Shown piece after piece: positions 1 to 64,000 of a stretch of DNA of 64,000 nucleotides (its first letter is position 1; each line of letters starts with the position of its first letter). The position numbers and the translations under genes were made by a program. Below the pieces are notes generated by a model. The model was not told the DNA's origin. It saw nothing but the letters and a program-made list of their open reading frames with translations, and did no database searches. Location of the stretch: the NCBI GenBank assembly GCA_018857735.1, contig JABMCL010002394.1:415001-479000 (forward strand), read 5' to 3'. The stretch is from Alviniconcha marisindica. Lineage: Eukaryota > Mollusca > Gastropoda > Provannidae.

Positions 1-414
1 GGAAACGACAGCTCAGAATACACTATATACATTACTTTCAGCATTTTAATGAAGCTAACTGGTGAAAAAAGTTTTTAACAAATCTTCAAAATGCTAACTC
101 AAATACAACAAAAACCAAATGCACGTGTGGTATACATGAGTGTCAAAACCTAAAAGTCAGTCAATAAACATGTCATCAACACAAATTTTGATCACCTTTA
201 CATGCGTTATCTTCCCTTCATTAATCAAAGAATAATCAAAGAAAAATTCAACACACAGAAAATTGATTTTTAAAATGTCACTAAGTGACTTGATTGAAAA
301 CTTTACAAATCTGTGCAAGCGTAGTGTTCAACTAGTCTGGGATTGATTTGGCAACTGTGTTCCAGAGTGTAACAATCCTATACGACTGATTCGGCAACTG
401 TGATCCTTTGTGTG

Positions 415-645
415 TATAACATGTGTTCCTCTGTGTGTGTAACACGTGTTCCTCTGTGTAACGTGCTCCTCTGTGTGTGTAACATGTTCTCCTCTGTGTG
501 TGTAACATGTGCTCCTCTGTGTGTGTAATATGTGCTCCTCTGTGTGTGTAACACATGTTCCTCTGTGTAACATGTGCTCCTCTATGTGTGTAACATGTGC
601 TCCTCTGTGTGTGTAACATGTGCTCCTCTGTGTGTGTAACAATCA
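415..645. repeat. 24-bp minisatellite
   Basis: About ten imperfect copies of a unit close to TGTGTGTGTAACATGTGCTCC, beyond the 3' end of SMPD1. The open frames on both strands are products of the repeat. Confidence 0.85.
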
Positions 646-761
646 TATCATTGCGTTGTACCTGAGCTCTCAACTTCTCCCCAAGCACAGTACCATTTTT
701 TCCAACTGCACTACAGCTGCTGGATTTCCTTAAGAAGCAGTCCAAAAATGCCCCAAAGTAT

Positions 762-1115
762 CAATCAATCAGTTAATTGAATCAACAAACAAGGGAGTTA
801 ATTTACGCCCAAAAGACATCACACAAAAACACAACTGTGTCATTAATGGAATCAACATACAAGGGAGTTAATTTACACCCAAAAGACATCACACAAAAAC
901 ACAACTGTGTCATTAATTGAATCAACATACAAGGGAGTTAATTTACACCCAAAAGACACCACACAAAAACACAACTGTGTCATTAATGGAATCAACAAAC
1001 AAGGGAGTTAATTTACGCCCAAAAGACATCACACAAAAACACAACTGTGTCATTAATTGAATCAACAAACAAGGGAGTTAATTTATACCCAAAAGACATC
1101 ACACAAAAACACAAC
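762..1115. repeat. 70-bp tandem repeat, five units
   Basis: AAGGGAGTTAATTTA starts at 791, 861, 931, 1001 and 1071, an exact 70-bp period. The unit is related to an arm of the foldback element at 5440-5670. Confidence 0.9.
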
Positions 1116-1210
1116 AACAAAGACCTGAGTTTCTCACTGTAACTCTCACCTGGTGTGCAAGTAATTACAAGGTCCATAAACTCCATCAGAGGTACATCCT
1201 CAAAATTGTT
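1071..1210. mobile_element. Half copy of a foldback element
   Basis: This holds the same order of blocks as one half of the element at 5440-5670: AAGGGAGTTAA, CAACAACAAAGACC(T/C)GAGT, AACTCTCACCTGG and ATAAACTCC(A/G)(T/C)CAGAGG. Confidence 0.6.
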
Positions 1211-1241
1211 AGAGAGAAAGTGATTCTTATGTGTTAAAATT

Positions 1242-1246
<5 letters not shown>

Positions 1247-1281
<35 letters not shown>

Positions 1282-1468
1282 GGGGGGGGGGGTGCGCTAT
1301 GTACATGCATGCATGCGTGCGTGTATGTACAGAAGCTCAGGATGGGGAAACTAGTTGCTGGTACAGTGAAGGAATACTGATGGAGGGAGATGTAGTTGCA
1401 TGCAAAGTGATGGTTGCAGTTGCGGAGATTCAACAAGAAAACTGGGCTTAACACACACACACACACAT

Positions 1469-1508
<40 letters not shown>

Positions 1509-1530
1509 CATGCACACACACACACATTGC
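1247..1530. repeat. (GT)n with poly-G, then (AC)n microsatellites
   Basis: A (GT)n run passes into eleven or more G at about 1247-1292, and an (AC)n run covers 1451-1530. Open frames here encode only Cys-Val or His-Thr runs. Confidence 0.95.
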
Positions 1531-1845
1531 TGTGTATGTGCATGTGTGGGAGGATTTAAAAGGTCTCTTTACAAATCCATTTCACTCGGATTGGATGCCT
1601 AAACATAGGCTCATACACATGTAACAATAACAGCATTTAAAAAAAAATCATATGCATTTAACAATAACAGCATATTAAACCCAACAAACCATTCGCAAAC
1701 ACTTCAACACTTTGTCCAGGTCTGTAGAAAACACAATATTTGACAAAGTTTATGAATGTGCAGAAATGGTCTCACACAGACACGGATGGCTAGCCGTTCT
1801 CTTAGTTCACTATCCCTGACTACATCACACAGTAGAGGAAGACTG

Positions 1846-2345
1846 GCGTGGACACCCACACAATCCACTGATGTCCACCCTACCCCCAAAACACTACATC
1901 CTGTTTCTACAATACTACACCCCAGACAGTCAAGGAAGACTGGCTTTAACACCCACACCATCCACTGATGTCCATCCCAGCCCCACAACACTACACGCCA
2001 CCCCCACAACACTACACCCCATTTCCACAACACTACACCCCACCCCCACGCCACCCCCACAACACCCCCACAACACTACACCCCGTTTCCACAACACTAC
2101 ACCCCACCCCCACTCCACCCCACCCCCACAACACTACACCCCAGACAGTCAAGAAAGACTGGAGTGGACACCCATACCATCCACTGATGTCCACCCCACC
2201 CCCACAACACTCCACCCCACCCCCACAACACTACACCCCACCTCCACAACACTACACCCCAGACAGTCAAGGAAGACTAGCCTGGACCCCTACACCATCC
2301 ACTGATGTCCACCCCACCCCCACAACACTACACCCTGGCAGCTGC
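1846..2345. repeat. Minisatellite based on ACAACACTACACCCC
   Basis: Higher-order tandem array of short units, with longer units containing GACAGTCAAGGAAGACTGG and CCATCCACTGATGTCCA, ending about 40 bp from the SMPD1 stop codon. Confidence 0.9.
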
Positions 2346-2381
2346 ACTTTGCCTTCGGAGCCTGATCAGGACTGAGGAGCC

Positions 2382-2556
2382 TCAGCACATTCTGGCTGAG
2401 CCAGTGAGCGAGCGGAGCTGCCGGTGGTCAGACACACTGAGGGTGGGGCAGAAGTCGGCGGTGCTGTAGGAGCGTGCGGACCGGAGGGCACACTGCAGCG
2501 TGTGGCGGCATTCTGTGTCGCACGGGTGCTGCTCCAGGCGAGACTTGTAGTAGTAC
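2382..2556 (-). CDS. SMPD1: SMPD1 exon 13: cysteine-rich C-terminus and stop
   Basis: Residues 568-625 and a TGA stop. The acceptor is ttgccag. It encodes a cysteine-rich tail ([11 protein letters not shown] ... DFC) matching the disulfide-linked end of SMPD1, and the last residue is a cysteine. I saw no canonical AATAAA on the minus strand close downstream. Confidence 0.92.
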
Positions 2557-5500
2557 CTGGCAACGACACACCAGTCACAGGTGAAAGGTTGTCAAACATT
2601 ATGGTGGCAGACACAAAACTGAACATCATCTAGACACAACAAGAGGAATGTTTTCTGTGTGGGGATTACTGTGCTGACAACATGGCAGTTACTGGTGACA
2701 GGCTGTCAAACACTGGTGACAGACTGTCAAACATTACAATGGCTGGCACAAAATTGCACATTGTCCAGACACAAGAGAAATGTTCAGCATGTGGCGATTA
2801 CTATGGTGACACCATGCCAGTCACAGGTGACAGCTTGTTAAACATTAAGATGGCAGGCACAAAACCAAACATCGTCTAGACACAAGAGAACTGTTCAGCA
2901 TGCAGGCGATTACCAAGGTAACAACATGCCGGTTACTGGTGACAGACTGTCAAACATGACACATGACAGACTAGATTGTGTACACAACAAGAGAAATGTT
3001 CAGCATGTGTGACTATTGCAACACCTGGTGACAACATGGCAGTTACTGGTGACAGACTGTCAAACAAGACACACAACAGGCAACTCTAGATTGTGTACAC
3101 AATAGGAATGGCCAGTGTGCAAATTGTTGTAACACCTGGAGACAAGCCAGTTACAAGTGACAGATCATCACTTGTACAGCAAGACCAATGCTTAGTGTGT
3201 GGTTTGTCCTGGCAACAATGTGTCAGGTCCAGGTGAAAGACTGTCAAACAAAGCACAAGACACTACAGATACTGGAGATCACAGGTAACCAAATTGAAAG
3301 AAAGTTCGGTGCCACAAGACTTGCAGAAGTACCAGGAGACAACGTGAAAGTTAAGGTAACAGACTGTCAACTAACATGTTTGTTACGTGGAGACAACATG
3401 CAAGTCAAGGTAACAGACTGTCAACCAACATGTTTTTTACCTGGAGACAACATGCAAGTCAAGGTAACAGACAGTCAACTTTCAACTAACATGTTTGTTA
3501 CCTGGAGACAACATGCAAGTCAAGGTAACAGATTGTCAACAACTTTCAACTAACATGTTTGTTACCTGGAGACAACATGCAAGTCAAGGTAACAGATTGT
3601 CAACTAACATGTTTGTTACCTGGAGACAACATGCAAGTCAAAGTAACAGACTGTCAACTAGCATTTTTGTTACCTGGAGACAACATGCAAGTCAAAGTAA
3701 CAGACTGTCAACTAGCATGTTTGTTACCTGGAGACAACATGCAAGTCAAAGTAACAGACTGTCAACTAGCATGTTTGTTACCTGGAGACAACATGCAAGT
3801 CAAGGTAACAGACAGTCAACTAACGTGTTTGTTATCTGTTAAAGCTGGATGTAAATTAACTAATGAATAGTCTATATACTACGTAGGCAGGTGCCTGTGT
3901 GTATATGTGTGCATGCACACTTACAAGTCTCTCTGGACAAGATTCTGCTGCTAATTATTTAGACATGAGGCAAGAAAATAAAGCTGATCTATCTGCGAGA
4001 AAAGCAATGCTAAACATGGGCCTTGTAGACCACATGTCTGCAGATAACATACAAGCCACAGATGACAGTCTATGAAAGAAGATGATGCAAAAAAGGGCAT
4101 TTTCCTTCTTCTAAATGTACCAGACAACTGGTCATTAGCACGCAATGGTCAGTATCAGGTAAAGCTGGTGTGGGCTAAAGTGAATTTAATGAAAAACTCT
4201 ATGCATTCACAAACACCATAAACAAGAAGGTTGAGGGGGATGTCACTGGTACTAGGGGCAGGGTTGGGATGATGTAGAAGGAAGCAGATGCACTCTGATG
4301 CACACATGCCTGTGCATGTTTATACGTATGTGTATGTACTAAATGCATGCTAGTGCATACCTGTGTCCGTGCACATGCCTGTGTGTGGCTGCTGCCGTCT
4401 TTTTAAGTGACTGTACATGAGTGGGCATACACACGTTTCACCATGTGCAAGTACTGGTCTGAGTTTGCCTGGCAAATCAAACGCATACATGCACTGCTCC
4501 TAGAGCACTGGCAAAGGCTGGTGTAGGTAGTGCAAGACCGGCGCCAGCTACCAAACCAGCTTGCCCCAGAACTGGACCTGGGGACAATTCACTAACTGGA
4601 AAAAGGTCTCAAACAGGCTGTCATCTTTCTCCATCCGAGAGATCAGGTCATCCCAGTCCTGAGGAAACAGCGACTTCATGTTGTACTTCGCCTGCAAAGA
4701 TAATGATAATAATTAATAATCATTAAAGTATTTGTAAAAGTGCAAAATCATGTCCAGGAGACTATTCTACGTGCATACACACATGCATGCACACACGCAT
4801 GCACACACGCATGCACGCACGCACAGACGCACACACGCACACACACACACACACACACACAACTATTCTGACTATACAAAGCTTAATTTACTCAGCTTAA
4901 AATGGACACCAAACAGAGAGATGGATGAAACAGCAGCACGGAACAGAAAACATGGCAGGTCTGCAGTTTTGGAAACAGAAATGTTTTTTCAGTTGCATCT
5001 GAACGAGTCCAGAGAAGGTTTCTGTCAGAGGAAGGGAAAGGTCATTCCATGGAGCTGGATCAAAAACAGAAAAGGCACGGGAACCAACAGTGGAGAGTCC
5101 AAATGCAGCAAGTCCAAATGTACCGCTGTCATAATGCAGCAAGCGAGCTAAAAGGGCACCAGCTGACGACAGCTGTAAACCTGAGGGCGCAATGTGATTA
5201 GGATGACAATGGAACACCTGAAGCATGAGCACCCTCAGGAGGAATCACCACTCTTTGGATATCAATTTTCATGAAACCCCTCCCTTCACAGTTAAGTTAG
5301 TAAGTAACTGGATGGTAACGTCCTCTCAATCACAGAGGGTCACCTCTGGACAATCAAATTCCATCGTAACCAAAGGTGCATTTCAAAGCTTTTCTCATAT
5401 AAATCTGAAACAGAACGAGGCCCATGAGGGCTCATGCAGAATCAACCCGCAAGGGAGTTAACTGGCACTCGCAAGACGTAACGCAAGTGCAACAACAAAG

Positions 5501-8500
5501 ACCCGAGTCGCCCACATCAACAAAGCATGCATGTAAATACAACATACATAAACTCCGCCAGAGGAAAATCCTCACATACCAGGTGAGAGTTACCGTAGGC
5601 AACTCAGGTCTTTGTTGTTGTACTTGTGCTAAGTATTTCCAGTGCTAATTAACTCCCTTGTGGGTTGAGTCTTCTCATACACAAAACATTTCACAAGTCA
5701 AATCCTCAAAACCAATCCCCATGCAAACTTAAAGCATACATGTAAACACAAACATCAAACACAAATTTTTGAAGAGTTAGCTTCAATACTACCCGTGTTA
5801 AAAAATAACCATGTATTTACATGTAAATGAAAGTAAATGTGAATGCTTCAAAGTTCTGCAGGCATACAGTTGTAACACGGGTGCACATGATGTTACTATT
5901 CTGACCAACAGACGGGGCCTTCAAGCCTTGTGGTGGCCCTGCCCTCATTTCATCAACTCATAATTTACTCAGCAAAATGAGCGGGAAAGGCAGAATTTAT
6001 CAGACGAAGAAGCGTTAAGAACAGAATGCCGGCGACTCGCTCTGTGCCCATGTTCAACGTTGCGGCCACCATCTTCTCCCCTGCTGGCTCCATCATGGCC
6101 ATCACCATGGTGTCCAGCATACCCATGATGTTCCAGGTGAGTGATCACGGTGTATACTAGTCCTTCCCCCCCCCCCACCCCCCACCCCCCACTCCAGTGC
6201 TTCAGACGAGATAACTGTGTCAGCCCAGCATGTGCCCATGTTCACCAGAAATCTGGAAACTGCTCAAGCCTATGTAGTCATCGGATATGTATCTGCCGTT
6301 CGTTATCCAGTATGTTCATTCATTTCATGTTTATATGACTTACGAAATGTTGAACGTACCAATGCTGCATGTCCCCAAGTGCCCCATGTATGTATCTTTG
6401 TAACAAAGATGTATAAAAATAAAAACGTGAAGAAAAAAAAAGAGAAAAAAGAACAAGATCCGACGACGTATAATACGGCAACTGGTTTGACGGAGTGAGA
6501 AGATCCATTACGAACTAGAAAAGAAATCAGTTCCGCTAAATTAAGGTTCCGATCTCATCTTACGTTTTTGTGGCTATGATTCATTTTCTAGCAAATTGAC
6601 TGTTTTCGCTCTTTGTGCTCTTTCGTCCATTTTCCCAGGCTCAGGGAAGTTTGACTTTTATTGTCAGGTGGGTGTTGCAACACTAATCAATTTGACCCAG
6701 TCGCTTCTGTGAGGAATACACAGCGCTGTATTATCTATTAATTTTTTATTTTTTTTAAAGAAATCTTGAAACTGACCAGAGCAAACCTGCAACACTCATG
6801 ACTCAAAGATCTGAACTCAACTGGTCTGCTTAGTCCTTCATGCTATATTACTGTACAAAGGGCCGCTCGCTTTTGAAGACAGCAGCAGGTGCAGACAAAG
6901 GCGATCTACAACTGACGGCAGCAGCATAGTTACCCAACAGGTCTAGCAGATGTTCTTCACTGCGTCTTACAAGGAGTGACACGGCCAGCCATTGTCAAAA
7001 TGCATGTGGCACGCACTGCCCTCTCACCTTGGCGGTGTACTCCAATTCCCAGGTGGGTGGTGTGCTGGCGGAGTTAGCTGCCGTCAGGTTCAGGATGTAG
7101 GTCTCATGGTCCAGTACCTCCTGGGAAAGAGATGCACCCATCACGTCAGTCACGTGATAAATAATGGCCGTTCGTGCGCTCACACTCACTAATCCACTCA
7201 TGATGTAAGATGTAGGTCTCGTGGTCCAGTACCTCCTGGGAAAGAGATGCACCCATCAAGTCAGTCACGTGATAAATAATGGCCGTTCATGCACTCACAC
7301 TCACTTATCCACTCATGATGTAGGATGTAGGTCTCGTGGTCCAGTACCTCCTGGGAAAGAGATGCATCCATCAAGTCAGTCACGTGATAAATAATGGCCG
7401 TTCATGCGCTCACGCTCACTAATCCACTCATGATGTAAGATGTAGGTCTCGTGGTCCAGTACCTACTGGGAAAGAGGTGCATCCATCAAGTCAGTCACGT
7501 GATAAATAATGGCCGCTCATGCGCTCACACTCACTTATCCTGATCTTACTTCCCACATCTGATTCAGTTCTGATTTTCCAAAGAAGGCATGGACCATACT
7601 GTGCAAAACTGACCCAGATCCGATCTGGATGGCCTGGTCAGGGTTTGGCCAAACGCATCTGGTCTGAAAGCAAGCTGGTGTGCAAGAATCATCGGGCCCG
7701 GTTTCTGGCAGGACGCAATTACCAGCCCACTACCAGTTTCCCACTTTCAGACACGGTTGTGTTCTTACACAGACTTCCTGGATCATATCGTGCAAAACCA
7801 GCCCGGATCCGATTTAGTTCTGGCTGAATATGTCATCTTTTGGCCAAACAGATCCGGTCCAGAAGCAAGCTGGTTTCAAGAATCATCCAGCCCGCTTCCG
7901 GCAAACAAATCGGACCTGGCATGTTTACTGGGTTTACAAACTCCCCAAACAACACCGTTTCATGCAAACAGTTGGCAACTTTACAAACTTTACAAACTGT
8001 AGCTGGACTAACACCAGTCGCAATTAATCCACAAGCTGAAAATCACAACAACAACAACAACAACAAAGAATCAACCGCTAGCAAACCTACCCATGAGCTG
8101 CCACTGTAGTTGCCATCGGTGGTGAAGAAACGGTAGCCCATGTTGATGTTGGAGAAGGGTGTGACGCTGGGGCTGATGTAGGCCACGCCTGTTGGCCGTT
8201 TGAAGGTGGCCAGGTCGTAGAACACCTCGAAGTGGTCAAAGTGGGTGTGGCCGTAGAACTGTCCAGCAATTGTACTTTCGTACCTGAGGGATTTATTCAC
8301 ACTGCCGTTGTTACAATCTCAGTCCATGTCCACTGATACCACTTGACAATACCACCTATCTCTGGTGCAGGTGCACTCAGTAATAAATACAAATGGGTAC
8401 TTGATGTTGACGGCTTTTACATAGTGCTATTCTCTGATCTCAAGCAGACTCACTGGGCTCTTGTCGCATGTGACTGAGTGACTGTAGCTTTTTTTTCTTT

Positions 8501-8749
8501 TTCGTTTTAACTTAGAGCGCCTAACCCATGCTAGCCATAAGCGCTTAAGGACTTCCAGGTAGAACCTTGCCCACTGGTGCTACTCTGCTTGTGGACAAAA
8601 CCTAGACCTACAGACCCCTAAATTTGATTATTTAAATCTGATGGTCAAATTAAAGGCCCTACTGACGGTCATACCCTGGGCCCAGCTTCCCAGTGCACTA
8701 AAAAGAATATTTCAGTTAAGCCACGTTGTCCTTCACTCCTATCAGTCTG

Positions 8750-8794
<45 letters not shown>

Positions 8795-10446
8795 GTGTGT
8801 GTGTGTGTGTGTGTGTGCATCTCTAAAATAGTGTTTAAAAACCCTTGTTGATATCTTTTTTTTGGCTTTTTTTATATATATATATATTTTTTTATAACAT
8901 TTTCCATCTCGATGTACATTATGTGTGTATGCTTGTCCAGCACTTTGAGCCGCAGAGTAGGCGCTTTACAAATTTCTATTATTGTTATTATAAAAAGCAG
9001 AAACTTAGCTCTTATGCTGGTACAGACCATCAAATTGGCAAAGAGAAAGAAGCACCTTCTCACAAACAATGCCTGCATCTGACCACAGGGACAGTTTACC
9101 CCAACACTTTACTTACAGGCCTGATCTTAACAATTTTCACAAACAAAAGAACATGAACAAAATGAGGGTGCAGTGTATGATTTTCGCATGGACAATAAAC
9201 AATCTTTATCTTGGTGTTTAGCCTGTGCCACTAACCCATCAGATATGAGCTTTTCCAAACAGGGTAAGGGGCCAGGAAACAAGCTTAAAAGGGGCATCAC
9301 TCCAAAAAAACATGATTACTAGAGTGGAAGGAACAGGCTGTCCCACAACCCCGATAATGACTGCTAATTGTTTTCTTTGTTGTTGTTGTTTTACAACACT
9401 TTTCAGCTGCACATTGAATTTACCCAATAATCCAAAACCAATTTTAATGAGGCATGTTCAGAAATCTCTTATAGTGCTAACAAAAAACAAAACACAGCTC
9501 TAGAAGTAGAAATTATTCCAACACTGTTGTGTACTCTCTTCTCTAGAACTGATAGAAATTGGTCTATTGACAGAAAAATTTGAGGCCTGCATGTTACTCA
9601 GCGTTTGCGCGACCTACAGAAAACAAATCTCAAAGTGTAGGACAGGGCCACAGATGGAGAGCTGTGCGTTGGCCTATTCACAGGTCTACAGACCTAGGGA
9701 GAGCTATGCCAATGGTTGAAAATGTGTTCATGAAGTTATGGTCGTGAGCAGGATCTGTATCATCCGCCAACGGTATGGACCCTGGCTAGGTACGCAATCA
9801 TTACATATCCTAGCAACAGAATCTTTTCTTCTTTGTCATTAACAGATGAAAAGGAGCTGGGAGTATCTGAATTAGCCATCGAAGGCGCAGACCCTGGTGA
9901 GGTACACAACACTAAATATCCTAGCAACACAACATTTTCCGCTTCATCATTAATAGATGAAAAAGACGTAAATAAGGTGGGCTGTCAAGAAGCTGCAAGA
10001 CTTACAGTCAAGTCCCCATCAGCTCAACCGAAAATATTTAAAAAAAAGATTTGCCTGTCTAGCCCAGCTGGTAGAGCGCCAGACCAGAAAGCCAGGCTAC
10101 TGACACAGGTTTGATTCCACAGTGGGGCAAAGGATTTTTCTCCCAGTGTCAACTTTCACAGCAGACTCTCTTCAGGGGCTCATCCAGCCTCTGTGTGCAA
10201 TTACATGCTTCAACATCTGCGTGCATGTTAAAAATCCCAAACGCTGGCAGCTGTACCATTGTTTGGACACACAAAAATACTGAACACACTGGCAGGAATG
10301 GGTAGCACTGCTCTTGCAGGTTCTGTAGCAATACTCGGGTAAAGTGACATGAACGAATTTCCTGCCAGGCATTAAGGAAGTATTAAAAAGAAGACAGATA
10401 TCCACTTTTAGCCCTGTCAGTTCATGGTCCTCAACTGGTATGAGAA

Positions 10447-10517
<71 letters not shown>

Positions 10518-13500
10518 ATTGGCTTGGTACGGAATGAACTAATCTGCCACATAGTGCACACTTCAAGTTCATTGCATCCACACACACCACACACACACAT
10601 TCTCATACCATTTGAGGATGGCAGACCGACAGGGCTAGAAGCGGATATTGCCCCCCCCCCCCCCCCCCCCCCAAAAATAACCCATTAGAGTGGAGGGGGA
10701 AGGTGTGTGTCCAACACTCCATACCTGTCCACGATCCTGTAGAAGTTGTGACTCCAGGCTTTCAGACAGTCGCTGATCCCCGGAGGGATGTGACCGAGGA
10801 TGTACACCTGTTACAACCGAAAATCTACTTCACTGACCTCAACCAATGACTGTGTTCACTGTTGCTGGCAGTGCAATGAAACCATCCTTTTAACACCACA
10901 ACCAAGTAAAAATGGTTGTAGTAATATTAGATGCACATACTGCAGTGCAGATGATGCATCTGTACAGTCATGCAAGAACCGGGAATTACGGAACTGTACT
11001 TTCGGTCATGCGTGGCCCCGTCATGTCGGCCATGATGCTAACAGTACACAGAATACAACTGGATCACAAAATAACACTTCACAGTTCGTGTACCACGTGC
11101 GTGTGAGTGTGACAGTGGTCTTACATTAAAACAGGCTTTTGGCTTTGGACAGGGGGTTATTTACACAGAAATATGAAGGGAAAAGTGCCAGAGAAAGTGG
11201 TATTGAAAGAGAAGTGGTCTTTCGGTCAGAGGTTCTACTGCACTCCTGCATTATAACAGCTGTGTTAAAAGGTCAGCTTGCCTCGGCTGATGAAGAACTG
11301 ATGATGGTTCAGTGAGTGAGCATGTGAAAACAGAATCAAGGGTCAGTGTTTGTCACGTGCGTCAATGGACAGCTGGGACTTCAAGCATGTGATTTGATGC
11401 ACACCAATGCACCACTGGGGTCTCAAGCTTGTCTTTGTTTGGCTACATGTGTGTCAAAGCACCACTGAGATCTAAACACTGTGAGCTTGTCAGGTGTCAA
11501 TGCACCACTGACATCTAAACACTGTGAGCTTGTCAGGTGTCAATGCACCACTGAGATCTAAACACTGTGAGCTTGTCAGGTGTCAATGCACCACTAAGAA
11601 ATATGACACTGCACATTTGTCAGGTGTCCGTGCACCATGGAGATTTAAACACTGTGAGCTTGTCAGGTGCCAATGCACCACTGAGATCTAAACACCGTGA
11701 ACTTGTCAGGTGTCAATGCCTTAATGAGACCTAAGCACTGTACATTTGTCAGGTGTCAATGCACTACCAAGACCTTAACACTGTATATTTGTCAGGTGTC
11801 AATGCACCACTGAAACCTGAGCACTGTACATTTGCCAGGTGTCAATGCACCACCAAGACCTAAACACTGTACATTTGTCAGGTGTCAATGCACCACTGAG
11901 ACCTGAGCACTGTACATTTGTCAGGAGTCAGTGCACCACTGAGACCTGAGCACTGTATGTTTGTCAGGTGTCAATGCACCACTGAGACCTGAGCACTGTA
12001 TGTTTGTCAGGTGTCAATGCACCACTGAGACCTGAGCACTGTATGTTTGTCAGGTGTCAATGCACCACTGAGACCTGAGCACTGTATGTTTGTCAGGTGT
12101 CAATGCACCATTGAGACCTAAACACTGTACATTTGTCAGGAGTCAGTGCACCACTGTGACCTGAGTACTGTATGTTTGTCAGGTGTCAATGCACCACTGA
12201 GACCTGAGCACTGTATGTATGTCAGGCGTCAGTGCACCACTGAGACCTGAGCACTGTACATTTGTCAGGAGTCGATGCACCGCTGACCTTTTCCTTCTTG
12301 TCCTCAGCATCCTGCAGTGTGTTGATGAGCCAGGCAAGTTGTCCATCAGGGTCAGTGGTGTTGAGATACAGCCACCTGAAACAGACATTCATCTCAACAA
12401 TAATAAGAAACTAAATTAGAATAATCACGAAAATGAATGAACAAGTTATAATCCACCTCACCTGGCCATTTCATATTTCAACCCAAGCAGCACCCACCCT
12501 CCACCTCACCTGGCCATTTCATATTTCAACCCAAGCAGCACCCACCCTCCACCTCACCTGGTCATTTCATATTTCAACCCAAGCAGCACCCACCCTCCAC
12601 CTCACCTGGCCATTTCATATTTCAACCCAAGCAGCACCCACCCTCCATCTCACCTGGCCATTTCATATTTCAACCCAAGCAGCACCCACCCTCCATCTCA
12701 CCTGGCCATTTCATATTTCAACCCAAGCAGCACCCACCCTCCATCTCACCTGGTCATTTCATATTTCAACACAAGCAGCACCCACTCTCCACCTCACCTG
12801 GTCATTTCATATTTCAACCCAAGCAGCACCCACCCTCCACCTCACCTGGCCATTTCATATTTCAACCCAAGCAGCACCCACCCTCCACCTCACCTGGCCA
12901 TTTCATATTTCAACCCAAGCAGCACCCACCCTCCACCTCACCTGGCCATTTCATATTTCAACCCAAGCAGCACCCACCCTCCACCTCACCTGGTCATTTC
13001 ATATTTCAACCCAAGCAGCACCTACCCTCCACCTCACCTGGCCATTTCATATTTCAACCCAAGCAGTCCCCACCTCTGACAGATTTCCATTGTTGAATCT
13101 GAATCGTTGTGGGTTCAGTGGATCGCTGACGAAGAAAGCTACTGTGTCGAAGTAGTTTATGACTGAAAGATTTTATTCTCCCACAGACAAAGAAGTGTAC
13201 TCAGTCCAGACCAAAGACTTACCAGTTCATGTTGTTGCAGGCATTGGTGTTAAGGGAGACAACTCTGAATCCTGGGAAAGGTCTCACTGTGTAATAACCT
13301 CCCCTGCAAGTCAACACAAGTAAATTATCATTACTGGTCTACTGATTGTACGCATGCTTGCACGCACACACGCACACACACACACACACACACCAGTAAA
13401 CATTTCTGGCAGAAAGATGCAGATAATCTAATATTCTCAAGATTTTATTCATGCTGACTTTGTCACTACCATTTTTTAACAACACAACATAGTCACAATA

Positions 13501-13789
13501 CGACAAGCCTGTGAGATAAATAATACATACAAAGGGAGGATGTTTACACTTTACAGAAACAAAAAACACCAAAAAAAATGAACAAAATGAGGACACGGAA
13601 GGCAATTCAGCCTGCGAACGACCCACTTTCTGACAGTGTCGAGCGCATCTGGAGGCAGCCAAGTTTTCCAGGAATCTGCCAGCGCATCATAGAGCCAGGA
13701 GATGGACTGGTTACCTGTGATACTTCGTGGAGGGAAACTGGAAAACAATATTGATTACTAACACTTTAGAAATTGGGAAATGATGTCAG

Positions 13790-13844
<55 letters not shown>

Positions 13845-16800
13845 TGTGTGTGTGTGTGCATTCATGTTGTATGCACTGAATTTTGACAAATATGTGTGAA
13901 CGTATTTGTAGAGAACGTGTAAGCACTTTGGGCCTATCCGGGTTAGGTGCTCTAAGTATTCATTATTATTATTATTATTATTAGTGCACTGGTGGGAACT
14001 ACGGAAGGTTCCATCTCACTCTAAACCCTACTTCTTTCCGCACAGGCTTTTAATCTGACCACCGTGTGGTGATGTGTTGACTGGTGGGTGGGTAATGAAC
14101 TGAGTTGGATTGAGCTTTCAAATGATACAAACGTGCCACATTATATGGCAACTCGTATCTGGTATTATCAATGAACAAGACATTATTTGTGATACCCACT
14201 GCTTATTTTGAAGGTTCTGTTCAGAATCAAGCAGTCTTATTTTGACAGTTTTGTTCCGAATCAGTCTTATTTTGATGGTTTGGTTCAGAATCAGTCTTAT
14301 TTTGCCAGTCTGTTCCGAATCAAGCAGTCTTATTTTGTCAGTTTTGTTCCAAATCAAGCAGTCTTATTTTGATGACTTTGTTCCTTATCAAGGAGTTCTT
14401 ATTCTGACAGTTTTGTTCAGAGTCAAGCGGTCTTATTTCGACTGTCAGGGGTCGCGCTCATTGCAAAATTTTGCGTAAATATTGCATTTTTCGGGTGCCG
14501 TACGCATTTTAGCCACATCGCTGCGTCACCGTACACAAAATGACAACACCGATTAAACAAGCCTTATGCCTCACTGGTGGATGCCGTCACTCGATCAACA
14601 CTAGATCTACTTGCAAACTCAGTGCCATCTCAGCCGTTCAAGTCAGTCAATGAAGGGCGGAATCTGGACAGCAAAATAAACGCGTAACTCCCTGTAAGCT
14701 ACCGTAATTTTTGAACTATAAGGTGACGGTGAAACTTTTCCTAAAATCTTACTCATGCCGCACCTTATAGTCGGTAGTGCCCTGTCTGTGAATAAAATTC
14801 GCACACTTTTCCAAAAAAAAAGCAACTATTAATTTGAATTCTAACGAACCTGTATGGATCTGGAAGAAGATTGGTTCCCATATCAGACATGGCCGAACTG
14901 ATCAGTGATATTTTCCGGTTAATCGACGGAGGACACAATCCCAGATATGGAATTTGGAACCACCCAGTATGCCTACTTTGTCAGCTGTAATATCATCAGA
15001 ATTCACTCAAAGGTAGAAGACGACAAAACTGAAAACAAAACACTGTCACACCGAATACAAATGAGAGAAAATGGCGGCAGCTTCGACTTCAACTTCATCT
15101 CGTTACTAAATCCTGCGGTAATGAGAACTAGGTTTGCTGACATCGTCTGCTGCAGTTCTTCCTTTAAAAATGATGCTGTGTGCATGTTCCAATCTATTCA
15201 AACTTTTTATGTGAAAGGCAAATTTACTGAACGTTACCACATTTTTTGTGCACGGATAGACCTTCCTTTTACTATTTTCGTCTGCTCACATTACAGACCA
15301 TGAGCTACAATCAGGTTACTATCATTCTGGCTTTGTAATGTGCATTAATTCTAGGTTATACTGTACGCATTTTTTGTGCCATTGACGCAAAATACGTAAT
15401 GTTTCGATCGGTTGACGCAAATCTCTAAAAGGCAGCGCAACCCCTGACCGTTTAGTCCAGATTCAAGCAGTTTGTTCCGAATCAAGCAGTCTTATTTTGT
15501 CAGTTTTGTTCTGAATCAAGCATTCTTATTTCAATGGTTTTGTTCCAGATCAGGCAGTCTTATTTTGATGGTTTTGTTCAGAATCAAGCAGTCTTATTTT
15601 GACAATTTTATCCAGAATCAAGCACTTACTTTGGCAGTTTGTTCCAAATCAACAGTCTTATTTTGTCAGTTTTGTTCCGAATCAAGCAGTCTTATTTTGA
15701 TGGCTTTGTTCCAGATCAAGCAGTCTTATTATGATGGTTTTGTTCCAAATCAAGCAGTCTTATTTTGATGGTTTTGTTCCAAATCAAGCAGTCTTATTTT
15801 GACAGTTTTGTTCCAGATCAAGCAGTCTTATTTTGTTGGTTTTATTCCAAATCAAGCAGTGTTATTTTGAAGGTTATGTTCTGAATCAAGCAGTCTTATT
15901 TTGAAGGTTATGTTCTGAATCAAGCAGTCTTATTTTGAAGGTTTTGTTCCAAATCAGCAGTCTTATTTTGAAGGTTATGTTCTGAATCAAGCAGTCCTAT
16001 TTTGAAGGTTTTGTCCAAGAATAAACAGTGTTTTGTTGCAATGGTATGCTTTAGCTTGTGAGGAAAACATGGCAACCGTCCTGTCAAGTTTTCACATAGA
16101 ATACTGCCACACTCCAATCGGTAAGTCCGCAGGTGACTGGCCGCCCAGAACTCATCACTGGTTTCAGATTTACGAAAGGTTTAAAAAAATAATCCCATTT
16201 GAATAATCCCCTCCCTGAGTCCACCATCTAGCCTTGACTTTGTATACTTACACATCCTGACACACCTTTACAGTAAGACTAAGAGGCCACAGAATGAGGT
16301 TGAATATCTGTCGACTTGAATGAATGAATGAATGAAAATTTATATATAACGCATAAAAAACTTCCACACAAAACCTTGCGTGTTCACAGTGCCAGATACA
16401 CACAGTGCATACATGTAAGCTCTCGCAAGCTAAAACTACCAAAGGACACTCATACCAAAAGGTACAAACAGCTCCTACCCACCCACCCCTTCCTAAAAGT
16501 GGAACTATACATAGCAGTTAAATGTAAAAATATATACAGAGTTACAAATAATGATAACAGAAGAAAAAAGAAAGAAAGAATCACATGCACACACACACAC
16601 ACACACACACAAACACAGTAATTATGGCAACATCAGCTTCACTTAACACACACACCAGAGCAGGCGCACATACACAATCGCATTGACTATCATCCCTAGG
16701 TAAAGAAATGGGTTTTCCGCGAAAGTCTGAAAGACTGAATGGAGTCCTCCTTGATGCTCTCGGGGAGGACATTCCAGAGGGAGGGAGCGACATATCTGAA

Positions 16801-17798
16801 GGCTCGCTCGCTGTTTGCAGGTGATTACCTGTTGACAGGTGAACTCTCATGGTTGCCCAGGGATGGGAAGACCGGCTTGTTGGGGAAATACTGTTCAACC
16901 AAGGCTGTCAGGTTTCGCAGGATCTCAGTCTGGGCAGCTCGGGTCTGGTTCCAGATGTTGTGGGCCGGCAGGTCTCCCGTCCACAGGATGTAGTCAAACT
17001 GCAACAGCAGCAGAACAACATTCTACAGTTGTGTGCGTGTGTTGCACGTTGCAAGCTGGCAGATCTCCCATTCAAAAGACAGGCTCTACCAAACCGCAAC
17101 AGTGGCAGAGCAACATTCTACAGTAGTATGTGTGTGTGCTGCACGTTGCAAGCTGGCAGATCTCCCATTCACAAGACAGGCTCTACCAAACCGCAACAGC
17201 AGCAGAGCAAAATTCTACAGTTAATAATAATAAATAATTAAAGTATTTGTAAATTGCAAAATCGTGTCCACGGAGACTACTCTAAGCGCATACACGTGCA
17301 CACACACACACACACACAGGCACCCGCACACACGTGCATTCTGACTATACAGAGCTAAATTTACACAGCTTAAAATGGGCAGCAAACGGAGACTTGAGAT
17401 GGATGAAGATAGCAGCACGGAACAGAAAACGTGGCAGGTCTATAGTTCAGGGAATTTTTTTTTGGGGGGGGCTGCATTTGAATGAGTCCAGAGAGGGTTT
17501 CTGTAGGAGAGGAAGGGGTTAGTTAGTTGGTCTTTGAGCCTGGTCTAGAGAGGAAGAGGAAGGTCATTCCATGTAGATGGTCCAAAACCAGAAAAGGCGC
17601 GGGAACCAACAGCGGAGAGTCTGGCACGAGGAATCTGGAGGCTGAGAGTATCAGAAGCAGAGCGGAGAGTACTGGAGGGTGTGTAAAAGTTGAAGACGGT
17701 CACAGCTGTGTGTGTGGTGCATGTCTCGATCTGGCAGATACCCCATTCATGAGACAGGCTGCTCCAAACTCAAACAGCAACAGAGCAACATTCTACGG

Positions 17799-17839
<41 letters not shown>

Positions 17840-19419
17840 GTATGCTGCAAGGTAGGGTGTGCCAAACTGAAACAGCAGCAGAGCAACATTCTACGGTTGT
17901 GTGTTATATGTTGCAAGCTGGCAGATATCCCATTCATCAGGTACGGTGTGCCACACTGAAACAGCAGCAGTGCAACATTCTACAGCTGTGTGTTGCTTGT
18001 TGCAAGCTGGCAGATATCCCATTCATCAGGTACGGTGTGCCACACTGAAACAGCAGCAGTGCAACATTCTACAGTTGTGTGTTGCTTGTTGCAAGCTGGC
18101 AGATATCCCATTCATCAGGTACGGTGTGCCACACTGAAACAGCAGCAGTGCAACATTCTACAGTTGTGTGTTGCTTGTTGCAAGCTGGCAGATATCCCAT
18201 TCATCAGGTACGGTGTGCCACACTGAAACAGCAGCAGTGCAACATTCTACAGTTGTGTGTTGCATTGTTGCAAGCTGGCAGATATCCCATTCGCAAGACA
18301 GGCTGTAGTCAAACTACAACAGCAACAGTACAACATTCAGGACTTTATCACATGTAGTGAGATGGCGACCTGGCCACAGTCTGGAATGTTACTGCTGCTA
18401 CACTCTACAGAAAGGCACTAACAAGCATTTTGTCATGTGAGTCAGCATGATGATGTGCGATCTGATCTCAAGGCGAGAGAGCGGCTAGCTGGAAATGTGG
18501 AATTAACAGAGCTGACGAGAAGAGCAAATGCTCAGTCAACTTACATCCCAACCTGAACAAGCGAACAAGCAAAACAAGAAGGGAAAGGGAAAAAAAGGGA
18601 GTGTGGGTCAAAATTGGTGAGCCTGCAAAAATGTCAGTCATCAAAACTGGCTCCCAGTGCAATACACTGCCAATGCATCATCTGTCATTACATTTCTAGA
18701 CTATGGGTCTGTGTTCCAGACAACAGATGGTATACAGTGGAATGTGAACCACGCTCAGCTCTGGAGCAAAACTAAGCATGGTTCATATTTTGGTATCCGT
18801 TCCACCCCCGTGTTACCGCAGTGGCACATAAAAGATCCTGGTCATTCTGCCAAAAGAGCAGGGTGCAGGTTACAGCTAAACATGCATACACCTTACATAT
18901 GTGGCTTTGCATGAAGTGACATGGTGCATGGTTGTATGGTGTACACAGAACTTGCGCCGAGACGGCTGCAGTTTCATGTGGCACCAGCCATGCTAAAGCT
19001 GTAAGTACACCACTTCGGTGGATATTCAAAAAAACGTGCTATAAAAAGCTAGTCACTCATGTAGAACCACATGCGAGCGCAGTGAGTCTGCTCAAGAGAG
19101 CGGAGAATAGCGCTATATAAGCGATCATCAATTATCAATCAATCAATCTGTCCCAGGACTGTCAAGCACAAACACAGCCCCACCAAAAAAACCTTTCGCA
19201 AATGCTGTTTCTCTTACTGTGCTCCAAAGCAATGGAATTCTCTACCTTCTGATATCCGTCACGTGCAATCCCCCCATGCCATCAAAACTGCATTAAACAT
19301 TCACCTCTACAAAAACAGCACATGTGACTTCAGATTCTGTCTTCTTCCTTTTTTGCTCTCCTTCCCCTCCCTCCTCCCTATTACAATTTACATTCCTTCT
19401 GTGTGCCTGTGTGCGCCTC

Positions 19420-19489
<70 letters not shown>

Positions 19490-22400
19490 TGTGTGTGTGC
19501 ATACAGGTATGGTGTGCAAGCAATATAATATGATTACACATTATTTTGGGGTTTTATGTATATATTTTTGTAGCTCTTGTAAAGCACAGTGTGCTCACCC
19601 TTGTCAGTGAGATAGGCACTATAGAAATGTCTATTATTATTACGATTAAGACTCCCTTTTCATGCACATAAAACAGTCACAATCCTATAGATCTGCAAGC
19701 AATTCATATATAATATGACGGGACCGGCTCATTCATGGCTTCCTCACAACTATCATGATGTACTGGTGCCATGACGGCAGAGCTGCCAACCCTTCATTAG
19801 AGTAGCAAAATCAGATTTTAAGCGTAGTAATTTGATTTTGAGTGTAGTATATATGATCCTCCTTTGCAATTCGATTTGGTTTTTAAAAAAAATTATTCGA
19901 GAAAAAATAAAGATACAAAGAATCATTATGTGCTCACCAACAAGCTATAGCTATAGCTTATAGGCAATTCGATTTCAAGGAAACATGCCTCAGAACAGCT
20001 GTCCAGCATGATTGGCGGAAGAGAGAGCGATGTGCACGACAAAGAAATTTGTGAAAAGCGTCTCCGCTCAAATTACGTCCAAATGCTGTGAAGACGGCAT
20101 CTCACAACCCATAAAATGGGAAATCTTCAGTGTACTTCCTATCGCTTTTTCCTTTGTTGATGTGATGCTTCCAGTTGATGCATCGTTCAATGTCATCCAT
20201 TCCGCCATGGGCGACAGAAAAGTCCCAAGGAGCAGGCGCTGCAGTTAACATACTGGACGCTCTGCGTTGATCATACAATGCAAAGAAACTTTTCTATAGA
20301 TATATTGTTCCTGGAAAGTTTGGTGTGTGGTTTGTTTTTTTATGAGATTTTCACCTGGGAGCTCGCTTTCAGCTTCTCACTTTGGCATGGCAATTTGAAA
20401 TGATTGAAAATGGAAGTCATCTCACCAGGAAGTGATGCATAAGAGAAGGAACTGAACCAAACACTATGTTTAAAACAGCTGGTTTAAAATGTGAACACCG
20501 ACTGGCTGTGGGACAACCAACACCACGGACACAAATAGGCACAGGTGCAATGGGTTGCTGGCACAATATCCAAAATAAACAATTTTTGTTTTTCGGGAGG
20601 AGAGCGTAGTTATATGATCAAGAGTGTAGCAGCATAGTGCGTAGTAAACTACAACCAAAATGTAGCAGTTGGCAGCTCTGCGACGGTAACCAGGAAGAGT
20701 ACCTTCTGTTGAGACAGGTGAGTGAAAAGTCCCTCTAGCGTCCAGGTGGGGGTATCACAGTTGCGATAGTCACCATAGCGACCAGCCCCTGTCTCGCCAG
20801 GCCCTGTCAAAATGCAAACATGGAAATGCACAGAAAAGAAAAATGGGAATGGAAGGTGGCGCAAGGAATGAAGAACCAACTTAAAGAGAAAACAAGGGGA
20901 AGAAGCATTTGACATTTACACGCAGCAGTTTTTAACTCCATTTCTCATCCTGTCTGTTAAAAATAAACATTTGAAAGTCATGATGACAACCATGAGTGTT
21001 GCCCTTTTGTGCCCAGCAGTCTGTGTTGGCAATACCACAAACACACAAACACATCATTAGCAACCTTTTTCTGCTCTTCATTAATAAAGAGTGAGCCAAC
21101 ATGGCCAACCCCTGAGGAACTCAAATTCAAAGAAAAAAGAAAGAAAAAAGTACTTCTTTTGTATCATTGTGTGTGTGTGTGAGTGTAAGTGTGTGAGTGT
21201 TATTTAATATGATAGCAATCTTGATTGTTTTCTTTTAGTAAACTAGCATGTGCATGCGCACTTGTGTGTGGACGTGGGTAGGAAAGTGTACGCGTGTTTA
21301 CAATATATCCATCTGTAAGGCAGTTATTTAATTTTAGTCTTCATTGATTTCTTTTCAAGTTTGTTATAATTTTATAGGAATTATTAATAAACAGTTGTAG
21401 CAGTAAGTGTTAGGTGAAGGGTGTGCGCGTATGGGTGCCGGCAATACACATGGGCACCGTTATGGATTTTGGTGTGTGTGTGTGTGTGTGTGTGTGCATG
21501 CGTACATGTGTGTGTCTGCGCGTGTGGTGGCTTACACTGCATGAATGAGAATATTACACTTTACAGAGCTGAATTTACCTTTATTTATTTATAACTTTTA
21601 TACATGGCTAATTGCAAGCATTTTGTCCATTTGTTAATGCATTGTATGAATGGAAAGTCACCGAGACAAATTCCTGTGTGCATTTAAATGTCACTGGCAA
21701 TTAAACATCCTTGTATCCTTGTATTTTGTACAAGTTACCAAGTATTGATAGAACCACCAAATGAAGCCATCAGATGGAGATATATACATTCTGCATTGAT
21801 TTCAGTCTGCACTTGACAAAGCAGCATTAATACTGTTATCATTAGTTTTGTTGTTGTTGCTCTTGTGCATGTTTATTTTGTGTGTGCGTCTCGTTTGTTT
21901 ATTTTAGTTTGTTTTGGGTTGGGTCTTGTTTTTTGGCACACTGTCAAAATAAAATAATAAAATAATCAAAACATTCCAGAGATACAATTGTTCTGCACAT
22001 TGTACCCAACAATATTTTTATTTATTAATATGGTTTCAAATTAGTCTCATGATCGGATCCACCCATGTAACTTCAAATCACTAAAACTGCTACAATTGTG
22101 TCAATTATATTTTGGCCTGGATGCAGCCGTTCTTACATATATCTCTGATGGGTCAAATCATTTCCCCCGAGTTGCAGTTTTTAATTTCTATCATTTACTG
22201 AGGTTACACCAGCAAGGTTACAATGGTGGAATCTGCAGCGCTCCAGACAGTGGTGGTACCTGGCTTCCCATCGCTGGCACGGCAACACAGTGGCTCCTTG
22301 CAGACAGCCTGGCTGCCAGGAGAGTACAGGGTGTCAAGGTGGATGTCTGTCAGGTGCAACACGCGTAGTGTGGGTGATCCTGGCTGCAGCAACAAACACT

Positions 22401-24097
22401 CAACATCAGCACACACAGAATGAGCCAACCTGGTTAAAAAAATCAACTTCAAGCTACACACGCTCAGCACCAACACACAGACCGTGACAGAGTGTGAGTC
22501 AACTGTGCTGCAGCAACAAACGCTTAGCATGGTCACCGTATTCATTATTGCTCAACATCAACACTACCCTCTCTAAACTAGCCCCATTTCACACACACAC
22601 ACACACATTTGTACATGCTACAACTACTAACTGGCGATAAATTACAAGTAATTACTTACAGGAGAGCCTGCAGTAAGACATTTCTCTAACAGAAGGACCA
22701 TGGCCTCTGAGGACATTTCAACGGTAAAACCATGGGTTCAAAAGCATTTGACCTGCACTTCTGAAAGACTTCAGAGCCCCAAAGGGAGGTCACTCACACT
22801 GTGTCACAAAACAGGCCCAAGCATCAATAGCCTTTAAGCTGTTACTGGTCTTTGGGCTTTCAGAAATGATACGATACCTTGGGCAGAACATGTGGAACCA
22901 GTGGGGGCTTTGGTGTATCAGGAAATGTCACGTTCCACATGTCAAAAGGCCAGTAAGCCTTGCCGCAGGTTGACCCAAATGCCACACCACACACTTCCTC
23001 CGGACTCAGGACCAGATTGTCAAACACTGTCAGCGCTTCATCCTGGAATAACATGTATACATGCTTATATAAAAAAAAATCTTATTAAAAGATATTAGAA
23101 GAAAACAAAAACAAATCCTGTCATTGGATTAATAAAGTTGTCTTTTATCTTGTATCTAGACCTTTTATTACATTCAAAATAGAAAATTCTAGATTTTTAT
23201 GGAAAGTTCAGACCCTCCTTCCTGTGACCTTGAAGATGAATCATCGTATAAGAATTGGTATACACAAATAATGTCCAACTGACATTATTGTCACTGGAAG
23301 TCAGAAAGTGCAAGATTGCATCGTAAACAGTATCCAAAACCTCAATATCTAGGTTTTTGTCAAGTCAGAAAATGTGTCAGTTACTAGTTATGTCCCTTGA
23401 CTACACATTAGTTAGTTAGTTGGTGCTTTGAGCCCAGTCAACCACAAAGGGTTATATTAGGGCTAATTGACTACATGTACAGTTACCAAAAGTGCAAATG
23501 TACATGTATACATGTATGACAGATAGTGGCTAGGCATATGTTATATGTAAACAATCAATCATATTGGCTATTGGCTATGCACATGTAAATAATCATATGA
23601 AATTGTGAGGACAATCTGATAAAACCTTGTCAAAGAAAAAGAAAAAAAACTTTTGGTTTGACCGTTTCATGCATCTAACCTACATTAATTTTGCTTACCT
23701 TAAACATGTTGATAAGGCCAACACACACTCGTTCATCCACTTCACCCAAAAAGATGCACAGCTTGGTGGCATCGTTCACAATCTTCTCATCTGACCACCC
23801 CGAACTTAACGCAGTTTGCACAAATCCCACCACAACTTTGCAGACGGTGCAGGTGACAGAATTCAGACTGTGAATCTGGCTGTCCTTCAGAGTACCCCGA
23901 GTGCCTCTCCTGGCATTCTGACTGCGGATACTTGCAGACTTCACCAGAGGTGCTACCTGGCCGGGCGGGACCAGATACGCTTCTGTCTTAAAGATAAGTG
24001 GTTTGGCGGATGCCAAGCCAAGTGGTCCTGGTGACAAGACAAGGACAAGGACAAGGACTAGGAGTAGGCCAGCAAGTTCACACAGCAGCATCTTCAT
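2382..24097 (-). CDS. SMPD1: Acid sphingomyelinase, complete 13-exon gene
   Basis: This gene encodes an acid sphingomyelinase, which hydrolyses sphingomyelin to ceramide and phosphocholine in lysosomes or after secretion. I joined 13 exons (23699-24097, 22878-23042, 22260-22383, 20703-20803, 16829-16998, 13627-13737, 13223-13303, 12288-12375, 10725-10807, 8091-8283, 7028-7120, 4597-4691, 2382-2556). Every junction is GT-AG and every phase matches, giving 625 codons plus a stop; human SMPD1 is about 630. Domain order is: signal peptide (about 1-30), saposin-B domain with six cysteines (83, 86, 114, 125, 151, 159), metallophosphoesterase domain with LTDIHLD (D201, H203), WTGDLPAH (D272, H276), GNHE (N312, H313), GHIPPG (H419) and GHTH (H453, H455), then a cysteine-rich C-terminus. 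All expected metal and catalytic residues are present and I saw no frameshift. The saposin domain argues against SMPDL3-type paralogues. Confidence 0.95.
2557..3840. repeat. Minisatellite in SMPD1 intron 12, 54-bp unit
   Basis: Degenerate units of roughly 110 bp (2557-3180) give way to regular 54-bp units (about 3378-3838) of the form TTACCTGGAGACAACATGCA followed by AGTCAAGGTAACAGACTGTC. The units resemble the exon 13 splice acceptor region. Confidence 0.9.
4597..4691 (-). CDS. SMPD1: SMPD1 exon 12: C-terminal domain helix
   Basis: Residues 537-567 plus two bases. The acceptor is tttgcag and the donor gttagt, a weaker donor supported by the phase match to exon 13. It encodes [20 protein letters not shown], the helical part of the C-terminal domain. 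Confidence 0.9.
4780..4862. repeat. (AC)n-rich microsatellite
   Basis: Interrupted ACGCATGCAC and (AC)n units in SMPD1 intron 11. Confidence 0.85.
4863..5160. repeat. Dispersed repeat, copy 1
   Basis: Shares long blocks (AGCAGCACGGAACAGAAAAC, GAGTCCAGAGA, GGTCATTCCATG, GGGAACCAACAG) with 17335-17690, another SMPD1 intron. The family is not recognised. Confidence 0.65.
5440..5670. mobile_element. Foldback / MITE-like element
   Basis: The left arm ATCAACCCGCAAGGGAGTTA is matched in reverse complement by the right arm ending CTCCCTTGTGGGTTGAG. Internal blocks CAACAACAAAGACC(C/T)GAGT are also inverted around a centre near 5550. About 230 bp, no coding capacity. Confidence 0.7.
5983..6136 (+). 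other. Exon-like open segment, plus strand
   Basis: Open frame ending in [10 protein letters not shown] immediately before a strong donor (CAG/gtgagt at 6137). It encodes a small hydrophobic stretch ([19 protein letters not shown]). It lies inside SMPD1 intron 11 on the opposite strand. No clear acceptor was identified and no family recognised, so this may be chance. Confidence 0.2.
7028..7120 (-). CDS. SMPD1: SMPD1 exon 11: [11 protein letters not shown] segment
   Basis: Residues 506-536, phase 0 at both ends. The acceptor is tcccag and the donor gtgaga. [11 protein letters not shown] is strongly conserved in SMPD1. The acceptor and the first 27 coding bases are repeated three more times upstream. 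Confidence 0.94.
7094..7540 (-). repeat. 115-bp tandem repeat containing the exon 11 acceptor
   Basis: GATGTAGGTCTC starts at 7094, 7209, 7324 and 7439. The first unit overlaps the true exon 11. Each later unit repeats the acceptor tcccag and the first 27 coding bases, then adds a donor-like GTGAG(T/C), giving 46-bp pseudo-exons at 7190-7235, 7305-7350 and 7420-7465. Confidence 0.9.
7545..7920. repeat. Diverged direct duplication in intron 10
   Basis: Two units of about 165-175 bp share blocks such as GTGCAAAAC(T/C), CCAGATCCGATCTGG-like sequence, GGCCAAAC and GCAAGCTGGT. Confidence 0.55.
8091..8283 (-). CDS. SMPD1: SMPD1 exon 10: GHTH motif
   Basis: Residues 441-505. The acceptor is ccctcag and the donor gtaggt. 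It contains [13 protein letters not shown] (H453, H455), the last metal-binding motif, and ends near DGNYSGSSW, which in the family precedes the end of the catalytic domain. Confidence 0.95.
8757..8820. repeat. (GT)n microsatellite
   Basis: Nearly pure GT repeat with one interruption, in SMPD1 intron 9. Confidence 0.95.
8930..8990 (+). mobile_element. LINE 3' tail fragment
   Basis: GCACTTTGAGCCGCAGAGTA followed by GGCGCTTTACAAAT and an ATT-rich end, the common 3' tail form of CR1/L2-type LINEs and SINEs that borrow it. Confidence 0.5.
9770..9970. repeat. Two diverged tandem units
   Basis: GGACCCTGGCTAGGTACGCA and GCAGACCCTGGTGAGGTACA begin two similar units of about 120 bp, each ending near TTAATAGATGAAAA or TTAACAGATGAAAA. 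Confidence 0.6.
10053..10340 (+). mobile_element. tRNA-derived SINE
   Basis: The head 10053-10128 is tRNA-like, with an A box (TAGCCCAGCTGGTAGAGC) and a B box (GGTTTGATTCCAC). It is followed by a body with CATGTTAAAAATCCCA. The tRNA folding is not preserved, so it is a SINE promoter rather than a tRNA gene. Confidence 0.8.
10449..10673. repeat. (GT)n and poly-C tracts
   Basis: A (GT)n of about 33 units at 10449-10515 and a run of about 22 C at 10651-10672, in intron 9, upstream (plus-strand sense) of exon 9. Confidence 0.95.
10725..10807 (-). CDS. SMPD1: SMPD1 exon 9: GHIPPG motif
   Basis: Residues 414-440 plus two bases. The acceptor is gtaacag and the donor gtatgg. It carries GHIPPG (H419, a metal ligand) and a following [13 protein letters not shown] block typical of the enzyme. 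Confidence 0.94.
11400..12287. repeat. 43-bp minisatellite filling intron 8
   Basis: About 20 copies of a unit near TGTCAATGCACCACTGAGAC plus CTGAGCACTGTA and TTTGTCAGG. The last unit overlaps the exon 8 splice donor. Confidence 0.92.
12288..12375 (-). CDS. SMPD1: SMPD1 exon 8: DPDGQLAWL segment
   Basis: Residues 384-413. The acceptor is gtttcag and the donor gtcagc. It encodes [20 protein letters not shown], the family block before GHIPPG. The donor lies inside the first unit of a long 43-bp minisatellite that fills the next intron. Confidence 0.92.
12464..13072. repeat. 48-bp minisatellite in intron 7
   Basis: About 13 copies of a 48-bp unit containing CACCTGGCCATTTCATATTT. Because 48 is a multiple of three, it keeps a 240-codon plus-strand frame open, but this is a repeat artefact inside an intron of the opposite-strand gene. 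Confidence 0.93.
13223..13303 (-). CDS. SMPD1: SMPD1 exon 7: [18 protein letters not shown]
   Basis: Residues 357-383 plus two bases. The acceptor is cttgcag and the donor gtaagt. It encodes a core beta-strand segment of the phosphoesterase fold ([12 protein letters not shown]), with good family similarity. Confidence 0.92.
13627..13737 (-). CDS. SMPD1: SMPD1 exon 6: helical [10 protein letters not shown] segment
   Basis: Residues 320-356 plus two bases. The acceptor is ttccag and the donor gtgggt. The [19 protein letters not shown] stretch matches the region after GNHE in acid sphingomyelinases. Confidence 0.92.
13797..13990 (+). mobile_element. (GT)n and LINE 3' tail fragment
   Basis: (GT)n at about 13797-13858, then GTAAGCACTTTGGGCCTATC and GGTTAGGTGCTCTAAGTATT ending in (ATT)n, a LINE or SINE 3' tail form. 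Confidence 0.55.
14205..14445. repeat. 33-bp minisatellite, left part
   Basis: Units near AATCAAGCAGTCTTATTTTG plus ATGGTTTTGTTCC. The array is interrupted at 14446 by an hAT-like insertion and resumes at 15447. Confidence 0.9.
14446..15446. mobile_element. Non-autonomous hAT-like DNA transposon
   Basis: A 1,001-bp block with inverted ends CAGGGGTCGCGCT and (reverse complement) CAGGGGTTGCGCT. Subterminal motifs of the TTTGCGT and GTACGCATTTT kind appear near both ends. CAGGGG ends and length suit a non-autonomous hAT element. Flanks are GACTGT and GACCGT, so no exact 8-bp target duplication is seen. A 118-codon open frame (14947-15303) has no recognised domain. Confidence 0.72.
15447..16015. 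repeat. 33-bp minisatellite, right part
   Basis: Continuation of the array at 14205-14445 with the same unit, about 17 further copies. Confidence 0.9.
16581..16625. repeat. (AC)n microsatellite
   Basis: Short AC run in intron 5. Confidence 0.85.
16693..16812 (-). mobile_element. LINE ORF2 C-terminal fragment
   Basis: On the minus strand it encodes [18 protein letters not shown] and ends LSRKTHFFT before a stop. This matches the YxAPxLWNxLP signature at the end of CR1/L2-like reverse transcriptase ORFs. It lies 16 bp beyond the exon 5 donor. Confidence 0.75.
16829..16998 (-). CDS. SMPD1: SMPD1 exon 5: WTGDLPAH and GNHE motifs
   Basis: Residues 264-320. The acceptor is gttgcag and the donor gtaatc. 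It carries the bridging aspartate motif WTGDLPAH (D272, H276) and GNHE (N312, H313), plus NQT and NLT sequons. The acceptor side abuts an 89-bp tandem repeat array. Confidence 0.94.
17000..18335. repeat. 89-bp tandem repeat in intron 4
   Basis: Units contain GCAAGCTGGCAGATATCCCA and CAGCAGCAGTGCAACATTCT; exact 89-bp spacing at 17901, 17990 and 18079. Interrupted by the dispersed repeat at 17335-17690 and a (GT)n near 17800. The sequence next to exon 5 (17000-17030) is part of the unit. Confidence 0.9.
17335..17690. repeat. Dispersed repeat, copy 2
   Basis: Second copy of the repeat at 4863-5160, in the same orientation. It is preceded in both places by TTAAAGTATTTGTAAA(A)-type sequence and an (AC)n tract, so the shared unit may start earlier. 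Confidence 0.65.
18784..19140 (+). mobile_element. 0.3-kb SINE-like repeat, copy 1
   Basis: Contains GGTCATTCTGCCAAAA, GCTTTGCATGAAGTGACATG, CACTTCGGTGGATATTCAAA and ends AGCGCTATATAAGCGATCAT before a (TCAA)n tail. Other copies lie at 42095-42390 (inverted) and 45071-45362. Confidence 0.8.
19146..19650 (+). mobile_element. LINE ORF2 C-terminus and 3' tail
   Basis: Encodes a decayed end ([16 protein letters not shown] ... [11 protein letters not shown]) that matches CR1/L2-like LINE ORF2 termini. A (GT)n of about 36 units at 19424-19498 follows, then a tail GTAAAGCACAGTG ... GGCACTATAGAAATG with (ATT)n. Confidence 0.75.
19778..20680. mobile_element. Non-autonomous hAT-like DNA transposon
   Basis: A 903-bp block with perfect 13-bp inverted ends CAGAGCTGCCAAC and GTTGGCAGCTCTG. 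Further near-terminal inverted matches involve GTAGTA and GTAGCA motifs. Flanking sequences share GACGG but no exact 8-bp duplication is visible. A 78-codon frame at 20012-20248 has no recognised domain. Confidence 0.8.
20703..20803 (-). CDS. SMPD1: SMPD1 exon 4: YGDYRNCD segment
   Basis: Residues 230-263. The acceptor is tgacag and the donor gtactc. [12 protein letters not shown] matches the GYWG(E/D)YxxCD block conserved between the first two catalytic motifs of the family. An hAT-like element ends only 22 bp beyond this exon's donor side. Confidence 0.9.
20804..22259. other. Intron 3, no gene seen
   Basis: AT-rich with short (GT)n runs near 21168 and 21472. I see no coding or recognisable mobile sequence. 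Confidence 0.6.
22260..22383 (-). CDS. SMPD1: SMPD1 exon 3: first metallophosphoesterase motif
   Basis: Residues 189-230 (the last codon is split). The acceptor is gctgcag and the donor gtacca. It contains HLTDIHLD, the first metal-binding block (D201 and H203), followed by a CKEPLCC segment typical of acid sphingomyelinases. Confidence 0.93.
22878..23042 (-). CDS. SMPD1: SMPD1 exon 2: end of saposin B and proline-rich linker
   Basis: Residues 134-188. The acceptor is ttccag and the donor gtatcg; both ends are phase 0. It carries saposin cysteines 151 and 159, an NVT glycosylation sequon and the proline-rich linker ([10 protein letters not shown]) that leads into the catalytic domain. Confidence 0.92.
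23043..23698. other. Intron 1, short dispersed-repeat fragment
   Basis: Contains TTAGTTGGTGCTTTGAGCCC followed by AGTCAACCACAAAGGG at about 23407-23470. This resembles the GTTGGTGTTTTACGACCAGT fragments at 48750 and 53660. Otherwise featureless. Confidence 0.5.
23699..24097 (-). CDS. SMPD1: SMPD1 exon 1: signal peptide and start of saposin B
   Basis: This exon encodes residues 1-133. I chose the ATG at 24097 because it directly precedes a hydrophobic leader; the open frame upstream begins only with GTG. The leader contains an alternating Leu-Val run encoded by a hexanucleotide repeat. Cysteines 83, 86, 114 and 125 are the first four of the saposin-B pattern. The exon ends in ...AACATGTTTAAG before the donor gtaagc, phase 0. 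Confidence 0.93.
24036..24060 (-). repeat. Coding hexanucleotide repeat in signal peptide
   Basis: On the coding strand this is a run of CTTGTC-like hexamers that encode an alternating Leu-Val core of the SMPD1 signal peptide. Confidence 0.85.
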
Positions 24098-24426
24098 CCT
24101 GGCTGATTGAAACTGCTCCACTCATCAACGTCATTCAGCAGCCTCCATGCAGAACTGTTGTCATGCAAAACAAGGAAGAAAATCATATCTAATACCACGG
24201 CATGCAATGGTTTTGTTTTGTGAAAGTAATACCAACAAGTACTGTTCAGCACCTCGCACAACAAACAAATTTCTGAGGGAAATCAATAATCATGTACTGT
24301 GTAGATAATGTCCAGTAATTGTACCATGGTGGTTGTTCCACATTCAGTTTTGGTATCCTTACCTAATCATCTGCTGAATTTGGTGGTGATACAGCTTGTT
24401 AAAGTTATATATTATATATATATATG

Positions 24427-25175
24427 ACTTAGTGCCAAAAGGTGCGCAAGAAAAGAGGACAGAGGTACTAGAAAATAAAGCTGACAGGATGTGAGTGAGT
24501 AATGCATTTTTTGAATGAACACATGTGAAGTCATCCACCAGTGAAGGGAGAAGGCAGTGCTGCTCTTCGTTCCTGAGAAATTTGACTTTCAGTGTGATTT
24601 GTGACAAGATGTTGAACATTACACATTACAACAAGCCCATCATCACTGTGCTGCTAATCATGCAGTTAACTGTGAAAACCCAACTGATCTTACAAGATGT
24701 GATCCACATGAGTATTACCAAGTAAACTGTTGTTGTTCTGTGTCACATTAAGTTCTGTGTCACACAGAACAGCATGCTACGCATAGTTTGTTGCAATACA
24801 TAACGCTCAACATACAGCCAATCTTGAACATTTTTAAATGAATAAAAAGCAACACATTTTGAAACATAAACAGTTATTCTTTAATAGAACAATATGTGAC
24901 AAGGAAGATTTGATGATTTTTTCTCCTCAATATAAGCTTTTTTGACATAAACAGCAAATGATGTAAGAAATATGTCGTACATTACTATTTCAACAAGATG
25001 TACAATGCTGTTTATTTCTTGATGAAAATGATAAATCAGTAACTTTTTATTACTGTAGAGTATAAAAACACATAACTATTTCCATGTGAACAGTTTTTGC
25101 TGCATTAATTTTGTTGTAGTGGATAGCATAATGTTAAATAGACAACATGGTACTTTGTTTTTCATAACAAAATAA
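24427..25175 (+). mobile_element. Truncated copy of the AGTGCCAAAAG element
   Basis: Begins ACTTAGTGCCAAAAGGTGCG and follows the first 0.75 kb of the element at 37567-39738 with high identity. It ends in a (TA)n tract near 25175. Confidence 0.8.
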
Positions 25176-25323
25176 TATATATATATATATGTGGGATCCT
25201 TTTAAGTCTTTCAACTTTAACTAGTTTAAGACAGCACAAAGACAACCTACTACATTTATAGCATTACTGTAGCAATATCATTGTATCACTACCACCTTAA
25301 CAGGTCTGATAACACATGCACAC

Positions 25324-25358
<35 letters not shown>

Positions 25359-25396
25359 AAAAAATATATATTTTTAAATTTATTTTATTATATATT

Positions 25397-27432
25397 ATAA
25401 AAGGTGTGCAAAGGGGGGGGTCCGTTTTTTGACTGTCAAAAAAATCGTTTCAAACACTGTCTTGTTTTTTTTGTGTGCGTTCATAATTGGTATATCAAGT
25501 GGAAACAATATGAGCTCCAAACAAAAACGCTGAAAAATATAATTTTTTAAAGTGAAAAGCGTTTAAATAATCCCTAAGACCCCGCCCCCCAAAAAAAACT
25601 TACCTCAGTCACTGATTTGACGGATATAAAATCATTATCACTAATTTTTGTTTTTGGGTTAGAGGCCCCAAAAATACCCTGTGGAAATTTATGTGTTTGA
25701 AATGTTTCATAAGCATCCCAGGAATCTAGTGAAAAGGACTTTCTTTTTTGGGAAATTTTACTCCAGTCCTGTGGTACGTGACTCATTTGCATCGGGCCCC
25801 CCCAATTTTTTATTTTACTCCCAAAATTTGGGTAGTTTTTAAAATATAGTTTGCCATTCTTCATAAATTGTTGCAAAAAAAGTTCAACAACGTTTAAATT
25901 AAACACAAAAGGAAAAAAGGAAATTTTTTCTTTTGCCTATTTCCCCGGGCAGCCATGTTATCCCCGGGTCTTTTTGCTTTTAAAATCCCGCATGGAAGAA
26001 CGTTCTGATATAAAAGGGTGGGAATATTTTTGAAGCCTAACGTTAACTTTTTTTAAAACGTTCATCAGAGATTTAGTAAATTTTCCCTTATTAAAAAAAA
26101 ATTTTTTTGGTAAACCCAATCTTTTAAAATATCGAATGTTAGCATACAAGGAGTTTTTTTGTGCATCTAAATTTTTTTCAGATGTTTTGAAATTTTTTTT
26201 CAGGGGAATTTCTACCATGATGCGTGTTGAAAATGAAAGTGCAACGAATTGGTTAAAAAAGTATATTCTGATGTTTTTTCTTTCTTTTTTAGTTTAAACG
26301 CAGTTTTTTTTGTTTACAAACTAGTCTTCAAAAAAATCATATAGGAAAAATTTAAAATTTACGCGGTTAAAAGTCATCAAGTTAGATGTTAAACATTAGA
26401 TTAAAACATGACTGTGGAAATAAAAACCGACATTTTAAAGTGACCATGCCTGTCTGCCTTTCAGAGTTCAAAAAATGAATGCCCATCTTAATAGCTTATT
26501 CTTTGGCTGTGATTTTTTGTAATATTTATTTTTGATTTTTTATTTTTATTTTAAAAAATTTTTTCATTTGAAGTTAACTGTTCAACTATTTTTGTCCTGG
26601 CACCTGAGTCAAAAGCCAAAAACGCATGGATGACAGGTGCTGTGTGTTTTCCTGTAAAAAACAAAAGTTGCACTCACTCTTACTTGCTCCCTTTTCTCTT
26701 CAAAACACTTACTTGTTTTTTAAATAATAATATTATTATTTTGTTATGAAAAAAAAAAGTACCATTCATCCCATTTAACATTATCTATCCCCTACAACAA
26801 AAATTTAAACACAAAAATTTCACTGGAAATAGTTGTTTTTCTTTTACTTTTCAGTAAAAAAGTTTCTGATTTTCATTTTCATCAAGAAACAAACACTTGT
26901 ACATCTTGTTGAAATAGTAATGTACATATTTTCTTACATCATTTCGTTTTGTCAAGAAAACTTAAAAATTTTTAGGAAAAAATCATCAAAACTTCCCTTG
27001 TCACTATTGTTCTATTAAAAATAACTTTTATGTTTTCAAAATGTGTTGCTTTTATTCATTTAAAAAAGTTCAAGTTGGCTGTATGTTAACTTATTATTCC
27101 CAAAACAAACCAGAACACCCGTTCTGTGTGACACAGAACAAAACAGTTTCTTGGTAATACTCTGTGGATCACATCTTGTAAGATCAGTTGGGTTTTTACA
27201 GTTAAATGCATGATTAGCAGCACAGTGATGTGGGCTTGTTGTAATGTGTAAGTTAAAATCTTGTCACAAACACATGAAAGTCATTTCTAGGAAGAAGAGC
27301 AGCACTGCCCTTTTCCCTTCATTTGGGGGATGACTTCACATGTGTTCATTCAAAAAATGCATTACCACCCCATCCTGTCAACTTTATTTTCTAGTACCTC
27401 TGTCCTTTTTCTTTCACCTTTTGGCACTAAGT
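25397..27432 (-). mobile_element. Inverted full-length copy of the AGTGCCAAAAG element
   Basis: Reverse complement of the same element over about 2 kb. The right end is CACCTTTTGGCACTAAGT and the left end AAAAGGTGTGCAAAG, which are inverted to each other. It is much more homopolymer-rich than the other copies. A minus-strand frame at 25574-25906 ends at a GAG/gtaag donor-like site and contains ETFQT ... FGASN, also seen in the other copy. Confidence 0.7.
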
Positions 27433-27769
27433 GTATATATTTTTTTAAATTTTTCGGTTTTAAATATCATTTGGGCCCCCAAACAAAAAAAAATGTTTGG
27501 GCCCCCGCCCCTCAAATTCGTGATTTTAAAAAAATAAAATTTTTTTTGTGTGTGTGTGTGTGGGGTTTGGGGTGGGTTGGGGTGTACCAGCTCTGAAGGT
27601 GGTGTCTTAATTTGTACTAGAATAACACCGCTTCCACGGGACATCATGTGTGGACCTCATGATATCAAGTCACATGACTGGACTTTGCTCCATGACGCAA
27701 AAGGCGATAAAGATTGAGTAACTTTTTCAATGTTGATAAAGTTTCTCCCTTGGACCCCAGTACTAGCAG

Positions 27770-27955
27770 TACTCATTCCTGCCGAGAACCATCAGAGACT
27801 GGAATGACCTGCCCCAAGAAGTCACTGGTTCCAAGACCATCGACACATTTGTGTCAAGGGCCTCCTAGACTGCAGTAAAGTGACAAAATAATCAACACGA
27901 TGATTTCGGTCGCTTCTCAGGAAGAAGAAGAAGAAGAAGAAGAAGAAGAAAAAGA
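27770..27955 (+). mobile_element. LINE ORF2 C-terminal fragment with (GAA)n
   Basis: Encodes RTIRDWNDLPQEVTGSKTI followed by DTFVSRAS and a stop, the RxxRxWNxLP signature of non-LTR retrotransposon ends. A (GAA)n tail follows at about 27920-27952. Confidence 0.75.
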
Positions 27956-28175
27956 CACTGTGCGAGTCTGTGCATGAGGTTATTTCCTTGTTTAAAGTCG
28001 GATGACAGGCTTCGTCACTTGTCAAACCAAGTCATGTGATGCCGAATAAAACGAAACGCCTTTGACTAGTAGTAGTGCCATTACCAAAGTCACAAAAGTG
28101 CCATCCTCAACGCGATAGCGACATATTCTACCACAAACGAAACACAGTAAAATTCATAAACAACGTAATACTCAC

Positions 28176-28290
28176 CCGGGTACCCTTCCGCCGTACTCAA
28201 CCTCCGTGAGTAAGCCACAAGCGTCGACAACGAAAATGTTTATTCTTTCTAGCAATACCACCGACAAGGTCCGTTGATAAGGGAAGTTAC
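28176..28290 (-). promoter_or_regulatory. Candidate non-coding first exon / promoter of SMPD1
   Basis: On the minus strand a CpG-containing stretch ends in TACCCGG followed by a consensus donor gtgagt at 28170-28175. It lies about 4 kb upstream of the SMPD1 start codon and has no long open frame, so it could be a 5' untranslated exon. A link to SMPD1 is an inference from strand and position only. Confidence 0.3.
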
Positions 28291-28743
28291 TGTCATGTAT
28301 GTACGCTAAAAACGTGTGCCTTTGTGAAAGTGTGTCCCCCTCCCCAGTGAGCCGTATGGCGGCTTACTAGGGTTGCCGGAAAGACATAATCAGTAATTAT
28401 TATACACATTATTACAACTATGTACACATATTGCTAAACATGTGCGGCATACCCTGCGTATAATTGGTAACTGCATAAGTAATAATAATAATAATCAGTA
28501 ACGAAACTAAATTTGTTCAAAACTGACTTTTAAACATGAAATTACCGCATCATCCGGCGTTATTTGACATGGATCTTTGACTACCTTGCAAATAGACTTC
28601 AGTATGCACAGCTGAATGAAGTACTGTCCGTATCTGCTATTAGTACAGACACTCAGTGGTACACCTCAGTCAAGGTACAGTTTTAGCTCCCTTTCTGTTT
28701 TCACTGTATCACTGAGTACAGCCGACTGTAGAAGCACCGACGA

Positions 28744-28819
28744 GTCACTTCGGACATTTGAAGAAAGAGACTGGAGGGAACTTGCCTCCATTTTTGAGTT
28801 ACCTGAAGAATTTGTCTAG
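28744..28819 (+). pseudogene. AID/APOBEC-like deaminase, C-terminal fragment (copy a)
   Basis: Encodes RTFEERDWRELASIFELPEEF and then a stop. Over this stretch it is nearly identical to the C-terminal part of the deaminase copy at 31330-31974. No zinc-binding motif is included, so it is a partial duplicate. The upstream sequence of the same open frame (from 28616) is not recognisably deaminase. Confidence 0.65.
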
Positions 28820-28884
28820 TAAAATTTTCAGATAATACAAAACTGGTTGGAGAAATAACTGAGTAATGATGAATAGATACACTA

Positions 28885-29545
28885 TACCACAACTGAGCAG
28901 ATTGAAAACTTTGTGAATTGGGGTGATACTAATTACTTGTATTTGAATGTTTCCAAAACGAAAGAGATGTGCATTGATTCAGTATAGCCTAAGAATCAAA
29001 GACGCCCCAAACCAGTCTACATTAAAGGAGAAGCAGCAGAGAGAGTAGACACATACAAGTACTTAGGTGTGTCACGGTGTGGTTTTTGATAGTAAATTGA
29101 ATTGGAAAGAGAACATCAACTGAGTCTGTGGCTGAAAAAAGTGAACTCGAGAATGTATTGCATGAGAAAGCTGAGATAATTTGGAGTCAATTCAGATATG
29201 CTAGTAACTTTTTATAATGCTGTAATATGTAGTCTTATTATGTTTGGGTTCTGTCTGTTGGTGGAAATATTTCAAAATTTGATAGAGGGAGCTTAGAAAA
29301 GATTGTAAAAAAAAAGAGAGAGCAGGTGGTGCTTGTGGGAAAGCCATTGGACAGTTTTAAGACTCTACATGAAAAGAGACTGTCGAGTCAGTACAGAAAA
29401 CTAATGCAAATATTAAATGATCCTACACATCCAATGAGACACTACTTTTATAGCAGATGCAGCAACAGGAGTGGAAGATCACAGTTTTACTCCCAAGAAC
29501 ATACACAAACCGTTATAAAGCCTCGTTTTTACCCTCGGCTCTGAC
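28885..29545 (+). mobile_element. Reverse transcriptase 3' fragment of a LINE
   Basis: Decayed frames read LYLNVSKTKEMCID, KGEAAERVDTYKYLGV and RKLMQILNDPTHPMRHYF, the order found in the thumb and C-terminal region of Rex1/CR1-like reverse transcriptases. Several stops and frameshifts. It separates deaminase copies a and b. Confidence 0.8.
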
Positions 29546-29653
29546 GGTTTTTACTGAATTAAAAGTATACCAGTCATTAATGCAGGAGTCATTCTGGTGG
29601 TGACAATGTAGCGATAGGTACATAATCTCCCTCTTCCTCCACCTCCGGCCACG

Positions 29654-29694
29654 CCCCCCCCCCCCCCCCCCCCCCCCGCCCCCCCCCCCCCCTG
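29654..29694. repeat. Poly-C tract
   Basis: About 40 bases of C with a single G, next to deaminase copy b. Confidence 0.9.
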
Positions 29695-29699
29695 TTTGC

Positions 29700-29950
29700 C
29701 AGAGCGGCAGAAATGTATTACGCAGAGTTCAAGATCTTTGAGAACAGCCAGCCTACACGGCGCCGACTGGCCAAAGAAGGCCGCTGTGCCGTTGTGCCCA
29801 AACATGTCTTTGGTGGACTGCTTGTTGTCCCCAATGAGTCAGTTCAGGGAAAAGACTCAGAAGAGATGCTGAGTTCGTGAACTGGAACAGTATTTGGAGG
29901 AAAACCGTGACGTACTGCCGACAGAACGACCTGTTCCACTGAAATTTTCG
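29700..29950 (+). pseudogene. AID/APOBEC-like deaminase, N-terminal fragment (copy b)
   Basis: The ATG at 29713 has the same upstream context (AGAGCGGCAGAA) as copy c, and the DNA is alignable with copy c for about 240 bp, through the segment just before the PCxxC motif. It is disabled: the first zinc ligand position reads KDSEE instead of THSEE (His to Asp), a stop follows soon after, and the PCxxC half is missing. Confidence 0.75.
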
Positions 29951-29959
29951 TAAATAAGC

Positions 29960-30130
29960 CGCGCTTACTTCAATGGCACACGCTAGTGATACTCTTATTT
30001 GCACACCCAGACATACAAGGGCTGATGGGAAGGCTGCAGGGAACATTTCATCAGAGTATATGAAACAACTACATAATAGTTAATACTCTCGATAATACCC
30101 CCAAAAATCATACCGTGTCAGAGAGACGAG
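29960..30130. repeat. Duplicated 0.17-kb segment, copy 1
   Basis: TTACTTCAATGGCACACGCT to ATGAAACAACTACATAAT is almost identical to 34275-34445. Both copies run into a (GA)n tract. Confidence 0.9.
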
Positions 30131-30134
30131 AGAG

Positions 30135-30195
<61 letters not shown>

Positions 30196-30199
30196 CACG

Positions 30200-30230
<31 letters not shown>

Positions 30231-30286
30231 GTGTTTGTGTGTGGTTTTGGTCAGTGTGTGTGTGTGGTGTTTTGTGTGTGTGTGTG

Positions 30287-30331
<45 letters not shown>

Positions 30332-30350
30332 GGGGAAGGGGAGAGAGAGA

Positions 30351-30405
<55 letters not shown>

Positions 30406-30424
30406 CGCGTGTGTGTGCAGTGTT

Positions 30425-30470
<46 letters not shown>

Positions 30471-30495
30471 GTGTGTGTGTGTGTCAATGTGGGTG

Positions 30496-30572
<77 letters not shown>

Positions 30573-30692
30573 AGAAGAAAGAAGAGAGAGAGAGAGGAGG
30601 AGAGAGAGGGGAGAGAGAGAGAGAGAGAGAGAGAAGAGAGAGAGAGCGCACGCCGTGTGTGTGAACAGTGTTGATGTGTGTGTGTGTGTGTG

Positions 30693-30753
<61 letters not shown>

Positions 30754-30800
30754 GTGTGTTGTGTGTGTGTGTGTGTGTGTGGTCGCGTGCGTGTGCCGTG
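30120..30800. repeat. Compound (GA)n / (GT)n microsatellite
   Basis: Three alternating GA and GT blocks over about 680 bp, each GA-to-GT junction marked by a CGCACGC(C/G)GTGTG-like spacer, suggesting a higher-order duplication of about 220-240 bp. Confidence 0.93.
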
Positions 30801-30880
30801 ATGTGCGAACGAGGGTAGCGAGCGTGATGATGATGTGGGGGCGGCTTACTGTCCTCGGGTGTCGGGCTAACATAATTATT

Positions 30881-30947
<67 letters not shown>
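30881..30947. repeat. (AC)n microsatellite
   Basis: About 33 AC units. Confidence 0.95.
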
Positions 30948-30948
<1 letters not shown>

Positions 30949-31042
30949 CACTAAAATACGCTTTGTCTTTACACCGTGGCCTAGCTAATCAGTGGCACAC
31001 GATCCCCGCACCCCCAGTCAGCTGGGGCGTGGATGGAAATTA

Positions 31043-31122
31043 TCTCGAGCTAAAATTAGAGTACACTTCATTTCGACGATGGAAAAATCCTCTAGCTAAA
31101 ATTAGAGTACACTTCATTTTTT
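31043..31122. repeat. Short direct duplication upstream of deaminase copy c
   Basis: AGCTAAAATTAGAGTACACT followed by TCATTT occurs twice, about 45 bp apart. Confidence 0.85.
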
Positions 31123-31329
31123 TGCTAGACGATGCTAAAACCCGGACCGGAGTTTGTCAGTCAGTACACAGCGGTCCTGGTGGATGCTGCAAGTACTACA
31201 TAGGTCCGAGTGTCTCGTCTCTTCAAGTTCTTCATGCAGTGCTGACTGATATAGCCACGCCTTTAGCTGCCTATGACAGTATCCTGCACTGACATAAACG
31301 ATATCAGAGTGATTAGCCAACTGAGCCTC

Positions 31330-31974
31330 GCTGATTTTCGCCAGAGCGGCAGAAATGTCGCATTACGAAAAGTTCGAAATCTTTGTGAACAGTCAGCTGC
31401 ACGGCGCCAACTGGCCAAAGGAGGCCTGTGCCGTTGTGTCAAAAGATGTCTTTGGCACACCAGAACCATTTGTTGTCCGCAATCAAGTTCATGGAACACA
31501 CTCAGAAGAGGAGCTGATTCATGCACTGAAACAGTATTTGGAGCAAAACCGTGACGTTCTGCCGAAAAAACGACCTGTTTCACTGAAACTTTTCTTGAAT
31601 TATTCACCATGTTATGACTGCAGCAGTCTTCTAATAAATTTTTTATAAATGACTGCAAGAGTATATTTAAGCTAAAAATTTCACTTCAAGTTGTGTTCTC
31701 TGGGATATATAACATTGCGAGGCCGTCGTGCGAGCGAGGTGAGTGTGGTATATAGTCACAGGTGCAATCACGTGGAGGAGAACATTAAAGGGCTCCTACT
31801 GATTCGGCACGGGGCGAAGCTTCGGACATTTAAAAAAAGAGACTGGAGGGAACTTGCCTCCATTTTTGAGTTACCTGAAGAGTTTGCCGCGGCAGCCATT
31901 GAAAGGAGAGAAATAGAAGATAGTCGCATGCGACGGGACTTACAGGAACTGTTGCCGGGACAGAGTTTCGGAAG
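31330..31974 (+). CDS. AID/APOBEC-like cytidine deaminase (copy c)
   Basis: Probable zinc-dependent polynucleotide cytidine deaminase of the AID/APOBEC-like group. From the ATG at 31355 it encodes KFEIFVNSQLHGANWPKEA, then HSE (H49, E51) and, 34 residues later, SPCYDC (C86, C89): the HxE and PCxxC zinc signature. A stop follows at a T6 run near 31640. Homologous sequence continues one frame over (SLQVVFSGIYNIARPSC), then returns to the first frame (HVEENIKGLL ... KRDWRELASIF) and ends at a consensus donor (GAAG/gtaagt at 31975). The two shifts cancel, so either this is a young pseudogene, the T-run is miscalled, or the GCGAG/gtgagt near 31737 is a real intron start. An acceptor-like ttttcgccag precedes the exon. 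Confidence 0.75.
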
Positions 31975-32106
31975 GTAAGTAGCCTAATAACAAATTCTTA
32001 ATTACTATGATGTGACAAACAGTTATATCGCGCCCTATCACTAGATATTTATACTGGATCTCCAATGCATTTGGTTTTGTATCCTGTAAATGTTAATACA
32101 TGAATA

Positions 32107-32400
32107 TAGTTAGCTCATGTCAGCTGTGAGCGGCCGCGTGCCAGTCTGTACCGAGACGAAGCCGAACGAGGCGTGTCGGAGAGCCTGCCGAGCCAAGCTA
32201 GCACTAGCGTGCTCAGCACTAGCACTAGCACTAGCACTAGCGTGCTCAGCAGTGCCGACGCAGAGCTTGCAGTCATTCCCATGACATCCGACACTTGCCG
32301 AGTCGTGTGGAGCTCTGGATGTGAGCCGTGCCGCGCTCTTATCTGACAGACCTGCCTGCATTTGACAATGTTTAAGATTTAATACGTAGACCGTCTTCCA
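32107..32400 (+). repeat. MSAVS module fragment with (ACTAGC)n expansion
   Basis: Shares GAGACGAAGCCGAACGAGGC and CATTCCCATGACATCCGACA with modules at 46985-47262, 48805-49316 and 53716-54245. An ACTAGC hexamer is expanded at about 32200-32240, which breaks the small reading frame of the other copies. Confidence 0.85.
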
Positions 32401-32490
32401 CCCCATCAACAATCAAGAAAAATCATCAAGAATATTTATTCGTCCTCTGACAGGAAATTTCAATTAGTACGGTCACGAGCAAAATAAACA

Positions 32491-32492
<2 letters not shown>

Positions 32493-32566
<74 letters not shown>

Positions 32567-32601
32567 CACAAACACACACACACCACACACACACACACAC
32601 A

Positions 32602-32663
<62 letters not shown>

Positions 32664-32664
32664 C

Positions 32665-32753
<89 letters not shown>
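32493..32753. repeat. Long (AC)n microsatellite
   Basis: About 260 bp of AC with a few single-base interruptions. Confidence 0.97.
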
Positions 32754-32754
<1 letters not shown>

Positions 32755-32799
32755 CTGCATGCATGCATTCTGCTTAATCAATAGTGGATGCGGCATACT

Positions 32800-34130
32800 A
32801 ATCCAAGCAGATTAAAGCGGACTTCCTGCTCCCGAACCGCAGCTGAGACACCGAGTGAAGTACATTGAAGTACATGCGTGACAAATTGTTAGCAGCTTAA
32901 TGTACACAGTTGTACAGTTATGAATTACTGTTGGGGATGGGAAAGATTTTACAGCCACTGTAGCCAAACTGGGATAGACTGAAACACCTACAGACGTTAG
33001 TTTAATGATTATAATAAAGTAATAACTCCGGTTATGTAGCGCTATACCCGTGATCGGCTCAGTTATGAGTTCACAGCGCTGTGTATAATCAACAACTCCA
33101 AAGCACAAAAGGCCGACACAAAAACTATGCACACATACAACAACAATCAAACATTTCACACTCGCTAATTTGTACCAAGACATGCACAGTTGGTAGGTAA
33201 AGATTATGTTATAGTCGGTGGTAATCGGTCCCTGAACGTAGCGGCTGGCTGTTTACCTTTTCAAAATTCGAGGTAGCCGGATGACTAGCCGGTTGCACTT
33301 AACTAAACTGCGCTTGGAAAATATTGTATTTTGCTACGGTTACGCGATAAATATCTTCTTGAAAAAAATGTTTCTCAATTGCTAACTTGTCTCCTTGCAA
33401 TGACTGACGGATGCAGATGATGCAGAGTGACAGATGGTGGGTCAAAATCCAGACTCAAAAATGTTTCACCATTTACTTTAGTCGTGAAGACAGCACGCTG
33501 TAACCAACAATAAACACAACTGTAGGTCCAGCCGAGCATACAGTATTTACACATAATGATTAATATTATTATACATATAAGGTGTCAAAATACAAAATTA
33601 TAATAATATAATACTAAGTCGTTGTTATCACTGCAACATTACATTGGAGCCTGTGAAACACTGAACCACATAGTATTCTCAGTGAAATACATACAATAAC
33701 AAAATGCATTAACCACAACAAGCATGAATTGAAGAAACATTGCAATCCAAAGTTGATAGAACAACAACTAATGACACCTTTTGACACGGAATAGACACAT
33801 CACTGAACAACATCCATTAATAACGTTTTGCAATTAATCACATTCAAGCATACTAAATATGAAACAATTACATAATACTCTCTCAATGAAATGCATTCAA
33901 CTCTTAACAAAAAGTGGCATAAGTACTAATAGAACAGTTGGCAAAACAACATGAAATACAGTTCAAGCATACTAAATATGAAACAATTGCATTTTAATAC
34001 TCTCTCAATAAAATGCGTTCAACTCTTAAGAAAAGGGGTATAAGTACTAACACAACAGTTGGCAAAACAACTTAGTAATTTGAAACAACTGTAAATATAA
34101 GTAACTGTAGTACTGATCATGTGGAAAAGA
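32800..34130. other. AT-rich region with a 118-bp direct duplication
   Basis: No gene is seen. TACTCTCTCAAT(G/A)AAATGC and CAACAGTTGGCAAAACAAC-type blocks occur twice (about 33850-34075). A poly-G run lies at about 34130-34153. Confidence 0.6.
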
Positions 34131-34274
34131 GGGGGGTGGGGGGGGGGGGGGGGACGTCACAGCACATTTCTATCAGTCAACAACTATCACTCATCTTGAC
34201 TCAGTCATACTCAGCAATCTCATACACATGGTAACCACGCATTAGTTGTACACAAGTAAACAAATTAATAAGAA

Positions 34275-34406
34275 AATTACTTCAATGGCACACGCTAGTG
34301 ATACTTTTATTTGCACACCCAGACATACAAGGGCTGATGGGAAGGCTGCAGGGAACATTTCATCAGAGTATATGAAACAACTACATAATTTAAACTCTCG
34401 ATAATA

Positions 34407-34437
<31 letters not shown>

Positions 34438-34445
34438 ATACGTGT
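34275..34445. repeat. Duplicated 0.17-kb segment, copy 2
   Basis: Copy of 29960-30130. It differs by a longer poly-C run at about 34409-34426. Confidence 0.9.

Positions 34446-34449
<4 letters not shown>

Positions 34450-34521
<72 letters not shown>
34450..34521. repeat. (GA)n microsatellite
   Basis: About 36 GA units after the 34275-34445 duplicate. Confidence 0.95.
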
Positions 34522-34525
<4 letters not shown>

Positions 34526-34853
34526 TAAAAAAACTACCAACATCATACATGTACACACACATATGCATACAAAACAAACAAGTCATCTAAAACAAACAAG
34601 TAACTTACAGATTACAGACAGACAGGGGTTGGGTCAATAATTACAACAGTAACTAAACACCAATGTTATAATGGGGGTGAATCATCATTATGTTTAGGGC
34701 ATTCAGGCAATACCAAATGCATAAGTACTCTTGAGGTATAGACTTATACTGAAATCTTAATGATAACTATAATATGACTAAGTCTGTAAGTAAAACTGTC
34801 ATGAACATTTATAACAAGTACTGAAAATGCAATACCGCAAACTATATATATAT

Positions 34854-37222
34854 GGGTCATTCTCGTCGAAACTGTGACATAGAGGGTAAAAATTCAAAGT
34901 GTGAATTTTTTATTTTTGGAAATGAAAGCTTGACATCTTTATGTAAGACATAAATTGACAGGGTGACAGGAACTTGGTTAATTGTGCATTATGTTACTTC
35001 ATAGGTCAGTGTCTCGCGTGTTACAGAAGACACCAGAAATGCATGAATAGAGTCGGCTCAGTGGCCAGTTTGACTCTTGCCTTTTTTAATATACAATATT
35101 TCCTAATTAATAAAGGAATATTTGTCACTTCTGACATTAATTTTTGTTTTTGTTTTTTTGTTTTTGTTTTTGTTTTTTGTCCTGCCTCTTTAACGATTTT
35201 GGTTTAAAATGTCTTCTTCGAAGTACAGACATGCACGAAATAGATTACACATTTCTTTTCCTTAGTTTTTTTTCTCTCCTTTTTTTCCCCCCAAAGTAAT
35301 TTGGAGGAGGGGGGGATGCATTGCACTATCTTGGTCTGAACCATATATATAAATATACATGTCAGAGGCATATTTGTTTCTTGCTTTCTAAAGTTAATAA
35401 TCAATCGCACTTAATTAATAATCTGTCTCACATGTTATGTGGACATCATCACAAGTACAAAAGGATATAAGAATGACACACTTGAACCGGTACTGACCCC
35501 TGCTTTAGATATTGGGATGGCCAAGAGTGGCAGCAATCTAGTCCACTGTCCCCCAAGCCATATTCTCTGTCTCACGCCCTGTGTAAAAGCAAGAAAATCT
35601 TTTCATGGTGTCTTACCCTGTCTTGTGATGATGTACATCAAACTAATTTGGATTGCAAAAGTTTCAGTATTTCTGAAGATCTAGTACAAACGATTGTGGC
35701 TTTTACCTTGAACACAGCAAAATGATATTTTTGAATGATATTCTGGCTGATGATGATCCATCACCATACTAAGTTTGACCGATCAGAGATATTGTCCGGG
35801 CAAACATTCACTGAAGTTCAGAACCTTCACTGTGACCTTGACCTTGAATACAGCAAAGCAACCTTTTCACAAGACACTCCAGCTTATAATCATGCACTGT
35901 CAAACTAAATTGGTCGCCCAAAAAAATCAGCAGTTCAGAACATATAATAGAAATAGTCATATTTGATTGCATGAACCGAAATTCAGTTACTGCGACCTTG
36001 ACCTTGAAGACAGAAACCTATTTTTCGCATATGACACTGGCTTATAATGATATCTCAACATACTGCTTTGGTTACAAATGGTTCAGCGATGGATAAGATA
36101 TCACCAAACTAACATTAATTGAAACTTTTAATCTTGGCTTTGACATTGACCTTGAACACAGCAATCCAACATTTTCACTGGACACTTTTTTGCTTATGAT
36201 GATCTACACTCAAATTGAGTTTGGTTGCAAAAGACTCACTGGTTTAGAACTAATAAAGATATAGTAGAAACGTCATATTTTGATTATATAAGCCCACACT
36301 GTGATCTTGACCTTGAAGATAGAATCCCATTTTTTCGCATGAAATTCCGGCTCATGGTGGTGTCCCACAATACCAAGTTGGTTACAAAAGATTGCAACAA
36401 ACACTCAGCCGAGTGGGAACAATTATGTGTCACGAGCGTTACATCCCTCACCCTGATGACACCACAGTGCTTTCCCTTTTCTAGTAAAATAATACACCAC
36501 ACAGCGCAAAAAGACGTCAAAACGTTGCTGCCGCAAGTCAGCTGATGTGGACTGGTACGTTAGGGTAGGTCGAAAGTCAGTGGTACAAGCAAAAATAATT
36601 ATTTTGTGTGCTCGCACGTTACACCATTGTAAGACACCACGTCAACCACCCCTGCAGAAATGACTGTAATTTATTTCGTATCTACTCTCATATCATCAAA
36701 CAAGCATTAAAAATAAGATAAAATGTGGTTATCCACCACTGAAGCAGATGAAAAAAGAAAGTTCTTTAGTTTCTGTTGTGAACAAGTCACAATATCGTGA
36801 TACACACTCAGAAGACACCATCGGTAATGTGCGAGACACTGGTTATCTTTCCTTTGTTTGGAGCTGTTAGTAGCAAGCAACACACAATAAATACCATTTA
36901 TATGTAAGAATTGGCCTCCTTCTTTCTCATGAAACCTATTTTTATTTCATCATGAACGATTCCAAGGAAATATCTGCGATCAGCTAACCTTCCCATAGCC
37001 ATGTCACAAGTGGCGGCCATGAAAATGTCGCGATTTTTACCAAAAAGGGCTCACAGCACAAGAAATAATGATGCATTTACCCATTGTGGCATTTCCCTTA
37101 TTTCTCCAAACACATTACATCAGAAATATAGCGGTAGTTTAAAAAGTTTCATGATTTAGTTTATTTTTTATTTCATCGGGAAAGCGGCACCCTCTTTCGT
37201 CCAGTTTTCAGGAGAATGACCC
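34854..37222. mobile_element. Inverted-repeat element bounded by GGGTCATTCTC
   Basis: The left end is GGGTCATTCTCGTCGAAACT and the right end, reverse complemented, is GGGTCATTCTCCTGAAAACT. Both flanks are TA-rich. About 2.37 kb, with no long coding frame. The middle (35830-36320) holds a diverged tandem repeat of about 150-160 bp, each unit with TGACCTTGACCTTGAA. Probably a non-autonomous DNA transposon of unknown superfamily. Confidence 0.65.
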
Positions 37223-37566
37223 GTATATATATACACACACACAGTGACTAGTTTAGCCAGTCAGAACAAAACAATATGGAATAAGGACAGGTCATGAATG
37301 CTACGCTGCCATTGAGTCAGTCAGGCAGGTGCGAATGTAAAAAACAACAACAATGATTACAATTGTTCAGTCAGCTTGCATGCTATCTATAAGGATACTG
37401 ACACTTGACTTTGAAGAAAATACGAATGAAGCAATGATGCCAACATCCACAATTATCAACAACAAGGCACTCTACTGTTGCAAGATGGCACTTAGGGTGA
37501 CTAATAATACAAATTCACAGTAGTCTATCACCACATGTATTAGGCAACTTCCACATATAATTAATT

Positions 37567-39738
37567 AATTAGTGCCAAAAAAAAAGTGGCAAGAAAAGTG
37601 GACAGAGGTACTAGAAAATAAAGTTGACAGGATGTGAGTGAGTAATGCATTTTTTGAATGAACATATGTGAAATCATCCACCAGTGAAGGGAGAAGGCAG
37701 TGCTGCTCTTCGTTCCTGAGAAATTTGACTTTCAGTGTGATTTGTGACAATATGTTGAACATTACACATTGCAACAAGCCCACATCACAGTGCTGCTAAT
37801 CATGCAGTTAGCTGCAAAAACCCAACTGATCTTACAAGATGAGATCCACATGAGTATTACCAAGTTTGAACTGTTTTTTGGTTCTGTGTCACAGAGAACA
37901 GCATGGTTTGTTGCAGTGGATAACGTTCAACATACAGCCAATCTTGAACATTTTAAATGAATAAAAAGCAACACATTTTGAACATAAATAGTTATTCTTT
38001 AACAGTCAATATGTGACAAGGAAGATTTGATGATTTTCTCTCCAAATTTAAGTTTCTTGCCCATAAACAGCAAATGATGTAAAAAAAAATGTCGTACATT
38101 ATTATTTCAACAAGATGTAAAATGCTGCTTGTTTTGATGACAATGATAAATCAGTAACTTTTATTACTGTAAAGTATAAAGACACATAACTTTTCCATGT
38201 GAACATTTTTTGCTTCACAAAAAGCATGTCCGATTTTGTTGTAGTGGATAACATAACATTAATGACACAACATGGTACTTTGTTTTCATAACACAATAAG
38301 TAATACTATTATTTAACAAACAAGTAAGTTTTTTGTAAGAGAAAATGGAGCAAGTAAGAGTGAGTGCAACTTTTGCTGCTTTCGGATGTCACAGGAAAAC
38401 ACACCCCGCAACCTGTCATGCATGCGCTTCTTGGTCATGTTGACTCGGGTGCCTAGGACAAAAATAGTTGAACAGTTAACTTCAAAGTGAAAGAATTAAA
38501 ATAATAATAAAATATTAAAAATCATAATAAATATTACTAAAAAAAATCACAGCCAAATAATAATGCTATTAAGATCGGCATCTTCCATTTTTAGAATTCT
38601 GGAAGGCAGAAGGCATGGTCATTATCATTATGTCGAACTTTATTATTTCCACAGCTCGTGTTGTAATCGTAATGTTCAACACCTACTTGACGACTTTAAC
38701 CTCTGTAAATTTGAATTGTCTACCATATATGATGATTTTCTTGAAGAGTAGTTTGTAAACAAAATGAACTGCATTAAGTGCAAGGCAAAAAATATAAGAG
38801 TACGATCAGAATATACTGTTTATAACCATTCTGGGTGTCGAACATTACGATTTCAACACGCACCCATGTCAGTTGTAAGAAACTCGGTCAAAACAAATTT
38901 ACGAAAGCATTTGAACAAACTTTAGGTCGACAGCATAGCAAAAACTAGCTCTGTATGCTAACATTCCGATACTTTTAAAAGATTCGGCATATACCAATAT
39001 AAATATCTTAGTATACTGAACCGTAAGTTTCGTAAGTTTAACGTTAATGTTTTGTCGAACATTATAGCGGCTTTTAAAAATATTTCCACACACCTTTCGC
39101 ATGTCATAACATCCCTTCCATGCGCTCAAAGCAAACGACCCGGATGGTAACATGCTACCCGGATTTTAAAACCAAAAATTTAGTTTTTTTCCCTTTTGCT
39201 TGTTTAATCTAATATTGGTTAACGTTTTTTCTTCAACAAATTATGAAGAATGGCATTGGTCCCTGATGCAGTGAGTACCACAGTATGGGGTAAATTTTCG
39301 ACGAAAGAAAAAGTCATTTCATCACTAGACTGTCCGCGGATGCTGGTCATGAAACATTTCAAACACTAACTTTTGCCGCGGAACATTTTGGAGCTTCTAA
39401 TTCCAAAATCAAAACTTAATGATAATCGTGTTATATGCACTGGTAAAGCGATATCCCCTCGTACAAATTGTTGACTGAGGTAATTTTTTGTTCGCATTAC
39501 GTGATGAAATTATCGAAAGCCTCCCCGGAGCGTGTCTTTTTAAAGGGGGCAAATTCCGGGGCGTTTTCACTTTCAAAAATAAAATTTCCCAGCTCTCCAG
39601 TTTTGGGAGCTCATATTGTTTCCACTGTGATACTGACCAACGCACACACAAAGCAACAACAAAAAAAATGTTTGAAAGGGATTTTATTACAGTCAAAAAC
39701 CCGCCCCCCCATTTGCGCCCCTTTTTTGGGCACTATCT
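37567..39738 (+). mobile_element. DNA transposon-like element with inverted ends
   Basis: The left end AGTGCCAAAA(n)GTGGCAAG and the right end GGGCGCAAATG-type sequence (reverse complement TAGTGCCCAAAAAAGGGGCG) are inverted. Inside is a short frame starting MNCIKCKAKNIRVRSEYTVY with Cys and His pairs (about 38764-38925), and an exon-like segment with GHETFQTLTFAAEHFGASN (about 39350-39420) ending near a GAG/gtaat donor-like site. The superfamily is not recognised. Confidence 0.6.
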
Positions 39739-39929
39739 GGCATTAACGCAAGCAAGTCACTGGTCAAAACTATGCGTCATTCTGTTGCGAAGTTTTGCGA
39801 CAGTGAGCGCGGTTCGCAAGAAAAGAAAAGAAAAATTCGGCCCCGCCCTGCTTTCCCGGGCCGTCACTCTGAAAACGACCGATAAAAGTGCCAAATTTAA
39901 AACTAGTTTTTAAGCGTGTGTGTGACGAG

Positions 39930-42075
39930 GCAGGCCAGAAGTACTATAGTGCAGTGGCTTGTCTCTGGGCAGGCCAGAGGTACTATAGTGTAGTGAGCTC
40001 GTCTCTGGCAGGCCAGAAGTACTATAGTGAGTGGCTTGTTCTGGGCAGGCCAGAGGTACTATAGTGTAGTGACTCGTCTTGGCGGCCAGAATACTATAGT
40101 GCAGTGGCTTGTCTCTGGGCAGGCCAGAGGTACTATAGTGTAGTGAGCTCGTCTCTGGCAGGCCAGAATACTATAGTGCAGTGGCTTGTCTCTGGGCAGG
40201 CCAGAGGTACTATAGTGAGTGAGCTCGTCTCTGGCAGGCCAGATTACTATAGTGCAGTAGCTCGTCTCTGGGCAGGCCAGAGGTACTATAGTGAGTGAGC
40301 TCGTCTCTGGCAGGCCAGAGGTACTATCTATAGTGCAGTGAGCTTGTCTTGGGCAGGCCAGAGGTTCTATACTATAGTGAGTAGCTCGTCTCTGGGCAGG
40401 CCAGAGGTATTTTAGTGAGTGAGCTCGTCTCTGGGCAGGCCAAGGTTTTTATAGTGAGTGAGCTCGTCTCTGGGCAGGCCAGAGGTATTATAGTGAGTGA
40501 GCTCGTCTCTGGGCAGGCCAGAGGTACTATACTATAGTGCAGTGAGCTCGTCTCTGGGCAGGCCAGAGGTACTATACTATAGTGCAGTGAGCTTGTCTCT
40601 GGGCAGGCCAAAGGTATTATAGTGTAGTGAGTTTGTCTCTGGGCAGGCCAGAGGTATTTTGTTAGTGCAGTGAGCTTGTCTCTGGGCAGGCCAGAGGTAT
40701 TATAGTGTAGTGAGCTCGTCTCTGGGCAGGCCAGAGGTACTATACTATAGTGCAGTGAGCTTGTCTATGGGCAGGCCAGAGGTATTATAGTGTAGTGAGC
40801 TCGTCTCTGGGCAGGCCAGAGGTACTATACTATAGTGCAGTGAGCTTGTCTATGGGCAGGCCAGAGGTATTATAGTGTAGTGAGCTCGTCTCTGGGCAGG
40901 CCAGAGGTACTATACTATAGTGCAGTGAGCTCGTCTCTGGGCAGGCCAGAGGTACTATACTATAGTGCAGTGAGCTCCCTCTCTGGGCAGGCCAGAGGTA
41001 CTATACTATATGTAGTGAGCTCGTCTCTGGGCAGGCCAGAGGTACTATACTATAGTGCAGTGAGCTCGTCTCTGTGCAGGCCAGAGGTACTATACTATAG
41101 TGCAGTGAGCTTGTCTCTGGGCAGGCCAGAGGTACTATAGTGCAGTGAGCTCGTCTCTGGGCAGGCCAGAGGTACTATACTATAGTGTAGTGAGCTCGTC
41201 TTTGGGCAGGCCAGAGGTACTATACTATAGTGCAGTGAGCTCGTCTCTGGGCAGGCCAGAGGTTTAGTGCAGTGAGCTTGTCTCTGGGCAGGCCAGAGGT
41301 ACTATACTATAGTGCAGTGAGCTCGTCTCTGGGCAGGGCCCGAGGTACTATAGTGTAAAATGAGCCCCCGTCTTTTTGGGGAGGCCAAGGTACTATACTA
41401 AAAGTGCAGTTTAGCTTTTGTCTCCCGGGGAGGCCCGAGGTACTAAAAGTATAGTGCCCGTGAGTTTTGTCCCCCTGGGCAGGCCAGAAAGGGACCCAAT
41501 ACAAAAAGTGTTTTTGGGCTCGTCCTCTTTGGGGAGGCCAGAAAGGGACTATACTATAGTGGGAGTGAAACTCCCTCTCTGGGCAGGGCCCGATTTTTCT
41601 ATAGTGGGGAGTGACTTTTTCCCCCTGGGCAGGCCAGAAAGGGACCCCATACTAAAAAGTGCAGTGAGCTCTTCCCCCTGGGCAGGCCAGAAAGGGAAAA
41701 TTATAGTAAAAGTGCAGTGAAGGGTTCGTCTCTGGGGAGGCCCCCGAGGTTTTCATAGTAAAAAAATGCAAATGAAATTCCCTCCCCCTGGGGAGGCCAA
41801 GGTTTCCCAAATTTTTTCTATGTGGGTGACCCCGTCTCTGGGCAAAAGGCCCCGAGGTTTCTTTTACTATATTTCAGTGGGGGCCTTTGGGCCCCTTTTG
41901 GGGAGGCCCCGAGGTACTATACATAGTGCAGTGAGCCCCGTCCCCCCTGGGCAGGCCAAAGGTATTATAGTGTAGTGAGCTCGTCTCTGGGCAGGCCAGA
42001 GGTATTATAGTGTAGTGATCGAGCTTGTCTCTGGGCAGGCCAGAGGTACTATAGCGTAGTGAGCTCGTCGTGTGT
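39930..42075. repeat. 2.1-kb minisatellite, about 45-bp unit
   Basis: About 45 units based on AGTGAGCTCGTCTCTGGGCA plus GGCCAGAGGTACTATACTAT. From about 41330 to 41960 the units are disturbed, with inflated homopolymers (for example CCCCCTGGGCAGGCCAGAAA), then become regular again. Confidence 0.93.
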
Positions 42076-42094
42076 GATTCTGAATGAGCGACTG

Positions 42095-42390
42095 TAGCCT
42101 TTTATAGCGCGTTTTTTGAATATCCATCTAGGTAGTATACTTGCAGTGCTATTTAGTTGTTGCTTGTCTGGTGCCACATGAAGCTGCTGCCGTCTCGGGG
42201 CATGTTCTGTATAATTATGCCATACAACCTTGTACCAGTTTACAATGTCACTTCAAGTTCATGCAATGCCACATACGTAAGGTGCCTGCGTGTTTAGCTG
42301 TAACCTGCCACCTGTCACCTGCACGTTTGACAGAAAAACCGGGACCTTTTAGTGCTACTGCGGTAACACAGGGGTGAAACGGTACCGAAA
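42095..42390 (-). mobile_element. 0.3-kb SINE-like repeat, copy 2 (inverted)
   Basis: Reverse complement of the repeat at 18784-19140, including the TGTGTTACCGCAGTAGCACT start and the GGATATTCAAAAAACGCGCT block near the end. Confidence 0.8.
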
Positions 42391-43900
42391 TAAGAGTCAA
42401 CACAAAACGTTGACGCTGGAGGCGACATTTTTTGTGACATTAGTTATACATGTTGTTGATTAAAAAAAATTGAATTAAAAGACATTTTTTTGCCCGAGAC
42501 GGATTGGGGACGGGGGTCCGGGTCCATCTCCTCTTTCCCGTCAGCTCCTTGGGTTTCTGACTTGGCAAAAGGCCAGTGACATTTAAAAGGACAAGTCCAA
42601 GGTTTGGGGTGTTTTGAACGATTTCCCGTTAAAGTTCGCTAGAACAATGATGTGGTGAAATTTGATCTGAGGGTTATAACTGCAAAAACAGGCTTTTTCT
42701 GCGTACCGAAAGCGTCGCCATGACCGAAAATCATGTGCACTTGCCACTACACAATCGGGGGATCCGTGCAAAATGGCTAGTACCCACAGGGTAACCGATT
42801 GGAAAAAAATCCAGTTCGAATCTCCAAGGATGAAGCTCCGACGCTTTTTGTCATAGCGGGGGCCTTTTTTTTTTTTCCCTCCTTGTTATTCCATCTTTCG
42901 ATCTTGTTAGTGCGTGGCGTTTCGTTTTTTTCGTTCTGTTTACTCTAGTTTCCAACGGCAAAAATCGCGGGGACCTGCCTTTTATTGGTTTTTTTATTTT
43001 ATTTTCCCAGTTTAGCCTTGTTTTTTTCATCATATGTAAAATGAAAAGGTTAGCCTTGTTTGTTTCATCATATGTAAAAATGAAAAAGTTTTGTTCGTTC
43101 TAGTTCAATAAACTAGCGATTTCATTGCCTCCCTGGGTTAGGGTTTGGGGTTGGGCTAGTTACCGGTTCTTGCCATTCACTGTTTTTTCTCTTGGCTTGC
43201 CCTTTTGTTTCTCGAGTTATATCGTTCATTTACGATGTACGAGTGAGGGGGATAGTCTCGAGTTACTCTCATTCTTTCTTTGTGTGGGGTAGTTCGTGAG
43301 CGTCTGTTGCCCTGCCGTGTTGTTGTCACTGCTAAGTGGGTTGTATCGTGTACACGGATTACGTGTATCCAGCCTTTGTCCCGTTGCTCGCTGACATTAC
43401 TTGCCTCTCTTTCTTTTCAGAAAGTGTTGTTGTTTTCTCTCTCTTTTCCCTTTCTTTTTCACATGCGTTCTTTCTTTTTTATCTTTGGTTTATTGGCCAT
43501 TTCGTACCCGCCTGTTAGCTTGCCTGATTAGGGCAGCCATTTTGTATTTCTCTTGTCGTCTGCATTTGTTTACATCCCGATGCTTTGTCATCAGTAGTCC
43601 TGATTAGCATTTTACTTTATCAGTCCGCAGCCTTTGTTTTTGTAGATGGAAGCCGGGTTAGTGAGAGGTTAGTTTAGAGTTAGTTATGGTTAGTTTGGCT
43701 TTCCATCTGTTTGTCGTTGGCACAGTTATTTTTGCTCTGTGCGTTTATGACTGTAGTCGTCCACTCCTTTGTTGCAGACAGTAGTCTATTAGACTGTTGT
43801 GATTTGGTGGTGTTTTTTGTTGTAGTTTTTTTCCACCTTATGCTTGCAGGTAGGCAATCGTTTAGTGTTTTGAGGTGGTTTCAGCTGTTTTGTTTCTTTC
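42391..43900. other. No gene recognised
   Basis: Holds homopolymer-rich sequence (to about 43,000) and direct repeats such as TTGTTTCATCATATGTAAAA. GCTTGCCTGATTAGGGCAGC at 43519 recurs at 43919 at the end of the THAP frame. Confidence 0.5.
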
Positions 43901-43908
43901 ATTTGGTG

Positions 43909-44489
43909 TCAGCTGATTGCTTGCCTGATTAGGGCAGCCATTTTTCGTTTGCCACCAGCATTTGTGATTTGGTCTTTCTTTCTTTGCCACAGGCATTTGT
44001 GGTCTGTTCTTTCTTTCTTTCTTTGCCACAGGCATTTGTGGTATAATCTCTTTCTTTCACGGCCTTTTCTGCCGTAGGCATTCGTGTTAGACTTTTGTCT
44101 TTGCCTTGTTAGCGCTTGTTTCAGGGTATCAGTGTATCTCTCAATTTTTGGTATCATGCTGTGCGCTTGCTGCTCGTCAGCTTCATCCTTGGAGATTCGA
44201 ACTGGAATTTTTTCCAAGTCGGTTATCCTGTGGACAGCCCTACAAATTCCGCTTGGAAGCAAACCCCATTTGGTATTCCGTCATAAAGTTTACGAAATCG
44301 CACTCAGCGAACTGCTCGCTACACAAATGGGCGTGACTGAGGCGCAGCATCAAAGTCAGCTCGTTTGAATTGTACAAATTTGACCCATTTTCGCCTCACA
44401 GCGGGTCGATTCCGCGGGAACTCGTGCATAGTTATGCTTTGGGTTGCTTGTGAGTTGTTACAGTTTGCTGCAACACAGGAGGCCGGCAT
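43909..44489 (-). pseudogene. THAP zinc-finger domain gene, frameshifted
   Basis: THAP domains are C2CH zinc fingers that bind DNA, common in chromatin factors and P-element-type transposases. From the ATG at 44489 it encodes MPASCVAANC, then HEFPRNRPAVRRKWVKF. After one frameshift near 44335 it reads LCSEQFAECDF and GFASKRNL, and after a second shift RAVHRITDLEKIPVRISKDE followed by a basic, lysine- and arginine-rich tail to the stop near 43909. The usual CSEHF histidine is replaced by glutamine. The tail contains a repeated KCLWQRKKE. The order of blocks is right for THAP; the frame breaks may be real or consensus errors. Confidence 0.75.
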
Positions 44490-44977
44490 GGTTAGAGCTT
44501 TTTGTCGACCACACACATACACATTCAATGAACAATCTAAGATAGCAACCGCACTGACTCCCCAGACTGACGTTACTTCCGAGAAAGTCACGTGACTGAT
44601 GGAGAACCCGAGACAGCAGTCCCGGCCAGCCTACAGAAAATAAATTCGATTAAAAACCAACATAAACATTTATTTTTATTTTTTATTTAATTAAATCTCA
44701 AACTAGTGACTCATTTGTCAATCATTTCGATTGTCATTTTGCATACTTAGAAACCTTGGACTTTTCCTTTAACATCCACGGAAACCTAATACGGTTTATT
44801 AGGGACAACAAAAGTTGGAAATTCTTCTTTCTTTCACGATGCTTAATTTCTGCAGAATCCACATGTTCAAAGTAAAAACCTTAATATTTTTTATCCTCAA
44901 TGATTGCAGTTTTTTCTTCCAAAATCCGCAGGTTGAGGCGCCTCGCAGAATGCAATGGCGGCGACAGGTTACGGCTG

Positions 44978-45070
44978 ACTGACTAGGCAATCAGCGGTCA
45001 GCTTCGACCACAATGTCAAACTGACCAGCCAATCAGCGGTCAGCTTCGACCATAGTGTCAAACTGACTAG
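44978..45070. repeat. 41-bp minisatellite, left part
   Basis: Units of CCAATCAGCGGTCAGCTTCG plus ACCACAGTGTCAAACTGACT, continued at 45363-45482 after a SINE-like insertion. Confidence 0.85.
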
Positions 45071-45362
45071 CCGCAGTAGCACGTAAAAGACCCCGGTCAT
45101 TCTGCCAAAAGTGCAGGTGGCAGGTTACAACTAAATACGCATGCAATTTACGTATGTGGCTTTGCATGAAGTGACATGGTGCATGGTTGTATGGTGTACA
45201 CAGAACGCGCCGAGATGGCAGCTGTTTCGTGTGGCACCAACCATGCCAGCGCTGTAAGTACACCACTTCGGTGGATATTCAAAAACGCGCTATAAAAAGC
45301 TAGCGCAGTGAGTCTGCTCGAGAGCGGAGAATAGCGCTATATAAAAGTGATCAACAACAACA
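45071..45362 (+). mobile_element. 0.3-kb SINE-like repeat, copy 3
   Basis: Starts CCGCAGTAGCACGTAAAAGA and ends AGCGCTATATAAAAGTGATC with (CAA)n. It sits inside the 41-bp minisatellite and lacks the first 40 bp or so present in copies 1 and 2. Confidence 0.85.
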
Positions 45363-45482
45363 ACTAGCCAATCAGCGGTAAGCTTCGAACACAGTGTGGA
45401 ACTGACTAGCCAATAAGCGGTCAGCTTCGACCGCAGTGTCAAACTCACTAGCCAATCAGCGGTCAGCTTCGAATACAATGCC
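45363..45482. repeat. 41-bp minisatellite, right part
   Basis: Three further units of the array at 44978-45070. Confidence 0.85.
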
Positions 45483-45549
45483 GATGAAGCGGAACATTTC
45501 GCTCTCCGTGAGTTGGGGTGGGGTGGGGGGGGGGGGGGCGGAGTCTGTT

Positions 45550-46767
<1,218 letters not shown>

Positions 46768-46800
46768 CACAAACATTTTGATGTGGGTTCTCTGTCTGCA

Positions 46801-46895
46801 GAAAAAGAAAAATGCTGGAGAAGGAAGAGCGGGAGAGCAACAAGAAAGGAATGAAACGAAAAAGAGAGCACGTCGACAGTGATTAAACAAAGGTA
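46801..46895 (+). other. Candidate small terminal exon, basic peptide
   Basis: Flanked by an acceptor (ctgtctgcag) and a donor (AAAG/gtaag). One frame reads KMLEKEERESNKKGMKRKRE and stops after HVDSD, resembling a nuclear localisation tail. No partner exon was found, so it is uncertain. Confidence 0.25.
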
Positions 46896-46984
46896 AGACG
46901 GCGTTTTTTATTTAACAAAAATTATGATACTGTCAAACACAGATATTATTTCCACACAAGGTGAAAATACTAATGACAGACCCC

Positions 46985-47107
46985 AGCAATGTTTTCGACC
47001 TGTTGTTGCTAGTGTTCTTATCCAGTTTCGTTTTTTCCTACTACTATTATCACTGCTTCTACAATACTAAAATTACTGCTACCGTTCTCTTTTCATTAAA
47101 ATCCGAT

Positions 47108-47144
<37 letters not shown>

Positions 47145-47262
47145 AATGGTAGTACCGAATTTCAGTCGGTCATGTCAGCTCTGAGACGTGCCAGTCTGTA
47201 CCGAGACGAAGCCGAACGAGGCGTGTCGGAGAGCCTGCCGAGCCAAGCTAGCACTAGCACGA
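46985..47262 (+). repeat. MSAVS / (CT)n module, copy 1 (truncated)
   Basis: Contains TACTGCTACCGTTCTCTTTT, a (CT)n tract, then the start of the conserved segment GAGACGAAGCCGAACGAGGC. It is fused at about 47262 directly to retroelement sequence homologous to 52181 onwards. Confidence 0.85.
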
Positions 47263-48795
47263 CGGAGTGGCGGCGAGTGAAGCAAGCCATGCCGACCGAG
47301 ACGAGGTAACAACCAACGACAAAGGTGACAACGCCACCAGCAACACAAACATCAGAGGGGAATGAATCCCCAACGGAACGTGCACTTGCCGAAAACCCGG
47401 CTATGTCAAGGCAGCCGGAGCAGTGTCACGGACTTCACGCTCAGATCGGGCACGCAAGCCACGTGCTCTCAATCAAGCCAGTATCTCGGACACTTTCAAA
47501 AGAGTGCAAGTGAGCGGCAAGTTAAGCAGCGTCACAAACCAAGAAACCGACAGGGGACTATCACTGTCGCAGGCGAAAAGATGCAGCTCCACAAAAAGAT
47601 AGGAAACTGGCCGGGCCCCAAGGAATACATACCTGAAACACAGCACGCATGTAGATATACCGAACACACTTGACAATGTCCAGAGTACAGGGTCTGTACT
47701 TTCATCTTTTTCTTCCATTAATGGTAAAATGACTCTTGATATTTGTAGTAGAACATTTCTGGGCTGCTCTCCAAATTATACAATGTTGCGTTTGTGAATT
47801 ACATCACATCTGTTGATTTCGTATGCTTAAAGGAAACATATATTGCGTCTGATTTTGATTCAGGGATTTTGGTCTTTTGTTGCCAAAGCTAAAAAGGTTT
47901 CATAGCACGGAAGACTGTCAGGGGGCGTGTTGGTACTTGTAAGGAAACGTTTTTTACCGTTCGTGGAGCAATGCACGTTGATGTGGGCAATGTGGTAGTG
48001 CTACGAATGAAGAAGGCTTTATTGGAACAGATAAGGATGTAATGTTTATCGCTGCATGTCTGCCACCCTATGACTCGAACTACCGGAAAGTAACGCAGCA
48101 CGGTTATTGTGTGGAGATCACTGAAAAGTGCGTTATGGACCTGCATGATGTAACCGGCGATTTCTCTCTGCTCCTGTGTGGTGACCTAAATGCTCGGACT
48201 GCATCAGAGAACTATAATCAAGTTCAAGATGATTGCGAAGACGTATTTGCTCAAGTGTGCGACTGCTTCCCCAGGAAATCCCAGGATAATCACACGAACG
48301 TTTTCAGCCAACAGCTAATAGAATTGTGTAACATGTGTGAGTGTCTCATTCTAAACGGTCTGTCGGAGCATGGGTTTGATGACAGCTGTACTTTTGTCTC
48401 ATACTTCGGATCAAGTCTTGTAGACTATTTCCTTTAGTCTTGCGATATGTTATCCTCCGTATGCATTACTTCCTAAGAAATTAAAAACATGATCGAATCT
48501 GATCACCTTCCCGTTGTCTTAGCCATTAATGTATCACAGAACGCTGCACTTGCCGTTGCTCGGAGTAACACCATTCTGAACCCACCAGCAATGCAACAAC
48601 CAAATAACGCGGTCAGTAGCCTACACCACTTAGGTGGATATTAAAAAACGCGCTATAAAAAAAAAGAGAAATAGTCGATAGTTTAGAATCACATGCAATA
48701 TGAGCGCAGTGAGTCTGTTCGCTGAGAGGAACATTAAGTAAGTAAGTTGGTGTTTTACGACCAGTCAACCATTCCAGAGTAAAAAATAACCTATA
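47263..48795 (+). mobile_element. Non-LTR element copy A: ORF1 3' end and endonuclease
   Basis: About 95% or more identical to 52181-53715. The frame at 48042-48437 encodes an endonuclease/exonuclease/phosphatase domain with LLLCGDLNART, then LIELCNMCECLILNGL, CTFVSYFGSSLVDYFL and, after a stop, ESDHLPVVLAI. Upstream it carries YITSVDFVCLKETYI. No reverse transcriptase follows; instead there is a GGTGGATATTAAAAAACGCG tail and a GTTGGTGTTTTACGACCAGT fragment. Confidence 0.85.
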
Positions 48796-48804
48796 TAAAA
48801 GCAA

Positions 48805-48932
48805 ATGTTTTTAAATTATTTTTGGCCTGTTGCTAGTGTTCTTATCAAGTTGCGGTATTTCCTACTACTATTATCACTGCTTCTCACTAATACTGAAATT
48901 ACTGCTACCGTTCTCTTTTCACTAAAATCCTT

Positions 48933-48994
<62 letters not shown>

Positions 48995-49310
48995 CATAAA
49001 TGGTACCTGCATTTAAGTAGGTCATGTCAGCTGTGAGCCGTGCCAGTCTGTACTGAGACGAAGCCGAACGAGGCGTGTCGGAGAGCCTGCCGAGCCAAGC
49101 TAGCACTAGCGTGCTCAGCAGTGCCGACGCAGAGCCTGCAGTCATTCCCATGACATCCGACACTTGCCGAGTCGTGTGGAACTCTGGATGTGAGCCGTGC
49201 CGCGCTCTTATTTGACAGACCTGCCTGCATTTGATAATGTCCTAGAGTTTCTTTTTCCCACTGACTCAGTGTTGCAATAGTGTTTTCAGTTTCGATAATG
49301 GGTGTGTGTT

Positions 49311-49316
<6 letters not shown>
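48805..49316 (+). repeat. MSAVS / (CT)n module, copy 2
   Basis: Full module: TACTGCTACCGTTCTC, (CT)n at about 48938-48990, the 63-codon MSAVSRASLY frame (here broken by TGA), and TGATAATGTCCTAGAGTTTC leading to a second (CT)n at 49316-49400. Confidence 0.88.
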
Positions 49317-49387
<71 letters not shown>

Positions 49388-49554
49388 CCCTCTCTCTCTC
49401 ATAGCGTCCTCCAAGCTCATTTCAACGGCATAGTTCCTCATCTGACAAGGTGTACATACAAGTGTGACTGTGACGTGTGTTTTTTTCTTTCCCATTTTCT
49501 TTTATAGTTGAATACGCTTAAGTCGAACTTGCTGGGGAATTTTCTTCTTAACAT

Positions 49555-49719
49555 TCTTAAAGTACCAGCCATGCAACAACCAAATAGGTGGATATTAAAA
49601 CACTCGCTATAGAAAGTAAAATGTGATAGTCACTCATTCAGATTCACATGCGACATGAGCGTATAGTGTGACTGGTCGAGTTACTGCTACCGTTACTGCT
49701 ACCGTTCTCTTCTACTAAA

Positions 49720-49792
<73 letters not shown>
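49555..49792 (+). repeat. Module remnants and (CT)n, copy 3
   Basis: CCATGCAACAACCAAATAGG with GGTGGATATTAAAACACTCG (tail fragment), then TACTGCTACCGTTCTCTTCT and a (CT)n tract at about 49723-49790, directly upstream of the ORF1 leader. Confidence 0.75.
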
Positions 49793-49793
<1 letters not shown>

Positions 49794-50167
49794 CTCGGGG
49801 GGTGGACTGTTATCACCGTGGCGAGAACCTTGAGTCGCACGTTTTTTTTCCAAACCGCTGCAGGAAATTAGCGATTTTTCGATAATTAGCTCCGTCCGAC
49901 GAAGTTAATCACGTTCACATCGAAAACTTTCAAAACGAAGCAGACGACACACACACACGTGTGCGGCAAGACATGAACTCACAAGCTGGTTTACCTGTGT
50001 GACACTGTCAGTACTATACTGTTTGTTTGTCGTCTTGCTGACAAAGTGCATGGATGTTGAGAAGGACCTCGACGAAAACTTCGTGACTCTCATGCAGAAT
50101 GTACACTGGCGGTTTTCTCAGATTATGCAGGGCGTATGCACACACATCTGCACACATCAACAGCAAG

Positions 50168-52577
50168 ATGGATGAGAACTTTGGAAGTCTGGAACGAACT
50201 CTAGGTCAACTCACAGCAGACGTGAACAAACTGAAGCAATATGTCGTCAAGGACAGAGAAGATATACAACTAATGCAAGAAGACGATGACAAATTCTGGA
50301 GCGATCGGAACGACTGGAACAAGAATTCAACTCAATAGACGTGGATGCCAGGAGGTGCAATCTGAATTTCTTGGAGTAAGGGAACCGATAAGAGACGACT
50401 ACAGAGCAACGCCAACGTGATCGTTGACGCAGCTCCTCTCGAACCTGGGAACATTCCGACATATTACAGAGAGCGCACCGGATCGGCGCCCGCAGACAGT
50501 GCAGTGACCAGCCACAGCCTCTGATCGTGGAATTCCACAGGTGGAGCGACCGAATGGAAATCCTGACCGACGGAGCCCTCAGGGATCTACTCAGACAAGA
50601 AGAGATCCGAGTCGCGTCTGATTTGACCACTCGACAAAGGAACGAGATCCAGTTCTACCACCAGCAAGGCAAACTCGCCTATTTCAAGAATGGCAAACTG
50701 CGGGTTGAAGACAGACGACCGCACCCTTCCCAGCGCAGTCAACAGGAACACCGCAGCTACCACGACGACCATGATTTCCGAGATCACGAGCACTGGCCGC
50801 TTCCTCATCGCATAGATCGAGAAGTCGGAAGTCTGGAACCAGCTCTCACACAAGAAATGGCAAGATGACAGAAATCAGACGAGAAGAGGTGAAGACGATT
50901 CTCGCTACAAGTACCGTGGTCAGCAAAGGGAGCGGAATACGAGCGACCGGAACAGCCCGTCCAACCAGCCCAGGCACTACGATCATGGCCGCCGCCACCA
51001 GCAGCGAGATGGGTGGGACGATCACCGGAACAGCCAGGAAGTGGAAAATTCAAGCCGCCGACGACAGGACCCACACCCACAACCGTATCATGATCATCGC
51101 CCGGACAGGAACCGTGAGATGGACTACGGCATCCCACGGACCGACCACGCCAACCTGGGGGAAGGCTTCAAGTGGAGTTACGACAGCTGGGGCAGACCGT
51201 TCGACGAACAGCAGACTAAACTGTACAGTGGTGCCGAGAGTCGCCACACTCACACTAACAGCCAGTCTGTCACAGTCAGCTGCCAAGCATGAGATGTCCA
51301 CAGGGGACCAACAGGCGGTCGCGAACACAGTAGCGAAGGAGGCCAGAGCAACATTGGCAGAGACGCACACCACATCACCGACCCCCGCAACATTATACAC
51401 GGCAGCAGGCCGGCATAGAGTGAAGTCGTCAAGTCACGCACAGCCCCAGTGTCATAGTTCAGGAGCTTTGTGAGAGTCGAGGTGGCCGTCCTGGGCTGTC
51501 CGTCCTAACGAGCCTTCTGGTTTCCGTGGACGTAAAGCTATATTGAACCATGCTTCGGCATTGGTCACAGCTTGTGTCAACTGACATCTGAGGACATTAA
51601 GCACCACTACCTACCTACCAGCCCCAGTGACCACAGGCCATGCAGACAGACGACGCAGTGGGGCGAAGCACAGATGGGGAAAGTGCAGAGGAAGGAACTG
51701 AAGGACAACCAGACGTCGACTCCTAAATCGAGAACAACGCAGCCTCAAACCCTTCTGCATTTGATGCCAGTGGGATGCAGCACATCGCCGACAGCAACAC
51801 GGATCACCCTCTCACCCCTGACGACGCACTTCAGTCCAGGCGACGCACTAAGCATCCCCGACACTGCATCCATCAGCATCACACTGCTCAGGACGGCAAT
51901 GAAGAAGACGCAGTGACAGGGATGCCGAAGAACGATGCAGGCGACTCCAACACCTCTAGACCGCACAACGACAACACCAGAGTGGAACGCGACTATGAAG
52001 ATGACAACCCCACGCACCTCCTCGAAGCTACGGAGGAGAGATTAACACATACAAAGAGCAACGGCCTCGGCAGCCCATACCCGCGATCCACAACGGACCA
52101 CACCCTCGGCGGTGAAACCCTTTCAGCGGCCTCCGATCAGCCACAACATGCAGACACCACTAGTGCTGCCAGTGACAACGACGGAGTGGCGGTGGGTGAA
52201 GCAAGCCATGCCGACCGAGACGAGAAAGGTGACAACGCCACCAGCAACACAAACACCAGAGGGGAATGAATCCCCAACGAAACGTGCACTTGCCGAAAAC
52301 CCGGCTATGTCAAGGCAGCCGGAGCAGTGTCACGGACTTCACGCTCAGATCGGGCACGCAAGCCACGTGCTCTCAATCAAGACAGTATCTCGGACACTTT
52401 CAAAAGAGTGCAAGTGAGCGGCAAGTCAAGCAGCGTCACAAACCAAGAAACCGACAGGGGACTATCACTGTCACAGGCGAAAAGATGCAGCTCCACAAAA
52501 AGATAGGAAACTGGCCGGGCCCCAAGGAATACATACCTGAAAGACAGCACGCATGTAGATATACCGAACACACTTGA
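50168..52577 (+). mobile_element. Non-LTR element copy B: L1-type ORF1 region
   Basis: From the ATG at 50168 (MDENFGSLERTLGQLTADVN) there is a coiled coil. After a shift it reads EFNSIDVDARRCNLNFLGV, then AHRIGARRQC and LIVEFHRWSDRMEILTDGAL, RNEIQFYHQQGKLAYFKNGK. This is the coiled coil, RRM and C-terminal domain order of L1 ORF1p (Transposase_22), an RNA-binding chaperone. A His-, Arg- and Asp-rich tail follows to 51292, then an acidic Ser/Thr/Asp-rich stretch (51640-52269). A basic 103-codon frame (52266-52577) overlaps its stop as ATGA. Several frameshifts. Confidence 0.8.
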
Positions 52578-52639
52578 CAATGTCCAGAGTACAGGGTCTG
52601 TACTTTCATCTTTTTCTTCCATTAATGGTAAAATGACTC

Positions 52640-53715
52640 TTGATATTTGTCGTAGAACATTTCTGGGCTGCTCTCCAAATTATACAATGTTGCGTTTGTG
52701 AATTACATCACATCTGTTGATTTTGTATGCTTAACGGAAAAATATATTGCGTCTGATTTTGATTCAGGGATTTTGGTCTTTTGTTGCCAAAGCTAAAAAG
52801 GTTTCATAGCACGGAAGACTGTCAGGTGGCGTGTTGGTACTTGTAAGGAAACGTTTTTTACCGTTCGTGGAGCAATGCACGTTGATGTGGGCAATGTGGT
52901 AGTGCTACGAATGAAGAAGGCTTTATTTGGAACAGATAAAGATGTAACGTTTATCGCTGCATGTCTGCCACCCTATGACTCGAACTACTGGAAAGTAACG
53001 CAGCACAGTTATTGTGTGGAGATCACTGAAAAGTGTGTTATGGACCTGCATGATGTAACCGACGATTTCTCTCTGCTCCTGTGTGGTGACCTAAATGCTC
53101 GGACTGCATCAGAGAACTATAATCAAGTTCAAGATGATTGCGAAGACGTATTTGCTCAAGTGTGCGACTGCTTCCCCAGGAAATCCCAGGATTTTTTTTC
53201 TATTTTTCTTCTTCAGCCAACAGCTAATAGAATTGTGTAACATGTGTGAGTGTCTCATTCTAAACGGTCTGTCGGAGCATGGGTTTGATGACAGCTGTAC
53301 TTTTGTCTCATACTTCGGATCAAGTCTTGTAGACTATTTCCTTTAGTCTTGCGATATGTTATCCTCTGTATGCATTACTTCCTAAGAAATTAAAAACATG
53401 ATCGAATCTGATCACCTTCCCGTTGTCTTAGCCATTAATGTATCACAGAACGCTGCACTTGCCGTTGCTCGGAGTAACACCATTCTGAACCCACCAGCAA
53501 TGCAACAACCAAATAACGCGGTCAGTAGCCTACACCACTTAGGTGGATATTAAAAAACGCGCTATAAAAAAAGAAAGATAGTCGATAGTTTAGAATCACA
53601 TGCAATATGAGCGCAGTGAGTCTGTTCGCTGAGAGGAACATTAAGTAAGTAAGTTGGTGTTTTACGACCAGTCAACCATTCCAGAGTAAAAAATAACGCT
53701 ATATAAAAGCAAATG
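52640..53715 (+). mobile_element. Non-LTR element copy B: endonuclease domain, no reverse transcriptase
   Basis: Same endonuclease as copy A (VTFIAACLPPYDSNYWK, LLLCGDLNART). A T-rich replacement at about 53190-53215 disrupts the frame before QQLIELCNMCECLILNGL. It ends with ESDHLPVVLAI and the same non-coding tail as copy A. Confidence 0.85.
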
Positions 53716-53849
53716 TTTTTTAAATTATTTTTGGCCTGTTGTTAGTGTTCTTATCAAGTTGCGGTATTTCCTACTACTATTATCACTGCTTCTACACTGA
53801 ATACTGAAATTACTGCTACCGTTCTCTTTTCACTAAAATCCTATTACCC

Positions 53850-53904
<55 letters not shown>

Positions 53905-54221
53905 AATGGTAGTACCTGCATTTAAGTAGGTCATGTCAGCTGTGAGCCGTGCCAGTCTGTACCGAGACGAAGCCGAACGAGGCGTGTCGGAGAGCCTGCC
54001 GAGCCAAGCTAGCACTAGCGTGCTCAGCAGTGCCGACGCAGAGCTTGCAGTCATTCCCATGACATCCGACACTTGCCGAGTCGTGTGGAGCTCTGGATGT
54101 GAGCCGTGCCGCGCTCTTATTTGACAGACCTGCCTGCATTTGATAATGTCCTAGAGTTTTTTTTTCCCCACTGACTCAGTGTTGCAATAGTGTTTTCAGT
54201 TTCGATAATGGGTGTGTGTTT

Positions 54222-54245
<24 letters not shown>
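53716..54245 (+). repeat. MSAVS / (CT)n module, copy 4, with intact 63-codon frame
   Basis: Like copy 2 but with the small frame open from 53933 to 54124. The frame starts MSAVSRASLYRDEAERGV and ends CEPCRALI. (CT)n tracts at about 53850-53900 and 54223-54245. Confidence 0.85.
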
Positions 54246-54253
<8 letters not shown>

Positions 54254-54289
54254 CTCTTTTTCCCTTTTTCCCTTCTACCCCCACCATCA

Positions 54290-54845
54290 TTCTGACACAA
54301 AGATTATGCGAGCGGTTGGAAGACAACAACAAAATCGTAGAAATGAAGCTGGTTTTAGAAAAAGGATATTCGACCACGGTTCAAGTCTTTACATTGTACG
54401 CCATTACACACAAATATTTGTGTAGACAATGTGGAAAACTGTATGTTGATTTCTTAGACCTAAAAACGAAAAAAAGGTTTCGACAACAGTCAAAGTTTGT
54501 CTTCTGTGAGGGTGAACGGCGAATTTACCAATATGTTCGACAGTCCCCAAGGTCTCAGACAATGATGTGGGCACACTCCCAGCATCGCCATCCGGCATCC
54601 TCCTCCAAACTCTGCCAGATTTAGTTACATTACTGAAGGGGCACTCTTTATCTCCGCGCAGCTGTCCACCGACGCGGTCAGCGCCCTCCGAAATGTTTCG
54701 GTACCAATAAGCAACCTGGATACAACCCAGCGCCCAAGCACCTACGTAAACATGAGACGCATCCGCCCCGAATTTTATGTTCTTCCGCTGAGGAATCCTT
54801 CCAGGTTTAAAGGGTGTACCACACGAGGACACAAGTTGGCCTAAA
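54290..54845 (+). other. Coding-like segment of unknown identity
   Basis: The plus strand reads HKYLCRQCGKLYVDFLDLKT in one frame and, after a shift, ITEGALFISAQLSTDAVSAL ending CTTRGHKLA before a stop. The minus strand is also open for 150 codons over 54404-54856. I cannot decide the strand and recognise no family. It follows the fourth module directly, so it may be part of a retroelement. Confidence 0.3.
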
Positions 54846-54859
54846 ACAGGCTTCATATG

Positions 54860-57000
54860 GTTGTTCTATCAATATTTGTCATTGTTATGCAGTAAAACTT
54901 CTATTGTTTTAACGTACTTTGTGGCTTTAGGGTTTGAACTTCTAACGGTGTAGCCATGCTGGTTTGCGTTTAACGAGGGGTTGGGGTGCTTGTGGTAGTA
55001 TTGCTAATTATCATGCCTCCATGCTGAACATACTGTATACATTGGTCTAGTGTTCACATCTGATTCAATTTCAAATCTATAGGCTATACACTTTCTTCAC
55101 ATCTGTATCGGGCTCACTCAGAATCTGTGTTGTTCACTCGCAGAAGCGTGCTGCATCTACCTTTGGGTATACTTAAGACTCAGTGTTGCAGGGCATAAGA
55201 TCATACCAAGATTATATCTGCAAATATATTCGTATTGTCAGTGACCAGTGGAATGTAAAAAGTTGGTACTAAGTATAGGCTAGGAATGCTGCACTTACTT
55301 AAAGTTACACTTACAGTGCCATGCTTATGACACCACAGACTTGGTAAGAGCTGGTGCTCAACATGCTTCTCTGTGTTCTTGTAAATTTCAACCACCAACA
55401 ATCAGTTGAAAAACTTCTTTGAATTTTTTTCTTTTTTCTTTTTCTTTCCTTTATTCAAATTTTTGTTGGTGAGACTCTTCTTGTGATACCGTTTGGTGTC
55501 TCCTGGTCACTGGGAATTTGAACCCTTTTTCTTCTTTCCCATTCCTTTTGCTAAGTGGTTCCCTCGGGTAAGTTGGCCAATGAAAGCAAATTTTTGTTTA
55601 GTAGTAGTATAGTAGTATAAGTATATATAGTAGTAGTAGTATAGTATTTAATACCTGTATACATGTACACCTGTTGGTGTTAGATCCCCTTACTCTTAGC
55701 GCATAGTCTCTGTGGCAGTTTTTGTGTGTCCTAAATGCAGTAACGGGTAATGTTTTAAATAATATGTTGTTTTTTCTTTGGGTGTTCATGATTTGAAATT
55801 GTGCGATTCAAAAATGCCTATGACTGCTTGTTTGCTTATTTACCTGCATATTTATTTTTGAAACTGCCCGTGTAACAAATGTGAACATGTAACTGTTGGT
55901 GTTGTGCTGTCTGAGCATGGCAAGAAGTGTGCCAGTGCAGTTTTTTGTCAGGGTCACACACGTCTGTCATTTGTGTCAACGAAACAGTTGAAATGAAAGT
56001 TGCTTATTGTGAAAAACATTTAGTTACATGATTTTGCTTCTACTGAACTTTATTCAATCATTCAAAATCTTTTTGGCTTGAATAAGTTTAATTCAAGGGG
56101 GTTTGCCTCTGGGTTTGTTTTAACTGGGGTTTTGTGTTTTTTTAGCTAAGTTTTTTTTTCTCATGAAATTGAAATGTCTTGTGAAAATCTGTTTGGCTGG
56201 CTTCAGCAAAGGCCAAGGGAAAATTATTACATTACTTGTAAATAATGTTTGTTTTTTACACATCAGTTTTGACCCTTTTTCAGTTTCGGGCCTCCACCAT
56301 TTTTTTTGCTACCAAAAGACTTGGAAAGGGGAACAAGCTTCCTGGTGCATCACAGAGAACTCTGCGACAACTATTCAGCTTTAGGAATTAGGCTGAATAA
56401 CCTTCTTTTTTGCTACACATTTTCAACCCCAAATCCTGCATTAGATCACCTTCATGCCGCTCCTGCTTCTTTCCTTCCAGTGGGGCTTCATACTCATGGA
56501 CTAAACCAAAAATTTAATTTGGGTTTAAACCCTGTGGGCCCCCAAATGACAGTGCCCCACGTGCGTACATAAAAAGACTCCCAAATTAATCAGTGAATGT
56601 TTGTTCATTTATAGCCATGAAGCATCACATGTTAAAGTAACGAATCAGTCTTGCGACTTTGTCCTCGTTCCACTGAAACTTAAAAGGCTTCATCGCCGCC
56701 CATTAAGCAGAATTCATTTGGTTGGACATTTTGTCGACGGTAATAATCTCCCTTTCCCCCCCCCCATTTTTTAAATTTGTTTAAAAAACTTTTTTTGGGG
56801 ATTTAAGCTATTTTATTTACTTATTTATATCAGCGATCTCGACAAAGATAACGCCCCCCAGGCGAAAGTTCAGCCTTTTTTTTTGCTGTTTTTTGAGGTC
56901 TTTTGCTTCTCACAAAGAACTTTGTTTTTTTGTTTTTGATTTTTTTTGTTAATGCCCCAGATGCTAAAGCAATTGGGGAAAATCTTAAAGTAAGCTTGCT
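54860..57000. other. AT-rich region, no gene recognised
   Basis: Contains (TAG)n-like runs near 55605-55650. Beyond 56,100 there are many stretched homopolymers. An open frame at 56306-56572 has no recognisable domain. Confidence 0.5.
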
Positions 57001-57539
57001 TGGATTATAATTTAAAAATCAGGGGGGAAAGGGGGGAGGGGGCGAAAAAAAGTGGTCCACTTGCGGATCAATTTTGGATGGGTATGAGGTCGTTAAAAAA
57101 AAGGGGGGAATGGGGGGTGAGGGGAGGATAAGATGTGTCCACCTGGGATAAATACTGGGGTCGGGGTGCTGGGGTTTGGCTGTAGGGGCTTCACTCGTAG
57201 AACGGGGCAGCACACTAGGGGTTCGGTTAAAAAGATCGTCGCCCATATTTACAGTTAAAAACTGGGCTGCATATAAAAAACCTTGTAAGGTTATGTCGGC
57301 GGGCTGCACCAACATGTAATATGTACAATCGGCACACACAGTATTTACAGTAAAAAACGTCGAAGACGCACATGGTAGTTTAAATACACTTGTAGTAAAA
57401 TCGAGGCCTGTAGTCAGGCGGCTAAAAACACTTGGGTATAAGCATACATTTGTGGTGGTCGCTGGAATCAAGTCCAGCAGACTAGAACTGGGTGCAGGAA
57501 ACACGGGGACGTTCGCCCCTTCCTCCGCCGCCGGGTTTA

Positions 57540-59876
57540 AACCCGAGCTGCGGGAAAGCGTTGAACGTAGCCGGTGGTCCCACATACTACAGGAGGCTGC
57601 CAGGGGAAAGGGTGTGACCAGTTGGCTGCAGCCCGTAAGAGGTCCTCCTTACGCTGATCGCACCTGCCAGGCTTTTGTACAAGGGGCAGCCCCACGCTCG
57701 TATTTTCCCAGTCAGAGGTGGAAGGGGTTTGAACTGAGGTGCAGGGAACACCCGTGGTGAAACGAACGCTCATTAAAACCTCACATTGTCGGAAAGCAAT
57801 GCATTCCAGACGCCCACGTGCAGACGATGCATGTGCGAGCTATGTAGGTGGCTCTCCGGAAGAAGACTCCGCCGGCAGGGGGGAGAGGTATCGCCCCACC
57901 CGGTTTGGGGCCATTGAGGGGAACCCTTTCCCCCCCTGCTTCCACGCCTTTTTTTAGTTCCGAATATACGTCGGCCAGGCCGATTTTCATCGTCACAGTC
58001 GAGGAGTCAACCCCCTTTGGCTCCTCTTTTTGCTGCTCTATCCGCCTTCTCGTTTCCAGGGGCAGACGTGGCTGTACCATAAAAGCGAACTTCCGTCCGG
58101 GGGTGATCAGCTGAGGGTGGTTGTCGCGATCTCACGACAAGATCCTCCCGTGCGTTTTTAGAGTGGATTGATGGCTGCCAGCGCCCCCCTTGGAGTCGCT
58201 GCAGATAACGAAATTGGGGTTTTCGCGCTGATGTGTTGCAGGGCCATGGAGATAGCCAACAGTCAGCGGTGAAGACCGACATGCGGGTAGTGAAAAGGGG
58301 TGTGTGGGTTTTTGAACTCTGGGATCACAAAGGAGCTCCCGCTGCACCATCCCCCCATCACAGAACCTCAGTGAAGATCTTCAGGTGGTGTTTGGGACTT
58401 TTTTCAGGGTGCCTAGTGGACTCTAGAACGAGTGGGTTCTGGTCCCTTTTTCAGCCCTTCCATGTCCACCCCAACGTGCGCACGTTCCCGGAGCCAAGGG
58501 GATAGGGATGCATCGGCCTCGTCGCCACCTCAACACCATCCAGTCCCGTGCTCCGGACCAGGTCGCAGACCAGGTCACAGATGGAGGAGTAGGACTGGAG
58601 TTGGGAGGGGTTTCGGAAGGCAGTAGTTATCTCGTCGACGGTGGCGTTGTCGACAGTCTGGCATCTAAAAAATACTTACTACAGATGAGCTGGATGTGGC
58701 GACGGAACGGGAGGAGCCCGGCCTCTCTGTACACCAGGCATGTGGCACGGACTGCGGCAGCCCGACGGCCAGTCGCAGACCGCGCACCTCTATGGCGGTG
58801 AGGCGGGCGAGGCCCGTTTTTGGAGGTGGGGGATGGCTTCCAGTCCGTACGACAGGCGTGAGCGCACCAGGGCCCGACCACGTTCACGAGGATCTTGGGG
58901 GGGGTTTGGGCCCCCGGGGTGAGCGAAGCACCCTTTATAGTTTAGGGCTCGGGAGGGCGTTCCCCGCGTTGTGCGCGACCCGTGGTTTGTACGCCCCGCG
59001 GTGAAGTTACACCCGGTATTAAAATTTTTTAGATGCAAAAAATGCCGCCCGTTTCCCCCGATGTGCACCTCCCTGTTCTGAGAGGTGTTGGTGTGGAAAG
59101 GGGCGAACATTTTTTTTTGGAAGAAAAAGCGAATCCCTTTTTTGATAAAGTGGCCACCCCGTCCACAGCTTCCTGGAAAAAAATTTTATGCTGTGTTTCA
59201 CACACGAGCGTTTTTGTGGAACGTTATTGGGTGTCCTCCATATCGCCAAGTCGTCGGGTACATGGTCAGCACTACCTTTCCCTTTATGCTGTGTCCCCGT
59301 CGTGGACCATTATGTTTAAAACAGGGGGGGGATCACTGATCCCTGAGGAACGCCCATACTTATCCTTTGGTGGTCGACGTGGCTCCCCTTTCCCCCTACC
59401 TGCATCGATCTGAGCTCAGGAAGGATCTTTTGTAGTTGTACATGTTGCCGGAAATTCCGATTTTGAGTTTTGTAGTAGTTGGCGTGCCAGACCTGGGCGT
59501 AGGACGGGGGATGCAAAGAAGACGTCATAGGACCTTTTCCCCCTAGTGCCCCCCCGACTGTCACCAGTTTCACCCCGGTGGGTCTTGCACCCGTCCTGTG
59601 AAGCCGGCCTGGAAAGGGAAAACTTTTTTGACTCACAGGGTATTTAGGGTTCTTTATACCCGCTCGACACATTCCCTGGTGGGGTGTCAGGGGGAGAGGG
59701 GGGTAAATGCCGAGTCTTCCTCGGTTTGCCGTGTTTTTGGGGTGGGGACGACAATGGCGGTTTCCCCCAGCGGGGATGTGCCCCCCTCCCAGATCTTTGG
59801 AAGAAATTTAAAAAACAGAAACGACTCGGGGGCCTCTTTTAGCATCCGATACGAGACGGTGTCCACACCGGGGGGT
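57540..59876 (-). pseudogene. Non-LTR retrotransposon with reverse transcriptase and RNase H
   Basis: On the minus strand, in order: PGVDTVSYRMLKEAPESFLF (reverse transcriptase fingers, about 59870), RISMGVPQGSV (about 59340), a YADD-like box with one missing base followed by DLAIWRTPNN (about 59255), a C-terminal segment with LPFRRHIQLICSKYFLDA (about 58700), and an RNase H domain with SARKPQF, SDSKGA and GNEKADRAAKRGA (58010-58330). This order fits RNase H-bearing LINEs of the I group. Frames shift many times, in a GC-rich, homopolymer-distorted stretch. Confidence 0.8.
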
Positions 59877-59879
59877 TTG

Positions 59880-60190
59880 ACTTTCTTTTTTCTTTTTTTT
59901 TTTTTAATTTAATTAACCCAAAACAAATTTCAAAGTCACCCCCTTCCCAAAGTAAAAATAACATGCACATGTTATACATACATAATAGACAAAAAAAAAC
60001 ATCCAAACAGACAAAGAGTTTGGGCAAAATACTTCATAGACAGATATTTGCCTGCACAATGAGTGATTTACGCCTGTCAATGTGTATATATTCTAAATTA
60101 AAAATAAAACATATGCCCCGAGTTTTTCAGTTTCGTTTTAAAATAGGCTTGGAACAGACCGTTCAAAATAAAGATGGGGGTTCGCCGTGA
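59880..60190 (-). mobile_element. 3' end and poly(A)-like tail of the L1/Tx1-like element
   Basis: On the minus strand the sequence ends in an A-rich run (plus-strand T-run at about 59886-59906), immediately before the RNase H-bearing element. Confidence 0.55.
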
Positions 60191-63100
60191 TTTTGCTTTT
60201 ATTTATCTATTTTGTATTTTAGAAGTTGTTTAAGGAACCCCGGGGAGGGGTTGGCAACCTTGTGAGTTTGATTTGTAATAAATTGCTTAGTTGAAGTTCA
60301 CTAAGTCAAAGACTGTGTCAGTTTTGTGTCTATTTTGTTCCCAAAAATACAAGATTTTTTTAAATTTTTCATTTAGCGCTGTCCACATTTTCCTTTCAAT
60401 GTTGTTTCCAGCGAAATCCCAAAAAGTCTGATACAAGCACATTTTTAAAAAAAATTTTCAAAGCTATCTTTTTCGTCATTGCAGAAGCCACACTGAGTGT
60501 TAGCAGTGACTCCCATTTTGTTTAATACTATGTTAGTAGCTATTATTCTATGTATAATGCGCATTTGTAACCATTTAAGTTTTACATCTTTAATTTTTTG
60601 TACTTTTATGAAAACTGTATTCCAAGAAATATTTGACTTCAGTTTTTCATTCCATTTCAAGCAACAATTTGGCATACAGTTGTCGTTTACGAGAATGTTG
60701 TAATAGAGCCTTGTACCCTTTGGTGCAGAGTAGATTGTACTCAGCGAGAAATTTACCTCATTTGCCATGTTATTACCAATAAGTATCGTAGACGTCTTGA
60801 TATAATGTTTTATTGAACTGGTGCAACTATTAAAAGTCAAAAATCAACCGTCATGCCAAACTTTGTATTAAATTCTTCAAGAGTGCGAAACCGCCCATTT
60901 TCTTTTATAAAATGAGCGATACAGTACACTCCATTGTCAACCCACTGTGTTTTTGATCATCTTGTTTCCGATCATCATATTTTTGTTATAAAAAACAGGT
61001 TCAGAAAGAAGTTGAGATGTCGAGTTTGGTTTCACTTTACTAAAGAAAATTCCATAAGCTTTGAAGACGTCTGACCAGAAGGGAATTATTTTTGACAGTT
61101 TGGTTGAAAAAGCAAGGCCGTAGCACTCTAATTGATGAAGAAATGGATACAACTCCATCGGAACATTTCTCCATTTATGGTTTGATATCTTTAACTTTTT
61201 ATCCATGTGAGTTTTAGAGCTAGAATATACGTTTTAATATCTGGAATATTTAGAAAACCCCCACTTTTTACATCTTTTATTGTCGTCTTTCTGGCAATTC
61301 TGTCTTGTTTTCCATTCCAAACAAATTTAAAACATATTTTTTGAAGATCTTTCACAAAGTTATCAGGGGGGTCAGGCAGCAAAATCCACAAATGGATCAG
61401 TTTTGACAGAATCAGTGACTTCAGTATAGCAACTCTTCCTAGCGGGGTAATAGTCCTAAGTGACCAAATTTTGAACAGTTTTTTAACTTCGTCGAAATTT
61501 TTATTGTAGTTTATTGCTGCACACTCTTTTAAATCCTGGGTAAACCATATGCCAAGGATCTTAAACATAGTTGGATTCCATACCATTTTCAAATGCGGCA
61601 TATATTTTACTCTTGAATATTTTTTGCTACCTAACCATATGGCCTGTGTTTTGTCCGCATTCAAAAACAGACCAGATACTTTTCCAAATTTATTAATTGC
61701 ATCTATTGATTTTTCAAATGATTTCTTCTCTCCATTGTTCATTAGTTGTGTGTCATCTGCGAATTGAGATATTTTGTGTTCTATTTGTTTCTCCAGATTC
61801 CCTTGATATCACTATCTTCTCGAATCATGATTGCTAAAATTTCAACACACAGAATAAATATGTATGGTGATATCGGGTCGCCCTGTCGGCACCCACGCTC
61901 TACTGTAAACCATTGGGTTGTCTGTCCATTCACTATTACCGTTGATTTTATGTTTTTATAAAAAGTATCTATCCATCTACAAAGGTCTTTTCCAAAACCA
62001 AATGCTCGAAGAGCCCTAAACATGAACCGCCAATCAAGAGAGTCAAACGCTTTCTCAAAGTCGAGGCATAGCAACAATCCAGGCTTATTTTTTGTATTCA
62101 GATAGTTTATCAAGTCATAAATCAACCGAACGTTATCACCCATGTTTCTGTTGGAAATGAAGCCTGTCTGATCATCATCAATTAATGATGGTAGTACTTT
62201 TTAATTCTGTTAGCATACAGGAAGATCCAATTTTGTATATGACATTAAGGAGAGAGATTGGTCTCCAGTTTTTAATGTTATCTCTAGGTTTGTCGCCCTT
62301 GGGAATACAAGTAATAATGCCTTCCTTTTGAGTGGTGGATAGCTGCCATCATCAAATGCCTTATTTAAAGCTCTAACTACAAATGGTCCAAGCTGCTTCC
62401 AAAAGCACTTGAAAAATTCTGCCCCAAAACCATCCGTACCAGGGCTTTTTTCATGTTTCATATTTTTCAACGCTGTTCCTGCCTCCTCTATTGTTTTTTT
62501 CCCCTTTCTAATGATCTTGATTCCCCTCAGATAGTTTTGGAATTTCCGTTACCAGTTGTTCAATCTCACACTCTTCTAGGTCCTTGGCTTTATACAAATT
62601 ACTAAAAAAATTGTTAACTTCTTTATTTATGTCAATGGTTCTTTAATTTCCTCACCTTTTGCGTCAATTAGTTTTATCATTTGTTTACTAACATAGTGCC
62701 TTTTCTCCAGGTTACAAAAGTATTTTGATATCTTTTCTCCTTCTGCCACCCACCTCGCTTTTGATCGCAGTAGTACACCCTCCATTGTTTTCTTCCGTAG
62801 TGAAACTAGTTCTTTATTTTTCTCTGCAATATGCTTAATATCCGTCTCTGTTTTACTTTCTTTCTCTTCAAATAATTTAATATCTTTAACAAACTTTCTT
62901 CTTTCTCTCGTGTTTTTTTCTTTTTCATTTTTGCATAAGAGATTGTTCGTGATCTTATTTTCATGAGCAAAAAATCTAGAAAAACCTGTCAGAAACTGTA
63001 AGTTCAAGGTCAGATTTGGCAACCCCCAAACTTGCTTTATCGTAGTGGGGGGATGCATATTGTTCTATAACATTATTTATTTCATCATTTATTTCATCAA

Positions 63101-63880
63101 TGTATTTTTTATCTTTCAGTAGTGAGCAATTAAATTTCCAAAAGGTGTTTCGTTTCATTTCTTTTCCAAAGCGAAGCTTAAGGGTAACCATTGAATGGTC
63201 AGACCGATATCCAGGAAGAATGTCTGTATCTTCAAAACTGGAGACTAAGTAGTCAGAGAGTAGAAAATAATCAAGTCTACTTTGCTTTAGTGGTTTCGTT
63301 TTTCTCCACGTATAACGTTTGCAGTCAGGATTAGCTTCTCTCCAAATGTCAGTTAAACCTAGTTCTAACATCATATTTTCAACGGACTCTTTGGCTTTTG
63401 GGTTGTTTATATGTTTATAATTATAACTGTCTAACTGGGGGTCTAACACTAAATTCCAGTCGCCTACTATAATTATATTATGGTTTTGGTATTCTTTAAC
63501 CATTTCCGTTAGTTCTTCATAAAAAGCAGGTGTATCCCGGTTCGGTCCGTAAACATTGACAAGCAAAATATCTTTATCCTTCATTAAGAAGGAAACAAGA
63601 ATAAATTTCCGTTTCTATCTCGCTTTACTCGTTGATTTTGAATTCAAAATTGTTCATAAACATTACTGCTACTCCCCTTGAATTAGAGCTGTAAGATGCA
63701 AAGAAGCAATTATATCCCCATTCAGCTTTGACGTATGTTTCTAATTTGGTACTGAAATGCGTGTCTTGCAAACAGTATATCGAGCAAGATTTTTGCTTCA
63801 GATAATGGAAAACGTCTCTTCTCTTTCTAGATTCCCAAAGGGCCCTTTGGGCAATTCAAAACAATATTGTAATGCTATCC
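60190..63880 (-). pseudogene. L1/Tx1-like LINE ORF2: endonuclease and reverse transcriptase
   Basis: Near-complete ORF2 on the minus strand. Endonuclease blocks are YCLQDTHFSTKLE (about 63770), IIIVGDWNLVLD, RLDYFLLSDYL and YRSDHSMVTLKL. Reverse transcriptase blocks are KSPGTDGFGAEFFKCFW, LLLCLDFEKAFDSLDW, GCRQGDPISPYIFI, QFADDTQLMNN and WIKS near 61191. The C-terminal part has TQCGFCNDEKDSFENFF, a zinc-knuckle-like segment, continuing in another frame. The catalytic FADD is intact, but at least six frameshifts or stops split it, so it is not active as read here. The start lies near 63880; only about 120 bp of 5' sequence remains in the window. Confidence 0.88.
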
Positions 63881-64000
63881 ATAACCGACAGTATATAAAC
63901 ACAAAGTTATCAACACGTCAGAATTTTGGCAGCTGCTTCGCCAGGTACAACAGTAGTACAACAGACAATAGGTAAACAGTTCCATCTCCCATTCAATACA

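Follow-up and report, generated by a model that had tools for sequence, protein, structure and literature searches.

A putative AID/APOBEC-like cytidine deaminase exon, frame-broken as sequenced, and two decayed neighbouring copies in the gastropod Alviniconcha marisindica

Introduction

AID/APOBEC-like genes outside the vertebrates have been published since at least 2018, with homologues reported from sea urchin and brachiopod (PMC5956068); an initial annotation of the locus studied here had called such enzymes poorly described, and they are in fact better described than this implied. According to the same report, tissues that are constantly exposed to microbes show an enrichment of these sea-urchin and brachiopod homologues, and when the homologues were assayed in E. 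coli some were active and some were not. The sea-urchin proteins consist of a single domain of ~190-200 residues and come from multigene sets with frame-shifted loci, while AIDL1 of Lingula has two domains (PMC5956068). In molluscs, three APOBEC3-like genes are reported from the gastropod Aplysia (PMC9334734), and oyster proteins are listed as related to the genes of Lingula (PMC5956068).

Here we describe a locus in a window of 64,000 nucleotides of A. marisindica DNA (contig JABMCL010002394.1, positions 415,001 to 479,000, forward strand; all coordinates below refer to this window). Judged from motifs, profiles and copy structure, positions 31345-31974 are very probably coding DNA of an animal AID/APOBEC-like polynucleotide cytidine deaminase, in a small tandem family with at least two decayed neighbouring copies. 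We call the near-complete sequence copy C and its neighbours relics A and B. Like the sea-urchin and Lingula proteins, copy C carries a pfam08210 domain and the signature H[AVS]E-x(24-36)-PCxxC, and it is similar to the sea-urchin proteins in its single domain, its size, its multigene setting and its frame-shifted state; it is unlike the two-domain AIDL1, to which it is likened by description and not by sequence (PMC5956068). The Aplysia and oyster genes, also compared by description only, have in common with it that they are AID/APOBEC-like genes of molluscs (PMC9334734, PMC5956068). Some of the published relatives come with activity data (PMC5956068), whereas copy C, known as a sequence, has a broken frame. 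It is a further AID/APOBEC-like gene of the published kind, damaged as sequenced.

Layout of the deaminase locus

Copy C, ~630 bases in length, was read over 31330-31974 on the plus strand as three adjoining coding segments (Table 1), each of them free of stop codons. The first opens with MSHYEKFEIF and reads MSHYEKF...THSEEEL...LNYSPCYDCSSLLINF; the second reads INDCKSIFKLKISLQVVFSGIYNIARPSCERGECG; the third starts with YSHRCNHVEENIKGLLLIRHGAKLRTFKKRDWRELASIFEL and ends with SFGR, and 22 of its codons are found again in relic A. By eye, the elements follow one another in the order of AID/APOBEC proteins. Visual inspection downstream of the ATG at 31355 revealed no evident signal peptide, although an upstream exon could carry one; the SNADs are described as having a signal peptide (PMC11004436).

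As sequenced, no single frame of copy C yields the full domain. The frame shifts near 31643 and again near 31750, ~107 bases further on, and a reading kept in frame 2 throughout runs into stops at 31646 and 31673. The first of these shifts sits on a run of six T, where segments 1 and 2 adjoin with nothing missing; no intron that would account for it was found, and an indel is the sole explanation that we found. This shift, together with the neighbouring relics, speaks against an intact gene. The C-terminal half that had been expected to run up to a consensus donor is present, and GGAAG/GTAAGT does stand at its end, but the domain is spread over more than one reading frame. Since AGGTRAGT occurs four times on the plus strand of the window, two of these at copy C (31737 and 31973), each donor of copy C, taken singly, is weak evidence.

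Table 1. Positions of the deaminase copies and their parts within the window (slashes mark presumed splice borders).
Feature	Position	Strand	Details and basis
Relic A, further copy, 67-bp fragment of the 3' half	28748..28814	+	self-comparison, tblastn
Relic B, second copy, covering the 5' part of this exon, with broken frames	29695..29955	+	self-comparison, tblastn
Acceptor-like site of copy C	before 31345	+	TTTTCGCCAG
Putative exon, copy C, near-complete AID/APOBEC-like domain (split in two should the 52-base intron exist)	31345..31974	+	borders inferred from sequence
First coding segment, 96 codons, with HSE and SPCYDC	31355..31642	+	frame 2; Pfam NAD1 and APOBEC_N on 31325-31645
HSE codons, residues 49-51 counted from the ATG; His predicted to bind zinc, Glu predicted to be catalytic	31499..31507	+	translation
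PCYDC codons, residues 85-89, expected zinc-binding Cys pair	31607..31621	+	translation
Second coding segment, 35 codons, strand and Cys-containing loop	31645..31749	+	frame 1
Possible intron, 52 bases, GAG/GTGAGT ... TTAAAG/GG	31739..31790	+	frame arithmetic, Pfam scores, site context
Third coding segment, 75 codons, up to the donor-like site	31751..31975	+	frame 2; shuffled controls, recurrence in relic A
Donor-like site GGAAG/GTAAGT closing copy C	GT at 31975-31976	+	

Assignment to the AID/APOBEC family

The HxE and SPCxxC motifs of the initial annotation stand: HSE and PCYDC are separated by 33 residues, and this arrangement, HSE-x33-PCYDC, is the single match in six frames of the window to H[AVS]E-x(24-36)-PCxxC, the published AID/APOBEC-like signature (PMC5956068). 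The same signature appeared in two of 300 simulated windows (first-order Markov). The assignment to AID/APOBEC-like deaminases that had been proposed was likewise borne out by curated Pfam cut-offs, both for the untouched first frame and for a read-through of the three segments. In the untouched frame (107 aa, 31325-31645), NAD1 scored 27.9 bits (E 3e-6, cut-off 27) and APOBEC_N 25.7 bits (cut-off 25). For the 207-aa read-through, APOBEC_N reached 35.9 bits, SNAD4 (PF18750) 34.9, NAD1 (PF18778) 34.7, APOBEC4 (PF18775) 32.0 and APOBEC2 (PF18772) 30.8, all above their cut-offs and with a best E of ~1e-8; the matches cover positions 39-139 of 170 in APOBEC_N and 3-73 of 74 in APOBEC4. Because five families exceed their cut-offs and only 1.2 bits separate the best three, no single clade is singled out; NAD1, for one, is described from vertebrates (PMC8201067). 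The AID profile itself (PF18767) gave 13.0 bits on the read-through against a cut-off of 27.3, and although the superfamily and the catalytic motif are common to both, copy C is by profile not AID proper.

Profile coverage and shuffled controls indicate that the domain of the read-through extends across the strand and helices of the C-terminal part. When the second half was shuffled (nine controls made, six scanned with Pfam), APOBEC_N scored 23.8-26.1 and NAD1 25.3-29.9, and the APOBEC_N match stopped at residue 98-100 in six of six; the gain of the read-through was gone in all six, from which we conclude that the second half belongs to the deaminase domain. One shuffled control still exceeded the cut-offs (NAD1 29.9, APOBEC_N 26.1), essentially from its first half. 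Taken by itself, the second half matched no AID/APOBEC profile in Pfam even at E 10, so that its profile support depends on the first half being present.

For segment 2, the frame-1 reading was compared with a frame-2 reading whose two stops were masked as X. Frame 1 raised APOBEC_N from 31.6 to 35.9, SNAD4 from 30.8 to 34.9, APOBEC4 from 27.4 to 32.0 and NAD1 from 32.7 to 34.7 bits, the gain over these four and APOBEC2 spanning 2.0-4.6 bits, while APOBEC4_like fell from 20.9 to 18.6 and APOBEC1 from 20.2 to 18.5 (losses of 2.3 and 1.7 bits). There is thus moderate support from the profiles for frame 1 in segment 2.

Sequence searches of the PDB gave nothing significant; the only APOBEC entry, 6x91, appeared at E 0.97 and 0.65, below unrelated chains. 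An AlphaFold2 model of the first 97 residues only, made from the single sequence with no alignment, was poor (mean pLDDT 48.8), and Foldseek with this model returned 77 matches at E up to 10, none of them at 0.001, with no deaminase among the 50 of 77 matches listed; the model being too poor to use, we attach no weight to either outcome. Pattern searches for related loci yielded no relatives among 97 matches in bacterial and archaeal genomes and none among five matches in viral contigs.

Excess loop length and a possible short intron

Unless it contains an intron, the loop after strand 4 appears to exceed the length expected from the NAD1, SNAD4, APOBEC4 and APOBEC2 profiles by ~18 residues. 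This excess may be due to an intron or to a genuine Cys/His-rich insertion, or to the two together with an indel. The initial annotation had proposed splicing at an internal GCGAG/gtgagt, and excision of 31739-31790 from this donor does put the third segment back in frame, while the four closest AGs after GTGAGT (introns of 17, 23, 39 and 42 bases) do not. The donor GAG/GTGAGT is a strong match to the consensus, and the acceptor lacks a clear pyrimidine tract. With the 52 bases taken out, SNAD4 rose from 34.9 to 43.2, NAD1 from 34.7 to 43.0, APOBEC2 from 30.8 to 41.1 and APOBEC_N from 35.9 to 40.5 bits, and with the loop cut by 18 residues the APOBEC2 match extends to position 172 of 175.

As a control, seven other deletions of 18 residues, at offsets of -12 to +8 residues, were scanned beside the exact intron version, and these scored 36.1-43.8 for SNAD4, 36.2-43.4 for NAD1, 32.1-39.8 for APOBEC2 and 32.9-41.4 for APOBEC_N. 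Deletions moved N-terminally by 5 or 3 residues gave SNAD4 43.8 and 42.6, against 43.2 for the exact intron, and at offset -5 APOBEC4 scored 41.0 as opposed to 32.3; the exact intron tops the eight versions for APOBEC2, APOBEC3 and NAD2 only. Since the shifted deletions score alike, the gain from excision mostly reflects the long loop. The proposed splice restores the frame and raises the scores but is not specifically supported; we regard the 52-base intron as possible and do not favour it.

Neighbouring copies

Relics A and B and copy C share one orientation and lie within 3.3 kb. Relic B aligns to copy C with 219 identities, 35 substitutions and 17 gap columns (tblastn E 4e-9 and 2e-4, in two frames), and the similarity begins at a common acceptor-like TTYGCCAG/AGCGGCAGAAATG (29695 in relic B, 31337 in copy C) and stops ahead of the Cys motif. 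In relic B, HSE reads DSE, so the catalytic His is lost. The 34 substitutions in the coding overlap are distributed 15/10/9 over codon positions 1/2/3; with no third-position excess, they give no sign of constraint between B and C. Relic A is identical to 31820-31886 at 64 of 67 bases (tblastn E 9e-9). To us, the locus looks like a small tandem family that is losing copies by birth and death.

Between relics A and B there is, by eye, apparently an RT-like tail (~28.83-29.54 kb), within which an ORF at 29233-29541 had no Pfam match. Ten bases past relic B begins a duplicated segment (29965-30193, repeated at 34277-34520), which includes 113 bases at 99% identity and runs into a GA microsatellite; it may mark a duplication boundary.

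Repeats and editing traces in the window

The window holds two copies of a 2-kb repeat (47259-49337 and 52178-54246) at 96% identity. Their alignment contains 40 substitutions and 14 gap events, and nine of the gaps involve one base (a blastn tally gave 38 mismatches and 20 gap openings). The substitutions include 18 C/T and 9 A/G changes; seven of the C/T changes precede G, as expected from ordinary CpG decay, and ten of the 40, within 48288-48302 next to a gap, are probably alignment noise. An action of the deaminase on nearby retroelements, suggested at first from its position among them, finds no support here: this one pair of unpolarised copies, a comparison of low power, bears no clear editing trace. 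Across the window, short interruptions of GT, AC, GA and CT microsatellites number 24, of which 18 are single-base deletions and one is a substitution, a pattern associated with uncorrected long reads.

Just downstream of the deaminase, 32087-32371 is related to the 2-kb repeat, with 32231-32371 at 97-99% identity to a part near the repeat end. LINE-type pieces at 61191-63614 on the minus strand match Exo_endo_phos_2 endonuclease and RVT_1 reverse transcriptase in several frames, and a THAP domain at 44322-44630, also on the minus strand (Pfam 28.9 bits, cut-off 23.9), possibly belongs to a transposase or a THAP gene. A minus-strand ORF at 23678-24121 begins like saposin B (SapB_1 21.3 bits, below the cut-off of 25.2) and has a hydrophobic leader; we take it to resemble the N-terminus of acid sphingomyelinase, but it had no match in the PDB sequence search. 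The marginal TRAM hit at 3161-3550 on the plus strand (22.0 bits, cut-off 21), which overlaps a tandem array and of which no stretch passes alone, is probably due to chance. Large tandem arrays occupy 39929-42069, 12452-13074, 11451-12286 and 15468-16048, that at 12452-13074 having a 48-base unit open in all three plus frames. After complexity filtering there were 248 ORFs of at least 60 aa in the window, and 23 ORF pieces were scanned with Pfam. Neither Rfam at gathering thresholds nor ARAGORN found a match in the window.

Alternative explanations

That the motifs merely match by chance within non-coding DNA is hardly credible: the signature alone does turn up in simulated windows, but the Pfam E values of both the raw frame and the read-through argue against it, as do relics A and B, which repeat the sequence elsewhere in the window. 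Another zinc deaminase family that merely resembles AID/APOBEC, be it one acting on free-nucleotide cytidine or dCMP or one of bacterial toxin type, is very unlikely; XOO_2897-deam reached 15.8 bits on the read-through and dCMP_cyt_deam_1 13.0 bits in the first frame, yet both are far under their cut-offs (27 and 25), whereas five AID/APOBEC families exceed theirs. We also consider it improbable, though less so than either of these, that copy C represents a non-vertebrate AID/APOBEC-like clade that no one Pfam model captures, with a single exon holding the whole catalytic domain, an extra ~18-residue Cys/His-rich loop after strand 4 (SCERGEC...HRCNH) that could hold a second metal ion, and tandem birth and death like that of mammalian APOBEC3; the possible intron lowers the odds of such an extra-loop clade further.

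The more difficult question concerns the fate of copy C and not its family. The prospect that it is a dead pseudogene, its frame lost through real indels as in relics A and B, we put slightly below even. In favour of decay, copy C has two frame shifts close together, the two relics, one of them without its catalytic His, lie beside it, and the substitutions between B and C lack a third-position excess; in the sea-urchin reference genome, too, five of nine loci are frame-shifted (PMC5956068). Against decay stand three stop-free segments with both zinc motifs intact, the signs of single-base deletion errors in the window, and a second frame shift that could be a short intron, which, being possible, lowers the odds of a pseudogene and raises those of a working gene. 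We see an even chance that copy C is functional and that its frame is broken only in the assembly by single-base indels, the second shift possibly being the 52-base intron. The position of the first shift at a T run, the lack of stops and the strong donor all fit this reading, and the indel patterns of the microsatellites and of the repeat pair make assembly indels plausible, if not proven. However, these indel counts are drawn from repeats, which mutate in life too, and the intron would be very short and its acceptor weak, with shifted deletions of equal size scoring as well. On balance, we give about the same weight to copy C being a pseudogene of recent origin and to its being a working gene whose frame is broken by assembly indels, whether or not the short intron is real.

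Proposed function and significance

By homology, an intact relative of copy C would hold one zinc ion by the histidine of HSE and both cysteines of PCYDC, with the glutamate of HSE acting as proton shuttle, and would deaminate C to U on single-stranded DNA or RNA. Its most likely role would be innate defence against viruses or mobile elements, by analogy with what has been proposed for the sea-urchin and brachiopod homologues.

By itself, the copy C locus leaves the published picture unchanged. AID/APOBEC-like genes outside the vertebrates bear on the age of immunity by cytidine deamination, and one near-complete copy with two relics within such a short stretch illustrates on a small scale the rapid turnover, by gain and loss of copies, that one would expect where an immune gene is in conflict with parasites.
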